Source: Gammaproteobacteria bacterium
Lineage (GTDB): Bacteria; Pseudomonadota; Gammaproteobacteria; Enterobacterales; Kangiellaceae
Direction: 5' to 3'
DNA length: 64,000 bases
Assembly: GCA_013373375.1 (NCBI GenBank)
Contig: JABXHY010000025.1
Location: forward strand, 1-64,000
Shown here: piece by piece, positions 1 to 64,000 of the stretch
Layout of the letters: each line of letters opens with the position of its first letter
How positions within the stretch are numbered: position 1 is the stretch's first letter
Program-made: the position numbers and the translations under genes
The notes under the pieces: model-generated
The model's input: only the letters and a program-made list of their open reading frames with translations
Told to the model about the DNA's origin: nothing
Database searches by the model: none

Positions 1-2488
1 AAGCCGTTGCGGGTGTCGGATTTTGTCGATCATAAACCGTTGTAAATTGGTAACTTGATGCAGCTGTAGAACTACCACCGGAAACAAGTTCAGTAATATT
101 CTGGTTCGTGTAAGACACATCCAGCTTTAAACCGTTATCCCATTTTTTAAATGCAGATAAAGTCGTTACTAAACTTTGTCCGCCTTTACCATTGGTCAAC
201 ATAATATCGAAATGGTCAGGATTGTTGGTAACCGGATCGTAAGGCGCATAAATTGGACGACCATCAGGCGTCGTTCCGACTTGACCTCGAGCTAAATCAA
301 CCCAGCGAACATCGCGGATAATGTTTTTAAAGATAACTTCTGCAGAGAGATCCCATTGATCACCCAACCATCCTAAATCCGAAGACCAGTCTGCACCTAA
401 GCTGTATTGCCAATGCGTTGGTATTTTAAAGTTAGGATCGATTGGCGTCGTATCACCATCACCAGCTTGCATTGCCGCTTGCACTGGACCCGGAATGGTA
501 TCCAAGCGTACATTGGTAAGGTAATCGTTCGGGTCTAGAGATCCTAACAATGGGCGAACAACGGTAACGCCATCATTTGAGAAAGCGTTCGAAATCCAAA
601 CATTCGGACGACCGCCACTAAAGATACCGGCACCACCTCGGATCACGACATCTTCAAATCCAGTGTATCGAAATGAGAAACGAGGCAACCATAAGTCACG
701 CCCATCTAAGCTTTCGTTATTTGCAAAGCCATATCGCTCAACAAAGTTAGGGTTATAACGTGGTCTATCTGGGCTGTGAATATGCTCGTAACGAAGACCA
801 AAATTCAATTCTAAGTCGAGGCTATAATCCCAAGTATTTTGAACGTATGCATTATCGTAAGTATATGAAAAGTCTGCAGCACCATCTGCCGGATTATTAG
901 TATCAGCATTTTGATAAGCGAATTCTGCAGCGACGCCATCATTAAAATCTTGATACGAATCAAACTCCCAAACACCTAAAGCATCTTGAATGAATATGTT
1001 GAACACATCCAATTCTTCATGCTGCCAACCGAAAGATAGCGTATGCTCTTCAAATAAATATTTACCATCTAAATTGAACGAGAAAGTGTCATTACTTAAG
1101 TTATTTGCATGTCGACTGCGATCGGGCCCGAATACATAGTTATAACCAAGCTCTTCGTCTCTGATCGTCACCGCGCCAATACCAAGACCACTAAGTGGGT
1201 CTTGTTTATTATCGGTGTCTTTATAGGTCAACTTCATTTCGGTTGAAAAGTTCGCCGACCAATCAGAGTACCAGTGTGCAGAGAAAGTCGTTAATTCATA
1301 ACCAAGCGTGTACCATGAAGAAGATAACTCTAACGTATCAGTATCAGAACTTCTTGGCCAACCCGCGGTCAACTCCCCATCAGAATTCTGATAGGTAAAA
1401 GAAGCACGATGAAATTCGTTAATGTCCCAGTCAAGCTTCATTAACATCTTCTTATCAACTTCGACAGGAGGAGTATTGAGACTTCCAATATTGAAACTAT
1501 AGTTTGCTGCAACGTAGTCTCTTAGTTCATCTAAACGATCATTTACGTTCTGAGGAATATCAAAAAAGGCTGGATTTTGGCTGCGCTCAAACTGCTCATA
1601 ATTGACGTAGTAAAAAAGTTTGTCTTGAATTGCAGGGCCACCAAAATTAAATCCCCAAGTTTTTTCATCAAGTGCATCTATGGAGCCTTCTTTCGGATCA
1701 CCTGTCCAACTTCCATCGGCTTTTTCAAAGAATGCACTACCTTTAAATGTATTGGTCCCTGACTTAGTAACAATAGAAATTTTGCCGCCAGTAAAGCCAC
1801 CATCTTTCGCATCAAAGGGATTCGTTTGAACACTGATTTGCTCGACTGCATCAATTGAAACAGGTGAACGAAGTGTTGGGTAACCAGAAGAATTTAAACC
1901 GAAGTCGTCGTCTTGACGAACACCGTCAACAGAAATACTGTTAAAACGAGGGTTGTTTCCGGCAATGCTCATTCCAGAGCCATCGTCAAAACCAATGTTC
2001 ACTAACGGATTTCGGCGTAATATATCTTTTAAGTCTCGACCAAGTGAGGGCGAGTTAGCAATATCATCAGCACCGAAAGTACTTGAAGAACCGCTATTTG
2101 GATAACGAAAGTTTGCTGCACTGGCAGTAATGACCACTTTGTTTGAATCATCTATCGTTCGTAATTGCTCTCGAATCTGGAAAGGCTGGCCTAACTCTAA
2201 ATAAACATTAGTGAGTTCGGTATCTTGGTACTGCTCAGAATCAATCACGATGGTGTACGGGCCACCAACTCGCAAACCACTCACGACGAAGCTTCCAGCT
2301 TCGTTAGGTGAAATAGTTTTCATATCACCTGTTGGCTCATGTTTAATCATGATGGTTGTTTTAGCAGCACCTTCTCCTTGAGGATCCAGTATTACGCCAC
2401 GAATGGAAGTTGCGGTATCGCTCGCGAATATTGGCGAACTTAACCCGACCGCGCATGCTACAGCCGAAGCGATCAGTTGTTTTTTCAT
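1..2488 (-). CDS. Oar-like TonB-dependent receptor (C-terminus cut by window edge)
   Basis: Outer-membrane TonB-dependent transporter; the substrate is not evident. The protein starts with a signal peptide (MKKQLIASAVACAVGLSSPIFA). A carboxypeptidase-regulatory-like beta domain follows at about residues 28-110 (GVILDPQGEGAAKT, SGLRVGGPYTIVI). Next is a plug domain with the Oar-type features GRDLKDILRRNP, NSISVDGVRQDDDFG, and NPFDAKDGGFTGG followed by INIVTKSGTN-like text. The remainder is aromatic-rich strand sequence typical of the 22-strand barrel. The ATG at 2486-2488 has AAGG about 8 nt upstream. About 829 codons are present and the frame stays open to position 1, so the C-terminal strands are missing. 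Oar-like receptors have been linked to uptake or export of large substrates such as peptides, which would fit the secreted proteases nearby, but that link is inference. Confidence 0.9.
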   Translation of the reverse strand, partial: MKKQLIASAVACAVGLSSPIFASDTATSIRGVILDPQGEGAAKTTIMIKHEPTGDMKTISPNEAGSFVVSGLRVGGPYTIVIDSEQYQDTELTNVYLELGQPFQIREQLRTIDDSNKVVITASAANFRYPNSGSSSTFGADDIANSPSLGRDLKDILRRNPLVNIGFDDGSGMSIAGNNPRFNSISVDGVRQDDDFGLNSSGYPTLRSPVSIDAVEQISVQTNPFDAKDGGFTGGKISIVTKSGTNTFKGSAFFEKADGSWTGDPKEGSIDALDEKTWGFNFGGPAIQDKLFYYVNYEQFERSQNPAFFDIPQNVNDRLDELRDYVAANYSFNIGSLNTPPVEVDKKMLMKLDWDINEFHRASFTYQNSDGELTAGWPRSSDTDTLELSSSWYTLGYELTTFSAHWYSDWSANFSTEMKLTYKDTDNKQDPLSGLGIGAVTIRDEELGYNYVFGPDRSRHANNLSNDTFSFNLDGKYLFEEHTLSFGWQHEELDVFNIFIQDALGVWEFDSYQDFNDGVAAEFAYQNADTNNPADGAADFSYTYDNAYVQNTWDYSLDLELNFGLRYEHIHSPDRPRYNPNFVERYGFANNESLDGRDLWLPRFSFRYTGFEDVVIRGGAGIFSGGRPNVWISNAFSNDGVTVVRPLLGSLDPNDYLTNVRLDTIPGPVQAAMQAGDGDTTPIDPNFKIPTHWQYSLGADWSSDLGWLGDQWDLSAEVIFKNIIRDVRWVDLARGQVGTTPDGRPIYAPYDPVTNNPDHFDIMLTNGKGGQSLVTTLSAFKKWDNGLKLDVSYTNQNITELVSGGSSTAASSYQFTTVYDRQNPTPATA

Positions 2489-3076
2489 ATTGCTTACCTT
2501 GGTTGTATATGTCTTTTTGAGATTAAACTTTTCAATTTGGCAGGCAACAATAACGAGTTATTGCTACGAAATTGTGACAGTAGTGAAACTTATGGTGTAA
2601 AAAATACACACAACGTTTTTTGTTTATTTATTCGACAATGAGAAATAAGAGAATGGAGAAAGAGGGAGCTCCAAAGAATAACTTGCTTGAACATCTAGAT
2701 AATTTTCATTTAACTTGTCATCAAGTTGTAATAATAACACAATAACTTCGCTAAAAGTCTCAAAATTAGATATTAAATGTTCAGTATTTTTACCATTTTT
2801 TCAACTAGATTGACTAAATATTAATCAAATATAAAAAACAAGATTAGACAAACTTTTTATTCGTCTCTTTTACAAATCGATCATTAAAGCTTTTTAATTT
2901 TGGCTATTTGCTAGCGAGGATAATTGATTAAAAAACAGTCTGATGAAATGGGTTTTGGCATTGAAGCTCGAAAAAATCTGACGTTATTAATAACTACTCA
3001 TAATACGATTGTTTCAGGCACAATACGCGACATTGAAGGCATTAACATTTTGCAAATACAGTTTAAAGGAAATCAT
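2489..3076. other. 588-bp AT-rich divergent intergenic region
   Basis: Region between the TonB receptor (leftward) and the S1/P1 nuclease (rightward). It must hold both promoters. No convincing ORF, RNA or terminator was found. The one clear structure is a 7-bp inverted repeat CAATAAC-GA-GTTATTG at 2548-2563, which would lie in the 5' leader of the receptor mRNA. A longer reading frame runs into the nuclease from 2924 but has no signal-peptide logic and is not considered coding. Confidence 0.5.
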
Positions 3077-3844
3077 ATGAAGTTCATTTTGTCACTAGTC
3101 TCCCTATGCATAAGCACCACTTGTTTAAGTTGGGGGCAAACAGGTCACAGGGTAACCGGCGAAATTGCACAAAATTATTTATCGCCCGAGGCCAAAGCAG
3201 CGATCAAGTCAATTATCGGAAATGAAAGCCTTGCGGAAGCTTCAACTTACGCCGATGAGCAACGCTCAAATCCTGAGCACTTCTGGCAAGAGGTTGCTGG
3301 TTCATACCACTATGTAACAGTACCTGCTGGAAAAATGTACAATGATGTGAAAGCTCCGAAAAAAGGCGACTCAGTCACCGCACTAGAGCAATTCAAAGCA
3401 ACCCTTAAAAACACAAAGGCGAGTCAAGTCGAAAAGCAACTTGCTCTTAAATTTATTGTTCATATTATCGGCGACTTGCACCAACCATTACACGCCGGCA
3501 ATGGTCTTGATCGCGGTGGCAATGATGTAAAAGTTAACTTTTTCTGGGAAGACAGTAATCTTCATCGAGTATGGGATAGTGGATTAATTGATCGCCAAAA
3601 GCTTAGCTATAGCGAATGGTCAGCCTTTCTGAATCGCACGATAACGGATTCAGATCTAAAGGCATGGTCATCAACAAATCCAGTGAATTGGATTACCGAA
3701 AGTGCTGAAATAAGAGATTCGATTTATCCAAAAGATGAAAAATTGAGCTGGGATTATAATTATGAGCACTTACCAACTATTAAGACTCGACTAAAACAAG
3801 CAGGAGTCCGAATCGCGTTCTTCTTTAACGAAGTATTCAAATAG
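3077..3844 (+). CDS. secreted S1/P1-type nuclease
   Basis: Zinc-dependent single-strand nuclease/phosphomonoesterase that would degrade RNA or DNA outside the cytoplasm. The start was set at ATG 3077 and not at the longer frame (2924): it has AAAGGA just upstream and opens a signal peptide, MKFILSLVSLCISTTCLS. Cleavage there leaves Trp19 as the mature N-terminus, which is the hallmark of this family because that Trp coordinates zinc. The other expected ligands are visible: GHR (His24), YADE, SYHYV, GDLHQPLHAG, GGNDV and LHRVWD. At 255 aa it matches short bacterial members. A 13-bp stem hairpin follows the gene. The next gene is a nucleoside transporter, so the pair could work as nucleic-acid scavenging. 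Confidence 0.93.
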   Translation: MKFILSLVSLCISTTCLSWGQTGHRVTGEIAQNYLSPEAKAAIKSIIGNESLAEASTYADEQRSNPEHFWQEVAGSYHYVTVPAGKMYNDVKAPKKGDSVTALEQFKATLKNTKASQVEKQLALKFIVHIIGDLHQPLHAGNGLDRGGNDVKVNFFWEDSNLHRVWDSGLIDRQKLSYSEWSAFLNRTITDSDLKAWSSTNPVNWITESAEIRDSIYPKDEKLSWDYNYEHLPTIKTRLKQAGVRIAFFFNEVFK

Positions 3845-3871
3845 TATTGATTGTTTTTTAGAAAGCTGAGC

Positions 3872-3904
3872 TCAATAAAGTGGCTTTCCCCGCCACTTTA
3901 TTGA
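3872..3904 (+). terminator. hairpin after the nuclease gene
   Basis: Perfect 13-bp stem TCAATAAAGTGGC / GCCACTTTATTGA with a 7-nt loop, 28 bp past the nuclease stop. It has no T-run, so intrinsic termination is only likely. Confidence 0.5.
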
Positions 3905-4035
3905 ATGTTGACATCGGTCGTAGCCAACCTCTCTCCCGTAACTGTGCATATTCAACTCGGTATTCCCCCACCTTTCTGTTATCATTCGCCGCTTTCTTGC
4001 TCAGCACCGCACTGATCGGCAGTTTAGGTTAATTA

Positions 4036-5268
4036 ATGGAACAAGTATTTCGAGGCTTTTTGGCAATAGCATTTGTGCTTGGTGTCGCCTTTCTCTTTTC
4101 GACTAATAAAAAAAATATTAATTGGCGTACCGTGCTACTGGCACTGCTGGTCCAAATTCTCCTTGGTGCTTTTGTTTTGTACCTCGACTTTGGCAAAGCC
4201 GTTCTTTTAGGCATCACCACAGGCGTGAATCAATTATTAAGTCACGCAACCGACGGCATTAACTTTATGTTCGGAGGTCTCGCAAACAAAGATTCTTATG
4301 GATTTGTGTTTGCTTTCCATGTTCTTCCAGTGATTGTATTTTTCTCAGCTTTTATCGCCGTACTTTATCACCTTGGTATAATGGGTTGGGTTATTCGATT
4401 AATTGGTGGAGGACTCCAAAAGCTACTCAAAACCAGCAAGCCAGAGTCACTGTGCGCAACGGCTAATATTTTTGTTGGTCAGTCAGAAGCGCCTTTAGTG
4501 GTTCGTCCTTTTTTAAATTCAATGACTCGCTCTGAACTGTTTGCCGTAATGGTAGGAGGCTTGTCGTCGATCGCTGGTTCAACAATGGCAGGATATGCAG
4601 GTATAGGTGTGGAACTTAAATATCTTATTGCTGCGAGCTTTATGGCTGCACCTGCTGGTTTGTTAATGGCGAAAATCATTCTTCCTGAAACAAGCCTTTC
4701 AAATGACGAGCTTACAGAAATTCCCGAACCAGAAAGAAAAACCGTTAATGCTATCGATGCAGCCGCAGAGGGAGCCTTAAATGGCGTAATGCTCGCAATA
4801 AATGTTGGCGCAATGCTTGTTGCCTTCATTGCAATAATTGGCGTAGCGAATAGCTTGCTTGGTGGTATAGGTAGCATCTTTGGTTTTGAAGGCGTTACAT
4901 TGCAATCGCTATTAGGTTATGTGTTTAGTCCTGTTGCTTGGGCTCTTGGCGTTTCGTGGGATGAAGCTCGACTAGCAGGAAGTTTTCTTGGCCAAAAAAT
5001 AATTGCTAATGAATTCGTTGCCTATTTAGACTATGTGAAATATCAAACTGAATTGTCTGAACACACTAACGTAATTGTCACATTTGCTTTGTGTGGATTT
5101 GCTAACCTATCGTCCATTGCCATTTTATTGGGTGGCCTAGGAACACTGGCACCTAAACGTCGACCTGATATTGTGCAACTAGGTGTTAAAGCTTTAATTG
5201 CCGCAACTCTTGCGAATTTAATGAGCGCGGCAATTGCAGGATTGTTCACAGCACTGGCGAATGTTTAA
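4036..5268 (+). CDS. NupC-type concentrative nucleoside transporter (CNT)
   Basis: Inner-membrane cation-coupled nucleoside importer. The 410-aa length matches bacterial CNT proteins. Visible features are an N-terminal pair of membrane helices (FLAIAFVLGVAFLF, VLLALLVQILLGAFVLYL), the gate region, the family signature GQSEAPLVVRPFL near residue 150, and the conserved GGLSSIAGSTMAGYAG shortly after it. Further hydrophobic helices run to the C-terminus. The exact nucleoside range cannot be read from the sequence. It sits 191 bp behind the S1/P1 nuclease on the same strand. Its TAA (5266-5268) overlaps the stop of the convergent oxygenase gene. Confidence 0.93.
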   Translation: MEQVFRGFLAIAFVLGVAFLFSTNKKNINWRTVLLALLVQILLGAFVLYLDFGKAVLLGITTGVNQLLSHATDGINFMFGGLANKDSYGFVFAFHVLPVIVFFSAFIAVLYHLGIMGWVIRLIGGGLQKLLKTSKPESLCATANIFVGQSEAPLVVRPFLNSMTRSELFAVMVGGLSSIAGSTMAGYAGIGVELKYLIAASFMAAPAGLLMAKIILPETSLSNDELTEIPEPERKTVNAIDAAAEGALNGVMLAINVGAMLVAFIAIIGVANSLLGGIGSIFGFEGVTLQSLLGYVFSPVAWALGVSWDEARLAGSFLGQKIIANEFVAYLDYVKYQTELSEHTNVIVTFALCGFANLSSIAILLGGLGTLAPKRRPDIVQLGVKALIAATLANLMSAAIAGLFTALANV

Positions 5269-6101
5269 CTTTTAATGCCTAACTCGCGCAATCTCTCTTC
5301 AAGGTAACTGTGTGCGGTGTAGCGTTCGGATAAAACAACGTCCGGACGCGGATGAAGGAATAGAGGCAATGATATACGAGATCGGTTCTCCGTCTTCACT
5401 TTTGGATTAATGACTCGATGCGAAGTTGAAGGGAAGTAACCTTTCGTCACTTCCTGTAGCATATCCCCAATATTTATAATCAGATTGCCAAAATTACACG
5501 GCACATCCATCCACTGACCATCATTGAGCTTTACTTGCAAACCAGGTTCACTTGCAGCTGGAAGTACGGTTAAAAAATTAATATCTTCATGTGCAGCAGC
5601 TCTAACTGAACCAGGTTTTTCATCTCCACTTAATGGAGGATAGTGTAAGACTCTTAGCAAAGTTTGTTCAGAGTCACGAATCATTTCTGGAAGTGGCTGC
5701 GTGTAATTTCTTTTCACTTCTTCCGGAGAATAATGCTCGATCCAGCTAAGCAGCTCTGATGCAAACTTTGAAGTTTCAGCATAATACTGTCGGATTTCTT
5801 GTTCTAAGTGCTCGGGAACTCGCCCACTAGGATACACATGATAAAACTCTTTCAAATCTTTTATGGTGTTTCCTTTTGCTGTTTCTGAAATTGAAGTTGG
5901 GTAATAACCATCTTGTGCTTGCTCATCGAACAAGTAATCTTCTTTTTCGTCTGAATTAAAAAATGCTAACCAATTTTGATAGATCGATTCGAGCCATGAC
6001 TTCTGAATTGGGTGGTTTGATAATACACCAAAGCCTGTTGTTCTTAATGACTCTACGAAGTCACTCGCGGCCGTTGGTGATAAATAGTCTACAACTTTCA
6101 T
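5265..6101 (-). CDS. 2OG-Fe(II) oxygenase, isopenicillin-N-synthase family
   Basis: Non-haem iron, 2-oxoglutarate-type dioxygenase of unknown substrate; 278 aa. The DIOX_N-like part is at about residues 5-110 (TTGFGVLSNHPI, EFYHVYPSGR). The jelly-roll catalytic domain follows, with the iron triad His171-x-Asp173 (AAAHEDINFLT) and His228 (STSHRV), and the 2OG-binding Arg242-x-Ser244 (NRSRISL). All key residues are present, so it is probably active. Cytosolic, with no signal peptide. It is transcribed toward the nucleoside transporter and the two stop codons interleave (5265-5268). The following 254 bp up to the propeller gene show no convincing feature. Confidence 0.9.
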   Translation of the reverse strand: MKVVDYLSPTAASDFVESLRTTGFGVLSNHPIQKSWLESIYQNWLAFFNSDEKEDYLFDEQAQDGYYPTSISETAKGNTIKDLKEFYHVYPSGRVPEHLEQEIRQYYAETSKFASELLSWIEHYSPEEVKRNYTQPLPEMIRDSEQTLLRVLHYPPLSGDEKPGSVRAAAHEDINFLTVLPAASEPGLQVKLNDGQWMDVPCNFGNLIINIGDMLQEVTKGYFPSTSHRVINPKVKTENRSRISLPLFLHPRPDVVLSERYTAHSYLEERLRELGIKS

Positions 6102-6355
6102 AATTTCCGACTGAGTAATTAAATATTACTTTAATTTTAACGGAAAATAATACCTTTCGATATGGCAATTTCTACCAAGGTGCTAGTAACTTTCGAAGTC
6201 TGAATCATTAATCTGAGTGATTTATAACCACGGCTTTTGAGTTTTTACATTTAATAATATTTTGCAAAAGGACAAATTCAGTGAAAGACGATTCGTATTA
6301 TCGAAAAGCCAATCGCCGCTATACATCCTTTAATAGCTGATAAGTCATGGAATGC

Positions 6356-9300
6356 TTACGACGAGCTAATTTTAAACAACTCAGATAACTTAGTCAGGTC
6401 AACATGTCTGACAATTTCAGCGACATCTCTCATATCCAGTGTTTGGTAGACATCTTCTATGCCTAATACGGATGCACTTGAATCATTATCCAAATGACTA
6501 TCAATAAACTCCAACAATATCATTAACAGCTGTGGATCTTCGATTGAGTTTGTAAGGGTTGAAAAGGGTTTTACATACGATGCTTTTTCGATAACCAAAC
6601 CGTTGTTGTGAATTAATTGTTTAAATATTTGACCATAATCCAAAGTATTCTTTGCAGAGTTTTTATGATTAAAAGCCGCAACAATTTTTCTTGATTTCCA
6701 TTTGGCTACGCTAAGAAGCTGATAATCATCACCGACATCACTAATTGCTCGCACTGCATTTACTTCTGCTTGTTCTCTAGTTGTAAAAATAGCAAAACAA
6801 AAATTTGTATCTACGGATTCCTCATACCCGATTAGCTTGAAGAGTAATTCAAGCTGCTCCATTAAATATTTTTCGTTCGGCAATAGAGTATCCAGATCGA
6901 CTAGCGATACATCTCGTAATCGAGAGTATTGCTCAGCAATTAAATCATTGTGATCCTGCATTAGCTCAATTTTTTCTTCTACTGCACTTTCTACTTGCGT
7001 TTGAAACATATCATTTTGTGCCAGCCGCCTCGCTTGAATTCTAATCAGCAAAATCAACAAGAAGCAGAAAAACAAAGAATAAATTGAGTATGCCCACCAG
7101 GTTGACCAAGGAGCGGCTTCAACTCGGATTCTTAAATTAATTGACTCATCACTCCAAACACCATCATCGTTACTTCCCTTAACTTTTAACGTATATTCGC
7201 CAGCTGGGAGATTAGTAAATGTAGCGCGACTCCTATTTTTAAGCTGAATCCAATCATCATCCAAACCTTCTAACTTATACATATACTGATTCTTTTTTGG
7301 ATTCGCATAATCAAGTGCCGCAAATTCAAAAGCGACCAGATAATCTTTATGATTTAGTTCCAAACTCGTTAGTTTATGGACAGCACTTTTAAAGCTTGCT
7401 CGCTCATTTCCAATTAAAATACTGGTCAGGATAACTTCTGGTTTATGACTGTTTTGTTTGACTTCTGAAGGATAAAAAGCTGTAACACCGTTCAAGCCTC
7501 CAAAATATAATCGACCATCCTTTGCTCTTAATATTGCGCCTTGATTAAATTCGTTTTCATGTATTTCACCAGAAATATTAAAATGTTCAATATCTTTCAA
7601 GTCAGGAGAGATTCGAGATAGTCCTTTCACCGTACTCAGCCAAATGTTTCCGAGCTCATCTTCAACGACTCCATTGATAGTGCTACTAGTGAGTCCGTTT
7701 TCTGTGGTTAACCTAGTAAATTTTGCATCAAGATTTCTACGAACCATCGGTTCGTATATATTTAAGCCGTCACCTTGAGTACCGATCCACAACCTGCCCT
7801 GAGAGTCTAAAGTTAAAGATGTAATAATATTTCCAGAAATACTCGAACTGTCTTCTTTATCGTGCTTGAAATTGGTTACTTGCTCAGTGTTTTTGTCAAA
7901 ACGATAAAGCCCATCGCCGTCAGTGCCCACCCATATATAACCTTCTTCATCTTCAAGAATGCAGTATATGCTTTGGGTAAAGTCATATTTTCTGAATGAT
8001 TTATCTTCTGAAAAATACCGGTTTAAGCCACCTCTGAAAGTTGATACCCATAAGTTTCCATTGTAATCACGGAGTATATTGGTAACGCCATTGGCAGAAA
8101 TACTTTTGCTATCGTCAGGCTGATGCGTGAACTGCTCAAGTTTTTTTAATTGTTTTGAATAAAATTCGAGCCCTTGAGTAATCGAGCCGGACCAAACCGA
8201 TCCATTTTTATCAACATGCAAGGTCATCACACGTTTTGGTAACTGTTGTTTCGAATCGGATACTGGAAAAATAGCATCTGAGTTGGGATTGAGTAGGTCA
8301 ATACCAGTACCAAAAGTTCCAATTAATATCTGGTTATCAATCGTCTCTCCTAAGGAATAAACTGTATTATTACTTAAGCTTGATGGGTCTTCGGGAATAT
8401 TACGATAATGTTGAAACGTTTCAATCGTCGGGTCCCAAATATTTAAACCAGATAAAGTTCCAAACCACAAAACCCCACCTTTGTCTTTCATGGCAGAGAG
8501 TACACGGTTATGACTTAAGGAGAGCTTTTGTGATGGCTTGCTTGATATCCTTGAAAAAATATTAGAGTTTTCTTGATAAACATTAATACCACCATCAGTG
8601 GCAATCCATAATCTTTTCTGTTGGTCTTCTATAATTTCGTAGACTCTGTTACTCGAAATAGAGTTTTTGTCGTTCGCGTCAAAAGTAAATAAATCAAAAC
8701 GTTTTTCAATTTCAGAATATCGAGCAAGGCCGCCACCTCGTGTCCCAATCCAAATTCGTCCACTACTGTCTTCGAACACAGTTCTTATTTGGTTATGTTT
8801 TAACTGACCAGGTTCTGAACTCGAACTGTAATGAATAACTTCTCCAGTTTTATTTTGTAAGAAAAGCCCTTTACCATTAGTACCAAACCAAAAGCGATCT
8901 CTGCTGTCCTGAAAAATCACTCGAATATCGCTTTCATCAAGTTGACTATTGATTGAAAACGAATTAGCCGAAATATTATTGTTTTCAGTATTTTCAATTA
9001 AGAAAATACCGTTACCATCTGAGCCGAGCCAAAGACGATCATCGCGATCACGATAAATTTCATTAAACCTCGAAATTTCAACACCCTCTTTAACAACTTT
9101 TACAGTAGAGAAACTTTCCGAAGAGGGATTAAAAATACTAAGTCCATCGTGAGTAGCAATTAAAATTTGTCCAGAAGCATCTTCGGTGATTGCTCTGATT
9201 ACATCACTTGAGATTGAAAGGGGATCTGACGCTCTGTGTCGGAATATTTTAATTTCATTGCCATCGTATCGATTCAAGCCTTCTTGAGTACCGATCCAGA

Positions 9301-9463
9301 CAAAACCAACACTGTCTTGAAAAAGTATTTGAATTGTTTTCTGAGACAATCCGTCCGAAGTGCTCATTTGACGGAACTGAGTATTCTCCAAGCCCTTGGA
9401 AAATACAGCTACTGAAAATAGACAACACAAAATACTACAAAGTAAACTTAAAGGATTATTCAC
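6356..9463 (-). CDS. periplasmic two-component-type propeller sensor with degenerate GGDEF-like C-terminus
   Basis: Large membrane sensor of 1035 aa. A signal peptide (residues 1-22) is followed by about a dozen reg_prop repeats with the pattern DSxGxxWIGTxxGLxxYD to about residue 640. A Y_Y_Y domain comes next (YMYKLEGLDDDW, TNLPAGEYTLKVKGSN), then one membrane helix at about 792-814 (YSLFFCFLLILLIRI) and a coiled segment. The cytoplasmic part has no His-kinase boxes. Instead residues 850-870 read SLVDLDTLLPNEKYLMEQL, which resembles the entry of a GGDEF domain (DPLTGLPNRR-like), but no GGDEF motif follows. I read it as a catalytically dead GGDEF-like output. The ligand is unknown; in related proteins the propeller often senses polymers. 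It lies 60 bp behind an S8 protease on the same strand, separated by a terminator. Confidence 0.85.
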   Translation of the reverse strand: MNNPLSLLCSILCCLFSVAVFSKGLENTQFRQMSTSDGLSQKTIQILFQDSVGFVWIGTQEGLNRYDGNEIKIFRHRASDPLSISSDVIRAITEDASGQILIATHDGLSIFNPSSESFSTVKVVKEGVEISRFNEIYRDRDDRLWLGSDGNGIFLIENTENNNISANSFSINSQLDESDIRVIFQDSRDRFWFGTNGKGLFLQNKTGEVIHYSSSSEPGQLKHNQIRTVFEDSSGRIWIGTRGGGLARYSEIEKRFDLFTFDANDKNSISSNRVYEIIEDQQKRLWIATDGGINVYQENSNIFSRISSKPSQKLSLSHNRVLSAMKDKGGVLWFGTLSGLNIWDPTIETFQHYRNIPEDPSSLSNNTVYSLGETIDNQILIGTFGTGIDLLNPNSDAIFPVSDSKQQLPKRVMTLHVDKNGSVWSGSITQGLEFYSKQLKKLEQFTHQPDDSKSISANGVTNILRDYNGNLWVSTFRGGLNRYFSEDKSFRKYDFTQSIYCILEDEEGYIWVGTDGDGLYRFDKNTEQVTNFKHDKEDSSSISGNIITSLTLDSQGRLWIGTQGDGLNIYEPMVRRNLDAKFTRLTTENGLTSSTINGVVEDELGNIWLSTVKGLSRISPDLKDIEHFNISGEIHENEFNQGAILRAKDGRLYFGGLNGVTAFYPSEVKQNSHKPEVILTSILIGNERASFKSAVHKLTSLELNHKDYLVAFEFAALDYANPKKNQYMYKLEGLDDDWIQLKNRSRATFTNLPAGEYTLKVKGSNDDGVWSDESINLRIRVEAAPWSTWWAYSIYSLFFCFLLILLIRIQARRLAQNDMFQTQVESAVEEKIELMQDHNDLIAEQYSRLRDVSLVDLDTLLPNEKYLMEQLELLFKLIGYEESVDTNFCFAIFTTREQAEVNAVRAISDVGDDYQLLSVAKWKSRKIVAAFNHKNSAKNTLDYGQIFKQLIHNNGLVIEKASYVKPFSTLTNSIEDPQLLMILLEFIDSHLDNDSSASVLGIEDVYQTLDMRDVAEIVRHVDLTKLSELFKISSS

Positions 9464-9480
9464 TGGACGTTATCCTACAA

Positions 9481-9504
9481 AAAAGCCGTGTAACCACGGC
9501 TTTT
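9481..9504 (-). terminator. intrinsic terminator of the leftward S8 protease
   Basis: 10-bp stem AAAAGCCGTG / CACGGCTTTT with loop TAAC. Read leftward it ends in TTTTTTGT, 20 bp past the protease stop and 18 bp before the propeller gene start. It should separate the two genes transcriptionally. Confidence 0.8.
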
Positions 9505-9523
9505 ATCTCATTTGCTGGAAACT

Positions 9524-11269
9524 TTATTCTTGTTTTACCCAGATATTAACGGCTATGTTGGCGTCAGTCCATCCAATTGCGTCAGACCAACCATTCGCAT
9601 CGCTCCATCCGATTGCATCGCTCCATCCATTCGCATCGGTCCAACCGATTGAGTCACTCCATCCGTTTGCATCGCTCCAACCATTTGCATCAGACCAGCC
9701 ATTGGCGTCACTCCATCCATTCGCGTCACTCCAACCGTTTGCATCTTGCCAGGCCGACCAATTTTCCCACACATAACCTTGTTCAGTTGTCAGAGCTTGC
9801 GATTGCCAGACGACTTCATTATTTCCTCGAATGTAAAATTCGCCTGATTCGTTAACCATTGCGTTTCCAGCAAAATGTTGCTCACCGTTTAGGTCGGAAT
9901 CAATATTTAATCCTAGGTTTGCACAACCGAATGCATCACTGTACACCGCCGCAACAGCATCAACTTGCCCTGCCCCTTGTTGGAAAGGTGAATATGCCCA
10001 GGTACCGTCTTCGTTTCTTGCTGCTTTAGCAGTCGACATTAATCGGCACTTCACATCATCCGGCGACAGACCAGGATCTTGACTTAACATCAAAGCAACA
10101 ACACCAGTAACAACGCCTGCCGACTGTGACGTGCCGGACATCATGAAATATTTTCCACCGTCATGAAACTCAGGATGTTTTGAAGCCAACACTGTTTTGT
10201 CTTCCATCAATCCCATCAAATGTCCGCCTGGCGCAACCAAATCAGGCTTAACAAAACGCTCTATTGTGGGTCCGTTCGCCGAGAATTTGGCTAGACGGTC
10301 GTCGGAAAAATCATCAGGAGTGTAATTGTCGGTTACGGCACCAACGGTGATCACATAGGGAACATTGCCAGGAACGCCCACCCCAAAAGAGCCACCGCCA
10401 TTGTTACCAGCAGACGTAACCACCACAATTCCGGCTTGCCAAGCTTTCATAACAGCTTGATTCAGCGGATCGTCCCAGTAATAAGACTGGGGATTTGCAC
10501 TGAAAGAAAGGTTCAACACCCGAATGTTGTAAGAGTCTTTAAAATAAATAGCCCACTGTATGCCGCGAATAACATCGGCGTAAGAACCACCGCCCTGATC
10601 ATCAAATGCTTTAACACTGATCAATCTCGCATTCGGCGCTATCCCATAAAATCGACCTTTAGAATCGTATTCACTGTTGACCGCCACACTTGTAACGTGA
10701 GTTCCATGACCATTATTTTCATCATCATTCATCGATGTTTTATTCGTGATTGCATTATAGGTACCATAAACACGGTGCCTTCCATATGCGTCATGCCGTA
10801 TCCCCGATAAACTTTTAAATCCGGTATCCAAAACAACGACGGTAACACCATCTCCGAATATTCGCTGGTCATGTAATGGTTGAGCATTAGCCATTTGGGT
10901 TGCAGAGGCTTGTGAATAAGCAATTCGCTGCCCCCAAGCCAATCCACTCAAATTTACGGTTGAGTTTGGGATCACTCGTAGCCCACTCTCTTCCAATGAT
11001 TGTTTTTGTGGGCCTGAAAGGTTCGCTACTACCGAGTTTATTAACGATAATTCATGGGTGAGTTGAATCCCTCTAGAAGAAAGCTCGCTCTCGGCGTTAT
11101 CACCTTGGATGATAAAAGAGAGTGTTTCTTGTTGAGCTTTACTACTCAACTGAAGATTTTCACTTAATTGGCGAGCTTCGCCCGATTGGTTCTCTTCAAA
11201 GCCGAACGTTATCACTAAAGCAACAGCTGTCGCTGCAAGAAACAACGCTTTGACTACTAATTTCGACAT
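9524..11269 (-). CDS. secreted S8 (subtilisin-like) serine protease with C-terminal hexapeptide repeats
   Basis: Exported endopeptidase of 581 aa. A signal/anchor helix (residues 3-22) leads into a propeptide region to about 110. The subtilase domain carries the triad Asp148 (VVVLDTG), His188 (NNGHGTHV) and Ser381 (MMSGTSQSAG), plus the oxyanion Asn289 (SAGNN), so it should be active. After residue 440 there is a short beta-rich stretch. Ten tandem hexapeptides of the form (D/S)(A/S)(N/I)GW(S/T) follow at residues 509-568, then a short tail. Similar Trp-rich W-S/A-D tandem tails occur in other bacterial S8 proteases; their function is not settled. The divergent neighbour at 11591 is another S8 protease. 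Confidence 0.93.
   Translation of the reverse strand: MSKLVVKALFLAATAVALVITFGFEENQSGEARQLSENLQLSSKAQQETLSFIIQGDNAESELSSRGIQLTHELSLINSVVANLSGPQKQSLEESGLRVIPNSTVNLSGLAWGQRIAYSQASATQMANAQPLHDQRIFGDGVTVVVLDTGFKSLSGIRHDAYGRHRVYGTYNAITNKTSMNDDENNGHGTHVTSVAVNSEYDSKGRFYGIAPNARLISVKAFDDQGGGSYADVIRGIQWAIYFKDSYNIRVLNLSFSANPQSYYWDDPLNQAVMKAWQAGIVVVTSAGNNGGGSFGVGVPGNVPYVITVGAVTDNYTPDDFSDDRLAKFSANGPTIERFVKPDLVAPGGHLMGLMEDKTVLASKHPEFHDGGKYFMMSGTSQSAGVVTGVVALMLSQDPGLSPDDVKCRLMSTAKAARNEDGTWAYSPFQQGAGQVDAVAAVYSDAFGCANLGLNIDSDLNGEQHFAGNAMVNESGEFYIRGNNEVVWQSQALTTEQGYVWENWSAWQDANGWSDANGWSDANGWSDANGWSDANGWSDSIGWTDANGWSDAIGWSDANGWSDAIGWTDANIAVNIWVKQE
9566..9745 (-). repeat. 18-bp tandem repeat, ten units, coding for GWSDAN hexapeptides
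   Basis: About ten head-to-tail 18-bp units inside the S8 protease gene. Each encodes a variant of DANGWS (DSIGWT, DAIGWS and DAIGWT also occur). Third-position and some first-position differences between units show the array is not brand new. Because the period is divisible by three, alternative frames are also open here; these are not genes. Confidence 0.9.
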
Positions 11270-11590
11270 ATCCTACCCCGTTTTAGCTAAAGCATTTTTA
11301 TTAGAACTACTTTTTTTATAGCTTTAGTTAATAACTACTTACTTACTGATGCAGAGAATTCAATCTCAAACTTCAATATATTTAATTTCAATAGAAAATA
11401 CAAAGACTTTCCATAGTCCTTTGTTACCACAGGTCAAGGCAAGACTACTAGTTCGATCGTCTAATTTGTCGGTTACTGCACAAAAGTTGTCGGATTTCGA
11501 TTAATCACTAATAAAAAACAGATGCTAATAATGACCTTGCCAGATAGGACCAAAACATAAATAGGACCAAAACACGAGGAGCAGTGAAAA
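11270..11590. promoter_or_regulatory. 321-bp divergent control region between two S8 proteases
   Basis: Shared upstream region of the leftward (11269) and rightward (11591) S8 genes. It is AT-rich in its left half. The right half holds the paired GTCGG elements described separately (11466-11498). No ORF or RNA is apparent. Confidence 0.5.
11466..11498 (+). promoter_or_regulatory. paired GTCGG direct repeat (21-bp period), putative operator
   Basis: TTGTCGGTTAC at 11466 and TTGTCGGATTT at 11487, exactly 21 bp apart (two helical turns), about 100 bp before the S8 gene start. The same element with the same period occurs before the S8 gene at 16096. Direct repeats with about 21-bp spacing are the usual layout for AraC-type DNA-binding domains, and an AraC-output hybrid kinase is encoded between the two genes. 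Assignment to that kinase is inference. Confidence 0.5.
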
Positions 11591-12760
11591 ATGAAAACTA
11601 CAACAATAGCAGCAGCAGTAACTCTCGCTTTAACTACAGGTGTTAATGCTGATAATTCAAACCGACCAACAAACGAAGTATCTCCAGAACTGCAAAATAT
11701 TCACAACCGTTGCATCGTTCGACTAAATGATGAGATATCTAAATTTGACGTCACCGGAAAAGCTCGCGGAATGGTAGCCAGCGCTCAAGCAAGAGGCTTT
11801 TCAAATGCCAAGGCAGACCATATCTATCAACATTCAATAAAAGGCTTTTCAATCAATATGTCTTGCGCCAGTGCGCAACAGTCTTTTGGAGATGACATCG
11901 ATATTAAAAACATGTCTCCCGATGCCATTGTTTCCATTTCTGCACCACCTCCAGGCAAAGGACCTGGTAACGGCGGTGGAAGCACAAGCCAAACAACTCC
12001 GTGGAGCGTAACTCGAGTGGGCGGCCCAGTTGATGCTACTGGATATACAGCTTGGGTATTAGATACCGGTATTGACTTAGAGCACCCAGATTTAAACGTC
12101 GATGCCTCCAGAGGCTTTTCTGCTTTTACCAAAGGTAAAAATGCTTCTGTCGACGATGGCCAAGGTCATGGAACTCACGTTGCAGGAACAATTGCCGCGA
12201 TAAATAACAATATCGATGTTGTCGGTATCGCAGCCAACGCGACTGTCATTCCGGTGAAAGTTCTGGACAGCAGAGGATCGGGAAGTATTTCTGGCGTTAT
12301 CGCTGGTGTTGACTTTGTTGCTGCAAATGCATCACCTGGAGACTGTGCGAATATGAGTCTTGGTGGTGGTGCAAACTCTTCTTTAGACGATGCTGTTGAA
12401 GCTGCAGCACAAGCTTCTGGTGCTTACTTTGTTGTTGCCGCGGGTAACGATGGAGACAATGCTAATAATCACTCACCTGCTCGAGCGAACGGTAACCGAG
12501 TATTTACCATTTCGGCAACTGATATTAATGACAATATGCCAAGTTGGTCGAACTATGGTAACCCTCCAGTCGATTACGCAGCACCAGGCGTTAGCATCTT
12601 GTCGCTGAAAAATGGCGGCGGTACAACAACCATGTCCGGTACATCTATGGCTTCTCCTGCAGCGTGTGCAGTTATCATGCTGAGTAATGGTAACCCATCG
12701 ACGGATGGCACGGCCGGAAATGACCCAGATGGAAATCCAGATCGCATCGTGCACTTATAA
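11591..12760 (+). CDS. secreted S8 (subtilisin-like) serine protease, short form
   Basis: Exported endopeptidase, 389 aa. The signal peptide is residues 1-20 (ending GVNA). The propeptide/inhibitor-like region runs to about 120, and a Gly/Pro-rich linker (PPPGKGPGNGGG) precedes the catalytic domain. The triad is Asp158 (WVLDTGID), His193 (GHGTHVAGT) and Ser352 (SGTSMASPAA), with oxyanion Asn286 (AAGNDGD). All are intact. The protein ends soon after the Ser motif, with an Asp/Asn/Gly-rich tail, so it has no accessory C-terminal domain. GAGGAG lies just before the ATG. A paired GTCGG element lies about 100 bp upstream and a strong terminator follows at once. The next gene is the hybrid kinase. 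Confidence 0.95.
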   Translation: MKTTTIAAAVTLALTTGVNADNSNRPTNEVSPELQNIHNRCIVRLNDEISKFDVTGKARGMVASAQARGFSNAKADHIYQHSIKGFSINMSCASAQQSFGDDIDIKNMSPDAIVSISAPPPGKGPGNGGGSTSQTTPWSVTRVGGPVDATGYTAWVLDTGIDLEHPDLNVDASRGFSAFTKGKNASVDDGQGHGTHVAGTIAAINNNIDVVGIAANATVIPVKVLDSRGSGSISGVIAGVDFVAANASPGDCANMSLGGGANSSLDDAVEAAAQASGAYFVVAAGNDGDNANNHSPARANGNRVFTISATDINDNMPSWSNYGNPPVDYAAPGVSILSLKNGGGTTTMSGTSMASPAACAVIMLSNGNPSTDGTAGNDPDGNPDRIVHL

Positions 12761-12780
12761 TTGACGATCTGCTTCAACTT

Positions 12781-12810
12781 AAAGCCGGATAGTTTATCCG
12801 GCTTTTTTTT
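12781..12810 (+). terminator. intrinsic terminator of the S8 protease
   Basis: 10-bp stem AAAGCCGGAT / ATCCGGCTTT, loop AGTTT, followed by a T-run (eight T in total), 20 bp past the stop. Confidence 0.9.
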
Positions 12811-12850
12811 GTGTCCAATAGACACTAAACTTTAACGTTGACACCCAAAA

Positions 12851-15800
12851 ATGAGAAACATCTATACCACGATGAATCTAACTGAAAAAGTGCCCGTTCA
12901 TACAAAGCGGATTCAACTAATCATCGCGCTGGTTTTTAGCAGTTTGTTTCTACTCTATCTTTTGCCGATTATTCCAACTGAAAAGCTGGCATTTTTTTCA
13001 TATCACTTCGCTGACCTTATATTTTTAACATTAATACTGTCACTGATTGCATTACGTTTTTTGCGCAGCCAGAAACATGGCATAGATAAATTGTTCTGGA
13101 GTTTATTTGGCGGTGCCTTTCTGTCTTGGTGGTTATTAACACTGGTATTTAACATCGCCTGGCAAGATCTTTCATCGGCCACTCAAAACTTGGTCAGCGG
13201 TATCAGTTATTTTTTATTTTATGCTCTAATGATTGCCAGCGTTGAACTTAAAAGTCATCGTGCTGCTAATCAACTGTTAAGTTTACATAGCTCTCTCATA
13301 TGGCTTTCGACCTTATCTTTTGCACTTGGCGCTTTTATTTACCTGGTAATCATTCCAAGTACGACGGCGCAAGGAAGCGTACACAACTTTCCAACTACTT
13401 ATTTGTTTTACCTTTTAATGGACAGTTATTTAATGTTGCGTTGGGGCTATCTTGCTTACCAATGTCGTGTCGTTGACTGGAAAGCATTTGGCTTGATCGC
13501 ACTAGCCATGAGTAACTGGTTAATTGCCGATACAGTAGAGGCACTCAATTTATTTACTTCATGGAATCTATCAGGTGGGTCTTTTCTAGATTGGATCTGG
13601 TTTACACCCTACTTATGGATTGCATTAGCGATGACGCTACGATTGACCAATAGCGAGTCAGCAAGTTTTTCGAAACGTTTTTCCAGACTTAATTTATTGA
13701 ATAGTCCTTTAACATTTGTGGCGCTAACGCTGATGATTTACGCCATAACCAACAATAATATTTTATTTAAACCGATTGTTGGTAATACCCACCACGCTAT
13801 GTTTACCGGTTGGTTGGTATTAGGTCTTGTTTTAGCTATTACACAAATTGGTTTTTTGATTAAACAATCAGCGTCATTACGTTATCAACTCAAAGAAAGT
13901 CAATTTGCCACCGAATCTTTAAAGCAACAACTTGAACAACAGGCAAAAAAAACCGAAGCGCAGCGAGACTCTTACCGATCCATACTTGAGACAACCAGTA
14001 ATGCAATTTTTACTGTTGAAGAATCCGGAAAAATTTTAAGTGCAAACTCAGCGGCAACTCGATTGCTTGATTACTCAAATGCAGAGTTATTACATATGTC
14101 GATTCAAGATTTGATCGACTCTGAAGATGAGCTGGCATTATTTTTTAAATTTCAAAGTTATCGTCAAAAACTTGAACGACAAAATCGAGGACTCGAACTT
14201 GAGTCGGAATTTTTAAGCCAATCCGGTAATAGCGTGCTCGTTCATGTTACAGTTTCCAAAGGAAAGCCTGGCAGTGGAACACCTCTTGTCATTGCCCTTG
14301 CTGATATACGGGAGCAAAAACAAGCTGAAAAAGAAATCATGCGCATGAAAGATGAGTTCACCGCTAATATTTCGCATGAATTTCGAACCCCTTTAACCAT
14401 TATTAACGGCGTACTCGATAACCTTAGCAAGCAAACTCAAGATGCTGCGGCATTACAACAAATCGAAACTGCGAAAAATAATGGCCTACGCATGGTTCGA
14501 ATGGTTGAGCAACTCCTCGAGTTATCAAGATCTGGTCGCCATGCGATTACCGTTGCGCCGATGGATGCTGGTGCGGTTTGTCAGTTCGTCGCACAAAATT
14601 TTCGAGCAATCGCGCTTGAGAAAAATATTGAGTTTTATTGCGCTGACATCCCTTCCATTTGGGTTAAAGGCAACATACAGGCGTTTGAGAAAATCATCTT
14701 TAATCTTCTTTCAAATGCGTTCAAGTACACACCTTCAGGAGGACGAGTTGCTCTAAACTTTGCCAGTCATGATGGCGTTGCCCAGCTTGACGTAAGCGAT
14801 AATGGACCCGGAATCCCAGCTCAAGAGCAGGACAAAATATTTCAACGATTTTATCGTGCAGAAGGCACCAATAGTAAACAAATTCATGGTGTTGGGATCG
14901 GGCTGGCTTTGGTCAAGGAGCTTTGCCGCAGCATGGGCTGGCACATGACATTGAACTCTAACGAAGGTGCAGGTTCAACCTTCTCAGTAACCATGCAGCA
15001 AATCGACATTCCAGACAATTACGAGGCATTCACGCCAAAAATTAATCAACCCATCGAGCAGAATATAGAATCTGAGCTGGTGGATACAAAAGCCGAGCAG
15101 CAAAGTCTTAGCATTCAAAAATCAAAATATCTTGTATTGGTCATTGAAGATAATGTTGATATGCAAAGACACTTAAACGGAATAATCGCAGAACACCATC
15201 AGTGTCTGATCGCCTCTAACGGTGAAGAAGGCATCAAAATGGCGCTCGATTATTTGCCGGATATTATTGTTTCCGATGTAATGATGCCCGGGATTGATGG
15301 CTTTGAAACTCTAAAAATACTAAGACGTAATGAACTAACAGCGCACATTCCTGTACTCATGTTAACAGCAAGAAGTGATATCGAAAGTAAAATTGAAGGG
15401 CTAGAAGCCGAGGCAGACGATTATCTAACAAAACCCTTTGATGCGCGTGAGTTGCTGTTACGCTTAAAAAATCAAATTCAGTCCAGACTCAAGTTACAAC
15501 AGAGACTGCAAAGTCAGTGGCAAACTGAAAGCTCAGCTTCAGATTCCGGCACTAAGAAAATCGAAGACAAATTCCTGATTAAGCTTAACGAGTGTTTTGC
15601 TGAACATTACCAGGATAGCGAGCTCTCCATGGCAGTTCTGGCATCAAAATTAGCAATGAGTGAGCGCCAGCTACAACGAAAAGTCAAAGCTCTACTCGAC
15701 CTTAGCCCACTGGAAGCGCTTCGAAGCTTTCGAATTAATCAGTCAAAACAACTTCTCCGAGAAAAAGAACAGGTGGGAATTGTTGCTCAGAAGGTCGGTT

Positions 15801-15880
15801 TTTCCTCTCAATCACACTTTGGTCGACTGTTTAAAGAACAGGTCGGCATGACCCCAGGTGAATATCAAAAGCGAACCTAA
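12851..15880 (+). CDS. membrane hybrid histidine kinase / response regulator with AraC output domain
   Basis: One-protein phosphorelay of 1009 aa. About nine to ten membrane helices fill residues 20-345, then a coiled coil (350-375). A PAS domain follows at about 375-480 (YRSILETTSNAIFTV). HisKA carries the phospho-His motif NISHEFRTPL at about residue 505. HATPase_c shows NLLSNAFKYT, DNGPGI and GVGIGLALVKEL. REC is at about 755-870 (VLVIEDN, phospho-Asp in DIIVSDVMMPG, KPFDAREL). The AraC/HTH_18 domain forms the last 100 residues (LASKLAMSERQLQRKVK, AQKVGFSSQSHFGRLFKEQ, MTPGEYQK). All catalytic motifs are intact. It has no periplasmic sensor domain, so the signal is probably sensed in the membrane part. 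It lies between two S8 genes that share an operator-like element; local control is likely but inferred. ATG 12872 is an alternative start. Confidence 0.93.
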   Translation: MRNIYTTMNLTEKVPVHTKRIQLIIALVFSSLFLLYLLPIIPTEKLAFFSYHFADLIFLTLILSLIALRFLRSQKHGIDKLFWSLFGGAFLSWWLLTLVFNIAWQDLSSATQNLVSGISYFLFYALMIASVELKSHRAANQLLSLHSSLIWLSTLSFALGAFIYLVIIPSTTAQGSVHNFPTTYLFYLLMDSYLMLRWGYLAYQCRVVDWKAFGLIALAMSNWLIADTVEALNLFTSWNLSGGSFLDWIWFTPYLWIALAMTLRLTNSESASFSKRFSRLNLLNSPLTFVALTLMIYAITNNNILFKPIVGNTHHAMFTGWLVLGLVLAITQIGFLIKQSASLRYQLKESQFATESLKQQLEQQAKKTEAQRDSYRSILETTSNAIFTVEESGKILSANSAATRLLDYSNAELLHMSIQDLIDSEDELALFFKFQSYRQKLERQNRGLELESEFLSQSGNSVLVHVTVSKGKPGSGTPLVIALADIREQKQAEKEIMRMKDEFTANISHEFRTPLTIINGVLDNLSKQTQDAAALQQIETAKNNGLRMVRMVEQLLELSRSGRHAITVAPMDAGAVCQFVAQNFRAIALEKNIEFYCADIPSIWVKGNIQAFEKIIFNLLSNAFKYTPSGGRVALNFASHDGVAQLDVSDNGPGIPAQEQDKIFQRFYRAEGTNSKQIHGVGIGLALVKELCRSMGWHMTLNSNEGAGSTFSVTMQQIDIPDNYEAFTPKINQPIEQNIESELVDTKAEQQSLSIQKSKYLVLVIEDNVDMQRHLNGIIAEHHQCLIASNGEEGIKMALDYLPDIIVSDVMMPGIDGFETLKILRRNELTAHIPVLMLTARSDIESKIEGLEAEADDYLTKPFDARELLLRLKNQIQSRLKLQQRLQSQWQTESSASDSGTKKIEDKFLIKLNECFAEHYQDSELSMAVLASKLAMSERQLQRKVKALLDLSPLEALRSFRINQSKQLLREKEQVGIVAQKVGFSSQSHFGRLFKEQVGMTPGEYQKRT

Positions 15881-15890
15881 GTCACTGATT

Positions 15891-15943
15891 TTGTCACATT
15901 TATCTCAATCATGTCGGATTTAAGACATTATTCGTCGGATCTG
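15891..15943 (+). promoter_or_regulatory. GTCGG direct repeats (20/21-bp period), putative operator
   Basis: ATGTCGGATTT at 15911 and TCGTCGGATCT at 15932 are 21 bp apart, with a weaker third copy TTGTCACATTT at 15891, 20 bp earlier. This matches the pair before the S8 gene at 11591. It lies directly after the hybrid kinase stop and about 160 bp before the next S8 start. Confidence 0.5.
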
Positions 15944-16095
15944 GACTATCTCTAAAAGCGTCTTTTGGACAACTATCAATGCAGTTGTTTTCATATCCAA
16001 TAAAGATTGCAACACACTTGGGACAGAACGAGCAGGATAACCTGCCGCCACCAGGGACAGACACAGATAAACTGACACATCGGGAGAAGTATTCC

Positions 16096-17961
16096 ATGGT
16101 TTCAAAAATAAAAACTCTTTCAGCTGCTACAGTTCTTGCATTAACAGCCGGTACTGTAATGGCTGATGATAGCCGCTACATCATTCAAGTTGATAATGCG
16201 AAAAAAGGTGTAGTAAAAGCGTTAGCAAAAAAACTTGGCGCGGAAGTTAATGTTGATGCGAATGGTTTTTTCGCAGCAACCTTCGAAGGCAAATCGCTTG
16301 ATGAAGTTAAAGGGCTTTTAAATAACCCACACGTTAAATTTGTAGAAGCTGACTCTCGACGTGTTCCACTTGCTCTTTTCAATGATGACGCAGGCGACCC
16401 AACTCAGCAGCAACTTACGCCTTATGCGATTTATCAATCACAAGCAGACCAAGTATCTCTTCAATTAAACAATGCTAAAAAAGTATGTGTAATCGACTCT
16501 GGTATTGCTCGGGAGCAAGGCGAAACTGGCGGTTACAATGCTGACTTTGATTGGAGCGCAATCACTGGCACTAACGATTCTGGTACTGGCGACTGGTTCC
16601 GAGATGGTGGACCTCACGGTACTCACGTTGCAGGTACTATCGCAGCAGCTGACAATGGTTTTGGTGTAATCGGTATGGCGCCAGGCAATCCTCTACACAT
16701 CGTTAAAGTATTTAACGCAGCAGGCTGGGGTTACTCATCTGACTTAGCAAAAGCTGCTCAAGTATGTGCCGATAATGGCTCCAGCATCATCAGTATGAGT
16801 CTTGGTGGTGGTGGTGCAAACAGCACTGAAGAAAATGCGTTTAACAGTTTCACCGCAAATGGCGGTTTAGTATTAGCGGCAGCGGGTAACGATGGTAACA
16901 ACGTTCGTTCATACCCTGCAGGCTATAAATCGGTCATGATGATCGGTGCTAATGATTCTAACAACAACATTGCGAGCTTCTCTCAATTTCCATCGAATAC
17001 AAAAACCTCTGGTCGTGGTAAAAATGTTACCACTGAAACAGACGACGGCTTCGGTGTTGAAGTTACTGTAGGTGGTGTTGATACCCTTTCAACTTATCCT
17101 TCCGGTGGCGCTTCAATTGCATCAATGACAGCTGGAGGTGTTGGCTTCGCTGCATCTGCGATGGAAAATAATGGCGAAGCTTCTGGAAGTACCTACTTTA
17201 TGGGCACTGCAGAAGCAACCGACAGCAACGCTGCTGGTAAAATCTGTGTCATCGACCGCGGCGTGATTTCTTTCTACGACAAAGTAAACAACTGTGAGTC
17301 ATCAGGTGGTATTGGTGCAATTATCATCAATAATGAAGCAGGTATGTTGTACGGAACTCTTGGGACAACTAACGACACTACTATTCCAGCAGTTGGCGCA
17401 GCTCTTGAAGATCGCACAGCGCTTACTTCAGCTTCTACTGCTAGTGTGAAAGTTGGCGCATCGGATTACGGTTACATGAGTGGAACCTCAATGGCGACAC
17501 CAGGAGCTTCAGGTATAGCAGCTCTAGTATGGTCGAACTTCCCTACCTGTTCTGGAACAGAAATTCGCGAAGCAATGAAAGCAACAGCTGAAGATCAAGG
17601 TGCAGCGGGACGTGACGATTACTTTGGTTACGGCATCGTTAAAGCTAAAGCATTAGCAGACTACCTAACAGCAAACGGTTGTTCAGGCGGTGACAATGGC
17701 GGCGGTAATAATGGTGGTGGCACTGGTGGCGACTTAACAGCAGACGGTTCTCGCAGCAAAGGCGGACGCCAACTGGATGTTAATTGGACTGGTTTCAGCA
17801 GCAATAATGTTGATATCACCATCACTTGGACTGGCGGTACATTCAACGACACTACAGCGAACGACGGTTCAGAGTCTTACACTGGTGATAAGAACACAAG
17901 TTACACTGTGACCGTATGTGAAACAGGCACTTCAACTTGTGCATCAAGCTTCACTCTATAA
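16096..17961 (+). CDS. secreted S8 serine protease with PA-domain insert and C-terminal beta domain
   Basis: Exported endopeptidase, 621 aa from the ATG at 16096. That start has GGGAGAAG just upstream and opens a clean signal peptide (residues 1-23, TVMA/DDSR); the longer frame from 15979 would bury it. An I9-like propeptide spans residues 25-90 (RYIIQVDN, VKFVEADSRR). The triad is Asp134 (VCVIDSG), His174 (GPHGTHVAG) and Ser465 (MSGTSMATPG), with Asn265 (AAGNDGN). Between Asn and Ser lies a protease-associated (PA) domain at about 340-455 (GKICVIDRG, GAIIINNEAG). A poly-Gly/Asn linker near 570 leads to a roughly 55-residue beta-sandwich-like domain with a Cys pair (VCETGTSTC), possibly for substrate or surface binding. 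Terminator follows. Confidence 0.95.
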   Translation: MVSKIKTLSAATVLALTAGTVMADDSRYIIQVDNAKKGVVKALAKKLGAEVNVDANGFFAATFEGKSLDEVKGLLNNPHVKFVEADSRRVPLALFNDDAGDPTQQQLTPYAIYQSQADQVSLQLNNAKKVCVIDSGIAREQGETGGYNADFDWSAITGTNDSGTGDWFRDGGPHGTHVAGTIAAADNGFGVIGMAPGNPLHIVKVFNAAGWGYSSDLAKAAQVCADNGSSIISMSLGGGGANSTEENAFNSFTANGGLVLAAAGNDGNNVRSYPAGYKSVMMIGANDSNNNIASFSQFPSNTKTSGRGKNVTTETDDGFGVEVTVGGVDTLSTYPSGGASIASMTAGGVGFAASAMENNGEASGSTYFMGTAEATDSNAAGKICVIDRGVISFYDKVNNCESSGGIGAIIINNEAGMLYGTLGTTNDTTIPAVGAALEDRTALTSASTASVKVGASDYGYMSGTSMATPGASGIAALVWSNFPTCSGTEIREAMKATAEDQGAAGRDDYFGYGIVKAKALADYLTANGCSGGDNGGGNNGGGTGGDLTADGSRSKGGRQLDVNWTGFSSNNVDITITWTGGTFNDTTANDGSESYTGDKNTSYTVTVCETGTSTCASSFTL

Positions 17962-18001
17962 CTAAGTACTCAAGTATAATAATTATATAAAATCACAAGT
18001 T

Positions 18002-18032
18002 AAGCGGGTTTTTCGAAACCCGCTTTTTTTTT
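18002..18032 (+). terminator. intrinsic terminator with TTCG loop
   Basis: 10-bp stem AAGCGGGTTT / AAACCCGCTT closed by the very stable TTCG tetraloop, followed by a long T-run. It ends the 16096 protease gene and rules out the long TTG-started extension of the next gene. Confidence 0.93.
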
Positions 18033-18078
18033 GCTTAAAAATAAGTTACTTTATTTTTTTGAGTCATTTTCGTTATCT

Positions 18079-18783
18079 ATGCAAAACTTTATTATTGAAT
18101 TTAAACAAGCTTTTAGCCCAGAATTCTGCAACAACTTAATCGCTAAGTTTGAGAAAGATCCGAAGCGCACACAAGGCAAAACTGGCGCAGGTGTCGATAA
18201 AAGCAAAAAAGACAGTACCGACTTATATATTTCTGAACTGTCTAATTGGAAAGAAGAATGTAACACCATTAACAACACTATCTTTCAAGCAGTGACTCAA
18301 TACGCCAGAGCATTTCCTTTTTTATTAACGGGGGCAGTATCGCCATCGATACAAGATCCCAAAACAGGTCAAGTTAGAACCATCACTCATGAAGATATTA
18401 GCCAATTAAATGATGACAACATTAATGGGCTGGTGCGAAATATATATCGACTCGATGATATCAACCTTCAAAAATACAATCAGGCACAGGGGGGCTACCA
18501 TCATTGGCACTCAGAGCATTACCCTCACCCAGTCGATAAAACTCAGCGATCATTACACCGCGTCCTTTTATGGTTAATTTATTTAAATGATGTTGAACAA
18601 GGTGGTGAGACAGAGTTTTTTTTCCAACAAACAAAAGTTAAAGCCAGCCAGGGCAGTTTAGTATTGGCTCCATGCGGCTTCACTCACACTCATCGAGGCG
18701 GTGTACCCCAATCTTCTGACAAGTATGTTTTGGCATCCTGGGTGATGTATAAAAACTCTAAAGCTTTATACGGTAAGAAATAA
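18079..18783 (+). CDS. prolyl-4-hydroxylase-like 2OG-Fe(II) oxygenase
   Basis: Fe(II)/2-oxoglutarate dioxygenase of the P4H superfamily, 234 aa. The start is set at ATG 18079 because the upstream extension begins with TTG inside the preceding terminator. The C-terminal half holds the jelly roll. The proximal iron motif reads GGYHHWHSEHYP, so it is His144-x-Glu146 and not the usual His-x-Asp. The distal His is in FTHTHRGG (His203 or His205), and the 2OG-binding residue is probably Lys215 (SDKYVLASW). The strand LNDVEQGGETEFFF is typical. The substrate could be a protein or small-molecule side chain; it cannot be told from sequence. It stands alone between a terminator and a convergent gene. 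Confidence 0.88.
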   Translation: MQNFIIEFKQAFSPEFCNNLIAKFEKDPKRTQGKTGAGVDKSKKDSTDLYISELSNWKEECNTINNTIFQAVTQYARAFPFLLTGAVSPSIQDPKTGQVRTITHEDISQLNDDNINGLVRNIYRLDDINLQKYNQAQGGYHHWHSEHYPHPVDKTQRSLHRVLLWLIYLNDVEQGGETEFFFQQTKVKASQGSLVLAPCGFTHTHRGGVPQSSDKYVLASWVMYKNSKALYGKK

Positions 18784-18794
18784 TAGATTCAACA

Positions 18795-18828
18795 AATGAG
18801 AAAATGTCTTCCTTGGCATTTTCTCATT
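18795..18828. terminator. inverted repeat between convergent genes
   Basis: 12-bp stem AATGAGAAAATG / CATTTTCTCATT with a 10-nt loop, between the oxygenase stop and the stop of the leftward gene at 18840. It is symmetric and could act in both directions, but has no clear T-run. Confidence 0.5.
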
Positions 18829-18839
18829 AAAAGTATACT

Positions 18840-19310
18840 TTAGTTGGAATCACAACTCACAGTTCCTTTACACCAGAAGTCACCTTCTTTCGCTTCACAT
18901 TTTGCGATCGCGTTTCCTTCAGCTTCAAGTTTTGATAATCCAAACCCCATGAACGTACCTCTATGCTTAGTTCTAAACAAACAGGTGAATTGTTGCTCAG
19001 GTTGTTTGTGTATATCTGACATCTGAAGTTCATATACCGATTCTTGCAACTGCATAACAGCTAGCTCTAAACGATACAAACGCTCTCGAAGTTTGCGATT
19101 AGCACGATAATGGGACTCATAATCGTAACCGTGTTTTTTCATATATCGCTTAAACTCGTCTCGATCAAAGTCTTTTTCTTTCTCTGCTTCAATCTTTATG
19201 ACTGGCTTGCCATTAACTGATAACGAAAATTCTTTAGCAATAACTGCATTCATTGCTACTGCAGCTGTTACTGTTCCTAAAATTAGTACCCACCATTTCT
19301 TGGCTAACAT
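18840..19310 (-). CDS. exported or membrane-anchored coiled-coil protein of unknown function
   Basis: Not recognised as a named family. The 156-aa protein has an N-terminal membrane/signal helix (WWVLILGTVTAAVAMNAVIA). A charged region follows (EKEKDFDRDEFKRYMKKH), then a coiled coil at about 68-95 (RKLRERLYRLELAVMQLQES). The C-terminal module of about 45 residues has four Cys (FTCLF, AKCEA, FWCKG, VSCDS) and Gly-rich turns, probably two disulfides in the periplasm. The gene is followed on the same strand order by two lipoprotein genes upstream, so it may belong to that cell-envelope group. It is real by its coherent domain architecture; the function is open. Confidence 0.7.
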   Translation of the reverse strand: MLAKKWWVLILGTVTAAVAMNAVIAKEFSLSVNGKPVIKIEAEKEKDFDRDEFKRYMKKHGYDYESHYRANRKLRERLYRLELAVMQLQESVYELQMSDIHKQPEQQFTCLFRTKHRGTFMGFGLSKLEAEGNAIAKCEAKEGDFWCKGTVSCDSN

Positions 19311-19380
19311 TATTAATCCCCAATTAGTTTGTAAAGTCAGCGTCTATTATTCTTTCATTAATCTTAATATATGCTGAACA

Positions 19381-19935
19381 TTAATTAAAAACGACTTGCG
19401 TAGCTGATGATTTCATACAAATGCTATCTAATTCTTTATTCATAACTCTTAAGCTATCAACTAAGGCTAAATTTAGCGAGTCGATCATTTCGCTACGTCC
19501 TCCCGACCAGTTAGTTCGAACGTTGTTACCACGAAATAACCTCTTATAGTTTTGCTGTTGGTTTTCTAAAGACAAAACTATATTAGATGAAAACTTTGTC
19601 GCTAAAGTTGTGATATAACTTTTCTTCAGTAAAATTTTCCAGCCGGTAGATTTGGAAAGAGAGTTATTGATTTTTACTGTGCCTTCAAAATACTTTTCAA
19701 TTCCATTTTCAATCCATTGCTCAACACTACTGTCAGCATTGACTGATAAACCACCATAGTTGCCAAGTGATTGTTTATTCTTTCGCACGTCCAGCACATC
19801 AAACTTAACTGGACAAATCTTGTTTAAACTTGAGCTATGACTAGCTTTGTAGGTTATAGGGAGCTGGACTCTCGAAGACGGGCCACAACCCAATAAAAGG
19901 GTTGTGGCGACTATTAGCATAATAATTACTTTCAT
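19381..19935 (-). CDS. uncharacterised lipoprotein
   Basis: Probable lipoprotein, 184 aa, with a signal peptide and lipobox LLLGC (Cys17). The mature part has a beta-rich pattern (FDVLDVRKNKQSLGNYGG, WKILLKKSYITTL, SNIVLSLE) reminiscent of YajG-like envelope lipoproteins, but the match is too weak to name. Residue +2 after Cys is Gly, so outer-membrane sorting is expected. Its ATG overlaps the stop of the upstream lipoprotein gene by 4 bp, which implies translational coupling and a joint role. Confidence 0.7.
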   Translation of the reverse strand: MKVIIMLIVATTLLLGCGPSSRVQLPITYKASHSSSLNKICPVKFDVLDVRKNKQSLGNYGGLSVNADSSVEQWIENGIEKYFEGTVKINNSLSKSTGWKILLKKSYITTLATKFSSNIVLSLENQQQNYKRLFRGNNVRTNWSGGRSEMIDSLNLALVDSLRVMNKELDSICMKSSATQVVFN

Positions 19936-20990
19936 AGTAAAAACTTACAGTGATTACCTGGTGAGCCTTTTACTATCGAGCATAACTGCCCGGCCATTGC
20001 GGTTTGTGTATCTCTTACAATAACTCGATCGTCAGACTCGGAAACAATTTGAAGACCTTTTTCATATTCTTTTTCTGTTTTGCTTTTCTTCAACTCATCT
20101 AAAGTACGAGTATCAGAAATATCGAGTACGATCATTTTTGCAATTTCATAAGCTGACTCAACTAAATGACTTTTTAAAAGAGTTGCACCATCAACAGACC
20201 ACTTTTCTGCTGTTTTCAAATTTCCCTCAGCAAAAGAGTAATCTTTGTCAATCTCATTCTTTTTTCTTCGATAAACCTGTTTATAATGTCGCTTATCGAC
20301 ACCTGACTCAGCAGCGGCAAGCTTTTCTGTTAGCCAGTTTTCTAGTTCTAGCTTTGCTTGGTCTCTTTCTGCTTGAGGCTTGATAACACGACTAATACTT
20401 TGTGAAGAGTATTTGTATAAATTTTTAAAAATCGGAACGAACTCTGTTTTAACTGTTTTGCCATTTCGATAAGAAACTTTTTTAACCTCGCCGATTGTTA
20501 CGTAGCTAAATACTTGTAACGTTGTAAAGTCGGTCGATAATGCGTAACTTGTATCAATTTTTAAGTAGTGCTCTCCTTCATTTAACTCGATATCAGATTC
20601 ATCGTTAAGAAGAGACAGGTTTGAAACCGACAGCCAATCAACTTTAGATAGTGTATCTGTTGCTATCTTATGAAAGTGATCATTGAATTCAAAATCAATA
20701 AGTTCATTTCTGATTGGCGCAAGTTGAGTCTCTTTGTTCTCAATCACACCTTGATTTACTGATGAGTCAACTGCAGCAGATATTAAAGCCCCAATAAGAC
20801 CAAACTGCACACCAACACCAGCGCTATTTTGAAGAGGTGCTCGCGCATCAAGCTCTTTTTGAGCGATAACAGAAGCAACGTGTACTTTCCGCTTTTGGTT
20901 TTTATACGCATCAGTTACTGGTTGTTTGTAACCACTTACACAGCCCGAAAGCATTACTAGAATAATTACCGAAAAACTTAAATTTTTCAT
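19932..20990 (-). CDS. uncharacterised lipoprotein
   Basis: Lipoprotein of 352 aa counted from ATG 20990. A longer frame starts at a TTG (21002) that touches the GGAGA ribosome site, so the ATG 13 nt after GGAG is preferred. The signal peptide ends in the lipobox MLSGC. After an Ala/Gly-rich hydrophobic stretch (VQFGLIGALISAAVD) the protein is beta-rich, then has a Lys/Glu-rich helical segment (LEKAAAESG-like region and YRRKKNEIDKDY). No family was recognised. Coupled by a 4-bp overlap to the next lipoprotein gene. The two may form an envelope complex; that is inference. Confidence 0.7.
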   Translation of the reverse strand: MKNLSFSVIILVMLSGCVSGYKQPVTDAYKNQKRKVHVASVIAQKELDARAPLQNSAGVGVQFGLIGALISAAVDSSVNQGVIENKETQLAPIRNELIDFEFNDHFHKIATDTLSKVDWLSVSNLSLLNDESDIELNEGEHYLKIDTSYALSTDFTTLQVFSYVTIGEVKKVSYRNGKTVKTEFVPIFKNLYKYSSQSISRVIKPQAERDQAKLELENWLTEKLAAAESGVDKRHYKQVYRRKKNEIDKDYSFAEGNLKTAEKWSVDGATLLKSHLVESAYEIAKMIVLDISDTRTLDELKKSKTEKEYEKGLQIVSESDDRVIVRDTQTAMAGQLCSIVKGSPGNHCKFLL

Positions 20991-21226
20991 GATGTATGAC
21001 AATCTCCATTTTAGATAAGTATCACAAAGAAGAGACTGTAATCCGTGACGAAAAAACTGCTCCTTGTTCTAAAACTCTTCCTTGTTGAAGAATCCGCTTC
21101 CTCGAAACGAATCGGCACGCTTTATACCACATATCATTTCGAGATAAAACTAAAAAGTCGATTAATTCACTTTAAGGCAGGTTTAGGTCCCATCAAATAC
21201 CTTAAATTCAACGAATTATTTAAAAG

Positions 21227-22321
21227 CTAAAGCGTATCGTGAATAGACATGCCACAGTTTTTACCCAGCGTTTGCCAGACATCGACATGTTGGCGAACTG
21301 AGTCGGTTAGTTGTTCTGAAAGGAGGTTGGGGGCATTGAGGTAGAAAACCGTATCGAGAGAAGCTGGCCAGTGAATGTCGAACAATTGCTGCCAGTGTCT
21401 AAGTTCGATTTCGAGCTCATTTAAATTATGAATATTCGTTTGAACTCTATTCTGAACATCTTTTAGAAAGAATTTTCTTAGTACATTAAACAAATATTCA
21501 GCCTGTTTAGTAGAAACACCCTGGGGGCAGATAGAATTCGCATGAAGAGTCAACTGTTCTGTTATTTGCTTTAAATAATCGTTAATCCTGATTCCATCAT
21601 TCATGAGCCCGCCTAAAGTTCCAGTGCGTATCTCTAGCTCTTTAAAAGCAGCAAAAACTTTATCGATATCTAATGTTGATGTTTGTTTTGACCCAGCATG
21701 AACAGACTGTTTCACAAGCTGGTTTACTTTAGTAATTTCAATTCTTAAACTTGCGAGGGCTTGTAATGCAGTCTGATTGGATTGCTCTAAGTTGTTATTT
21801 TTGTTAACGGAGAAAAATGTTTTCTGCCAGTAACGACTCGCCCAGGTACTATTAAATACTATAGCTTTAAACTCAGATTGTTTTTGCAAGATACCTTGTT
21901 GCCACTCATCCGATAATCGCTCAAGCTTTAGATCGCAATTGGCGTACGCTTCATGGAAACTGAGCTCATGAACCAGTTGGTTTAACGCATCAGCACTGCG
22001 ACCTAATTGAGAGTTTTTCTGACTGATAATCTGCTGTAAAACAGGGCAGTCGATGGTTGAAAAAAAGTCAGCCCACTTCACTTTTATGGGTGTTAACTCT
22101 ATTTTTAACAGGCGACGGTTGGGATAATAAAAAGCTTGTGACAATTGGTGATTTGCTTGCTCTTTAACTCCTGAGTCAATTTTGAGTAAGCGAAAAATTC
22201 GAGACTGGTAATCTTTGATCGATATTATTGTCGAAGACTCTTGCTCAAATAATCCGCACGATGCCAAAGAAAAAACAACAGCAATTAACGTAAGCAATTT
22301 ATAACGGCAGATTGAACTCAT
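21227..22321 (-). CDS. DUF3080 family lipoprotein
   Basis: Gammaproteobacterial DUF3080 lipoprotein of unknown function, 364 aa from ATG 22321. The longer GTG start at 22348 lacks a ribosome site and would precede the signal peptide. Lipobox LASCGL. Family marks are YPNRRLLKIELTPIKVKWADFF, DCPVLQQIISQKNSQLGR, and helical sequence after it. The protein is mostly alpha-helical. It follows asnB on the same strand with a terminator between them, so it is probably expressed separately. No catalytic residues are apparent. Confidence 0.82.
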   Translation of the reverse strand: MSSICRYKLLTLIAVVFSLASCGLFEQESSTIISIKDYQSRIFRLLKIDSGVKEQANHQLSQAFYYPNRRLLKIELTPIKVKWADFFSTIDCPVLQQIISQKNSQLGRSADALNQLVHELSFHEAYANCDLKLERLSDEWQQGILQKQSEFKAIVFNSTWASRYWQKTFFSVNKNNNLEQSNQTALQALASLRIEITKVNQLVKQSVHAGSKQTSTLDIDKVFAAFKELEIRTGTLGGLMNDGIRINDYLKQITEQLTLHANSICPQGVSTKQAEYLFNVLRKFFLKDVQNRVQTNIHNLNELEIELRHWQQLFDIHWPASLDTVFYLNAPNLLSEQLTDSVRQHVDVWQTLGKNCGMSIHDTL

Positions 22322-22406
22322 AAACAAAGGTACGCTAGGCAATATCACCTAGATAATAAACAAAACCGTATCCTAACGAATCTTTTAGCGCGTGCAAAAT
22401 AAAAGA

Positions 22407-22425
22407 GAGCGCCACAAGGGCGCTC
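22407..22425 (-). terminator. intrinsic terminator of asnB
   Basis: 7-bp GC-rich stem GAGCGCC / GGCGCTC, loop ACAAG. Read leftward it is followed by TCTTTTATTTTG. It lies about 60 bp past the asnB stop. Confidence 0.7.
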
Positions 22426-22482
22426 AAACGTACAGACTACCAACCATGGAGACAACCGTTTCCAAATGAAAACCCGGTATTT

Positions 22483-24180
22483 TTAGCCCACTTTCTTAAC
22501 AGCAGTAGAGCTAAGTTTGTAACCATCACTGTGGACACTGGTGACAGAACGACCCGAAGGATCCGCCAGTTTTTCGAACTCTTTGTCCCACCGCAATGCA
22601 ATTTCTGTTGAACAAGCCACTGATTTTCCACCCGGTACCGTTTGCGCTGCGGCAGGCGAAGCAAAGTGTTGCTCAAAAAGCTCTCGATAATAATAACCTT
22701 CTTTTGTTAAAGGAGTGTTAACAGGAAAACGAAAGTGAGCCTGTTTCATCTGTTGATCCGAGACAGAATCTTCGGCTAAAGCTTTCAAACTGTCGATCCA
22801 TCCATATCCAACGCCGTCACTGAATTGCTCTTTTTGACGCCAGCAAACTTCTTCTGGCAATAAATCGGCAAAGGCTTCTCTTAACAGGTGCTTCTCAATG
22901 CGTCCGTGAGTGCACATTTTGGCAGAAGGATTAATCGACATTGCAGTATCGATAAATTCTCGGTCAAGAAACGGCACTCGAGCCTCAACTCCCCAGGCAG
23001 CCATTGACTTATTGGCTCTTAGGCAGTCGTAATAATGTAAGTTTTCAATCTTGCGAACGGTTTCTTCGTGAAAATCTTTGGCTGTGGGTGCTTTGTGGAA
23101 ATACAGGTAACCGCCAAATAATTCGTCACTGCCCTCTCCTGACAACACCATTTTTATTCCCATCGCACGAATTTTGCGCGCCATTAAGTACATCGGAGTG
23201 GATGCACGAATGGTGGTTATGTCGTAGGTCTCTAGATGATAAATAACATCTCTGAGCGCGTCGATGCCGTCTTCGATGGTGTAGGTAAAGTTGTGGTGTA
23301 CGGAGCCTATGTGATCGGCAACGACTTGTGCCGCTTTAAGATCTGGAGATCCTTCCAAGCCAATTGCGAATGTGTGGAGCCTTGGCCACCAAGCTTCAGA
23401 TTGACCATCATCTTCAACTCGTTTATCGACAAACTGTTTTGCAACTGCCGCCACTATGGACGAATCCAAACCACCGGATAATAAAACGCCATAGGGCACA
23501 TCGGTCATTAAATGTCGCCGAATAGATTCTGTTAGTCCTTCTCGTATAGCATCTAAATTTGCCGTGTTACTGGAAACAGCTTGGTAATCTTTCCAGTCCT
23601 TCTGCCAATAACTGGTTAATTGGCCTGAAGAGCTATCCAGATAGTGTCCTGGTGGAAAAGTTTGTACTGACTCACATACGTCAACGAGAGCTTTCATTTC
23701 GCTGGCAACATAAAAATTCCCGTGCTTATCATAACCAGTGTAAAGCGGAATGATCCCTACCGGGTCTCGAGCGATAAGATAGTGACCAGTTACTTCATCG
23801 TAAAGTACAAATGCAAACATGCCGTTTAAGTCGGCAAGTAAATCCAGACCTTTCTCCTTGTAAAGCGCTAATATCACTTCGCAATCAGATTCCGTCTGAA
23901 ATGGATAGGGCTGTTTTAATTTTGCTTTGAGTTCCTTGTGATTGTATATCTCACCGTTAACCGCTAACACCTGCTGCTTGTCTTCTGTGTACAGCGGTTG
24001 CGCGCCAGTATTCACATCGACGATCGCCAAGCGCTCATGTACCAAAATGGCCTTGTCACCTTGATAAACACCTGACCAATCTGGTCCACGATGACGTTGT
24101 TTTTTCGATAGCTCTAACGCTAATGGCCTTAACTGAGCCGCATCGGTTTTAATATCAAGAATTCCTAAAATTGAGCACAT
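22483..24180 (-). CDS. asnB: asparagine synthetase B (glutamine-hydrolysing)
   Basis: Converts aspartate, glutamine and ATP to asparagine, glutamate, AMP and PPi in the cytosol. The start is moved to ATG 24180: the protein must begin Met-Cys (MCSILG) so that Cys2 becomes the N-terminal nucleophile of the glutaminase domain; the five extra residues of the longer frame would block it. The class II glutaminase domain is residues 2-190 (HRGPDWSG, AVNGEIYNH, FNGMFAF-type text). The synthetase domain carries the PP-loop SGGLDSS near 235 and LSGEGSDELFGGY. At 565 aa it is a normal AsnB length. It is divergent from asnC across 170 bp. Confidence 0.97.
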   Translation of the reverse strand: MCSILGILDIKTDAAQLRPLALELSKKQRHRGPDWSGVYQGDKAILVHERLAIVDVNTGAQPLYTEDKQQVLAVNGEIYNHKELKAKLKQPYPFQTESDCEVILALYKEKGLDLLADLNGMFAFVLYDEVTGHYLIARDPVGIIPLYTGYDKHGNFYVASEMKALVDVCESVQTFPPGHYLDSSSGQLTSYWQKDWKDYQAVSSNTANLDAIREGLTESIRRHLMTDVPYGVLLSGGLDSSIVAAVAKQFVDKRVEDDGQSEAWWPRLHTFAIGLEGSPDLKAAQVVADHIGSVHHNFTYTIEDGIDALRDVIYHLETYDITTIRASTPMYLMARKIRAMGIKMVLSGEGSDELFGGYLYFHKAPTAKDFHEETVRKIENLHYYDCLRANKSMAAWGVEARVPFLDREFIDTAMSINPSAKMCTHGRIEKHLLREAFADLLPEEVCWRQKEQFSDGVGYGWIDSLKALAEDSVSDQQMKQAHFRFPVNTPLTKEGYYYRELFEQHFASPAAAQTVPGGKSVACSTEIALRWDKEFEKLADPSGRSVTSVHSDGYKLSSTAVKKVG

Positions 24181-24350
24181 AACAACAACTTCCACTGAAC
24201 ATTAATTACAAAAACATGACCTTTGATAGACATCATTAACTAAAATCCATTATTTTTAAAGACTATTTAACAAAAAACCGCTTTGAGATATTTTTTATTT
24301 AATATATTCTTTAAAATTCAACGATCATTCAATATTTTTGGCAAATTAGC

Positions 24351-24809
24351 ATGCAAAATCAGACGATCGACAATTTGGATAAAAAAATCATCAATGCGCT
24401 AGTGGAAAATGCTCGGACGCCTTACGCTGAATTAGCTAAATCTTTTGGAGTAAGTCCGGCTACCATTCATGTGCGTATCGAAAAGCTTAAGTCACTCGAA
24501 ATTATTGAAGGAACGCATATGCGTATTAATCCGAAAAAGCTCGGATTCGATGTGTGTTGTTTTATTGGAATAAACCTTAGAAGTGCAGGCGATTACCCTG
24601 AAGTATTGGCGGAGCTTCAACAAATTGAAGAAGTTGTTGAAGCCTATTACACCACTGGACAATACGGCATATTTATTAAAATCATGTGCCGATCAATTGA
24701 TGATTTGCAATGGTTACTGATCGACAAGATCCAGTCTATTGAAAAAGTTCAAGCCACCGAAACTTTGATTTCACTGCAAAATCCGATAAATCGATCGATA
24801 ACATTGTAA
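24351..24809 (+). CDS. asnC: AsnC transcriptional regulator
   Basis: Lrp/AsnC-family regulator, 152 aa. The N-terminal HTH is at residues 8-60 (NARTPYAELAKSFGVSP, TIHVRIEKL). The C-terminal RAM ligand domain has DVCCFIGINL, EAYYTTGQYGIFIKIMCRSIDDLQ and ETLISLQNPI. These blocks are nearly those of E. coli AsnC, so this is a true AsnC ortholog and not a generic Lrp. In E. coli AsnC senses asparagine and controls asnA. Here the divergent partner is asnB, so it probably controls glutamine-dependent asparagine synthesis from the shared 170-bp region (24181-24350). Confidence 0.95.
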   Translation: MQNQTIDNLDKKIINALVENARTPYAELAKSFGVSPATIHVRIEKLKSLEIIEGTHMRINPKKLGFDVCCFIGINLRSAGDYPEVLAELQQIEEVVEAYYTTGQYGIFIKIMCRSIDDLQWLLIDKIQSIEKVQATETLISLQNPINRSITL

Positions 24810-24859
24810 TATTTAGCGAATAATCAGAACTAAAAAGTCTTCGCCTCTGATGACAAAAA

Positions 24860-26149
24860 ATGACTGAACTTGAGCCTAGCGACATGACCCATTCCAACGA
24901 CTATTTCAGTTTCCCAATCACAAATGTATATGCCAAGGGTGGCTATACTCTCTCAATTTTTATTGGTAGCGAGGCCGCCAGTGCTAACCTGATTTTAGAT
25001 ACCGGGAGCAGTACGCTAGTAGTTCAGGCCGAAGACTATGACCTTGCCGCAGATGATCATTTAACACCGACGAGTTTAGCCCAGTCAGTCACTTATGGAA
25101 TCGGCGGCTGGTACGGCCCGGTAGTCAAAACCAAAGTTGCGCTAGTCACAGAAGACCACCTGGAGAATGTAAAGCTTGAGAGTACCCATGTTGCTGTAGC
25201 TGAAAAAACCAAAAACAAGAACTTTGCTCTTGCTGATGGCATCATTGGCCTAGCTTACTATGAACTAAATAAAGCTTACGATCTAACTTCTTATCTGGAA
25301 CATCATAAAGTCAATCCATCGGTGACTTATCCATGGTTCGCATGCGAAGAGAACCGAGATCGCTCTGTAACTGAATTCAAAAGCTTTCTGAAACAATACC
25401 CGAGACAACACTTAAAACCCTATTTCACTCAATTGACCGAACACAATGTGGTCGCCAATCAATTTGCTTTTTATATTCATCGCTCGAGTATATTTCAAAC
25501 CGAATCACAGAAAACAGCCGAACAACTTGAGCAAGAGCCTCTCAATCAAGGGATTTTTGTTATGGGTATGCCACGCCTTCGCACCGATTTATACGAAGGT
25601 TCCTTTTCTGTCGTCAAAGTTCTTGATGATAAATATTACAATGTCCACGTTGAGTCTTTACAAGTAGGAGACTGCGAACCTAGAAAAGCACCGCTGTTAA
25701 AAGAAATTAATCAGCGATATCGAAGTAACGGTATTGTCGACACCGGAGCTTCCGCGATCGTCTTACCCAAATGTTTGTTTGACCAATTACTCGAAGACCT
25801 GGCAAGTGTCGATCCCGAGTTTGACAAAATATTAGAACCCTACAAGACATTTGAATACGTAGAAGAAGGCGTGCCAATTGATCAAGTGGCCATTGAAAAG
25901 TGGCCAATCATCAAATTTAACTTGATGGGTTTTAACGACGAAACGGTAACCTTGGAATTAGCTCCAGAGCATTACTGGCAATTACACGCACCTGAACCTA
26001 ATCAGGCTTCCTTTCAGTTTATATTTTTAGAAAAGTGGCCTAATCAATGTATTTTAGGACTCCCTTTGCTAGTCCCTCATTACACAATATTCGACCGACG
26101 CGAATGCCAATTTGGCGGATTGTTTTTCGCAAGGAAATCTTCGGTTTAA
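24860..26149 (+). CDS. bacterial pepsin-like aspartic protease (A1 family)
   Basis: Two-lobe aspartic peptidase, 429 aa, uncommon in bacteria (shewasin-type). The first catalytic motif is Asp47-Thr-Gly-Ser (LILDTGSSTLVV). A flap Tyr79 lies in VTYGIGGWYGPV, as in pepsins. The second catalytic motif is Asp294-Thr-Gly-Ala (GIVDTGASAIVLP). The C-terminal signature is ILGLPLLVPHYTIFDR. Both Asp and the flap Tyr are present, so it should be active at acidic pH. There is no signal peptide and no obvious propeptide, so like the shewasins it may be cytoplasmic. ATG 24884 (MTHSND) is an alternative start. It lies 50 bp after asnC on the same strand; no functional link is evident. Confidence 0.92.
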   Translation: MTELEPSDMTHSNDYFSFPITNVYAKGGYTLSIFIGSEAASANLILDTGSSTLVVQAEDYDLAADDHLTPTSLAQSVTYGIGGWYGPVVKTKVALVTEDHLENVKLESTHVAVAEKTKNKNFALADGIIGLAYYELNKAYDLTSYLEHHKVNPSVTYPWFACEENRDRSVTEFKSFLKQYPRQHLKPYFTQLTEHNVVANQFAFYIHRSSIFQTESQKTAEQLEQEPLNQGIFVMGMPRLRTDLYEGSFSVVKVLDDKYYNVHVESLQVGDCEPRKAPLLKEINQRYRSNGIVDTGASAIVLPKCLFDQLLEDLASVDPEFDKILEPYKTFEYVEEGVPIDQVAIEKWPIIKFNLMGFNDETVTLELAPEHYWQLHAPEPNQASFQFIFLEKWPNQCILGLPLLVPHYTIFDRRECQFGGLFFARKSSV

Positions 26150-26161
26150 TCACAAAAAGGA

Positions 26162-26224
26162 AACTCTTACTTGCATTAATACCTGACAACAGCATTTACT
26201 GTCAGAACGTAGGAAATAAGAGTT
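26162..26224. repeat. nested inverted repeat after the aspartic protease
   Basis: Outer arms AACTCTTA (26162) and TAAGAGTT (26217) enclose inner arms CTGACA (26183) and TGTCAG (26200). It could form a long branched hairpin between two convergent genes. Perhaps a terminator; no T-run. Confidence 0.45.
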
Positions 26225-26235
26225 CGACTGTTTTC

Positions 26236-26421
26236 CTAAACGATACTCTCAAGCTCTTTTTCAAGCGTAAGTAACACTTTTGCGTACTTGTCAATTTCAG
26301 AAAAACTGTCTACTGGACCGATTTGAGACTCACCTTTTACATTTAAAAACCAGCCATCGTCATTATTATATATATGATAGCTAAGAGGTGAATTTACAGA
26401 AAGATTTTTGGAATGTTCCAC
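26236..26421 (-). CDS. small protein, DUF6316-like
   Basis: 61-aa cytosolic protein. Its core WFLNVKGESQIGPVDSF has the WxFxTREGxxxGP-type pattern of DUF6316-like small proteins and matches the 60-aa protein at 26689 (WYFKTREGDLLGPYNS) position by position, with a similar helical tail. The REG of the relative is KGE here, so this copy is the more diverged. Family name is a judgement from the motif. Function unknown. Confidence 0.6.
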   Translation of the reverse strand: MEHSKNLSVNSPLSYHIYNNDDGWFLNVKGESQIGPVDSFSEIDKYAKVLLTLEKELESIV

Positions 26422-26688
26422 TTTAATTTCCTTATCAAATTCGACTTAACATTGCTCCCTTCACCAGCTTAAACAGCCAGCAAAAGAATTATATATGATA
26501 ACTACGTCACAAAAAAGTAAAAAGATCATTTATTTTTGCGACACCTCACTCACCTAGTCAGTGAATAGTAACGGTTAACCTGAAGAAAATTGATCTATAG
26601 TTAACTTATGAATCGGTATTGAGCCTAGTGACTTTCCACCTTTGCTTTTTACCTATTTGGAGATTTTTTTAACTAAGGGATTTAAATT

Positions 26689-26871
26689 ATGCGTTCAACG
26701 GATAAAGAGTCTATTCATTTTAAACGAAGCCCACGTTACATAAATTTGGGCGATCAATGGTATTTTAAAACTCGAGAAGGAGACTTACTTGGCCCTTATA
26801 ACTCGATAACGCAAGTACACTCTGCCGCACAGGATTTTGTTGTACTAATTACTAATAAACTGCACAGCTAG
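26689..26871 (+). CDS. small protein, DUF6316-like
   Basis: 60-aa cytosolic protein with the typical WYFKTREGDLLGPYNS core and a C-terminal helix (HSAAQDFVVLITNKL). TAAGGGA precedes the ATG at good spacing. Its stop lies 2 bp before the ATG of the RDD membrane protein, so the two are co-transcribed. A diverged copy lies on the opposite strand 267 bp upstream, making a divergent paralog pair. Function unknown. Confidence 0.7.
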   Translation: MRSTDKESIHFKRSPRYINLGDQWYFKTREGDLLGPYNSITQVHSAAQDFVVLITNKLHS

Positions 26872-26873
26872 CT

Positions 26874-27263
26874 ATGAGTAATACGACAACTGCTTTACTA
26901 AGAATACCTGCCTTCATCATCGACTTCGTTGTCATTGTATTGACCTTTGCTTTTCTTTTTAGAGGAATCCTTTCGATCCAACTCAATGTTTATATTTTTT
27001 ACTTCTTTTGTTTACCACTTAGCTTTTTTATCTACTGGACCTTAAATATCAATCTTGGAAAGAAATTATTTAAACTAGAAGTCGTTGATGCAGAAAAGAA
27101 AACATCTCCAACCGTTTATCAAAATTTCAAACGATGCCTATTAATGTCTTTGTTCTTGCCAGTGAATGCGTTTCTATTAATTCCAATGTTTGTATCAAAG
27201 AAAAATCAAGCTTTCCACGATATGCTAGCCAGCACAGTCGTTATAAAAAAATTAGAGCCTTAA
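26874..27263 (+). CDS. RDD family membrane protein
   Basis: 129-aa inner-membrane protein of the RDD family. The marks are the N-terminal Arg/Asp helix RIPAFIIDFVVI, a second helix, the amphipathic NLGKKLFKLEVVDAE, a third helix, and the terminal FHDMLASTVVIKK. Some RDD proteins are involved in ion transport or stress; others are uncharacterised. It directly follows the 60-aa DUF6316-like gene. Confidence 0.85.
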   Translation: MSNTTTALLRIPAFIIDFVVIVLTFAFLFRGILSIQLNVYIFYFFCLPLSFFIYWTLNINLGKKLFKLEVVDAEKKTSPTVYQNFKRCLLMSLFLPVNAFLLIPMFVSKKNQAFHDMLASTVVIKKLEP

Positions 27264-27285
27264 AATCCAATTGAATTCTATTAAA

Positions 27286-27582
27286 TTAATAAAAAAAGAC
27301 TCCTACCGCTAACTCTGTCCAAATATATAAAAATATTAATATCGACGTCACGAGTAACCATTTCCATAACTTATGATTAACTTTTCGCAAAAACAGTACA
27401 AGCAAGCTACTGCCTGAAAAAAGCATTAAAAGCATCATCAAAAAATCGTTCAGCTTCCAATGCACTGAATTGGTAACCATCATTGCAGTAAACGGAATCA
27501 GTAATAACCCCAGGGAAACAATCAGAATCCATCCAAAAATATACGGACTGTTAATAACCTTCTCTAACTTTGTCTGCTGCAT
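27286..27582 (-). CDS. small membrane protein, unknown
   Basis: 98 aa with three hydrophobic helices (IFGWILIVSLGLLLIPFTAMM, FLMMLLMLFSGSSLLVLFL, WLLVTSILIFLYIWTELAVGVFF). TAAGGG lies before the ATG. No recognised family and no charged catalytic motif. It is convergent with the RDD gene. Confidence 0.6.
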   Translation of the reverse strand: MQQTKLEKVINSPYIFGWILIVSLGLLLIPFTAMMVTNSVHWKLNDFLMMLLMLFSGSSLLVLFLRKVNHKLWKWLLVTSILIFLYIWTELAVGVFFY

Positions 27583-27627
27583 AATTTTACCCTTAATATT
27601 TTAACTATATTAAATATTCGACAAACA

Positions 27628-28008
27628 TCATTCTATTTGAAAACTGCAGCTAACGTAAAACTGTCCTGTGTGCTGCTCAATTAACATTTGACTGGATATA
27701 TCTTTTAAAGCCAGAGCCGCCCGTATTTGATAAGAGCCTCTTGATAAGCCTAACGAAGACATCAGCACAGAAAAATGCTGGGAGTCGCTTGAGTTTATTT
27801 TAACTTCACTCAACGCCATCATATACATTAGGCTTGAATCTAAATCATGAGTAACTTCATCTTTTTCATTAACGATAACCGCTCGAATGCGCTGAGAGCT
27901 TGAAAAACCGATCTTCTGAGTTCGCTTGGTCAGATTAACAATTTTATAGCGAAGTGTTATCGACTCATCGACAGCAAATTTTGTTTTTGCTTGGTCACTC
28001 GAATCCAA
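27628..28008 (-). CDS. BsuPI-like beta-sandwich protein, start uncertain
   Basis: 126 aa if the TTG at 28008 is used. The fold pattern (ITLRYKIVNLTKRTQKIGF, IRAVIVNEKDEV, hydrophobic strand, SRGSYQIRAALAL) matches the BsuPI intracellular protease-inhibitor domain, which is also found in periplasmic proteins. The frame stays open upstream to a TAG at 28132-28134 and would add about 41 residues, including ISSKAISSQTISSK from a small tandem repeat, but no ATG, GTG or TTG occurs there. The extended frame would overlap the kelch gene end. Either the TTG is real and coupled to the kelch gene, or the gene lost its 5' end. Protease-inhibitor activity is not established. Confidence 0.55.
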   Translation of the reverse strand: MDSSDQAKTKFAVDESITLRYKIVNLTKRTQKIGFSSSQRIRAVIVNEKDEVTHDLDSSLMYMMALSEVKINSSDSQHFSVLMSSLGLSRGSYQIRAALALKDISSQMLIEQHTGQFYVSCSFQIE

Positions 28009-28050
28009 TAAATATAGTGACGTCTCAAATACATCATTCTCAAAGTCATT

Positions 28051-28106
28051 TTTTGACGATATAGTTTGTGACGATATAGCTTTTGAAGAGATAGCTTTTG
28101 AAGATG
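28051..28106 (-). repeat. 15-bp tandem repeat, about 3.5 units
   Basis: Units of the form (C/G)TTTTGAAGAGATAG / TTTGTGACGATATAG follow one another between the kelch and BsuPI-like genes. In the BsuPI frame they read ISSKA-type pentapeptides. Confidence 0.65.
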
Positions 28107-28112
28107 TGTCGA

Positions 28113-29132
28113 TTACTCTTTCCTCAAAGTTCTATCAGGCTCGAATACGCTAAGATGATTGGTTGTTTCATTGCCACCTGCTTTTGCCGCTCCACCAATC
28201 AAATAGATTCGATTTTTCACTGCAACTGCTCCAAGTCCGTGGCGAGGGAGAGGCATTTCAGATTCATGATTCCAGACATCTTTTATTGTGTCATAGCGCC
28301 AAACTTTTTTGTAAACACCACCACCATTATTAAAGTGCTCACCACCAAAAACATAAATATAATGTCCAATAGCTTGCGCAGCTAATCCTCCTTGTGCTTG
28401 AGGCATTGGAGCAACCTTTTGCCAACTGTCTTTTTCAAAATCATAAACTTCATTCGTTGCCAAATTACCGCCTTCTACTGTTCGGCCTCCAATAACAAAC
28501 CACCGTTTACCGACTTGAGCTGAACAAGCACTGTTTCTTGCTGTCGGGATTGGTCTGGCACATTGCCAAACACCCGTTTTTGGTTCAAAAACTTGATGAG
28601 ATGCAATATCGCTGTGGTCACTCCAATTCCCATTGTTTGAGCCAACAGGCTTTCTACCACTCACCAAGTGAATCTTGTTAGCGTGAGTAGTAGCAACCGT
28701 TTCACACATCGGATATGGCATATTAAAAGGTGAACGATGCCACTGACCTTGATTGTGATCTAACATTAAAACATCTCGACTCGCAGTCCAAATGCCTCTT
28801 TCCGAGATCGTAAATCCGCTAAATGCAAATAACTGATCATCAAACACGACTAAAAAAGGGTGATGTCTCGGCTCTGGTAATTGGTGCAACCACATCCATT
28901 TCTCATTATTGATATCAAATCCAATAACACGATCTGAAACACTCAATTGATTTTGCTCGTTAGCGTATAAGCCACCAGCAACAACTATTTGATTGCGAAA
29001 AAGTGCAGGATAAATTTCCTGAACCTTGAGAGGCATCGCTGGCAAGGTATTCCAGTTTGCATAAACCGTAGAAGACATCACTAAAGCTGATGAATAAACG
29101 GTCGAGCTAAGAAACTGACGACGTGAAATCAA
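28113..29132 (-). CDS. exported kelch-repeat beta-propeller protein
   Basis: 339 aa. The N-terminus SRRQFLSSTVYSSALVMSSTVYA has a twin-Arg followed by a hydrophobic stretch, suggesting Tat export. The body has five to six kelch units, each with a Gly-Gly pair and spaced Trp (VVAGGLYANEQN, WFVIGGRTVEGG, YVFGGEHFNNGG, YLIGGAAKAGG). The motif KVAPMPQAQGG is typical. Propellers of this type bind protein or carbohydrate; there is no enzymatic motif. It is the fourth gene of a leftward run that begins with the class C serine hydrolase, 25 bp after the DsrE-like gene. Confidence 0.88.
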   Translation of the reverse strand: MISRRQFLSSTVYSSALVMSSTVYANWNTLPAMPLKVQEIYPALFRNQIVVAGGLYANEQNQLSVSDRVIGFDINNEKWMWLHQLPEPRHHPFLVVFDDQLFAFSGFTISERGIWTASRDVLMLDHNQGQWHRSPFNMPYPMCETVATTHANKIHLVSGRKPVGSNNGNWSDHSDIASHQVFEPKTGVWQCARPIPTARNSACSAQVGKRWFVIGGRTVEGGNLATNEVYDFEKDSWQKVAPMPQAQGGLAAQAIGHYIYVFGGEHFNNGGGVYKKVWRYDTIKDVWNHESEMPLPRHGLGAVAVKNRIYLIGGAAKAGGNETTNHLSVFEPDRTLRKE

Positions 29133-29157
29133 AACTTAATCCTTTCCTAAATAACCA

Positions 29158-29697
29158 TTAAAATGGGTTAAGGGTATAGCCCTGCTGCTGTAATACTGCA
29201 TGAGCGGTCATCGCAGATAATGCAACTGTCATCTCAGGTAAGAAATCTTCATTTTGAAGTTTCTGATAAGCTGCACTCTGGCCGCAAACGATAATTTGCA
29301 CATTTTGCTTAATCAGTAACGAAATAAGTTCTTCGTTATTGTTGTCGGTATCAAATTTCTCTTTATATCTCTTTTGTGTTAAAAAATCATTTAATGCGCT
29401 ACCGTGAACAACTAAAGCCAAATTAATGTCATTGAGCTTAATACCAGATCTCACATGCATATTGATAAATCTAGCCAATGAATTAATATTTTGGTTAACT
29501 TTTCCAGTCTCCGATTGCTCTGATATATCAAATACAACTTTAAATTTTGTCTGCTTAGGAATTGGCCACGTTTGTTTTACGGTCGTGTTAATACCATAGT
29601 TTTCGAATATCGGTCCGTTTGAAAATTCGGAAGTCTCCGCGTATAAGAAGCTCGATAATATTAATAGACAACATACGAAAACAAATTTGATTTTCAT
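29158..29697 (-). CDS. periplasmic DsrE/DsrF-like protein
   Basis: 179 aa with a signal peptide (LSSFLYA/ETSE). The DsrE-like alpha/beta domain shows FKVVFDISEQ, INLALVVHGSALNDFL and VQIIVCGQSAAYQ. The Cys in VCGQSA is the position conserved in DsrE-like proteins, where it can carry sulfur. Exported DsrE-like proteins are common in Proteobacteria with unclear function. One bp separates it from the pseudouridine synthase gene upstream. Confidence 0.85.
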   Translation of the reverse strand: MKIKFVFVCCLLILSSFLYAETSEFSNGPIFENYGINTTVKQTWPIPKQTKFKVVFDISEQSETGKVNQNINSLARFINMHVRSGIKLNDINLALVVHGSALNDFLTQKRYKEKFDTDNNNEELISLLIKQNVQIIVCGQSAAYQKLQNEDFLPEMTVALSAMTAHAVLQQQGYTLNPF

Positions 29698-29698
29698 T

Positions 29699-30403
29699 TT
29701 AATTACGCCATGTTAGTGATTTTGCTTTTGAATTAACAATCGACCAAAATTTTTCGGTTAGAAATAGCTCCCCTGATTCAGGTTTCGAACTCACTTCTAA
29801 TCGATTACCATTCATATCTTTAAAAGCCAATTGCCAACAGTGAAGGTAACATCTATCGATATCAATAGAATTACTACTTATGGTTGCGTATCGTTGGTCA
29901 CCCAAAATGGGACTACCATTACTTTTGAGAGCAACTCGAATTTGATGAGTTTTCCCCGTTACTGGTTTTACGATAGCAACTCTTAGACCTTCTTGAAACC
30001 CAATACTGTAGAACTCTGTAATAGCGGGTTGTTGTTTAGAGTGTTCAAGTCGCCAATTCCCATTTCTCCCTTGACTCATATCACCAGAAATGAGCCCCTG
30101 TTTTTTCTTCGGTTTGCCCTTTGTGATTGCGAGATAAATTTTCCCAACCGACTGGTCTTGGAATTGTTTAGAAAGATGTGCTGCACTTTGAGAGTTCTTA
30201 GCAAGTAACAAACAACCACTTGTTACCTTATCTAAACGATGCGCGGGAGCTAAAAATGGTAAATTGAGCTTAGCTTTTAATGAGAAAATAAATCCATCAC
30301 CGGCTTCATTATGAAGAGTATGACCAGCTGGTTTATTGATTACCAGCCAGTCATCGGTTTGCTTGATAATTAGGGATTCGAAATCGTCGATAAATCTAGC
30401 CAA
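29699..30403 (-). CDS. RluA-family pseudouridine synthase
   Basis: Isomerises specific uridines in RNA, probably rRNA or tRNA. 234 aa, catalytic domain only, without an S4 domain. The catalytic motif HRLDKVTSGCLLLAKN carries the essential Asp. KPAGHTLHNE and PVTGKTHQIRVAL are the other RluA signatures. The target cannot be assigned; it resembles the short RluA-like proteins of marine gammaproteobacteria. It overlaps the end of the serine hydrolase gene by 8 bp, so translation is coupled. Confidence 0.9.
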   Translation of the reverse strand: MARFIDDFESLIIKQTDDWLVINKPAGHTLHNEAGDGFIFSLKAKLNLPFLAPAHRLDKVTSGCLLLAKNSQSAAHLSKQFQDQSVGKIYLAITKGKPKKKQGLISGDMSQGRNGNWRLEHSKQQPAITEFYSIGFQEGLRVAIVKPVTGKTHQIRVALKSNGSPILGDQRYATISSNSIDIDRCYLHCWQLAFKDMNGNRLEVSSKPESGELFLTEKFWSIVNSKAKSLTWRN

Positions 30404-32270
30404 ATGTCTGAAATCCTATGATTCCAAAATAAAGCAAATAACAGGTTACAACTGAGTAAATGATACTGGAAAATAAACAAAACCACTTGCTGTAAGCGTT
30501 AATATCGCGATTGAAGTAACGAACACTTTGCAGCAATCCACCAAATGCAGATATAGCAAATATATAAGTCGCAACCATTATGATAAATGAGGCTGCACTT
30601 ATTTTGCCTAATAAATTCATTAAATCGACCACTTGAGCAATCGCAAAGGTAACGACAAAGACAACAACACTTAAACTGGCAATAAAAGGCCAAACACGAA
30701 CTTGCATAGCAGGTCCTTTTTGTATTTTGCCAATCAGCCACCGCACTAACCATACCCAAAACCAGATAAGATGAAGCACGATTAAACCAATGAAAGTGAA
30801 AAATAATGCTTGTCCCAGATAATGACGAAAAGCCGATATTTTTTGTAAGTACTGACCATTCACTTGAATTGCCAAACCCTGCTCATCTTTGAGCAGCGCG
30901 AGACTCGCTTTTGATTGTTTATTTTGGCGTAACAGGCGATCACTCGTAGGGACATAACTTATATCTTCCGCACTATCCGAAAAGCGGCCGCCTTTCTCAT
31001 TGAGCGTTAATTCACGAACCCCCATAACCTGCTCAATAAATCGCGAAAATTCTTGGCGGGGATTCACTGGCATGTAGTAGCCGGAATATTCTTTGGCGAT
31101 GTCTGCAGATAATTCATGTTCATTCGGCAACTTCGGTCCAGATACACCATAAGTCAGATAATCCTTGATGGCTTTTGAAATTTCCCGCATTCCTTCTCCG
31201 CCATTCGTGTTAATCATAAAGGCATAACCAAACCCTTGGTCTGCATTGTAGGCAAGTTCAGCAGCACCTCCATTAACGCCGCCATTATGACCATGAAACC
31301 AAAAGTTTTTGTATGGGGTAGAGTAATTTGTAATACCATAGCCTGTCTTCAGTCCGGCACGAACGGCAAGCGTGGTTAAAGGCCGCTCCATATGCCGCAT
31401 CAATCTTTCAGGTAATACTCTTTCTCCATTAAATTCTCCGCGATTGAGAAAAAACTTTACTAGATTGGCCATATCGCGAGCTGTGGAATTTATAGAACCC
31501 GAAGGTCGCATCATAATATGCCAATAATCGACGGGTTGCTGCTCGACGTATAGCGTTGCCATTAATGTGTCATCAGACGGATAACGGTAGGTGGTCGACA
31601 TCATGTTTAATGGTTGCAGAAAATTCTTTTCGATGTAGCGTTCAAAATCCATGTTTGTCTTTTTTTGAATAACATAAGCCATCACTGCAGGGCCCGCATT
31701 GGAATAAGACATTCTTTCGCCTGGCCGCCATCTCGACACTCTTGAATGCGGATGGAAATCCAATCCCTGCTTAAGTGTTAACGGTTTTGGATCATTATTG
31801 GCGTATTCAGGAAGATGAATATCATCCCAACCCGCAGTATGCTGAAGCAGATGAATCAGCTTCACCGGATGAGTTGACTCCCAAGGATTTGTAAACTCTA
31901 ATTCGGGGACCATCATTCGAAGGTGAGTATCGAGATCCAGCTCCCCTTCTTCGATTAACTTTAACGCAGCTAAACCGACGAACATTTTTGATATCGAACC
32001 AATTCGAAACTGAGTTTCAGCAGATGCAGCAATATTTTGTTCTTTATTTGCTAAACCAAAACCAGCCACTAATCGATCGGTTTCCTTATCGACTATGGCG
32101 ACGCTTAAACCTGGTATTGCATGATATTCAATGATGTCTTCAAGTTGTGCTTTCAATTCTTCGATATTTTTCGCTGGCGAACGTTCCTCAGCCTTTTCAT
32201 CTTCACTGAATAACTGATTGGAAATGAGCAATATGACCAAAGTAATGATCAGTTTAAAACGAGAAAACAT
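30396..32270 (-). CDS. class C beta-lactamase-like serine hydrolase with C-terminal membrane domain
   Basis: Exported serine hydrolase, 624 aa from ATG 32270, which has AGGGG at good distance and opens the signal peptide FKLIITLVILLISNQLFS; the longer frame is rejected. The catalytic Ser92-x-x-Lys95 (GSISKMF) and Tyr189-Ser-Asn (YSNAG) are present, and HGHNGG stands for the third box. The catalytic domain ends at about 380. After a beta region, four membrane helices (about 490-620) anchor it. Members include esterases, D-aminopeptidases and PBP4*-like proteins; a true beta-lactamase is unlikely given the fusion. It heads the leftward operon with rlu-like, dsrE-like and kelch genes. Confidence 0.9.
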   Translation of the reverse strand: MFSRFKLIITLVILLISNQLFSEDEKAEERSPAKNIEELKAQLEDIIEYHAIPGLSVAIVDKETDRLVAGFGLANKEQNIAASAETQFRIGSISKMFVGLAALKLIEEGELDLDTHLRMMVPELEFTNPWESTHPVKLIHLLQHTAGWDDIHLPEYANNDPKPLTLKQGLDFHPHSRVSRWRPGERMSYSNAGPAVMAYVIQKKTNMDFERYIEKNFLQPLNMMSTTYRYPSDDTLMATLYVEQQPVDYWHIMMRPSGSINSTARDMANLVKFFLNRGEFNGERVLPERLMRHMERPLTTLAVRAGLKTGYGITNYSTPYKNFWFHGHNGGVNGGAAELAYNADQGFGYAFMINTNGGEGMREISKAIKDYLTYGVSGPKLPNEHELSADIAKEYSGYYMPVNPRQEFSRFIEQVMGVRELTLNEKGGRFSDSAEDISYVPTSDRLLRQNKQSKASLALLKDEQGLAIQVNGQYLQKISAFRHYLGQALFFTFIGLIVLHLIWFWVWLVRWLIGKIQKGPAMQVRVWPFIASLSVVVFVVTFAIAQVVDLMNLLGKISAASFIIMVATYIFAISAFGGLLQSVRYFNRDINAYSKWFCLFSSIIYSVVTCYLLYFGIIGFQTFG

Positions 32271-32339
32271 AGTGGCCCCTTGTTTAATTCTCATTAAGCA
32301 GATTAGCTAATGATGTTCTGATATTTCACCATATATCGA

Positions 32340-33212
32340 CTAAGTTTTTTTTGCAATAAAGGCTGATATTGGTCTTCCATCATCCAAGTAATGTATTTCA
32401 TCTCGTAATACAGAAAAACCTTGAAAAGTACTCGCCAACTCACCCGTCTTTAACAAAAAATTTGGATTTTTTGGTGAACCAAACTGCTCAGCGCCCTGCA
32501 TAAAAGTCTGATAAGCAATCAGACCGCCCTTCGATAGCCAGTTTTTAATTATTGGAAATAAAGGTCGATGGAGATACCGGCATACAACAATTGCATCGAA
32601 TGACCGAGGGAAAGAGTCTGGCAAGTCAACAGACGAAGATTCTAAGTTGATTTCTTCTAGCGCTAAATCAACGCCGTGGTAATGACTGGTTAATTGAGCT
32701 CTAGTTAGTGCTGTCGTCGAATAATCGACGCCATAAACTTGATGCCCTTTTAAAGCTAAATAGGTTGCATCTCTTCCTGAACCGCACGCCAGATCCAATA
32801 CACAGGCACCATCAGGAAAGGTTAAAGATAATTCATTCTCAATAAATTCATCAATAAACTTTGAAGGACGCCAATAAAAATGGTTACTTGAACCCTTCTC
32901 ATATGACAGTTCACTAATGGAGTCTATTTGCTCCCAATCAAGAATGCATTCGAGTGCTAGATTACGCTCTTGAAAAAATTCACACACTTTTGGTTTAGTC
33001 TTCGCATCAGCAATGACTATAAAAGATTGGGTTTTATCAGGAAATTCCTGCATGCGCATGTATAAGGCATGCGCAGGAATATTAACGCTTCGTTTTATAT
33101 GCTTTACGCAATAAACATCGTTATCGCGACAGTCAAATATAGGCTTACCATGCTCTGTCCAGTTAATGATTGCTTTAATTTGCTCGCTCAAAAATCCGCA
33201 CCTTTTCCACAA
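32340..33212 (-). CDS. rhodanese-like / SAM-dependent methyltransferase fusion
   Basis: Up to 290 aa. The N-terminal 100 residues are rhodanese-like (PIFDCRDNDVYCVKHIKRSVNIP), but the loop that should hold the catalytic Cys reads VIADAKTK, so sulfur transfer is unlikely. The C-terminal class I methyltransferase domain has motif I VLDLACGSGRDATYLAL, then VYGVDYS and DAIVVCRYLHRPLFP, resembling TehB-type methyltransferases. The first codon given is TTG (33212); a TTG at 33191 (LSEQIKAI) with AAAAGG upstream is just as plausible. Probably a small-molecule or metalloid methylase. Confidence 0.85.
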   Translation of the reverse strand: MWKRCGFLSEQIKAIINWTEHGKPIFDCRDNDVYCVKHIKRSVNIPAHALYMRMQEFPDKTQSFIVIADAKTKPKVCEFFQERNLALECILDWEQIDSISELSYEKGSSNHFYWRPSKFIDEFIENELSLTFPDGACVLDLACGSGRDATYLALKGHQVYGVDYSTTALTRAQLTSHYHGVDLALEEINLESSSVDLPDSFPRSFDAIVVCRYLHRPLFPIIKNWLSKGGLIAYQTFMQGAEQFGSPKNPNFLLKTGELASTFQGFSVLRDEIHYLDDGRPISAFIAKKT

Positions 33213-33271
33213 CCTAATTAACTGGGATCGCGCTGTTAACCTAACAATAAACTGACAATTTCATCACCAGC

Positions 33272-34471
33272 TTACTTTATACTAAATACTTTTCCGTAAG
33301 TTAAACAACGCCAAACCCACTCTAATGGCCCGAACTTGAAAAAGTGCATCCAGATATTCGACACAATGATCAGTAGAGACCAAATACCGACAGTAGTATA
33401 AATAAGCTCGAGTCGATTCAGTTCACCATAAAAACCGAAACCAAAGCCATAAAAAATTATGCTACAAATAATCGACTGCATTATGTAATTGGTAAATGCC
33501 ATTTTTCCAACATTTGAAAACCAGCCAATAATTTTACCTACTGGTAAGCGATAACACAGAAGTACAATTAACGCACAGTAACCAAGCGCAGAAAAAGTGC
33601 TGCCCCAATAATTATATTGTGCGCCAAATGCCATTGAGTATTTCCAATGAAACGACTGCTCGATATTGTTTAAAGCACCGTAAGTGGTTAAAGCACTACC
33701 CAATCCAATCCCAATAAAAAGAACTAATAAGTAACTCGACTTTTTCCAGGTTGCATCAAAAAAGCCAGAGCGATACAACACGATTCCAATCAAATTGAGT
33801 GCCAGTGTTTTAAAGACAAACATAAGGGTATAACTTTGTAATTCAGGGACTTGCTGTAAGCGGTACCAAAAAGCATCGGCCCAACTGCCAGTATAAGCAC
33901 TTATTTCTGCATTTAAATTTTCTTGGGACGGTTGCCATAAAGGTAAGATATCCGACGCTATTGCATCCTCGGGCATGAATGGAAACAGAAATCCTGGTAA
34001 AAAGATCATCAACCACAAGGCTACCAACATTCCGCTAGCACTCCACAACAGAGTTTTATTAGTGGCTTCCAAAAAAAGGAACGTTAAACATCCTGTGATG
34101 GCATAGGCGACTAGAATGTCTCCCCACCAAATAAAGTAAGCATGAATTAAACCAAACAACAACAACCAGACCATTCTCATATAATGGCGCTTCCCGGCAT
34201 GACCTTCCCTTTCGGCAACTCGCTTAGCAAAGATATGAATACCTACACCAAATAAAATAGAAAAGATTCCCATGAATTTTTGGTCGAAAATAAGATGAGT
34301 AAACCAATAGCTGGTGACGTTATTACCGCTAAACTCGGGAAATACTGTTGGGTTGCCGTAAGCTGCAAACGGAAAAGCGAATGCTTGTATATTCATCATA
34401 AGAATACCAAGAACAGCAATACCGCGAATAAAATCAAGCCTGATATTCCGATTATTAGGCAATTGAGTCAT
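33272..34471 (-). CDS. DUF418 family membrane protein
   Basis: 399 aa, eight to ten membrane helices. The start is set at ATG 34471 (MTQLPNNR) with AAAAGGA upstream; a longer frame would overlap trmH by 56 bp. Family marks are RLDFIRGIAVLGILMMNIQ at the start, FSILFGVGI, HAYFIWWGDILVAYAI, and the C-terminal DUF418 region with MAFTNYIMQSIICSIIFYG, FGPLEWVWRCLTYG. The fold is related to acyltransferase-3-like membrane proteins; function unknown. It follows trmH on the same strand. Confidence 0.88.
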   Translation of the reverse strand: MTQLPNNRNIRLDFIRGIAVLGILMMNIQAFAFPFAAYGNPTVFPEFSGNNVTSYWFTHLIFDQKFMGIFSILFGVGIHIFAKRVAEREGHAGKRHYMRMVWLLLFGLIHAYFIWWGDILVAYAITGCLTFLFLEATNKTLLWSASGMLVALWLMIFLPGFLFPFMPEDAIASDILPLWQPSQENLNAEISAYTGSWADAFWYRLQQVPELQSYTLMFVFKTLALNLIGIVLYRSGFFDATWKKSSYLLVLFIGIGLGSALTTYGALNNIEQSFHWKYSMAFGAQYNYWGSTFSALGYCALIVLLCYRLPVGKIIGWFSNVGKMAFTNYIMQSIICSIIFYGFGFGFYGELNRLELIYTTVGIWSLLIIVSNIWMHFFKFGPLEWVWRCLTYGKVFSIK

Positions 34472-34526
34472 TAGTAGGTCCTTTTCAAATATTTTGTTAA
34501 ATGTTAGTCCTAATACTGGCGTTTTA

Positions 34527-35204
34527 TTACACCTTGTGACGCAATTGCTCCCATTCAGCGTCAGCAATTTCGCCAAACTCATCGAGTATCGGATAGCGCA
34601 ATCCGTGTTTCTTACAAAACTGCGTCACCTTAGGGTGTAACCATTCAAAACAAAGTCGATCCATATCGCCTTGCTCTAACTTGCATTCGCCATACATGCC
34701 TGCTTGCTGTCGCTGGCGTTGTGCTTCATATAAAATTACGGCGTTAGCAACAGAAACATTAAGCGATTGAACCATTCCTAACATTGGAATTAGCACATGA
34801 TGATCGGCAGCTTCCGATGCCTCTTCGGTAACACCATATTTTTCAGCACCCAGCAATAAACAAGTGGGTTGGGTATAGTCAATACTTCTAAAGTCAACAG
34901 CTCGTTCGGAAAAGTGAGCCGCGAGCACTTGCATACCCTGTTGCTTCACAACTTTAATGCTGTCAGAAAACTTTTCATAACGATGTACTTTTACCCAACG
35001 ATCGGAACCCATCGCGGTACCACCACAACGATTAATTTGTCCTTCTGCACGTACCGCATGAATATTTCCAATCCCAACCGCATCTGCCGTTCGTACAACC
35101 GCCGCCACATTATGAGGCTTATGTACTTGATCCATTAAAATGGTTAAATCCGGTTGTCGATTCGCAAGCAACTGCTTAATTCGCGCCAGTCGATTTTCTC
35201 TCAT
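34527..35204 (-). CDS. trmH: tRNA (guanosine-18-2'-O)-methyltransferase
   Basis: SPOUT methylase for Gm18 in tRNA, 225 aa. The typical text is QPDLTILMDQVHKPHNVAAVVRTADAVG at the start (Arg of the NxxxxxRT motif present), then TCLLLGAEKYGV and IPMLGMVQSLNVSVANA, the knotted cofactor site. A C-terminal extension as in E. coli TrmH is present. Position after spoT/ridA matches the gmk-rpoZ-spoT-trmH order of gammaproteobacteria. Confidence 0.96.
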   Translation of the reverse strand: MRENRLARIKQLLANRQPDLTILMDQVHKPHNVAAVVRTADAVGIGNIHAVRAEGQINRCGGTAMGSDRWVKVHRYEKFSDSIKVVKQQGMQVLAAHFSERAVDFRSIDYTQPTCLLLGAEKYGVTEEASEAADHHVLIPMLGMVQSLNVSVANAVILYEAQRQRQQAGMYGECKLEQGDMDRLCFEWLHPKVTQFCKKHGLRYPILDEFGEIADAEWEQLRHKV

Positions 35205-35248
35205 AAGAATTAATGTCTTAAATAAATAGGGGTAAAAATACTACTGAT

Positions 35249-35638
35249 TTAAATCGGCACAACCATAATGCCATCCATTTCAACATTAGCACCCTTAGGC
35301 AGTTCTTTGACACCAATGGCTGCGCGAGCAGGATAAGGCTCAGAAAAATATTCCGACATAATTTCATTAACAGTTGCAAAGCAAGACAAATCAGTTAAAA
35401 AGATATTGAGCTTTACGATATCATTTAAACTGCCACCAGCGGCTACTGCAACTGCAGATAAATTTTTAAAAACCTGATGAATTTGCGTTTCAATAGACTC
35501 GTTTAATAATTCCATTGATGCTGGATCGAGAGGAATCTGACCAGAAAAATAAACCGTATTACCAACTTTGGTCGCTTGCGAATAAGTGCCAATAGCTGCA
35601 GGCGCTTTGTCAGTCGAAACAATAGTTTTAGTCATCAT
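35249..35638 (-). CDS. ridA: RidA family enamine/imine deaminase
   Basis: Hydrolyses reactive enamine/imine intermediates such as 2-aminoacrylate. 129 aa. The marks are [26 protein letters not shown], the binding Arg in [13 protein letters not shown], and [12 protein letters not shown]. It follows spoT directly, as in many gammaproteobacteria. Confidence 0.95.
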
Positions 35639-35690
35639 AGATCCTTAATATTCAATATTTATTATTTAAAGTTTTGCAAGACGTTAAGCT

Positions 35691-37790
35691 TTACTTGTTT
35701 CGCAAAATTTTATTCACAAACTTGTGCCGCCTTACCTTACGTATGATATTCGCCAAATGGAGCCGGTTTTTGACCGTCATAGTAAAGTTCAAAATATTAG
35801 TTGTGCCGTCTTGTTGATCGATATCGATGTTAACAATGTTAGCTTCAGCGTCAGCGATAACGCTGGTTACTCTTGCTAATACGCCTCGTTCATTAAAAAC
35901 GATGATTTTCAGTTCTACTGCAAACTCACCCTGAATGTCTTCTTCCCATTGCACTGGCATGTATTTATTTTCATCAGCTTGATGTTTTGCAACGTTTTTA
36001 CAGTCGGCTCTATGAATGACAATTCCTCGGCCCTCACTAACAAAAGCAACTATTGGTTCGTAAGGAATGGGGTGACAGCATTTCGCGTAGCTCACCAATA
36101 AACCTTCTGTTCCGCGTATTGCTAAAGGCTTATCTTCCGTTTCTGCATTTTCTTCGTCTTGATGTTTTGGCAATAAACGATGGGCAATGACTAAACTGGC
36201 CAGTCGACCCAATCCAATTTCGGCAAGCACATCGTCAAAAGTTTTATGTCGAATGTTGGTCGCTAATTGCTGTTTGGTTGCGTCATCAAAATCATCAAGC
36301 GATCGGTCACCTAAAGCTCTATCAAGTAGTCGGCTGCCAAGCTCAATCGCTTCATCTTGACGAAGGTGTTTTAAGAAGTGTCGAATATTAGCTCTAGCTT
36401 TACCGGTAATTACAAAACTTAACCAACTTGGATTAGGTTTTGCTCCAGGCGCTGTAATAATTTCCACTGTGCTGCCGTTGATTAGCGGTGTACTAAGCGG
36501 CATTATTTGTCGATCAATTTTACAAGCAATACAGCTATTTCCAACGTCAGTGTGGATCGCATAGGCGAAATCAATTGGCGTCGCTCCATGGGGTAAAACG
36601 ATGATAGAGCCGTTAGGTGTAAAAACAAAAACTTCATCGGGGAACAAATCAATTTTTACGTTCTCTATAAATTCCATTGAGTCGCCCGCTCGACTTTGCA
36701 ATTCCATTAAGCTTTTCATCCATTCACGAGCTTTTAACTCTGCTGGATTCGAGTCGTTATTCGATTTATACAACCAATGAGCGGCAACACCATTTTCTGC
36801 CATTTGCTCCATAGACTCAGTACGGATTTGCACTTCAATGTGCAGTCCATGAGGACCTTTTAATGTTGAGTGCAAACTTTGATAGCCATTTGCTTTTGGG
36901 ATAGCAATATAATCTTTAAACCGTCCTGGAACAGGAATGTATAAACTGTGTAAAAATCCAAGAATTCGGTAACAGGTGTCTTCGGAATCGCAGATGACTC
37001 GAAAAGCGTACACATCCATTACTTCGTTAAAGGAACTTCGCTTTTCCTTCATTTTTCGATAAATACTGAAAAGATCTTTTTCTCGCCCAAGCACTCGGGC
37101 ATGCAAAGCTTCAGCATCCAGTCGGTCTTGTATACTTCCTGTAATCGTTTGAATGATTTCTTTACGATTTCCACGCGCTCTTTTTACCGCATCTTTAATA
37201 ACCTGATAACGCATCGGATAACGAGCAGAAAACCCCAGGTCTTCCAACTCGGAACGTATCCCGTACATACCAAGACGCAGAGCAATCGGTGCGTAAATTT
37301 CGAGTGTTTCATTAGCGATGCGACGGCGTTTGTCAGGTCGAAGAGAGCCCAAAGTTCGCATGTTATGCAGTCGATCGGCGAGCTTAATCAAAATAACTCG
37401 AATATCCTGAACCATCGCCATCATCATTTTACGGAAGTTTTCAGCTTGCGCTTCTGCACGCGTCCTAAACTTTATCTGGGTCAGTTTACTAACGCCTTCT
37501 ACTAGATCAGCAACTTGTCCACCAAACCCTTCTGCGAGCTGTTCCTTTGAGACGTCGCAATCTTCAATCACATCGTGCAACAGTGCGGCCATAATGGTTT
37601 GTGGGTCAAAGTGATACTCAGCAAGAATTCGAGCCACGGCTACAGGATGGGTAATATAAGGATCACCTGACGAGCGCAACTGCCCCTGATGAGAATCTCT
37701 TGCGAGAATGTAAGCGTCTTGTATCTGACGAACTTGCTCAGGGTTAAGGTAGGTTTCTAATTGCTCTTTTAAACCTGTAAAAAGGTACAA
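35691..37790 (-). CDS. spoT: bifunctional (p)ppGpp synthetase/hydrolase SpoT
   Basis: Controls the stringent response by making and degrading (p)ppGpp. The start is set at TTG 37790, giving MYLFTGLKEQLETYL, the usual SpoT N-terminus. GGAG lies 7 nt before it, while the GTG at 37796 is only 2 nt from GGAG. 699 aa. The HD hydrolase domain has HPVAVARILAEY and HDVIED and is intact. The synthetase domain has GRFKDYIAIPKANGYQSLHS; I cannot judge synthetase strength. TGS (about 390-450) and a C-terminal ACT domain follow. Downstream of rpoZ behind a hairpin. Confidence 0.97.
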   Translation of the reverse strand: MYLFTGLKEQLETYLNPEQVRQIQDAYILARDSHQGQLRSSGDPYITHPVAVARILAEYHFDPQTIMAALLHDVIEDCDVSKEQLAEGFGGQVADLVEGVSKLTQIKFRTRAEAQAENFRKMMMAMVQDIRVILIKLADRLHNMRTLGSLRPDKRRRIANETLEIYAPIALRLGMYGIRSELEDLGFSARYPMRYQVIKDAVKRARGNRKEIIQTITGSIQDRLDAEALHARVLGREKDLFSIYRKMKEKRSSFNEVMDVYAFRVICDSEDTCYRILGFLHSLYIPVPGRFKDYIAIPKANGYQSLHSTLKGPHGLHIEVQIRTESMEQMAENGVAAHWLYKSNNDSNPAELKAREWMKSLMELQSRAGDSMEFIENVKIDLFPDEVFVFTPNGSIIVLPHGATPIDFAYAIHTDVGNSCIACKIDRQIMPLSTPLINGSTVEIITAPGAKPNPSWLSFVITGKARANIRHFLKHLRQDEAIELGSRLLDRALGDRSLDDFDDATKQQLATNIRHKTFDDVLAEIGLGRLASLVIAHRLLPKHQDEENAETEDKPLAIRGTEGLLVSYAKCCHPIPYEPIVAFVSEGRGIVIHRADCKNVAKHQADENKYMPVQWEEDIQGEFAVELKIIVFNERGVLARVTSVIADAEANIVNIDIDQQDGTTNILNFTMTVKNRLHLANIIRKVRRHKFVNKILRNK

Positions 37791-37904
37791 CAGCACTCTC
37801 CAAACACTTGAATCCGCTAGACAAGATAATGGCTAATCCTGCTCAGCAAGCGGTGCACGTGAACGTTTCAGTTATAATATTGAGAATAATGCAACAGATA
37901 CAAT

Positions 37905-37942
37905 AAAGCTACCGCATCACGGGCGTGACAGACGGTAGCTTT
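37905..37942 (-). terminator. composite hairpin between rpoZ and spoT
   Basis: Outer 10-bp stem AAAGCTACCG / CGGTAGCTTT with an inner TCACG-GG-CGTGA stem, just after the rpoZ stop. Read leftward the tail is TTTATTGT. It probably reduces read-through into spoT. Confidence 0.65.
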
Positions 37943-37964
37943 AGTAAAACAGACTGACTGAGAG

Positions 37965-38204
37965 TTACTCGTCAGTATCGATCTCTTCTTCAACAATTTG
38001 ACCAAGGCGATCAACATTGCCGCGATTAACCAGGCCTTTTTCAATTTCACGCAACGCTACAACAGTAGGTTTGTCGTTGTCCCAGTCAACCATAGGGTCT
38101 TTGCCGTAGGTTGCTAACTGACGAGCGCGCTTTGCAGACACTAATACCAAGTCAAAACGGTTGCCGATTTTATCTACGGCATCTTGAACGGTTACTCGAG
38201 CCAT
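37965..38204 (-). CDS. rpoZ: RNA polymerase omega subunit
   Basis: 79-aa omega subunit, part of RNA polymerase and of its ppGpp site. The text [28 protein letters not shown]-type helix ([13 protein letters not shown]) and REIEKGLVN is diagnostic. Gene order gmk-rpoZ-spoT is conserved. Confidence 0.97.
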
Positions 38205-38326
38205 TCATAATCTCCAAAATTCACTTTTAGGTTCGTTCAGAAGGCGCCTTCGCTTGCGCTAAGTAACCATCCTAAACAAATAATAAGATTTTTCATTCAG
38301 CCCGCAATAATAACGCAAAATAGCGG

Positions 38327-38947
<621 letters not shown>

Positions 38948-39046
38948 TTAGCCGCTAAATTATGACGTTACACCGCGTTCCTAACATTTTAGTGTAAGTT
39001 ACACGGTGTTGGTAAGGTTGTTGGTAAGTTTACTGCGGGAAAGCCG

Positions 39047-39913
39047 CTACTCAATATTTTGTATCTGTTCGCGCATCTGTTCAATAAGCACTTTAATTTC
39101 TACGGAAGCTGCCGTGGTTTTAGGGCTAATAGACTTAGAGCCCAAAGTATTTGCCTCACGATTTAGCTCCTGCATTAAGAAATCCAGCCGACGTCCAATA
39201 GAGCCACCTTTCTTTAACAAGCGACCGACCTCTTTTACATGAGTGTCCAGACGATCGAGTTCTTCTTCCACATCAATTTTTTGCGCAAGCATCACCATTT
39301 CCTGCTCCAGTCGCTCTGGATCAAGTTCTACTTTTGCTTCTTTAAAACGATTTTCAATGCGGTCTCGTTGCCATTGAATAATCTCCGGCAAGCATTCTCG
39401 AACAATCTTGACTTGCTCACTAATACTTGAAAGTCGAGCCTCAATAATCGAAACCATGGCATCGCCTTCTCGTTGACGCATTGTCAGCAAAGCCACTATT
39501 GCTTCATCAAATGCTGCGAGCAGCTCTTTTTCAACCTTTGACGTATCCAGCTCTGTGGTTTGGATCAGTCCAGGCCAGCGCATTAAATCAGTGACGACAA
39601 GAGGCTGATCGACTTTCGCAACGGCTTGCAGCTGTTGGTGCGCAGTGACCAACTGCTGCGCCAGCTTTTCGTTAATGCTAATAGCATCGGCTTCGGTCGG
39701 TGAATAATCTATTCGCAAGCTGATGTCTAACTTTCCTCTTTGCAGCTGCTTTCGTAGTTTATCCCGCAACGCAAACTCCATGCTCCTAAAAGCTTCTGGT
39801 AAGCGGAAATTAGTTTCCAGAAATCGCTGATTGACCGACCGAATTTCCCAGTGCGCATTGCCCCAGTCAGCTTTTATCGGCTGCCGCGCAAATGCCGTCA
39901 TGCTATAAATCAT
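39047..39913 (-). CDS. yicC: YicC family endoribonuclease
   Basis: YicC-like RNA nuclease, 288 aa. Typical start MIYSMTAFAR, EIRSVNQRFLETNFRLPE, and the conserved C-terminal half EQEMVMLAQKIDVEEELDRLDTHV, GRRLDFLMQELNREANTLGSKS. In E. coli YicC promotes decay of the small RNA RyhB. It is divergent from rph across 165 bp, as in many relatives. Confidence 0.95.
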   Translation of the reverse strand: MIYSMTAFARQPIKADWGNAHWEIRSVNQRFLETNFRLPEAFRSMEFALRDKLRKQLQRGKLDISLRIDYSPTEADAISINEKLAQQLVTAHQQLQAVAKVDQPLVVTDLMRWPGLIQTTELDTSKVEKELLAAFDEAIVALLTMRQREGDAMVSIIEARLSSISEQVKIVRECLPEIIQWQRDRIENRFKEAKVELDPERLEQEMVMLAQKIDVEEELDRLDTHVKEVGRLLKKGGSIGRRLDFLMQELNREANTLGSKSISPKTTAASVEIKVLIEQMREQIQNIE

Positions 39914-40078
39914 AAAGTTTCCTACTCATTCTTTTGCTTCGCATTGTAAACAATAAGCCATTTAAATTCACTGATTTGCCCGTTGGTTGATTGAGTCTGC
40001 ATTTATCTCGAGCATCGCTTATAATGGTGCTCTTATTTTTTGCAACATATTTACGGTACCTTTCTATAGGAGAGCACT

Positions 40079-40798
40079 ATGCGCCCAAGCGGTCGTACCC
40101 CAAACCAACTTCGCCCAGTATCCATCACTCGTAATTTTACCAAACACGCTGAAGGCTCGGTGTTAATTGAGATGGGAGAAACTCGAGTTTTATGTAATGC
40201 ATCGGTGGTTGAGGGCGTACCTCGATTTTTAAAAGGCAAAGATCAAGGTTGGCTCACCGCAGAATACGGTATGTTACCACGCTCAACTCATACACGCTCT
40301 GACCGAGAAGCAGCGCGAGGCAAACAGTCTGGGCGTACTCAAGAAATTCAGCGATTAATTGGCAGAGCATTACGAGCAGCTGTCGATTTAAAACAACTCG
40401 GAGAGCATACCATTCATATCGATTGTGATGTTTTACAGGCCGACGGCGGCACTCGTACTGCCTCGATTACTGGTGCCTGCATCGCTATGGTCGATGCGAT
40501 AAACTGGCTGATCCGAAAAAAGAAAGTCAAAGTAAACCCGCTTAAACATATGATTGCCGCTATCTCAGTTGGTGTTTATAAAGGTGTACCAGTGCTTGAT
40601 CTCGATTACGCAGAAGATAGTCAGGCAGAGACTGACATGAATATTATTATGGATGAAAATGGCGGCTTTATTGAGATTCAGGGGACTGCAGAGGGCGACA
40701 CTTTCTCTTACGATGACCTACAAGCAATGTTAGAGCATGGTAAAAATGGTATTCGAGAGTTAATCGATGAACAAAAACATGCCCTCAACCAAGGTTAA
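40079..40798 (+). CDS. rph: ribonuclease PH
   Basis: Phosphorolytic 3'-5' exonuclease that matures tRNA 3' ends. 239 aa. [14 protein letters not shown] is the standard N-terminus. Phosphate-site residues lie in [15 protein letters not shown], and [15 protein letters not shown] supplies the catalytic acids. AGGAGA precedes the ATG. The gene is full length. No rdgB or hemW follows; the next 170 bp up to a small leftward gene show nothing. Confidence 0.97.
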
Positions 40799-40968
40799 TC
40801 GATCACTTAGCCCAGATTGAAAGCGACCTTGTAAGAAGTCCAATAATTGAAAGGCACAGCTTGCAGCAGCAACCGTTTATCAAACTTAAAGCACCAAAGT
40901 TGCTCTGCGAGCTATTCAACTGTTGCAAAGACTGTTGAGCTTGGTTTCGATGAATTAATACAAACAGA

Positions 40969-41166
40969 CTACTCAGCCACCACCTTAACCGCATCGCATT
41001 TTGAACATTTATATTGCGACACCAGTTTTCCCTGTTTTGTATCGAATACTTTTTCTTTATCTATTTTCCACGAGTGAAAACCACTGCCACAGAGTGTTTT
41101 TCCTTTCCTTTTTGCTTCTTTTAGGTTTTTTCGTTTCGTTTTCGATAGCTGAATTACATTACTCAT
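40969..41166 (-). CDS. small zinc-ribbon-like protein
   Basis: 65 aa, basic N-terminus (LSKTKRKNLKEAKRKGKT), then CGSGFHSWKIDKEK and a CSKCDAVK pair. The spacing Cys-x4-His ... Cys-x2-Cys suggests one zinc site. Similar small proteins occur in other gammaproteobacteria without known function; a nucleic-acid role is plausible from the charge. Confidence 0.7.
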   Translation of the reverse strand: MSNVIQLSKTKRKNLKEAKRKGKTLCGSGFHSWKIDKEKVFDTKQGKLVSQYKCSKCDAVKVVAE

Positions 41167-41265
41167 TAAACTTACTCAATTATATTCGACTACTAAAAAT
41201 ATTTTTCAAACCTTTTTGGCCACAGTAGCGTCCGATATACCAGCAATGAATCTAAAGGAGCGGAC

Positions 41266-42024
41266 ATGAAAACTCAAAAATCATTATTTATGGCTGGTTT
41301 AATCAGTATTGCAAGTCTTTCTGCGGTAGCAAAGGTTGAAGATACAATTACCAAGCAGTTCCATCTATCACCCACCGGAACAATCAGTTTATCTAACGTA
41401 AACGGCGGCGTTACCGTGAGCAATTGTAATTGCGACACCGTTACTGTCACAGCGAACATAGTTACATCAACCGAAGAATTACGTGAACAAGTCGATGTAT
41501 CAATGGAACAATCTGGAGACAGTTTAGCAATAAAAACCGAGTACAAGAAAAAAAGAAACCGTTGGGGAAATGGTGACTACTCAAAAGTTAATTATGAATT
41601 GTTAGTTCCCGCAACTGTTAATCTGAAAGCATTTAAACTAGTGAACGGAAATCTATCGGTATCAGGCGTAACGGGTTCTCTTATAGCAGAGCTTGTTAAT
41701 GGAAAACTGAAGAGTGATGGAACTCAATCGGATATCGACGTTTCTATGGTGAATGGTAATATCGAACTGAAAGTAGAAGATAGCAGCAATATTAATCATA
41801 TTGACCTTGAGTCAGTTAACGGCGCAATTGAACTTACTTTGCCAAACAATACTGACATGACAGTGGAAGCGGAAACGGTGAATGGGTCTATCGACAATGA
41901 ATTTGACCTTTATGTTAAGAAACATAAATATGTGGGTCGTTCGATGAATGGCACTGTCGGTAATGGACGAATTAAAGTAAAGCTTGAAACCGTAAATGGT
42001 TCCATTTCGCTGGATCAAAATTAA
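41266..42024 (+). CDS. exported DUF4097-like beta-helix protein
   Basis: 252 aa with a signal peptide (SLSAVA/KVED) and AAAGGAG before the ATG. The mature part is a run of short strands with the repeated motif VNGxxxV at about 20-residue steps (SNVNGGVTV, VNGNLSVSG, VNGKLKSDG, VNGNIELKV, VNGAIELTL, VNGSIDNEF, VNGSISLDQ). This is the DUF4097 right-handed beta-helix pattern. One CNC motif near residue 52 may bind metal or form a disulfide. Role unknown; such proteins are often co-located with anti-sigma factors, but none is here. Confidence 0.85.
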   Translation: MKTQKSLFMAGLISIASLSAVAKVEDTITKQFHLSPTGTISLSNVNGGVTVSNCNCDTVTVTANIVTSTEELREQVDVSMEQSGDSLAIKTEYKKKRNRWGNGDYSKVNYELLVPATVNLKAFKLVNGNLSVSGVTGSLIAELVNGKLKSDGTQSDIDVSMVNGNIELKVEDSSNINHIDLESVNGAIELTLPNNTDMTVEAETVNGSIDNEFDLYVKKHKYVGRSMNGTVGNGRIKVKLETVNGSISLDQN

Positions 42025-42037
42025 TAAAAGAAACAAG

Positions 42038-42067
42038 TGCGGACTAGCCTCTCCCTGTTAGTCCGCA
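42038..42067 (+). terminator. hairpin after the DUF4097-like gene
   Basis: 9-bp stem TGCGGACTA / TAGTCCGCA with a 12-nt loop, 13 bp past the stop; short T-poor tail. Confidence 0.6.
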
Positions 42068-42164
42068 TTCTAGCGCTCAAAAATACCCCTGCCTAATATG
42101 TCGTTATATTTCACTGCACAACGCGTTAAACTGTTACTATGTTTACAATATATCTAAAGCCTAT

Positions 42165-43766
42165 ATGTTATCCGCAATCGAGCGCTTAAACAGTCACCTG
42201 GACCAGCAGTTTACCGAACAGTTAAACGGTATCAAAGCTCTGAGTCGACAGCCGACACAAACTCCTGGAGTTGCCTGGCACAGAGTCTTGCCTACAGCCG
42301 TTAGCAGTCCTAAATTAATCGCTCACTTTCAAGAAGTTGCCCAACTATTAGAATTACAAACCGAAGACTTTGAAAGCCCAGAATTAATTGAATGGCTAGC
42401 CGGCAATGTTTCACTTAAAAATGCTGTAACCTATTCTGCTTGCTATGGTGGACACCAGTTCGGTCATTGGGCAGGACAATTAGGTGACGGACGTGCCATT
42501 ACAATTGCTGAGTTAGAGGTCCAATCACAACGGGTCGAGTGTCAGTTAAAGGGAGCTGGACCAACGCCTTATTCAAGATCGGCCGATGGACGGGCTGTAT
42601 TGCGCTCATCCATTCGTGAATTTTTATGCAGTGAGGCAATGCATCATCTTGGAGTTCCGACAACTAGAGCTTTAAGCTTGGTGAGCACAGGCGACAATGT
42701 AGTACGAGATATTTTATACAATGGAAATCCGCAAGCTGAACCCGGAGCAATTGTGTGCCGTGTTGCGCCATCGTTCGTGCGATTTGGCAATTTCGAAATT
42801 TTTGCTTCTAGAGAAGAGCATCAACAATTAAAACAATTTATTGATTTTGTCATTAATCGAGACTTTTCAAAAATCGCTAACGCTAACAAAGGTGAACAAC
42901 AAAAGTACGCGGCCTTTTTCTGTGAAGTCTGCACAAAAACGGCGGAGATGATTGTCAATTGGCATCGGGTTGGCTTCGTTCACGGCGTCATGAATACCGA
43001 TAACATGTCCATTTTAGGTCTTACCATCGATTACGGTCCATACGGTTGGCTGGATAACTTTGATAGCGACTGGACGCCCAATACAACAGACGCGCAAAAC
43101 CGTCGATACCGATTTGGCAATCAACCGGGAATTGCGCGTTGGAATCTGATTTGCCTGGCGAATGCTTTATCAACCATTATTTCAGACTTAGAAATATTCA
43201 AAACAGGTATTCAGCTATACGACTTAACACTTAACGAAAAACTTTATCAAATGCAGTGTGATAAATTTGGACTCGTGTCAGATAAGGATTCTGAGGAAGA
43301 CAATGGAAGAGTTATTGAAAATGCTTATCAACTGATGCAGACGCACCGTCTCGACTTTACATTATTTTTCGATAAGCTCACCGAGCATACCAATAACTCC
43401 AATGCTACAGTCAACGAATTAATAGATGAGTTGAGTGATACCTCCTATTCCGCAAATGACACTACAGAGGGCAGCTTACAACTTTGGCTAGAAGATTATG
43501 TAGCGATTATTAAAAAGCAAAATATGACTCCAGATGTGCGCTATGAGTTAATGTTAAAGACAAACCCTAAATTTATACTTCGGAATTATCTCGCACAACA
43601 AGCCATCGAAAAGGCAGAACAAGGTGATGCAAGTGAGGTTAAGGTATTGATGGATTTATTAAGGTCTCCATATAAAAAACAGGAAGGCTTTGAAGATTAT
43701 TATAAAAAACGACCTAAATGGGCTGAGCATAAAGTTGGTTGCTCTATGCTCTCTTGCAGCTCGTAA
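42165..43766 (+). CDS. selO: SelO protein adenylyltransferase
   Basis: Pseudokinase-fold enzyme that AMPylates proteins. 533 aa. Marks are YGGHQFGHWAGQLGDGRAI, KGAGPTPYSRSADGRAVLRSS, REFLCSEAMHHLGVPTTRALSLV, and HGVMNTDNMSILGLTIDYGPYGWLD with the metal-binding Asn/Asp. The C-terminus is VGCSMLSCSS: the penultimate SCSS Cys replaces the selenocysteine of animal SelO and can form a disulfide. The reported role is redox-stress AMPylation of metabolic enzymes. It stands alone, with no partner gene. Confidence 0.96.
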   Translation: MLSAIERLNSHLDQQFTEQLNGIKALSRQPTQTPGVAWHRVLPTAVSSPKLIAHFQEVAQLLELQTEDFESPELIEWLAGNVSLKNAVTYSACYGGHQFGHWAGQLGDGRAITIAELEVQSQRVECQLKGAGPTPYSRSADGRAVLRSSIREFLCSEAMHHLGVPTTRALSLVSTGDNVVRDILYNGNPQAEPGAIVCRVAPSFVRFGNFEIFASREEHQQLKQFIDFVINRDFSKIANANKGEQQKYAAFFCEVCTKTAEMIVNWHRVGFVHGVMNTDNMSILGLTIDYGPYGWLDNFDSDWTPNTTDAQNRRYRFGNQPGIARWNLICLANALSTIISDLEIFKTGIQLYDLTLNEKLYQMQCDKFGLVSDKDSEEDNGRVIENAYQLMQTHRLDFTLFFDKLTEHTNNSNATVNELIDELSDTSYSANDTTEGSLQLWLEDYVAIIKKQNMTPDVRYELMLKTNPKFILRNYLAQQAIEKAEQGDASEVKVLMDLLRSPYKKQEGFEDYYKKRPKWAEHKVGCSMLSCSS

Positions 43767-43824
43767 GAGTTGAACTTAAACGCCAGTTCACTTAGTGAGT
43801 TAGCGTTTATCTACTCCTCTAGCT

Positions 43825-44196
43825 TTAAACGTGCTGATCGATAAGGATAATATTTCCATCTGGGTCTGCCATACTAAAACTAGCAGGTCCACTATCTCCG
43901 TCAGCCGACTCTTGTTCAATACTGATGCCGTGCGATTTAAAGGATTTTAGTAATTCTCTTGCGTCAGTATAAGAACTCAATGGCTGCGCACTTTGATCCC
44001 AACCAGGATTGAAAGTAAGAATGTTATTCTCAAACATGCCTTGAAATAAACCAATATTAGTGTTGCCATTTTTCATTATTAAAAAATTATGCGATTCTTC
44101 ACCGGCATAAACTTCGAAGCCAAGTTTTTGATAAAACTGTTTCGATTTTTCTAAATCTTTAACACTTAAACTTATTGAAAAGCAGCCCAGTTCCAT
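43825..44196 (-). CDS. VOC (glyoxalase/bleomycin-resistance fold) protein
   Basis: 123 aa, two beta-alpha-beta-beta-beta repeats. Start LGCFSISLSVKDLEKSKQFYQKLGFEV, end SMADPDGNIILIDQHV. Small VOC proteins include isomerases, dioxygenases and binding proteins; the substrate is unknown. Confidence 0.85.
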   Translation of the reverse strand: MELGCFSISLSVKDLEKSKQFYQKLGFEVYAGEESHNFLIMKNGNTNIGLFQGMFENNILTFNPGWDQSAQPLSSYTDARELLKSFKSHGISIEQESADGDSGPASFSMADPDGNIILIDQHV

Positions 44197-44236
44197 AACA
44201 CCTCCAATTGTTCAGTTTAATACACATTGTTATAAC

Positions 44237-45685
44237 TTAAGAAAGATCGATATTAAAACAGGTCAGTCGATTGCGGCCATTTTCTTTCGAAGCATACAAT
44301 GCTTGGTCGGCTTGTTTATATAACAACTTAACATCCGCTTCATTTACCTGTGATAAGCCAATACTAACGGTAATTGCAAGTTCAGGTAAACTTTCCATTT
44401 TATACGATAAGGCAGCTTCTAAAATTCTTTCGCCTATGGTTTCAGCCTCAGGTAATTTCGTATCAGGTAAAATGACAGCAAATTCCTCACCACCAACGCG
44501 ACCAAAGTGGTCATATGGCCTAATAACTTTTTGAACTTCTTGGCTGATATCAATTAAGACTTGATCACCTACATCATGACCAAACTCGTCATTAATCATT
44601 TTGAAATAGTCTAAATCAATGATCATTAAACAGAATGGACAATTATTTCGTTTAAACCGCTCCATTTCCGCATTTAAGTATTCGTCAAATTTTCTTCGAT
44701 TATTAACCCCAGTTAATGGATCAGTACGGGCTTCTTTTTGAGCTAAGTTTCTTTGCGATTGAATATTCGCAGTTGCAGCAGCAAGCTGTTGTTCAAAGTC
44801 CTGACGAAGTTTTATTTCTCTCTTCAGCCTTAAATTACTAATTAAAGTTAAAGTTACCAACGCTATGAGAATTAAAATGACTACAATCGCTATTGAAATC
44901 AGTTGCCAATCGTATTCATCACTTTTGACTAAACCCCATTTTAATCTCATCGCATCGAGCTCATTTTGATTCAGTGATTTTAATGCTTGTTCGAATAAAA
45001 TATTCAATTCAGGCTGGTCGTTTCTCGTAGCGATAGAAAGCTCGTAATCATTTCCTGTATCTAAGGCCTCAACAAGATTTTCAAGATCGGCTTCTTGAAT
45101 ATAATGTGACGCTCTTAAACTGCTGGAAATTGCTGCGTCAACTTTGCCCTCTTCAACTAACATTAATGCTTGTTTAATGCCATCAACAGAAACGACCTTG
45201 ATGTTGCCACTATATTGTTCAACCAAAAAGCTTTCATTAGCACTTTGTCTGATGGCTGCGATTGAATAGTTATTTAACTCTGTTAAAGAACTCAGAACAG
45301 TTTTATCAGCGCGAGTTATCAGGTAGTTTTTTACGGTGATAATGGAATGAGTAAAATCAAAGTAACTCAAACGACTCCGTGTTTTTTGCGCCAAAATAAT
45401 GACGTCAACCTCTCTCGCAATACCTGCTGTGAGCAAGTCTTCCCAACTTGCAAAAGACAAAAATTCAATATCACGAGGCAAAGCTGGCTTAATAGCATTG
45501 ATATAGTCAATCATAAAGCCGGCAGGCTGCTTATTGGTATTTAAGATGACCAGAGGAGGGTTTTCGGCGACACCTATTTTAAGGGTCGAAGCGGCGCTGT
45601 TATCCGACTTATTTGCTGCAAACACAAGCGAAACAAAGGATAAACTGATAATAAAAAAGCTAATATATAATCGTAACAAGCGCAA
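44237..45685 (-). CDS. diguanylate cyclase with periplasmic solute-binding sensor domain
   Basis: Makes cyclic di-GMP in response to a periplasmic ligand. 482 aa. A signal/anchor helix is followed by an SBP_bac_3-type domain at about 30-250 (KIGVAENPPLVILNTNKQPAGFMIDYINA). A membrane helix lies at about 260-280 (ISIAIVVILILIALVTLTLI), then a coiled segment. GGDEF domain: DPLTGVNNRRKFDEYL, then VGGEEFAVILPDT. The inhibitory-site RxxD (RPYD) lies five residues before GGEEF. The active-site motif is intact, so activity is expected. The ligand, perhaps an amino acid, is not readable. Confidence 0.93.
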   Translation of the reverse strand: MRLLRLYISFFIISLSFVSLVFAANKSDNSAASTLKIGVAENPPLVILNTNKQPAGFMIDYINAIKPALPRDIEFLSFASWEDLLTAGIAREVDVIILAQKTRSRLSYFDFTHSIITVKNYLITRADKTVLSSLTELNNYSIAAIRQSANESFLVEQYSGNIKVVSVDGIKQALMLVEEGKVDAAISSSLRASHYIQEADLENLVEALDTGNDYELSIATRNDQPELNILFEQALKSLNQNELDAMRLKWGLVKSDEYDWQLISIAIVVILILIALVTLTLISNLRLKREIKLRQDFEQQLAAATANIQSQRNLAQKEARTDPLTGVNNRRKFDEYLNAEMERFKRNNCPFCLMIIDLDYFKMINDEFGHDVGDQVLIDISQEVQKVIRPYDHFGRVGGEEFAVILPDTKLPEAETIGERILEAALSYKMESLPELAITVSIGLSQVNEADVKLLYKQADQALYASKENGRNRLTCFNIDLS

Positions 45686-45741
45686 ATACAGTTAAGTTTT
45701 TATCCAGTATAGTCGATTTCATAAATTTTTCCTGAGGCATA

Positions 45742-45770
45742 AAAAAAGCTGGGCTAAGCCCAGCTTTTTT
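45742..45770. terminator. bidirectional intrinsic terminator after greA
   Basis: 13-bp stem AAAAAAGCTGGGC / GCCCAGCTTTTTT with loop TAA. T-runs on both strands; it ends greA leftward, 20 bp past the stop. Confidence 0.92.
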
Positions 45771-45789
45771 AAGATAGATAACGTAGGTT

Positions 45790-46269
45790 CTAGATATATT
45801 GAACTTCAGCAATCTCGTAATCGACCTCTCCGCCAGGTGCTCGGACTGTTACCTCATCACCTTCATTCTTACCAATTAAAGCTCGAGCGATAGGTGAGGT
45901 TACTGAAATTTTGTTCTGCTTAATATCAGCTTCGTCCTCTCCGACTATTTGGTAAGTCACTTCTTCTTCGGTATCAACATTGATCAACATGACAGTCGTA
46001 CCAAAAATAACTTTTCCATTGTTCGTCATACTTGTGACATCAATGATTTGTGCGTTAGACAGCTTACCGTCAATCTCTTGAATTCGGCCTTCTATAAATC
46101 CTTGTTGTTCACGAGCTGCGTGATATTCAGCGTTTTCTTTCAGATCGCCGTGCTCTCTTGCTTCTGAAATTGCGGCTATCACCTTTGGTCGAGCTTCCAT
46201 TTTTAAATGCTTAAGTTCTTCCCGAAGAGCATCTGCGCCTGCTTTAGTCATAGGAACGCGATTTTGCAT
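45790..46269 (-). CDS. greA: transcription elongation factor GreA
   Basis: Rescues backtracked RNA polymerase by stimulating transcript cleavage. 159 aa. N-terminal coiled coil with [19 protein letters not shown] and the acidic tip ([18 protein letters not shown]). The C-terminal FKBP-like domain includes [18 protein letters not shown]. Its start shares the last base of carB's stop, so it is translationally coupled. Confidence 0.97.
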
Positions 46270-49200
46270 TATGCTTTTACCTTTTCATGTAATTCTTGCA
46301 CAGAGACAACACTGTCTCGAGTTTGCTTTTTGATTGCCAAAGTTGTTGCCATGGCGCCGGCTAATGTTGTTGTGTAAGCAATTTTATGCTGAAGTGCTGA
46401 GCGTCTGATAGTAAAAGAGTCAGCGATTGCTTTTTGCCCTTCAGTCGTATTGACGATGTAATTAACTTCATCATTTTTAATCAGGTCAACAATATGAGGA
46501 CGACCTTCATTAACTTTATGAACTTTTTGGCAAGGCACACCAGCAGCAACTAATGCTTTTGCAGTACCAGAAGTTGCTACTAACTCAAAACCACATTCGA
46601 TCAATGCACGCGCTACTTCTGGCAATTTCACTTTATCAGCATCACGAACACTGATTACTGCTCTTCCTCCCTTAGGTGCGGCCGAGCCTCCACCAAGCTG
46701 TGCTTTATAAAAAGCCTCACCGAATGTTTCACCGACTCCCATTGCTTCGCCTGTTGATTTCATTTCTGGTCCTAAGATTGGATCGGAACCAGGGAATTTA
46801 TTGAACGGGAATACAGGTTCTTTTACCGAGTAGAAAGGAGGAATGATCTCTTTCAACATGCCTTGCTCTTTGAGGCTTGTTCCAGCCATGACTCGTGCCG
46901 CAATTTTTGCCAATTGAAGGCCGGTCGCTTTTGAAACAAAAGGTACTGTTCGCGATGCGCGAGGATTTACCTCAAGTACATAGATTTCTTGGCCTTTAAT
47001 AGCAAACTGAGTGTTCATCAAACCGCGTACATTCAGTTCTTTTGCCATTGCAGCCACTTGACGACGCAATTCATCTTGAATTTCACTCGATAATGAGTGA
47101 GGAGGAATTGCACACGCTGAGTCACCGGAATGGACACCCGCTTGTTCAATATGCTCCATAATGCCGCCAATTAAACAATCTTCGCCATCAAAAATACAGT
47201 CAACATCAACTTCGATCGCATCATCTAAAAAACGATCCAGTAGCACTGGAGATTCGTTTGAAACACTTACGGCTTCATTCATGTAGCGACGTAGTTCGTC
47301 TTCACCATAAACGATTTCCATCGCTCGACCACCAAGTACATATGAAGGTCTCACTACCAACGGATAACCAATTTCGTCCGCTAATCGAATACCTTCTTCT
47401 AATGTTCGTGCAGTTCGATTTGGTGGTTGTCGTAATTTTAATTTATCAATCGCTCGTTGGAATCGTTCGCGATCTTCAGCACGATCGATTGCGTCTGGTG
47501 ATGTCCCAATAATAGTGACACCCTCGGCTTCCAATGCTCGGCAAATTTTCAATGGTGTTTGTCCGCCGTAATGAACAATGACACCTTTCGGCTGTTCTTT
47601 GCGAACAATTTCTAACACATCTTCTAAAGTAACCGGTTCAAAGTAAAGTCGATCCGATGTGTCGTAATCCGTTGATACTGTTTCTGGATTACAGTTTACC
47701 ATTATGGTTTCATATCCATCTTCACGCATTGCTAAAGCGGCATGTACGCAACAGTAGTCAAATTCGATACCTTGACCAATACGATTGGGACCACCACCCA
47801 ACACCATTATTTTGTCTTTATCGCTTGGATTTGCTTCGCATTCATCTTCATAAGTTGAATACATATACGCCGTACTTGTTGCGAACTCAGCCGCACAGGT
47901 ATCCACACGTTTAAATACAGGATGTACTTTTAATTTTTTACGTAGCTTGCGGATTTCTTTTTCTGATGCTCCAATCAAATCGGCTAATCGAGCATCCGAA
48001 AATCCTTTGCGCTTGTAACTTCTTAATGTCGCTTCGTCCAAGTCACTGATCGACATGTCGGCAAAGGTTTGCTCCATTTGCACCAGCTGCTCAATTTGAA
48101 CCAAGAACCATCTATCTATATTCGTCAGTTCGAAAATATCATCTAAGCTATATCCAGCTCGAAATGCGTCGGCGATGTACCAAATACGATCCGCACCAGG
48201 AACACTTAACTTCTGTCTTAATATGTCTTTTAATTCTGGTTGCTCTAAATCAACAATTGGGTCAAATCCTGTTTTACCCTGCTCTAAACCGCGAAGAGCT
48301 TTTTGCATGGACTCTTGAAGAGTTCTACCGATTGCCATCACCTCGCCAACCGACTTCATCTGAGTAGTTAACACCGCATCTGAATTGGGGAATTTCTCAA
48401 AATTAAATCGAGGGATTTTAGTGACGACATAATCAATGCTAGGCTCAAACGAAGCGGGCGTTTTACCACCCGTAATTTCATTTTGTAATTCATCTAAGGT
48501 GTAACCAACGGCCAACTTAGCTGCTACTTTTGCGATAGGAAATCCAGTCGCTTTTGACGCAAGTGCAGATGAACGTGATACACGTGGATTCATTTCGATA
48601 ACCACTAATCGTCCACTCGTTGGGTCAACGGCAAACTGAACATTGGAACCACCGGTTTCAACGCCAATTTCACGTAACACAGCAAGCGACGCGTTACGCA
48701 TGATTTGATATTCTTTATCCGTTAACGTTTGAGCAGGAGCAACTGTAATAGAATCTCCTGTATGCACACCCATAGGATCAAAATTTTCGATAGAGCAAAC
48801 GATAATACAATTGTCAGCCTTGTCTCGGACGACTTCCATTTCATATTCTTTCCAACCGATTAGTGACTCATCGATTAAAAGCTCATGTGTCGGCGATAAA
48901 TCCAATCCGCGTTCACAAATTTCTTCAAACTCTTCTCGGTTATAAGCGATACCACCGCCTGTTCCCCCCATTGTGAAGGATGGACGAATGATACAAGGAA
49001 AACCAACATGATCGAGCACTTCGTACGCATCTTTCATGCTATGAGCAATTCCTGACTTCGGCATATCGAGACCAATGCGGCGCATTGCTTTGGCAAACAA
49101 GTCACGATCTTCTGCCATATCGATTGCTTCTCGAGTTGCACCAATCATTGCGACATTGTGGATCTCTAACACTCCTCGAGACGCTAAATCCAATGCGCAG

Positions 49201-49490
49201 TTAAGAGCTGTTTGGCCGCCCATGGTAGGAAGTAACGCATCGGGCTTTTCTTTTTCAATGATTTTGGCAACGACTTCCCAGTGCAATGGCTCGATATAGG
49301 TTTTATCGGCCATTTCGGGATCGGTCATAATGGTTGCCGGATTAGAGTTAACCAGAATAACGCGATAACCCTCTTCACGAAGCGCTTTGCACGCCTGGGC
49401 ACCAGAGTAATCAAATTCACACGCTTGGCCGATAATAATCGGTCCGGCGCCAAGAATTAGAATGCTGTTGATGTCGGTTCTTTTTGGCAT
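46269..49490 (-). CDS. carB: carbamoyl-phosphate synthase large subunit
   Basis: Makes carbamoyl phosphate from bicarbonate, ammonia (from CarA) and ATP, for arginine and pyrimidines. 1073 aa. Two ATP-grasp halves ([25 protein letters not shown] and [20 protein letters not shown]) and a C-terminal MGS-like allosteric domain. Length and motifs are normal. Downstream of carA by 43 bp. Confidence 0.98.
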
Positions 49491-49533
49491 AAGTTAATGC
49501 ACCTTTTGTTTAATTCATTAGTCGCGAAATAAA

Positions 49534-50658
49534 TTATTTATTCGCTTGCATTAATTCGATGAAGTGATCGAACAGTGGCGCTGCATCGTGTGGACCAGGG
49601 CTCGCTTCAGGATGCCCCTGAAAACCAAAAGCAGGCTTATCTGTTCTATGAATACCTTGTAAACTGCCATCAAATAAAGACACATGCGTTGATGCTAAGT
49701 TATCGGGTAACGAATTTTCGTCGACCGCAAAACCATGGTTTTGAGACGTAATCATCACCACATTTTTCTCAATATCTTTTACCGGATGATTCGCGCCATG
49801 ATGACCGAATTTCATTTTCGCAGTTTTCGCACCACTTGCTAACGCCAATAATTGATGACCCAAACAGATACCGAAAATGGGGATATTTTTGTCCAGTAAA
49901 GTCTTAATGGCTTGAATAGCGTACTCGCATGGCTCCGGGTCACCAGGTCCATTCGATAAGAAAACTCCATCAGGATTATGAGACATAACCTCTTCGGCAG
50001 ACGTCTCTGCTGGAACTAATGTGATATCGCAACCTCGCTCAACCAACATTCGTAAAATATTACTTTTAGCACCAAAGTCATAAGCGACAACTTTGAATTT
50101 GGCTTCTGTTAAATCGCCGTAACCGTTTTCGATGGTCCATGTTGAACTTGACCACTGGCAGCTTTCTTTGCGTGAAACAACCTTTGCGAGATCCATGCCC
50201 TTTAGACCAGGAAAGTTTTGTGCAGCCTCAAGCGCCTCACTCTTATCGATGCTTCCAGCCATAATGCAACCAGCCAGCGCACCTTTCTCACGCAATATAC
50301 GAGTTAATTTTCGAGTATCAATATCCGAAATCCCCAGGATATTATTATCTTTCAAATAGTCGCTAAGAGATTTTGTGTTTCGCCAATTACTGGCAAGTAA
50401 TGGAAGGTCGCGAATAATTAAACCAGTAGCCCAAACCTGATGAGATTCTTGATCTTCTTCGTTGGTTCCGGTGTTCCCAATATGTGGGTAAGTTAATGTC
50501 ACCATTTGCTGGGCGTAAGATGGGTCGGTCAAAATTTCTTGATAACCTGTCATAGCAGTATTAAACACAACCTCACCTACTGACATGCCGTCCGCGCCTA
50601 TTGAGGTGCCATGAAAAAGGGTTCCGTCTTCGAGAATTAGAATCGCGGGTTGATTCAA
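49534..50658 (-). CDS. carA: carbamoyl-phosphate synthase small subunit
   Basis: Glutaminase subunit of CPSase, 374 aa. The start is set at TTG 50658 ([13 protein letters not shown]): GGAGG ends 6 nt before it, and E. coli CarA starts at the matching position (LVLEDGTQFHG-like). The ten extra residues of the longer frame have no support. Class I glutaminase Cys in [11 protein letters not shown], with His in [11 protein letters not shown]. The mRNA leader is described separately. Confidence 0.97.
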
Positions 50659-50688
50659 AAGTGACCTCCACAGATGCTCTAGATACAC

Positions 50689-50724
50689 AAAAAGCGGAAT
50701 TCATTAATCTGGATTCCGCTTTTT
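50689..50724 (-). terminator. attenuator-like terminator in the carA leader
   Basis: 12-bp stem AAAAAGCGGAAT / ATTCCGCTTTTT with a 12-nt loop, ending 20 bp before the carA ribosome site. Read leftward it ends in five T. Because it lies between the carA promoter and carA, it can only act as a conditional terminator. Confidence 0.7.
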
Positions 50725-50743
50725 TAAATGATTCGTTCGAGAG

Positions 50744-50762
50744 TTTGTCCGCTATGGACAAA
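50744..50762 (-). promoter_or_regulatory. 5'-end hairpin of the carA leader
   Basis: 7-bp inverted repeat TTTGTCC-GCTAT-GGACAAA at the predicted 5' end of the carA mRNA, 20 bp before the attenuator-like terminator. Confidence 0.5.
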
Positions 50763-50770
50763 ATCGGGGT

Positions 50771-50800
50771 ATTCTAAGCGATCAGAGGCATATTTGTCCA
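50771..50800 (-). promoter_or_regulatory. carA: probable carAB sigma-70 promoter
   Basis: On the minus strand -35 TGGACA (50795-50800) and -10 TAGAAT (50771-50776) are 18 bp apart. Each differs from the consensus at one position. Start predicted near 50764, with the initial transcript GATTTTGTCC. Confidence 0.6.
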
Positions 50801-50829
50801 TTTTACAAGAAAAGAATTCTTGTAAAATG
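50799..50829. promoter_or_regulatory. 13-bp perfect inverted repeat over the carAB -35 box
   Basis: CATTTTACAAGAA, five bases, TTCTTGTAAAATG. The left end overlaps the -35 TGGACA of the carA promoter. Its position suits an operator; the regulator is unknown. It does not match the ARG box. Confidence 0.55.
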
Positions 50830-50941
50830 TCGGAGGTGTTCGCTTAACTAAACTTTGGCAGAATGGTTTAAAGGTAAGTAGTTATTAACTAAATGCTAAA
50901 CCCTGCTGGTATGTAGTTCATTGATTAACTTTAATAAGCAG

Positions 50942-51069
50942 AAAATGAAAAGGCGACTCTCGTCGCCTTTGATCCATTGACCTTCATCCTAAAGAAATTG
51001 TCCTTGTAGCATCCCTGTCATTCACCGTCCTGGCGAGCTCCATTGCAGCTGTATATTCCGTGCCACATG
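50942..51069 (-). ncRNA. putative CsrB/RsmZ-type small RNA (CsrA sponge)
   Basis: Minus-strand segment of about 128 nt in the carA-dapB gap. It contains seven GGA motifs in 87 nt (at 51057, 51039, 51028, 51012, 51001, 50987 and 50973). Their contexts are like those of CsrB/RsmZ: CAGGAC, AGGGATG, AAGGACA, AGGATGA. One sits in a small hairpin loop CTTT-AGGAT-GAAG. It ends in an intrinsic terminator (AAAGGCGAC / GTCGCCTTT, loop TCTC on the + strand) followed by TTTTCATTTT. A weak promoter (-35 TTCCTA 51098-51103, -10 TAATAT 51076-51081, 16 bp) gives a start near 51069. CsrA-sponge function is inference. Confidence 0.55.
50949..50970 (-). terminator. terminator of the putative small RNA
   Basis: 9-bp stem AAAGGCGAC / GTCGCCTTT, 4-nt loop; read leftward it is followed by TCATTTTC. 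Confidence 0.7.
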
Positions 51070-51136
51070 GGTTTAATATTATTCTGTTTAAAAATTTTAG
51101 GAAGAGCCCAAAGTAGGATTCGCATTACTATCTCAT

Positions 51137-51159
51137 ATAAGAAATAAATTTTTTCTTAT
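51137..51159. promoter_or_regulatory. inverted repeat upstream of the putative small RNA
   Basis: Arms ATAAGAAA and TTTCTTAT, 7 nt apart, about 70-90 bp before the predicted small-RNA start. The half sites resemble GacA/LetA-type boxes, but the spacing is longer than in the known box. Confidence 0.35.
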
Positions 51160-51203
51160 TATATTTCAAACAGTTAGAATAATAATTAAACATAGAAACC
51201 ACT

Positions 51204-51220
51204 AATTCGACATTCGAATT
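51204..51220. promoter_or_regulatory. palindrome AATTCGA-CAT-TCGAATT
   Basis: Perfect 7-bp arms with a 3-bp centre, between the dapB stop and the putative small RNA. Possible protein binding site. Confidence 0.4.
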
Positions 51221-51276
51221 ACTTAATTGTCTGATTTGAGCTTGCGAAATGGCTTACACGCACACTAAAGATAGTC

Positions 51277-52110
51277 TCAAGCTTTGCTGTTTTTTCCGAC
51301 AAACAATTCGTTTAAACCTAACACATCCGCCATGTCATATCGTCCCGCGGATTGTTTTGAAACCCAAACGGCTGCGCGTAAAGCGCCTTCGGCAAAGGTT
51401 TGTCTGTCTCTGGCTTTGTGGGTAATTTCAATTTCTTCATTTGCCATCGCAAATAGCGCAGTATGCTCGCCCACAATGTTACCGGCACGAATTGCAGAAA
51501 ACCCGACTGAGCCTTGTCTTCTCACAGCATCTTTTCCACACCGATCAAACGCAGCGATTTCACTGAAAACTTTCCCCAATCCATCTGCGACAGCTTCTCC
51601 CAAACGTAACGCGGTGCCTGATGGTGAGTCCTTTTTAAAGCGGTGATGCGCTTCAATAATTTCTATATCACTGTCGTCTCCAATAAGCTTTGCTGTCAAC
51701 TCCACCAGTTTAAGAGTTAGGTTAACCCCCACTGACATATTGGGAGCCATGACTACGGGTATATCATGCGCTATAGATTCAATTTTCTTTTTTTGCTGGT
51801 AGCTGAAGCCAGTCGTACCAATCACCATAGGGATTTTCCGCTGCGCGCACATTTCAGCGGTCAAGATTGAAAACTCCGGCAAGCTAAAATCAATCAAGAC
51901 ATCTATCGGCTCTGATACATTATCTAAATCATCAACCAACGATGCACTAGAGTGAATATGAGGAAATTGACTATTAACTGGCTCTCCCGCCCATTTATGT
52001 CCTTTTCTTAAAAGTGGAGCCACAAGTTTTAAACTGGCTTCTCTATCAACAGCAAATAAGAGCTGTTGTCCCATTCGCCCAGTGCAGGCATTTATTGCAA
52101 TATTTGTCAT
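51277..52110 (-). CDS. dapB: 4-hydroxy-tetrahydrodipicolinate reductase
   Basis: NAD(P)H-dependent step of lysine and diaminopimelate synthesis. 277 aa from ATG 52110; a GTG at 52119 is possible. The nucleotide loop reads NACTGRMG, with Ala in place of the first Gly of the usual GxxGRMG. The catalytic block EAHHRFKKDSPSGTAL is intact, as are IDFSLPE and VIGTTGFS. Upstream of carA, as in other gammaproteobacteria. Confidence 0.96.
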   Translation of the reverse strand: MTNIAINACTGRMGQQLLFAVDREASLKLVAPLLRKGHKWAGEPVNSQFPHIHSSASLVDDLDNVSEPIDVLIDFSLPEFSILTAEMCAQRKIPMVIGTTGFSYQQKKKIESIAHDIPVVMAPNMSVGVNLTLKLVELTAKLIGDDSDIEIIEAHHRFKKDSPSGTALRLGEAVADGLGKVFSEIAAFDRCGKDAVRRQGSVGFSAIRAGNIVGEHTALFAMANEEIEITHKARDRQTFAEGALRAAVWVSKQSAGRYDMADVLGLNELFVGKNSKA

Positions 52111-52273
52111 GACCTTCACAGCCTTATTGATTTAATACTTTTTTATCGATGATAGGCATTGTAACAAATGACAACTTACTAAGAGATTGGAGCATTCAAT
52201 CTAAAAGTTATATATTTACTACAATTATCCCTGATTAAAACCGTCAAAATACTTTATAACACTGTACTTAGGC

Positions 52274-53059
52274 TTAGACACTCGTCGCTTCTAATGCATA
52301 AACAAGCGGTACCTTGTCAACTAAATCTTTAAACTGGTAACCACCTGATACTTTCACCATATTGTCAAAACAGTCATAAGGCGAAACAGGGTACTCATTG
52401 AAACGTGTAATACTTAAGTTGTTATCGAGTGCGGCCATGAAAATGTCGGACAGAGAATGATTCCAACCAATTTCAGTGGCAACCTTATCATCTGAGCCGT
52501 CGGTGTAACTGGAACTGACCTGCTCAACAATGGGAGCAAGATTAAAGTAACTGAACTCAATATTTTGCATCTTGCGATCGAACATCCATACAAACGGATG
52601 AAACTCCACAAGCACCAGCCTTCCCTGATCGTTTAATAAACTTTTAGCGACTTTCATCCAGCGACTAACATCTGGATGCCAACCAAGCACACCATAGGAC
52701 GCAAAAACGATATCAAATTTTTGCTCAATATCGATGCTGTAAATATCCGAACAAATAAATTGAGCGGGTAAGTTTAATTGTTTAGTTAAGCATTTCGCCT
52801 GTTTGATTGCTTCATCCGAAAAATCGATTCCAGTTACTTTTGCTCCAAGTCTGGCCATAGAAATGGTGTCTTGCCCAAAATGACACTGTAAATGACAAAC
52901 CGATTTATTCTTTAAATCACCCAGTAGCTCGAGCTCTATTTCATTGAGCGAGCTGCGTCCGTCGAGAAAACTTTTCATATCATAGAATTCAGATGCCATA
53001 TGCTTCTCAACCCGGCGATTCCAAAGCTCTCGGTTAATCTCTATGTAATTATTATTCAA
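52274..53059 (-). CDS. class I SAM-dependent methyltransferase
   Basis: 261 aa. Motif I is altered: VCHLQCHFGQDTISMARLGAKVTGIDFS, where Leu-Gln-Cys-His replaces the usual DLGCG. This LQCHFGQDT form is a known subfamily. GWHPD and LVLVEFHPFVWMF follow. Substrate unknown. It lies 15 bp after the GGDEF-EAL gene, so the two are co-transcribed. Confidence 0.85.
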   Translation of the reverse strand: MNNNYIEINRELWNRRVEKHMASEFYDMKSFLDGRSSLNEIELELLGDLKNKSVCHLQCHFGQDTISMARLGAKVTGIDFSDEAIKQAKCLTKQLNLPAQFICSDIYSIDIEQKFDIVFASYGVLGWHPDVSRWMKVAKSLLNDQGRLVLVEFHPFVWMFDRKMQNIEFSYFNLAPIVEQVSSSYTDGSDDKVATEIGWNHSLSDIFMAALDNNLSITRFNEYPVSPYDCFDNMVKVSGGYQFKDLVDKVPLVYALEATSV

Positions 53060-53074
53060 AACAAATTCTCCAGC

Positions 53075-56000
53075 TTACGCTATTTCTTCTATACGACTTT
53101 TCAAATCTAAGTCTTTATCTGCAACTGGTCGACTGAGCAAAAATCCTTGTCCCATGTGGCAATTCAGTCGTTTTAGGTATTCTAACTGTTCGGTTGTTTC
53201 TATCCCTTCAGCAATCACCGAGAGCGACATCTTTTCTGCCATTGCTAAAATCGTTTCAATCAAAGACTCGGCTGAAGGCTCAATACCAACTTTATCAACA
53301 AACGAAGCATCAATCTTAATTATATCAACAGGAAATTTAACCAGATAACTAAGGGATGAATAACCCGTGCCAAAATCATCAATGGCAATTTTTATCCCAA
53401 CATTATGCAACTGTTCAAGCACTCGGGTCGCTTTTACTGACTCTTCGGTTAATAACCGTTCGGTCATTTCAACAGTGATCGCAATGTCATTGGCAAAATG
53501 TTGAATGCTCTCCAGCCAAATTTCTAGAGCTTTATCTTTCGTTTGAAAAAGTCTCGGTGAAATATTGACCGATAAACCAATGGATTTATCATTTGTTTCA
53601 ATTAGAAAACGACATGCGTTTTCGAGCATCAAGAGATCAATTTTATTAATCAACCCAGATTCTTCAGCAATTGGAATAAATTCATTAGGCGGAATAAATT
53701 TACCATTATGATTCCACCTAGCCAGGGCTTCCAATTTAACTATTTTTCCCGATGTGAGGTCAAATATTGGCTGATAGTAAGTTTCTAATTTGTGTTGATC
53801 GATGTCTTCAATAAGCGATGTTAGTAAGTTGTGCCGATATTCGCTTCTCTGTTGCATATCACGAGTATAGAACTGCCAGCCATTGCGACCACTTCGCTTT
53901 ACTTCATACATTGCTTGATCAGCTTTTTGCGTTAGTGCCTGCGGCTGGTTGCCATCATTTGGAAAGATTGAAATCCCAACACTAACGCTCACGAACATTT
54001 TTATCTTATTAATCTCATACGCTGCATTTACTTTTTCTAAAATTTTCTCAGTTACATTCACAGCATAACGGTAATCGTTTAAATCACTCAAGATGACACC
54101 AAACTCATCACCACTGAGTCGAGCAACGGTATCCGAGTCACGAACCACACTTTTAATTCTTTCTGCAACCTGTTGTAGTAAACGGTCCCCCATATCGTGA
54201 CCGTGGTTATCATTAATTGGCTTAAATCTATCAAGATCGATAAACAACACTGCAATTTTGTTGGTATTTCGCGTAGCTTTTTCAATTGCTATTGCCAATC
54301 GCTCATAAAATAGAGTGCGATTAGGCAACTGAGTTAATGAGTCATAACTAGCTTGAAATTCAATTAACTTGGTTGCACGAACCTTTTCGGAAATATCTTG
54401 AAAAACCAAAATAACATGGGAGTTTTTTGCTTCACTCTCTATTTGAATCCGTATCCAATTCTTTTTATCTTGAGTCACTAACTCTAAGTCAAATGGACGC
54501 TCAGCTTCCGAACATTGTAATACGCTATTTTGAAGTTGTTCTAATTCTTGCTCTGCAAATAATGTTGAAAACTGACTTAAGTGATTAAAAGGCTTGGCTG
54601 TTGGAATTTTCAAGATTTCAACTATCAGATTTGACCACACAATAATGTTAAAGTTTTTATCAACTTTTATTCCAGCAACTTTCGCAGTCAAACCAACAAT
54701 TCCAAGCATTTGTTGATTTTCAGATAAATCATAACGCAGACGCCTTTTTTCTTTTTCCTGGCTATAACGATAGCGAAGATAAAAAATAACCAGTAAGGTC
54801 GATAAAAAGAATATAGCTCGAGTAATCCAGACAGAATCATTAATGCCTTGATCAATAAAGCTTGGTCTAGCTGAAATTTCCCAACTACCGTCGGCTACCG
54901 ATATCCTGACTGAGGACACATTTGGCTCATCAAATAACTTATCGTCTCCATAAAATGCAGGAGAACTTCTACCAAGGGTGTCAAATGTTCTAATGGCAAT
55001 TTCATACCCTGCGCCTTCATTATTTATGCCAGACTCTTGTAATAACCGATTTAAATGTATCGGCGTTGATATAATGCCCCACAAAGTAGACGTATCCGAT
55101 TCATCTGAATAAAAAATTGGCGCTCGGCCTATTAAAGCGCTGGTGCCTTGAATAAGGTTGATTGGCCCTTCCAATAATGAATGCTTAGAATTGATGACTC
55201 GCATCACCATCTCTTTTTGTTCAATGTGCTTTCTGTAATCAAGTCCTAAAACTGCTTCGTTACCCGCTAAAGGATATACGTGTTTCACAGTCAGGTTAGG
55301 AGCAGCTGCAAAATTTATTAATACACTGTTTTGAGCTAATAACTCTTTTGCAAAATGATTAAACTCAGCTTCCGTAATGTCAGGATTCGACGAAATAAAG
55401 GCAGCAAAACTTCTGAGCATTGCCATTGATGTTTGTAAATTACCTTTTAATTTAGCACTAATAGAGCTGAGTGTTTTTAACGTATTAATTCGAGCAATCT
55501 GTTCCTGCTCACTTTTAATAATCGATTCTGTTTGATATGCAATGATCAGAGAGAAAACACTCAATAAACTAATAGTAATGACAATTGCTCGTTTATTCCA
55601 AGCAACAAAAATTGCGGCTAGTAAAAGTAAACTGATTATTATTTGAGTATAATTGAGAATTTCATTTATTGTATTGGACTTATAGAACGTAATGCTTTTC
55701 TCAAAATCATAATCTTGGTTCAGAACAGATGATTGCTTCATCAACTGACTTATTTGTTCCCAACGCTTCTGACTAAAATGTCCGATTGGTATTTCTGGGT
55801 ATAGCATATAATCAGAAATTACTTTGGCAAATGCAATGTTATAGGCTAATTGATCGTCATACCGAAAAAGGTATCTTGGCAAGTCATTTGTAATTCTTTG
55901 AGCCATCAATTGCCTGTTATTTAATGCAAACTCCCAACCTTTTAACGTGGCCGTTAAAAACTTCTCGACAATTTCCGGGTTGAGCTCGTTAAAGCTAGAA

Positions 56001-56665
56001 GTCGTGAATAAAGTATCGTCATAGAAAGGTAAGTCGAAGTCGGACAACTTCATTTGGTTTAGACTTATATCTTTTTCCTGACCTGCAAATTTGGCGGATA
56101 TCTCATAAGTGACAATCGCATCAGCTTTATCTTGAATGAGTGTTTCCAATGTTACGGGTTCATTAACGATTGTTAACGCTTCAGGATCAAAACCGTTACG
56201 TCTAAATAACGATTTTACTTGGACTTCAGAATTTCCGCCCAGAACCATTGCTATGCGAGTTTTAGATAGTTGTTCCAGACTTGATAATGGTTTGTGACGT
56301 AATGAAAAAATGGATGTTGGACTTTGCTGAAAAAGTGAGGCAAGAATGATGAGTTTATTGGCTGGATTAGCGGCTCCTAAAATGTCGACACCACCAATCG
56401 CGAATTGAGCTCGCCCGGTCAAGAGTTCTTCGTGGACATTGACTAAAGAGCCATCTGATCTCGAAAGCGGCCTTATTTCAACGTCGAGTCCAACTTCATC
56501 ATAAAAACCTTGCCATTCTGCAGCGTAATAGCCGGCGAACTGAAACTCATGCTCCCACTTAAGCTGCAATACGACTTTATCTTGCGCCAGGCAAACTTGG
56601 GTTAACAACAGGGTTATTAATAAGCTACATTTTTTTAAGAAATCCATAATCCAGTTTTTATACAT
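53075..56665 (-). CDS. NMT1-like / CHASE / GGDEF / EAL cyclic-di-GMP protein
   Basis: 1196 aa from ATG 56665, which has GGAA upstream; a longer frame is rejected. An N-terminal signal (LLITLLLTQVCLAQ) precedes an NMT1/THI5-type periplasmic binding domain (LQLKWEHEFQFAGYYAAEWQG), residues about 25-330. A membrane helix, then a CHASE domain (RSFAAFISSNPDITEAEF), a second helix and a PAS-like stretch follow. GGDEF reads VARLSGDEFGVIL with RDSD as inhibitory site. EAL has LEALARW, DDFGTGYSSLSYL and KIDASFV. Both domains look intact, so it may make and degrade c-di-GMP. The sensed ligand may be thiamine-precursor-like or an aromatic; unknown. Confidence 0.93.
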   Translation of the reverse strand: MYKNWIMDFLKKCSLLITLLLTQVCLAQDKVVLQLKWEHEFQFAGYYAAEWQGFYDEVGLDVEIRPLSRSDGSLVNVHEELLTGRAQFAIGGVDILGAANPANKLIILASLFQQSPTSIFSLRHKPLSSLEQLSKTRIAMVLGGNSEVQVKSLFRRNGFDPEALTIVNEPVTLETLIQDKADAIVTYEISAKFAGQEKDISLNQMKLSDFDLPFYDDTLFTTSSFNELNPEIVEKFLTATLKGWEFALNNRQLMAQRITNDLPRYLFRYDDQLAYNIAFAKVISDYMLYPEIPIGHFSQKRWEQISQLMKQSSVLNQDYDFEKSITFYKSNTINEILNYTQIIISLLLLAAIFVAWNKRAIVITISLLSVFSLIIAYQTESIIKSEQEQIARINTLKTLSSISAKLKGNLQTSMAMLRSFAAFISSNPDITEAEFNHFAKELLAQNSVLINFAAAPNLTVKHVYPLAGNEAVLGLDYRKHIEQKEMVMRVINSKHSLLEGPINLIQGTSALIGRAPIFYSDESDTSTLWGIISTPIHLNRLLQESGINNEGAGYEIAIRTFDTLGRSSPAFYGDDKLFDEPNVSSVRISVADGSWEISARPSFIDQGINDSVWITRAIFFLSTLLVIFYLRYRYSQEKEKRRLRYDLSENQQMLGIVGLTAKVAGIKVDKNFNIIVWSNLIVEILKIPTAKPFNHLSQFSTLFAEQELEQLQNSVLQCSEAERPFDLELVTQDKKNWIRIQIESEAKNSHVILVFQDISEKVRATKLIEFQASYDSLTQLPNRTLFYERLAIAIEKATRNTNKIAVLFIDLDRFKPINDNHGHDMGDRLLQQVAERIKSVVRDSDTVARLSGDEFGVILSDLNDYRYAVNVTEKILEKVNAAYEINKIKMFVSVSVGISIFPNDGNQPQALTQKADQAMYEVKRSGRNGWQFYTRDMQQRSEYRHNLLTSLIEDIDQHKLETYYQPIFDLTSGKIVKLEALARWNHNGKFIPPNEFIPIAEESGLINKIDLLMLENACRFLIETNDKSIGLSVNISPRLFQTKDKALEIWLESIQHFANDIAITVEMTERLLTEESVKATRVLEQLHNVGIKIAIDDFGTGYSSLSYLVKFPVDIIKIDASFVDKVGIEPSAESLIETILAMAEKMSLSVIAEGIETTEQLEYLKRLNCHMGQGFLLSRPVADKDLDLKSRIEEIA

Positions 56666-56711
56666 GCCGTTCCGGTTAGCATAGCTAAAAAACGAAGATT
56701 TGTATTGCAAA

Positions 56712-56737
56712 AAAAATGGCGCCCTAGCGCCATTTTT
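56712..56737 (-). terminator. intrinsic terminator of dnaJ
   Basis: GC-rich stem AAATGGCGC / GCGCCATTT with a 4-nt loop, then TTTTT leftward. It starts at the dnaJ stop codon. Confidence 0.85.
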
Positions 56738-57872
56738 ATTTAGTCATTCCATCCCAAAAGTTTTTCACGCCATCAAACCAGTTTTTCGACTTAGGATTGT
56801 GTCGACTGTTGCCATTTTTCATCGAGTCATCAAGCTGTCTTAACAAATCTTTCTGCTCCTTGCTTAAATTTACCGGCGTTTCTACAACAACTCGACAATA
56901 CAAATCACCCGACGGCCCTCCGCGCATTGGAGCAACACCTTTACCACGCAATCTAAATAGCTTTCCTGATTGAGATTCCGCAGGAACTTTTAAGTTAACC
57001 CTCGAATCAAGTGTTGGCACTTCAAGCTCTCCACCCAAACATGCGGTGGTGTAACTAATCGGAACTTCACAGTAAAGATCATTACCATCGCGAGTAAAAA
57101 TCGAATGTTCTTTAACATGAACCTGAACATAAAGATCCCCAGGTTGTGTACCCGGTCCACCCGCTTCACCTTCACCAGATAAACGAATCCGATCGCCAGT
57201 ATCGACGCCTGGTGGAATTTTTACTGACAAAGTTTTTTCTTTACGAACACGCCCTTGACCATGACATGTACCACAAGGATCTTTGATCATAGTGCCTTGA
57301 CCATGACATTTAGGACAGGTCTGCTGCACTGAGAAAAACCCTTGTTGCATTCTTACTTGGCCTGCACCACCACACATATCACAACTTGTAGGAGAGGTTC
57401 CTTTTTTGGCACCGCTTCCGCTACAAGTTTCGCACGAAACATAAGTAGGAACATGAATCTTAGCTTGTGTACCGTGTACCGCTTCTTCTAGTGATAGCTC
57501 TAGGTTATAACGTAAATCGGATCCTCGTCTCGCTCGTTGGCCACCACCGTGTCCACCTCGAGCACCAAATATATCGCCAAATACATCACCGAAAATATCA
57601 CTGAAGCTAGCACCACCTGCGCCACCACCAAAACCACCTTGCGACGGATCAACACCCGCATGCCCGTATTGATCATAAGCCTGGCGTTTTTCAGGGCTCG
57701 ACAATATTTCGAATGCTTCTTTAGCTTCTTTAAATTTATCTTCAGACTCTTTAGAGTCAGGATTACGATCGGGGTGATGCTTCATCGCAAGTCGTCGATA
57801 AGCTTTTTTGATCTCTTGCTCGTTGGCTGACTTATCAATCCCAAGAACTTCGTAATAGTCGCGTTTTGCCAT
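56736..57872 (-). CDS. dnaJ: chaperone protein DnaJ
   Basis: Hsp40 co-chaperone for DnaK, 378 aa from ATG 57872 ([11 protein letters not shown]). The longer frame would start inside the dnaK-dnaJ hairpin. J domain with HPD (MKHHPDRN), Gly/Phe-rich region, four CxxCxGxG zinc repeats ([32 protein letters not shown]) and the C-terminal substrate domain. Complete type I DnaJ. Confidence 0.97.
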
Positions 57873-57909
57873 GCTTGTCTTGCCTACTTTATCAATTCTT
57901 ACAGACAAA

Positions 57910-57933
57910 GACGCGGACAAAGGTGTCCGCGTC
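57910..57933 (-). terminator. strong hairpin between dnaK and dnaJ
   Basis: 10-bp GC-rich stem GACGCGGACA / TGTCCGCGTC, 4-nt loop, with a weak T tail leftward. It may lower dnaJ expression relative to dnaK or stabilise the dnaK mRNA end. Confidence 0.65.
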
Positions 57934-57957
57934 CAAGTAACTCATGAAAATCTTGAA

Positions 57958-59889
57958 TTACTTTTTCTTGTCATCAACTTCTTCAAATTCAGCATCAACA
58001 ACATTGTCATCTGACTTTTGCTCGCCGCCAGTGTCACCTGCACCACCTTCAGCTGCTTGAGCTTGCGCTTGTGCATTTGCGTAAAGTCGTTCAGCCATTT
58101 TTGCTGACGCTTGAGAAAGCGCTTCTGTTTTTGCTTCGATAGCGTCTTTGTCCTGACCTTTTAAAGCTTCTTCAAGATCTTTGATAGCAGCTTCAATAGA
58201 CTCTTTTTCACCGTCTTCCAACTCGACACTCTCGTCGCTCAAGCTTTTCTTAGTCGCATGAACTAAGCCATCAGCTTTATTCCGTACTTCGATAAGTTCT
58301 TGGAACTTTTTATCTTCGTCAGCATGAGCTTCTGCGTCTTTTACCATTTTATCGACTTCTTCATCCGATAAACCAGAAGATGCTTTGATGACTATCGACT
58401 GTTCTTTTCCAGTTGCTTTATCTTTTGCCGAAACATTTAAGATACCATTTGCGTCAATATCGAAAGAAACTTCAATTTGAGGTACGCCTCTTGGTGCCGG
58501 AGGAATATCTTGTAAATCAAATTTACCCAACGATTTATTTTGCGCAGCTTGCTTACGCTCACCTTGAAGTACATGTACCGTTACCGCGGTTTGATTGTCT
58601 TCTGCAGTTGAGAAGGTTTGTGATGCTTTTGTTGGGATTGTTGTATTCTTTTCGATTAAGTTCGTCATAACACCACCCATTGTCTCAATACCAAGAGATA
58701 ATGGTGTTACATCAAGTAACAAGACATCTTTAACATCACCGGATAATACTGCACCTTGAATCGCTGCACCCATCGCCACTGCTTCATCAGGGTTTACGTC
58801 TTTACGAGCTTCTTTACCAAAAAAGTCACCAACGGTTGACTGTACTTTTGGCATACGTGTTTGGCCACCCACCAAGATAACATCATCAATGTCAGAAACA
58901 TTTAGACCGGCATCTTTCAGTGCCATTTTTACTGGGTCAAGAGTGCGCTCGACTAAATCTTCAACCAATGACTCAAGTTTAGTACGCGTTAATTTAATGT
59001 TTAAATGCTTCGGACCAGTTGCATCAGCTGTAATGTATGGAAGATTTACATCTGTTTGTTGACTTGACGACAACTCGATTTTTGCTTTTTCAGCGGCTTC
59101 TTTTAATCGCTGTAATGCAAGTGCATCGTTATGTAAGTCGATACCAGTATCTTTCTTAAATTCAGCGGCAAGATACTCAATAACTTTCAAATCAAAGTCT
59201 TCACCACCAAGGAATGTATCACCATTGGTCGAAAGCACTTCAAAAGTGTGCTCACCTTCAACTTCAGCAATTTCAATGATCGAAATATCAAAAGTACCAC
59301 CACCTAAGTCGTATACCGCAATGGTGCGATCGCCTTTTGCTTTATCCATTCCGTAAGCAAGCGCTGCCGCAGTTGGCTCATTGATGATTCGTTTAACTTC
59401 TAAGCCTGCAATTCGACCCGCATCTTTTGTCGCTTGGCGTTGAGAGTCGTTAAAGTAAGCAGGAACGGTGATAACGGCCTCAGTCACTTTTTCGCCAAGA
59501 AAGTCTTCCGCTGTTTTTTTCATTTTTTTCAAAACTTCAGCAGAAATTTGTGGTGCGGCTTTTTTCTCACCTTTTACTTGAACCCAAGCATCACCGTTGT
59601 CGGCTTTAACGATTTTGTAAGGCACCATTTTAATGTCTTTTTGCACGACATCATCTTCAAACCGACGTCCAATTAATCGTTTTACTGCAAACAGAGTATT
59701 TTCAGGGTTTGTAACAGCTTGGCGTTTCGCAGATTGACCTACTAAAATTTCACCGTCTTCTGTGAAGGCAACAATAGAAGGAGTGGTTCGCGCACCTTCG
59801 CTGTTCTCGATAACACGAGTGTCTTTACCGTCCAATACGGCAACACACGAGTTGGTCGTTCCCAAGTCGATTCCAATAATTTTACCCAT
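57958..59889 (-). CDS. dnaK: chaperone protein DnaK
   Basis: Hsp70 chaperone, 643 aa. Starts [18 protein letters not shown]; signatures [13 protein letters not shown] and [14 protein letters not shown]. The C-terminal lid ends in the usual acidic tail ([16 protein letters not shown]). Preceded by a probable heat-shock promoter. Confidence 0.98.
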
Positions 59890-59978
59890 GGTACATCTCC
59901 AATATTAAATCTTTAACTTTTAAAAATTTTGCTAACAAGAGTTACGCTCGATAACCCTTCTAAATTCATGCCTTTTAA

Positions 59979-60006
59979 ATTTGGGGCTTTTTCAACCAAT
60001 TCAACC
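59979..60006 (-). promoter_or_regulatory. dnaK: candidate sigma-32 promoter of dnaK
   Basis: On the minus strand GGTTGAAT (59999-60006) and CCCCAAAT (59979-59986) are 12 bp apart, close to the consensus CTTGAAA / CCCCATNT. It lies about 90 bp before dnaK. The -35 lies in a tandem 10-bp duplication (TTGGTTGAAT-type). Confidence 0.5.
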
Positions 60007-60033
60007 AATCAATTGAATTTTTTCTTAACTGAA

Positions 60034-60636
60034 CTAAACCTTTTCATCAATATTGGCAGGTTTACCTTTGTTAACCACAACCCGTGCCGGTCGAATAACG
60101 CGACCATTAAGTAGATATCCTTTTTGGAAAACGGCAATCACCGCGTTGGCATCAAATTCGGGGTTTTCTTGCATGGACATAGCTTCATGTCTTTCTGGAT
60201 TGAAAGCCTCACCAATCGGATCAAGCTGCTCGATATTCTTTTTTGCCAAAGTGTCGGTAAAAATTTTCAACGTTAGCTCCATGCCTTCTTTTAAAGCTTT
60301 TGCTTCATCCGTTTCGGCTGGCTGAGCTAAGCCTTGCTCTAAGCTATCGATAATCGGCAGCAGTGATTCTACAAAACCTTCGAGTGCGTATTTATGAGCA
60401 TTTTGTACATCACGCTCTGCTCGACGGCGGACGTTTTCGGTTTCCGCGTGAGCTCTTAAAACCGCTTCTTTTGACTCTTGAACCGTAGCTTCCAACTGCT
60501 GAATTTGCTCTAGTAGCGCACTAGTTTCTGCAGCAAGCTCGTTTGATTCTATTGTTTGGTCCTCGGTTGGAGCTTGATTGATTTCAGCTTCAACGGCTTC
60601 ATCTTGAGGTTGTTTTTCCGATGATTGGTCTGACAT
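60034..60636 (-). CDS. grpE: nucleotide exchange factor GrpE
   Basis: Nucleotide exchange factor for DnaK, 200 aa from ATG 60636; GGGG lies 7 nt upstream. Acidic N-terminus, long coiled coil (LEATVQESKEAVLRAHAETENVRRRAERD), then the beta domain ENPEFDANAVIAVFQKGYLLNGRVIRPARVVV. Upstream of dnaK. Confidence 0.97.
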   Translation of the reverse strand: MSDQSSEKQPQDEAVEAEINQAPTEDQTIESNELAAETSALLEQIQQLEATVQESKEAVLRAHAETENVRRRAERDVQNAHKYALEGFVESLLPIIDSLEQGLAQPAETDEAKALKEGMELTLKIFTDTLAKKNIEQLDPIGEAFNPERHEAMSMQENPEFDANAVIAVFQKGYLLNGRVIRPARVVVNKGKPANIDEKV

Positions 60637-60717
60637 TACACTACCCCGCATCTATCAGGTCAGATAAATATTCCCCACAAAAATGGGTGTTTTTCCAAGT
60701 TTTTCGGTATATGGGGG

Positions 60718-61749
60718 TTAGTCTGAGTGATTCAAGGCTGAAGAGAGAATTTTCGCGGATATGTCAACTATGGGAATTATTCGATCGTAATACATTCGGG
60801 TGGGCCCGATCACCGCCAATACTCCAACCGGGTCGCCTTCCATTTTGTAGGGCGCGGTTACCACCGAGCAGGTCGATAATCCTTCAGAGGCGCATTCTTC
60901 GCCAATAAATATTTGTACCCCGTCTGCATTTAACGCTTTATCGAGCAGTGCTAAAACGTCTTGTTTGCTTCGAAATGCTTCAAAAATTGCCTTCAGCTTA
61001 TTTAGGTCTTGCGGCGCCTGCACCATTTCGATCAAGTTATTATCGCCTGATAAGTGATATTGCTCTTGGTTGTTTTCGCTAAAGCCTTTATCCGCAAGCT
61101 CAATGGCGAGGGCCATCAATTGATTCAATTCCTGTTTGTGGTGCTTGAGTTGTTCGAGCAATTTAACTCGTGCTTTTCGTATATCTTGGCCAGCGAGATG
61201 TTGGTTCAAATAATTAGACGCTTCCGTAAGCTGCGCAGTTGTGTAGCTTTCTTCGGTGTAAATCACACGGTTTTGAACTTGATGGTCCTCAAGGACTAGA
61301 ATAACCAGTATTCGCTTTTCGGTTAACGGCATAAACTCAATGTGCTTTAAACGAAGCTCATCTCTAAAGGGAACCTTCACAAGACCAACCATAGAGGTCA
61401 ACTCAGACAGTAGCGTTGAAGTATTAGTCAATAAATCCTGAGTGGTTCTGTTTGGGTTAATCACCGTATTGATTTGTGCGACTTGTTGAGGACCTGGTTG
61501 CTGCACCGTTAATAAATGATCGACAAACAAGCGGAAACCAAGATCGGTGGGAATTCGCCCCGCCGAAGTATGAGGTGACTCTACCAACCCCTGATGTTCA
61601 AGCTCGGACATAACATTTCTGATGGTCGCTGGACTCACCGACAAGTCTGATATTTTTGCCAAGGTGCTCGAGCCTATTGGTTGTCCATGCATCAAATAGT
61701 TTTCAACCAATGCTTTCATCAACTGTTGTGCGCGTTTACTAATTGCCAT
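60718..61749 (-). CDS. hrcA: heat-inducible transcription repressor HrcA
   Basis: Repressor of chaperone genes that binds CIRCE elements. 343 aa. N-terminal winged helix (VSPATIRNVMSELEHQGLVESPHTSAGRIPTD) and C-terminal GAF-like region. No CIRCE was seen before hrcA, grpE or dnaK. Preceded by a good promoter. Confidence 0.96.
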   Translation of the reverse strand: MAISKRAQQLMKALVENYLMHGQPIGSSTLAKISDLSVSPATIRNVMSELEHQGLVESPHTSAGRIPTDLGFRLFVDHLLTVQQPGPQQVAQINTVINPNRTTQDLLTNTSTLLSELTSMVGLVKVPFRDELRLKHIEFMPLTEKRILVILVLEDHQVQNRVIYTEESYTTAQLTEASNYLNQHLAGQDIRKARVKLLEQLKHHKQELNQLMALAIELADKGFSENNQEQYHLSGDNNLIEMVQAPQDLNKLKAIFEAFRSKQDVLALLDKALNADGVQIFIGEECASEGLSTCSVVTAPYKMEGDPVGVLAVIGPTRMYYDRIIPIVDISAKILSSALNHSD

Positions 61750-61775
61750 GGTTAACCTTTCTGATGAGACTGACT

Positions 61776-61804
61776 ATTATATTGACCTAAGCCGCACTCG
61801 TGAA
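61776..61804 (-). promoter_or_regulatory. hrcA: probable hrcA promoter
   Basis: On the minus strand -35 TTCACG (61799-61804) and a perfect -10 TATAAT (61776-61781), 17 bp apart. Confidence 0.6.
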
Positions 61805-61908
61805 TCAAGGTAGAGATTTAAAAGTTGAATATAACCTCGAGAAACGGTTAGAGTGCGCATTGATACAGCGTTCTAGCGGTTCTCGGCAAATTAAATAGCA
61901 GAAAGGAA

Positions 61909-62796
61909 ATGTCTTTGTCACAGCAAAAGTTTAAAACCATTGCTCTACTTGGAAAGCCACAAAATCCGCAGGCTGCAGAGACCATTCAGGTTTTGCACGA
62001 TTTTTTAATTGAACAGAAGTACGAGGTTCTGGTTCAACAGTCACTATCGACAGACATTACCTCCCAGCACGCTCAGTTTATGCCACGAACCGTTATTGGA
62101 GAAAAAGCTGATCTCATTATTGTCGTTGGTGGAGATGGCAGTATGCTCAATGCCGGTCGAACCCAAATTCAACATCAAGTTCCTATGGTAGGAATTAATC
62201 GTGGTCACCTAGGCTTTTTGACCGATGTCAGACCGACCGAAGTCATCGAACGAGTGACTGAGATTTTAAATGGCGAGTATACCGAAGAAGAACGCTTCAT
62301 ATTAAATGCAGAAGTCATTAGAGACGAACAGATAATTGGTAAATCAACAGCAGTTAACGAAGTAGTGATCCATCCTGGTGAAATTTCAAAAATGCTGGAG
62401 TTCGAACTTTTTATCGATCAGCAATTTGTATATAGCCAACGCTCAGATGGTTTGATAATTTCGACTCCGACAGGTTCGACGGCTTATGCCTTATCTGGTG
62501 GTGGACCAATTATCTCACCTAAAGTTGACGCTATCGTACTCGTACCTATGTTTCCCCACACTCTCTCTAGCAGACCAATTGTGGTTGATGCGAATAGCAC
62601 TATTGAACTTGCGATAGCTCCGGATAATCGTCATTCACCCATGGTGAGCTGCGACGGGCAAGAAAATATGGCACTTGCACCTAGTGACCGAATTCGAATT
62701 CAAAAACACAGTTTGTCTATGCGAATTTTACACCCGCTAACGCACGATTATTATGAAGTGCTTAGAACAAAACTTGGCTGGGGACACAAACTTTAA
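61909..62796 (+). CDS. nadK: NAD kinase
   Basis: Phosphorylates NAD to NADP. 295 aa. GGDGSMLNAGR near residue 65, NRGHLGFLTD, the NEVVIHPG block and STPTGSTAYALSGGGPI are diagnostic. AAAGG is close to the ATG; a TTG two codons on is possible. Divergent from hrcA. Confidence 0.97.
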   Translation: MSLSQQKFKTIALLGKPQNPQAAETIQVLHDFLIEQKYEVLVQQSLSTDITSQHAQFMPRTVIGEKADLIIVVGGDGSMLNAGRTQIQHQVPMVGINRGHLGFLTDVRPTEVIERVTEILNGEYTEEERFILNAEVIRDEQIIGKSTAVNEVVIHPGEISKMLEFELFIDQQFVYSQRSDGLIISTPTGSTAYALSGGGPIISPKVDAIVLVPMFPHTLSSRPIVVDANSTIELAIAPDNRHSPMVSCDGQENMALAPSDRIRIQKHSLSMRILHPLTHDYYEVLRTKLGWGHKL

Positions 62797-62964
62797 ACTC
62801 TCGAAACATAACTGAGCTTTAACGGCCTGCTCGAAGAAAAGACTCGCGGTCAGACGTTGCAATTTGCCAGCCAACAAAACTACTTAAACAACTAGTAAAA
62901 AAGCACTGACAATTACCGCAACAAAGATTACACTTAGGGCAAATCAATAACCGCAGTTGCCTTT

Positions 62965-64000
62965 ATGCTGACAACCATTGCTATCAAAGACTTTGCATTA
63001 ATCGACCGTCTTAACCTTGACTTAAGTCAGGGTATGACAACGATAACGGGTGAAACAGGTGCTGGTAAATCTATTGTGATTGATGCTTTAGGACTGGCAC
63101 TCGGTGAGAGAGCGGATGCCTCCATGATCCGTTATGGCAGTGCCAAGGCCGATATTACTGCTTCGTTCAGTTTGAATGAGTGTTCCTCAGCGATCTCATG
63201 GCTAAAAGAGCATGACCTGGACGATGAGTTTGAGTGCATTGTTCGACGGGTGATCGCAAAAGAAGGACGCTCTAAATGCTACATCAATGGTCGTCCGGCC
63301 AACTTGAACATGCTAAAAGACCTCGGGGATTTTCTGGTAGATATTCATGGCCAACATGCCCACCAATCTCTTTTGCGTCCAAACTATCAACTATCGTTAA
63401 TAGATGAACTATTGAATGATAAAGAGGTGCTAGAACAGACCGCAGTGCTTGCCAAACAATATCAAAAAGAACTCAAACGATACAATGAGCTGAAGCAAAC
63501 TTCCGATCAACGTTCCGAGCGAATTGAGCTATTACAATACCAATTAGATGAGCTGGAAGCACTGCACCTGTCAAAGGATTCTATCAGCCAATTAGAAAGT
63601 GAGCATGCTCGTGGCAATAACCTTCAAGAGTTAATTTCTGCATGCGAGCAGGCAAATGACCAGTTATTTGATCAAGAACCGGGAGTTTATGGAGCCCTTG
63701 CTCATTTTAGTGAACAATTTAACCGCCTAAGCGCCAAAGACGCGCAATTAACAAGTGTTAGTGAGTTATTTGCTAACGCCACTGCTTTACTTGAAGAATT
63801 AAAGTCGGAATTGAGACACTACCAAGATTCACTCGATGTCGATCCCGATAACCTTGAAGAACTTAATCAACAACTCAGTACACTTTTTGACTTAAGTCGT
63901 AAGCACCAATGCGATCTAGAGGAGTTACCAAACACAGAAGTATCGATTCGTGATGAGTTAGAAAAGTTAAGCGCAGCGAGTTCCGATTTAACCGAATTAC
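62965..64000 (+). CDS. recN: DNA repair protein RecN (cut by window edge)
   Basis: SMC-like ATPase for double-strand break repair; the first 345 codons are present. MLTTIAIKDFALIDRL, Walker A GETGAGKS, NGRPANLNMLKDLGDFLVDIHGQHAHQSL, then coiled coil. No canonical CTGT-N8-ACAG LexA box in the 168 bp upstream. Follows nadK, a common order. Confidence 0.95.
   Translation, partial: MLTTIAIKDFALIDRLNLDLSQGMTTITGETGAGKSIVIDALGLALGERADASMIRYGSAKADITASFSLNECSSAISWLKEHDLDDEFECIVRRVIAKEGRSKCYINGRPANLNMLKDLGDFLVDIHGQHAHQSLLRPNYQLSLIDELLNDKEVLEQTAVLAKQYQKELKRYNELKQTSDQRSERIELLQYQLDELEALHLSKDSISQLESEHARGNNLQELISACEQANDQLFDQEPGVYGALAHFSEQFNRLSAKDAQLTSVSELFANATALLEELKSELRHYQDSLDVDPDNLEELNQQLSTLFDLSRKHQCDLEELPNTEVSIRDELEKLSAASSDLTEL

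Follow-up and report, generated by a model that had tools for sequence, protein, structure and literature searches.

The window, the whole 64,000-nucleotide stretch analysed here, belongs to a 4.53 Mb genome of the genus Pleionea and carries a gene cluster at 6356-17961. On the minus strand lie the genes for a RegProp/Y_Y_Y protein and for a subtilase (S8C), followed divergently, on the plus strand, by the genes for a second subtilase (S8A), a hybrid sensor kinase and a third subtilase (S8B) (Table 1). The kinase consists of a multi-transmembrane (TM) N-terminus (residues 1-345) followed by the Pfam domains PAS, HisKA, HATPase_c, REC and AraC-type HTH_18 (the last at residues 930-1008, E = 2.7e-21), such that kinase core, receiver and DNA-binding output reside in one polypeptide, as in AraC-output hybrid systems in the broad sense. 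Pfam detects no Reg_prop repeats in the kinase, which consequently lacks the fused periplasmic propeller sensor of the classical systems.

Table 1. Genes and predicted control elements of the cluster, in window positions
Feature	Position	Strand	Basis
RegProp/Y_Y_Y periplasmic propeller protein with one TM helix	6356..9463	-	Pfam
S8C subtilase	9524..11269	-	Peptidase_S8 E 3.7e-51; hydrophobic N-terminal segment, residues 4-22
Operator A, two 21-bp units	11466..11505	+	R1 31.3 bits, E 7.5e-7 in own genome; alignments A1/A3
Operator A, TTGTCG boxes	11466-11471, 11487-11492
Operator A, second boxes	11479-11484, 11500-11505
Putative extended -10 (TGC TAATAA), S8A promoter	11523..11531	+	Modal distance from operator
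S8A secreted subtilase, 389 aa, predicted target	11591..12760	+	Peptidase_S8 E 1e-36
Intrinsic-terminator-like hairpin, S8A/kinase gap	12781..12805	+	11 pairs, T run
Hybrid sensor kinase, 1009 aa	12851..15880	+	Pfam domains; AlphaFold N-terminus
Operator B, two 21-bp units	15911..15950	+	R1 30.4 bits, E 1.4e-6
Operator B, boxes	15911-15916, 15932-15937
Operator B, second boxes	15924-15929, 15945-15950
Putative -10 (TATCAA), S8B promoter, weaker than that of S8A	15974..15979	+	Column 68
S8B secreted subtilase with PA domain, 621 aa, predicted target	16096..17961	+	Peptidase_S8 E 2.1e-37, PA E 8.3e-13

As originally predicted, the AraC-domain protein lies between two S8 protease genes, and no second AraC domain was found among the Pfam-scanned window proteins (a set that left out a 1211-aa ORF at 53075 and some small ORFs); within the conserved cluster this domain is the sole DNA-binding one. 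Its recognition helices, [ED]RQxQRK and GF[ST]SQ[ST][YH]FGRxFK[ED], are kept in all kinase orthologues, and recognition helix 2 differs from that of paralogous hybrid kinases in the same genome, which encodes at least six further hybrid kinases with AraC output. AlphaFold models the kinase N-terminus as a multi-TM bundle with a mean pLDDT of 80. Foldseek returned weak rhodopsin/GPCR-like matches for this bundle (best E 0.05), and VIA-align of residues 42-266 (12974-13648) gave a Z of 12.4 with an rmsd of 4.2 over 219 residues, values in the range usual for helical bundles; no lysine that would support retinal binding occurs among its invariant columns. One relative, G003 (L046), carries a kinase orthologue split into two frames (6277-8076 and 8184-9299) by a frameshift or a sequencing error, with both operators kept.

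Two GTCGG copies in a 21-bp register precede S8A and again S8B, with exact matches to GTCGG-N16-GTCGG at 11468-11493 and 15913-15938, both on the plus strand. The original prediction had described each as a 21-bp-spaced pair of TTGTCGG heptamers. Upstream of S8A the heptamer is indeed perfect in both copies, whereas upstream of S8B the spacing holds and the heptamer does not (the copies read ATGTCGG and TCGTCGG), so that the exact core common to both pairs is only GTCGG. Two embellishments of the element fell away: a proposed GGATTT extension is not conserved, and a supposed weaker third copy (TTGTCAC at 15891), 20 bp upstream, is matched at five or more of six positions in just one of 38 sites, leading us to reject it as a chance, non-conserved match. 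With these intergenic regions modelled as an order-2 Markov chain, a 21-bp-spaced pair is expected with P = 0.0006 per 250-bp stretch. The bare 10-base pattern showed no genome-wide enrichment (four matches versus four for a reversed control); because it is too short to discriminate, we used a 46-column profile in its place. With this model of the full footprint, exactly two sites with E < 1e-5 were found in 4.53 Mb, namely Operators A and B, and the pair is hence not randomly placed in the genome. Apart from these two operators, none belonging to S8C itself was found on either strand.

The gene cluster is kept in relatives, where the same element stands before both S8A and S8B, in line with the expectation that the pair be conserved. 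S8A orthologues are preceded by a site in six genomes (G002, G003, G004, G013, G006 and G016), and in G022, which lacks S8A, one element stands before the kinase gene itself. The 16 cluster sites align without gaps (alignment A1) and define a 42-bp footprint of two 21-bp units, each of the form TTGTCG-N7-AC(C/T)A(A/T), with TTGTCG-N15-TTGTCG-N8-CTAT as the core of the element. Compared with itself, the profile is most similar at a shift of exactly 21 bp (0.255, versus at most 0.082 at any other lag). The element has the operator layout of AraC-output hybrid systems in the broad sense, a pair of direct repeats spaced by about 21 bp ahead of the target genes. Downstream of the site, the promoters favour one distance for an extended -10: the best hexamer starts at column 65, the mode, in 13 of 39 promoters and at columns 63-65 in 23 of 39, and none of 500 shuffles reached the observed column score. 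Counted back from column 65, a canonical 17-bp spacer puts the predicted -35 at columns 42-47, where it overlaps columns 39-44, the second box of the proximal unit; a class II activator of the araI1-araI2 type would be expected to sit in this way. In E. coli, the araI1-araI2 half-sites are spaced by 21 bp and overlap the -35. Almost no information is common to the promoters apart from the site and the -10.

To define candidate targets, a profile trained on the cluster sites only (R1) was run on the genome of the window and on 39 others of the family. Nothing convincing besides the two sites emerged in the window's genome; the third-ranked match there (C52:74547, E 0.04 with R1 and 0.001 with the refined profile R2) lies antisense within a 925-aa ORF and was taken as chance. 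The relatives yielded 17 further sites at E <= 0.02, of which 16 lie 39-270 bp upstream of co-directional genes for secreted proteases (P ~2e-20 against an assumed 5% background of secreted-protease genes). These proteases belong to the S8, M35, S1 and metzincin-like families. They include M35 aspzincins in G011 and G016 (by Pfam) and in G023 (assigned through the similarity of a truncated N-terminus), an S1 protease in G022 related to the alkaline serine protease AL20 (PDB 3cp7, E 4e-10), and a metzincin-like protein in G006 that carries QEIGHVFGLGH. Profile R2, built from 32 sites, added one more M35 protein in G006 and another in G179, the latter genome also giving a thermolysin-type M4 protease; R2 sites appeared in two other families of bacteria as well. 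Two moderate sites, L105 (G003:C1:741664) and L109 (G009:C44:145032), have no recognised protease behind them, the latter preceding a probable lipoprotein with a Big_5 domain.

On this basis, the predicted targets are S8A and S8B only in the genome of the window, and further S8, M35, M4, S1 and metzincin-like proteases in its relatives. The original proposal of a self-contained sensor-to-protease circuit is thus apt for this genome and too narrow for several relatives, where the regulon of secreted proteases is wider. With secreted proteases of at least five unrelated families preceded by the site, the element very probably marks a previously undescribed protease-control circuit.

We next compared the distribution of sites with that of the kinase across 395 genomes of the order, 18 with the kinase (counting G011, in which the gene lies on two contigs) and 377 without it. 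At E <= 5e-4, a threshold chosen after the gap was seen, R2 sites occurred in 13 genomes, all of them kinase-bearing (13/18 versus 0/377; Fisher 1e-20, a value that is partly circular, as 9 of the 13 site genomes had supplied cluster training sites), and the anticipated association of the pair with the kinase was thereby recovered. Outside the training family, sites were detected in three of eight kinase genomes versus none of ~349 others (P 7e-6). These three genomes (G158, G167 and G179) were found through their sites first and then shown to encode a full-length kinase (35-37% identity) with RegProp, S8C and S8B as neighbours, as in the window; R1 alone also picks up the G158 site (L142, E 2.4e-6). 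An Operator B-type site is kept upstream of S8B in other families too. Weaker sites stand at the expected place in G144 (E 0.001) and in G191 (E 0.088, 147 bp upstream of S8B), and three further kinase genomes (G078, G195 and G258) have neither a good site nor an S8B gene beside the kinase.

Conversely, S8B orthologues of genus g5 (54-70% identity), a genus without a full-length kinase orthologue, have no site, indicating that the site follows the kinase and not the protease. Neither this kinase nor the site was found in G001, of the same genus, or in G010, of the same family, even though G001 has many other HTCSs. Counting against this pattern, G005 and G023 have a site and no detected kinase orthologue, both genomes being only 73-75% complete. 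Matches in six kinase-less genomes of the order (G328, G084, G136, G204, G259 and G365; E 6e-4 to 9e-3) number roughly what chance would give over 395 genomes, and none of them precedes a recognised protease; of the matches in G001, the one looked at closely (L292) lies downstream of a gene and has no protease behind it.

S8C tracks the kinase without exception: at E < 1e-130 it was found in 18/18 kinase genomes and in 0/377 others. Similarly, the RegProp gene adjoins the kinase or S8C in every complete kinase cluster read. Its product combines a propeller and Y_Y_Y with a single TM helix and a cytoplasmic region. This co-occurrence sets kinase, S8C and RegProp apart as a conserved core, with S8A, S8B and the remaining proteases as predicted targets. 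The two S8 proteases and the kinase were rightly assigned to the circuit at the outset, and the obligate partners S8C and the propeller protein were missing from it. The cytoplasmic C-terminus of RegProp is a degenerate GGDEF, recognised by Pfam in orthologues only (L045, L289 and L290). RegProp would be a propeller sensor with a probably inactive cyclase output that adjoins a kinase, and is a probable sensory partner of that kinase.

Taken together, these sequence comparisons make it highly likely that the hybrid kinase encoded between the two proteases has the paired element as its operator. The element could instead be bound by another, unlinked AraC-type or HTCS regulator that co-occurs with the cluster, the kinase having different targets. 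The additional AraC-output hybrid kinases of the genome leave room for this reading, as does a remote site/S8 pair in G006 (L104, G006:C23, 5479-5524) that lies downstream of a different HTCS. However, the kinase is the only DNA-binding protein of the cluster, its paralogues differ in recognition helix 2, the site is missing along with the kinase in G001 and G010 despite the many HTCSs of the former, and sites reappear along with the kinase in two other families, such that we regard a second regulator as unlikely. The HTCS at L104 has different recognition helices, and cross-talk with the remote site is possible.

Two further readings would dispense with an activator site altogether. The boxes might be -35/-10-like elements of a core promoter for an alternative sigma factor, which would account for their constant spacing and orientation relative to the gene; yet the halves are one 21-bp unit repeated rather than two different hexamers, and the extended -10 at a preferred distance downstream leaves the element upstream of it and at the -35 region, rendering this reading very improbable. 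We give slightly less credence still to the idea that the shared element is left over from duplication of a protease gene with its promoter and has no regulatory tie to the kinase. S8A, S8B and most remote targets are indeed S8 paralogues, but the M35, M4, S1 and metzincin-like targets share no homology with S8, and the presence of the site before such unrelated families is something that promoter duplication cannot explain, which largely refutes the idea. Moreover, duplicated promoters would be at odds with the scarcity of common information beyond site and -10, and with the kinase-less genomes in which S8B orthologues have no site.

If the element is the operator of the kinase, the following mechanism can be proposed. 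The membrane kinase, probably together with S8C and RegProp/Y_Y_Y, would sense a cue related to external protein, autophosphorylate at HisKA and hand the phosphate on to the REC domain within the same protein. A pair of AraC domains would then occupy the two 21-bp units next to each other, along one side of the helix at the -35 region, and recruit RNA polymerase, thereby activating rather than repressing transcription of secreted-protease genes. We infer that the trio of kinase, S8C and RegProp forms the sensor. More tentatively, the circuit may be self-tuning, with the activity of S8C or its peptide products as the signal and the kinase, membrane-anchored S8C and RegProp with its degenerate GGDEF as the sensory unit, a scenario that we consider conceivable but rather doubtful. 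Were it true, a protease would belong to the very sensor that turns on a regulon of secreted proteases from many families, and the perfect co-occurrence of kinase and S8C makes such protease-assisted sensing directly testable.

For 16 Bacteroides HTCSs, the predicted motifs are direct repeats spaced by 21 bp on average, an arrangement attributed to dimers that bind one face of the DNA (Ravcheev et al. 2013, PMC3878776). The system described here resembles these HTCSs in uniting kinase, receiver and AraC domain in one protein, in the ~21-bp direct repeats before its targets, and in its self-contained locus of sensor and secreted hydrolases. It differs from them in its gammaproteobacterial host, in targeting secreted proteases and not glycan-utilisation genes, in having an S8 protease (S8C) as obligate partner, and in its multi-TM N-terminus with PAS, RegProp/Y_Y_Y being a separate neighbour here and a fused periplasmic module there. 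As for E. coli AraC at araI1-araI2 (PMC4760080), there are two direct-repeat half-sites with the promoter-proximal one at the -35 region, suggesting that RNA polymerase may be recruited by the proximal subunit in the same manner. Unlike E. coli AraC, which binds arabinose itself and also represses by looping, the AraC domain here serves a phosphorelay kinase as its output, and a distal loop site of the E. coli kind was not found. The AraC/XylS-type HTCS of Cellvibrio japonicus (PMC10766802) is likewise a gammaproteobacterial hybrid with AraC-type output that serves secreted polymer-degrading enzymes, but these are xylan/arabinan enzymes under periplasmic sugar sensing, with no protease regulon. 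Kangiella, of the same family as the window's genome, shares an abundance of extracellular S8 proteases and a proteolytic way of life, and the study in question describes these proteases and not their regulation (PMC6000758). Among the papers searched, none described a hybrid-kinase/AraC protease regulon for this bacterial group. The system therefore fits the broad definition of an HTCS while lacking its classical fused propeller, and appears dedicated to secreted proteases; its regulon, multi-TM sensor and obligate partners are new.

When marine bacteria break down protein, they carry out a major step in the turnover of carbon and nitrogen, and how decisions to secrete proteases are made is poorly known. 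A candidate regulator, its operator sequence and a target list are now concrete for the Pleionea/Kangiellaceae group and for two or more other families, predicting which S8, M35, M4 and S1 genes are co-regulated. The HTCS logic of 21-bp direct repeats, which in Bacteroides serves glycan use, would thereby extend to secreted proteolysis in gammaproteobacteria.

Some minor observations concern the wider surroundings. Weak second sites of opposite orientation were seen at 13498-13536 (+) of L289 in G167 and at 8200-8238 (-) of L291 in G158; they stand before divergent S8 genes that adjoin S8B, which suggests two operators between divergent proteases. Elsewhere in the window, 56736-61749 holds an hrcA-grpE-dnaK-dnaJ cluster, and 24860-26149 encodes a pepsin-like aspartyl protease (Asp, PF00026), uncommon in bacteria, adjoining a gene for an AsnC-type regulator.

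Follow-up and report, generated by a model that had tools for sequence, protein, structure and literature searches.

RNAs of the CsrB/RsmZ type act in trans. The described systems closest to the locus studied here are PrrB/RsmZ (Rfam family RF00166, clan CL00106), with GGA motifs in hairpin loops, a 3′ terminator and a distant GacA-type box, and E. coli CsrB (RF00018), which presents multiple GGA decoy sites over 369 nt and lies between yqcC and syd. Upstream of E. coli csrB, a UvrY palindrome, TGTGAGAGATCTCTTACA, is centred at −183/−182 (PMC4682653). A further Csr sRNA, Pf1 of Pseudoalteromonas fuliginea, is lineage-restricted and shows little similarity to CsrB; it carries 21 GGA and a GacA-type box, CGTGAGACATCTCTTACA, and has been tested experimentally (PMC9927453). 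It sets an experimentally tested precedent for sponges that are confined to one lineage and do not resemble CsrB in sequence.

Here, we analyze a candidate CsrA sponge in a 64,000-nt stretch of DNA (the window) from a gammaproteobacterium of the family Kangiellaceae. Among the matches listed in our literature search, no Csr RNA was placed between dapB and carA; no paper was found joining csrB with Kangiella, and the papers on Kangiella and sRNAs were unrelated, judging by their titles.

Results

A GGA-rich unit between dapB and carA

On reading both strands, the RNA was found to be unannotated, sitting between dapB and carA on the same strand as both genes (Table 1). The seven GGA within 87 nt of the original prediction were recovered in exact count and span on the minus strand, as were the contexts AGGGATG, AAGGACA and AGGATGA. 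The one or two GGA that it had expected by chance are slightly too few, as composition-matched shuffles of the window RNA average 3.0, but the cluster still stands, with seven or more reached at p = 0.006. In dinucleotide shuffles of the dapB–carA gap, seven GGA per 90 nt occur at p = 0.001, and the RNA is the sole non-coding 90-nt stretch in the window with seven GGA. Around positions 9400–9800 (minus strand), there are also 7–8 GGA per 90 nt, but this region is coding according to the ORF mask.

The GGA stretch ends, as proposed, in an intrinsic terminator, which together with the conserved −10 box marks the RNA as a probable separate unit. The possible upstream promoter stood in part: a −10 TAATAT aligns in relatives, but a consensus promoter scan missed the RNA's own promoter, whose −35 is weak. 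The weak −35 would fit an activator-dependent promoter. In the predicted fold, several GGA are presented, some of them in hairpin loops. The GGA at 51030 is open (mean unpaired probability 0.99) in the loop of CGCC-AGGAC-GGUG, bearing out the placement of one motif in a hairpin loop, and the GGA at 51059 is open as well (0.90); the last three of the seven are mostly paired (unpaired 0.21–0.37).

Table 1. Positions of the candidate sponge RNA, its elements and the neighbouring genes in the window.
Feature	Position	Strand	Basis or remark
Sponge RNA (candidate), ~129 nt	51069–50941	minus	conserved unit in the dapB–carA gap; 5′ end inferred
GGA motifs, n = 7	51059–50973	minus	count in sequence; starts at 51059, 51041, 51030, 51014, 51003, 50989, 50975
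5′ hairpin, predicted, GGA 51059 in loop	51069–51041	minus	fold of window RNA
Hairpin CGCC-AGGAC-GGUG, predicted, GGA in loop	51036–51022	minus	fold of window RNA
Intrinsic terminator stem-loop, AAAGGCGAC-GAGA-GTCGCCTTT, then U-rich tail	50970–50949	minus	sequence; conserved in relatives
−10 box TAATAT (putative)	51081–51076	minus	alignment with relatives
UvrY/GacA-type activator box (putative), TGTAAGCCATTTCGCAAG	51258–51241	minus	189 nt upstream of RNA
dapB	52119–51277	minus	
carA	50688–49534	minus	listed ORF
Promoter-like site for carA	50800–50771	minus	downstream of sponge terminator; conserved in genus

The region between the sponge terminator and carA holds further elements. A terminator-like hairpin, AAAAAAGCGGAATCCAG..GAATTCCGCTTTTT, lies directly before carA (50725–50689, minus strand); it is near-identical in the genus, similar in a member of another genus of the family (G009), and possibly an attenuator or leader of carAB. 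A perfect 13-bp inverted repeat, CATTTTACAAGAA/TTCTTGTAAAATG (50799–50829), adjoins the carA promoter-like site and was not observed in the gaps of relatives.

The RNA is conserved at this position within the family

Relatives were sought by a DNA search of 61 genomes, with the genus represented by the window's own genome (G000) and G001–G004. The RNA stretch, with little of its flanks, matched G003 (query 232–359, equal to window 51069–50942); G004 was matched at query 207–360 and G001 in the 3′ part, and the G002 version was located via dapB. All four other genus members (4/4) carry the RNA between dapB and carA, with 8 GGA in G003, 7 in G004 as in the window, 14 in G002 and 21 in G001. Across the window, G003 and G004, 6/7 GGA triplets are invariant, compared with 29% of the remaining triplets (p = 0.005). 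A version with seven GGA occupies the dapB–carA gap of G009, and in a genus with small genomes (2.3–2.9 Mb), 19 of 20 genomes hold a version with 5–7 GGA each, its dapB–carA location verified in four; the genome without one is 55% complete. Conservation of the GGA in relatives had been set beforehand as a test of the prediction and is seen in the genus, in G009 and in the small-genome genus. The −10 and terminator are likewise aligned and conserved across relatives. In five genomes from other families of the order, taken as a control (loci L096, L098, L101, L106 and L108), the dapB–carA gap has 1–3 GGA and no cluster. In G005, two sponge-type RNAs stand in tandem downstream of dapB (contig 123; L212 ~380–1000), with box-like sequences before each, and G016 and G014 feature RNAs of like design elsewhere in the genome, each comprising a box, a cluster of GGA and a terminator.

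When the genus and small-genome RNAs were aligned together, misregistered terminators limited the consensus to three pairs, and structure was therefore examined within the small-genome genus. Applied unguided to the 19 sequences, RNAalifold recovers hairpins with GGA loops (AA[A/G]GGA, AAGGACA-type and GC-AGGGA-GC) and the terminator, with compensatory change at four pairs. In a hand-drawn structure of these RNAs, six pairs change on both sides, a number reached by 0 of 500 shuffles, while slid versions give 0–1; as kin sequences may beat shuffles even without structure, this covariation is support, not proof. A hairpin that covaries in the small-genome relatives corresponds to the window's 5′ hairpin. 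A model made from these relatives gives only a weak match to the window RNA (11.5 bits, E = 0.07).

Comparison with known families

The covariance-model search called for by the original prediction had a divided outcome: no Rfam family matched the window or the tested relative loci at gathering score (44 bits for RF00166 PrrB_RsmZ, 71 bits for RF00018 CsrB), but the sub-threshold matches are RsmZ and CsrB. Full-length alignments to RF00166 score 16.3 bits in the window (E = 0.24, the lowest E-value in the window's list) and 29.4 bits in the best relative; RF00018 reaches 29.0 bits in G002 (E = 0.0002), with CsrB absent from the matches listed for the window. As modelled, neither RF00166 nor RF00018 includes the window RNA. 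It resembles PrrB/RsmZ in its approximate length, its GGA-bearing hairpin loops, its 3′ terminator and its distant GacA-type box, but differs in its score, location and largely in its sequence. With E. coli CsrB it shares multiple GGA decoy sites and a UvrY box at a closely similar distance, but it is far shorter and stays below the family threshold. Pf1 is similar in being lineage-restricted and in combining many GGA with a GacA-type box (PMC9927453), but belongs to a different lineage and has been tested at the bench, whereas the window RNA is known from sequence alone. Overall, the window RNA shows every feature of the CsrA/RsmA-sequestering class that can be checked by sequence, with CsrA binding as a prediction.

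A distant UvrY-type box and a second RNA

TGTRAG boxes are found upstream of the RNA at 186–189 nt in all five genus members, at 167 nt in G009 and at 197–199 nt in four small-genome loci. The window's box is the only zero-mismatch match to the genus box within the window; it is an imperfect palindrome, with the right half TCGCAAG, not CTTACA. A single UvrY orthologue is encoded in the genome (60% identical; 272 bits versus 87 bits for the next response regulator), with uvrC directly after it, and a BarA orthologue is matched over its full length at 40% identity. The box upstream and both two-component partners in the genome point to control of the UvrY/GacA type. Lack of csrA had been named as grounds for abandoning the prediction; one copy is present (G000 contig C33, 90 bits), lying, on our reading, between an alaS-like stretch and a tRNA gene.

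Genome-wide, the genus box has two zero-mismatch sites and five more with one mismatch. One of these sites, on contig C65, is a perfect UvrY palindrome, TGTGAGATATCTCTTACA, followed ~200 nt later by 14 GGA belonging to a second putative RNA with a terminator (~39327–39736; L139 1501–1910, plus strand). This RNA is conserved in the genus, the box being present in those relatives whose locus spans it, and adjoins a gene that we take to resemble a tRNA-queuosine glycosyltransferase. Among 24 box loci scanned, only those of the window and C65 have at least 7 GGA in 110 nt. Allowing up to two mismatches gave 25 matches versus 24 in the control; only near-exact boxes are informative. Because the box alone, used as a query, uncovered another GGA-rich RNA equally spaced from its box, it is strongly supported at the sequence level that box and RNA belong together. 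A third candidate (G000:C74:18136), lying mostly within the end of a coding frame and with few GGA, was rejected, and neither flank of a box at C95:219497 holds a comparable GGA cluster.

Discussion

The RNA in the dapB–carA gap is very probably a CsrB/RsmZ-type sRNA that sequesters CsrA in trans. The CsrB/RsmZ-type identity originally proposed is supported by the presence of csrA, the conserved GGA, the distance of the UvrY/GacA box, the BarA and UvrY orthologues, the second RNA and the covarying GGA hairpins. It is a sound find, but one that adds a further case to an established class.

Lying between two genes on their own strand, the stretch could instead belong to the carAB or dapB transcript, as a cis-acting CsrA-controlled leader or a 3′ untranslated region, and its U-rich terminator could end the dapB mRNA too. 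We regard this as very unlikely, as the RNA has its own conserved −10, a distant activator box upstream and a terminator downstream. A separate promoter-like site, kept in the genus, follows that terminator before carA, and other families of the order keep dapB–carA without a GGA cluster. The same site bears on the original suggestion that the RNA would link carbon storage control to this locus, which found no support because an RNA of this type acts in trans and a conserved promoter-like site of carA's own lies beyond the sponge terminator. In this light, dapB and carA are mere neighbours, and their control by the sponge RNA is not supported.

Four genus members have an ATG right at the start of the RNA (51068 in the window, opening a 16-codon frame), but a short protein gene can be given almost no credence: the fifth, G001, lacks the ATG, the frames of the others run to 16, 28, 28 and 32 codons with frame-breaking indels in the aligned sequences, no room is left for a ribosome site before the ATG if the RNA starts there, and conservation tracks the GGA and the stems. 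Many places had been looked at, and the cluster taken alone reaches only p ~0.001–0.006, which would speak for a chance group of GGA beside an unrelated terminator. Such a coincidence is exceedingly improbable given that position, GGA, box, terminator and covarying hairpins are conserved across genera.

Taking the RNA as a CsrA sponge, we computed its architecture, its conservation, the covariation in relatives, the box and its spacing, the presence of csrA, barA and uvrY, and the second RNA; from these we infer transcription, UvrY binding, CsrA binding and the regulatory outcome. BarA would phosphorylate UvrY, which would bind the box and switch on the weak promoter, yielding an RNA of ~129 nt that ends at the terminator. 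The seven GGA, some in hairpin loops, would then bind CsrA dimers and pull CsrA off its mRNA targets, with the window RNA working in trans together with the larger RNA of like design on contig C65.

The most interesting feature is the GGA number, which spans 5 to 21 among relatives at one location, a fourfold spread, and offers a usable series for decoy capacity. The 5–7 GGA of the small-genome versions, the 7 of the window, the 14 and 21 of G002 and G001, and the tandem pair in G005 suggest that, in this lineage specifically, the dapB–carA gap houses a CsrA sponge that was repeatedly retuned in capacity without leaving its site, a proposal to which we give even chances.

The combination of UvrY-box search and GGA clustering finds sponges that are missed by covariance models. 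In this gammaproteobacterial family, for which Rfam finds none in the tested loci, the RNA would supply the missing arm of the BarA–UvrY–CsrA circuit. If the retuning holds true, the gap would provide a natural series on how decoy dosage evolves.
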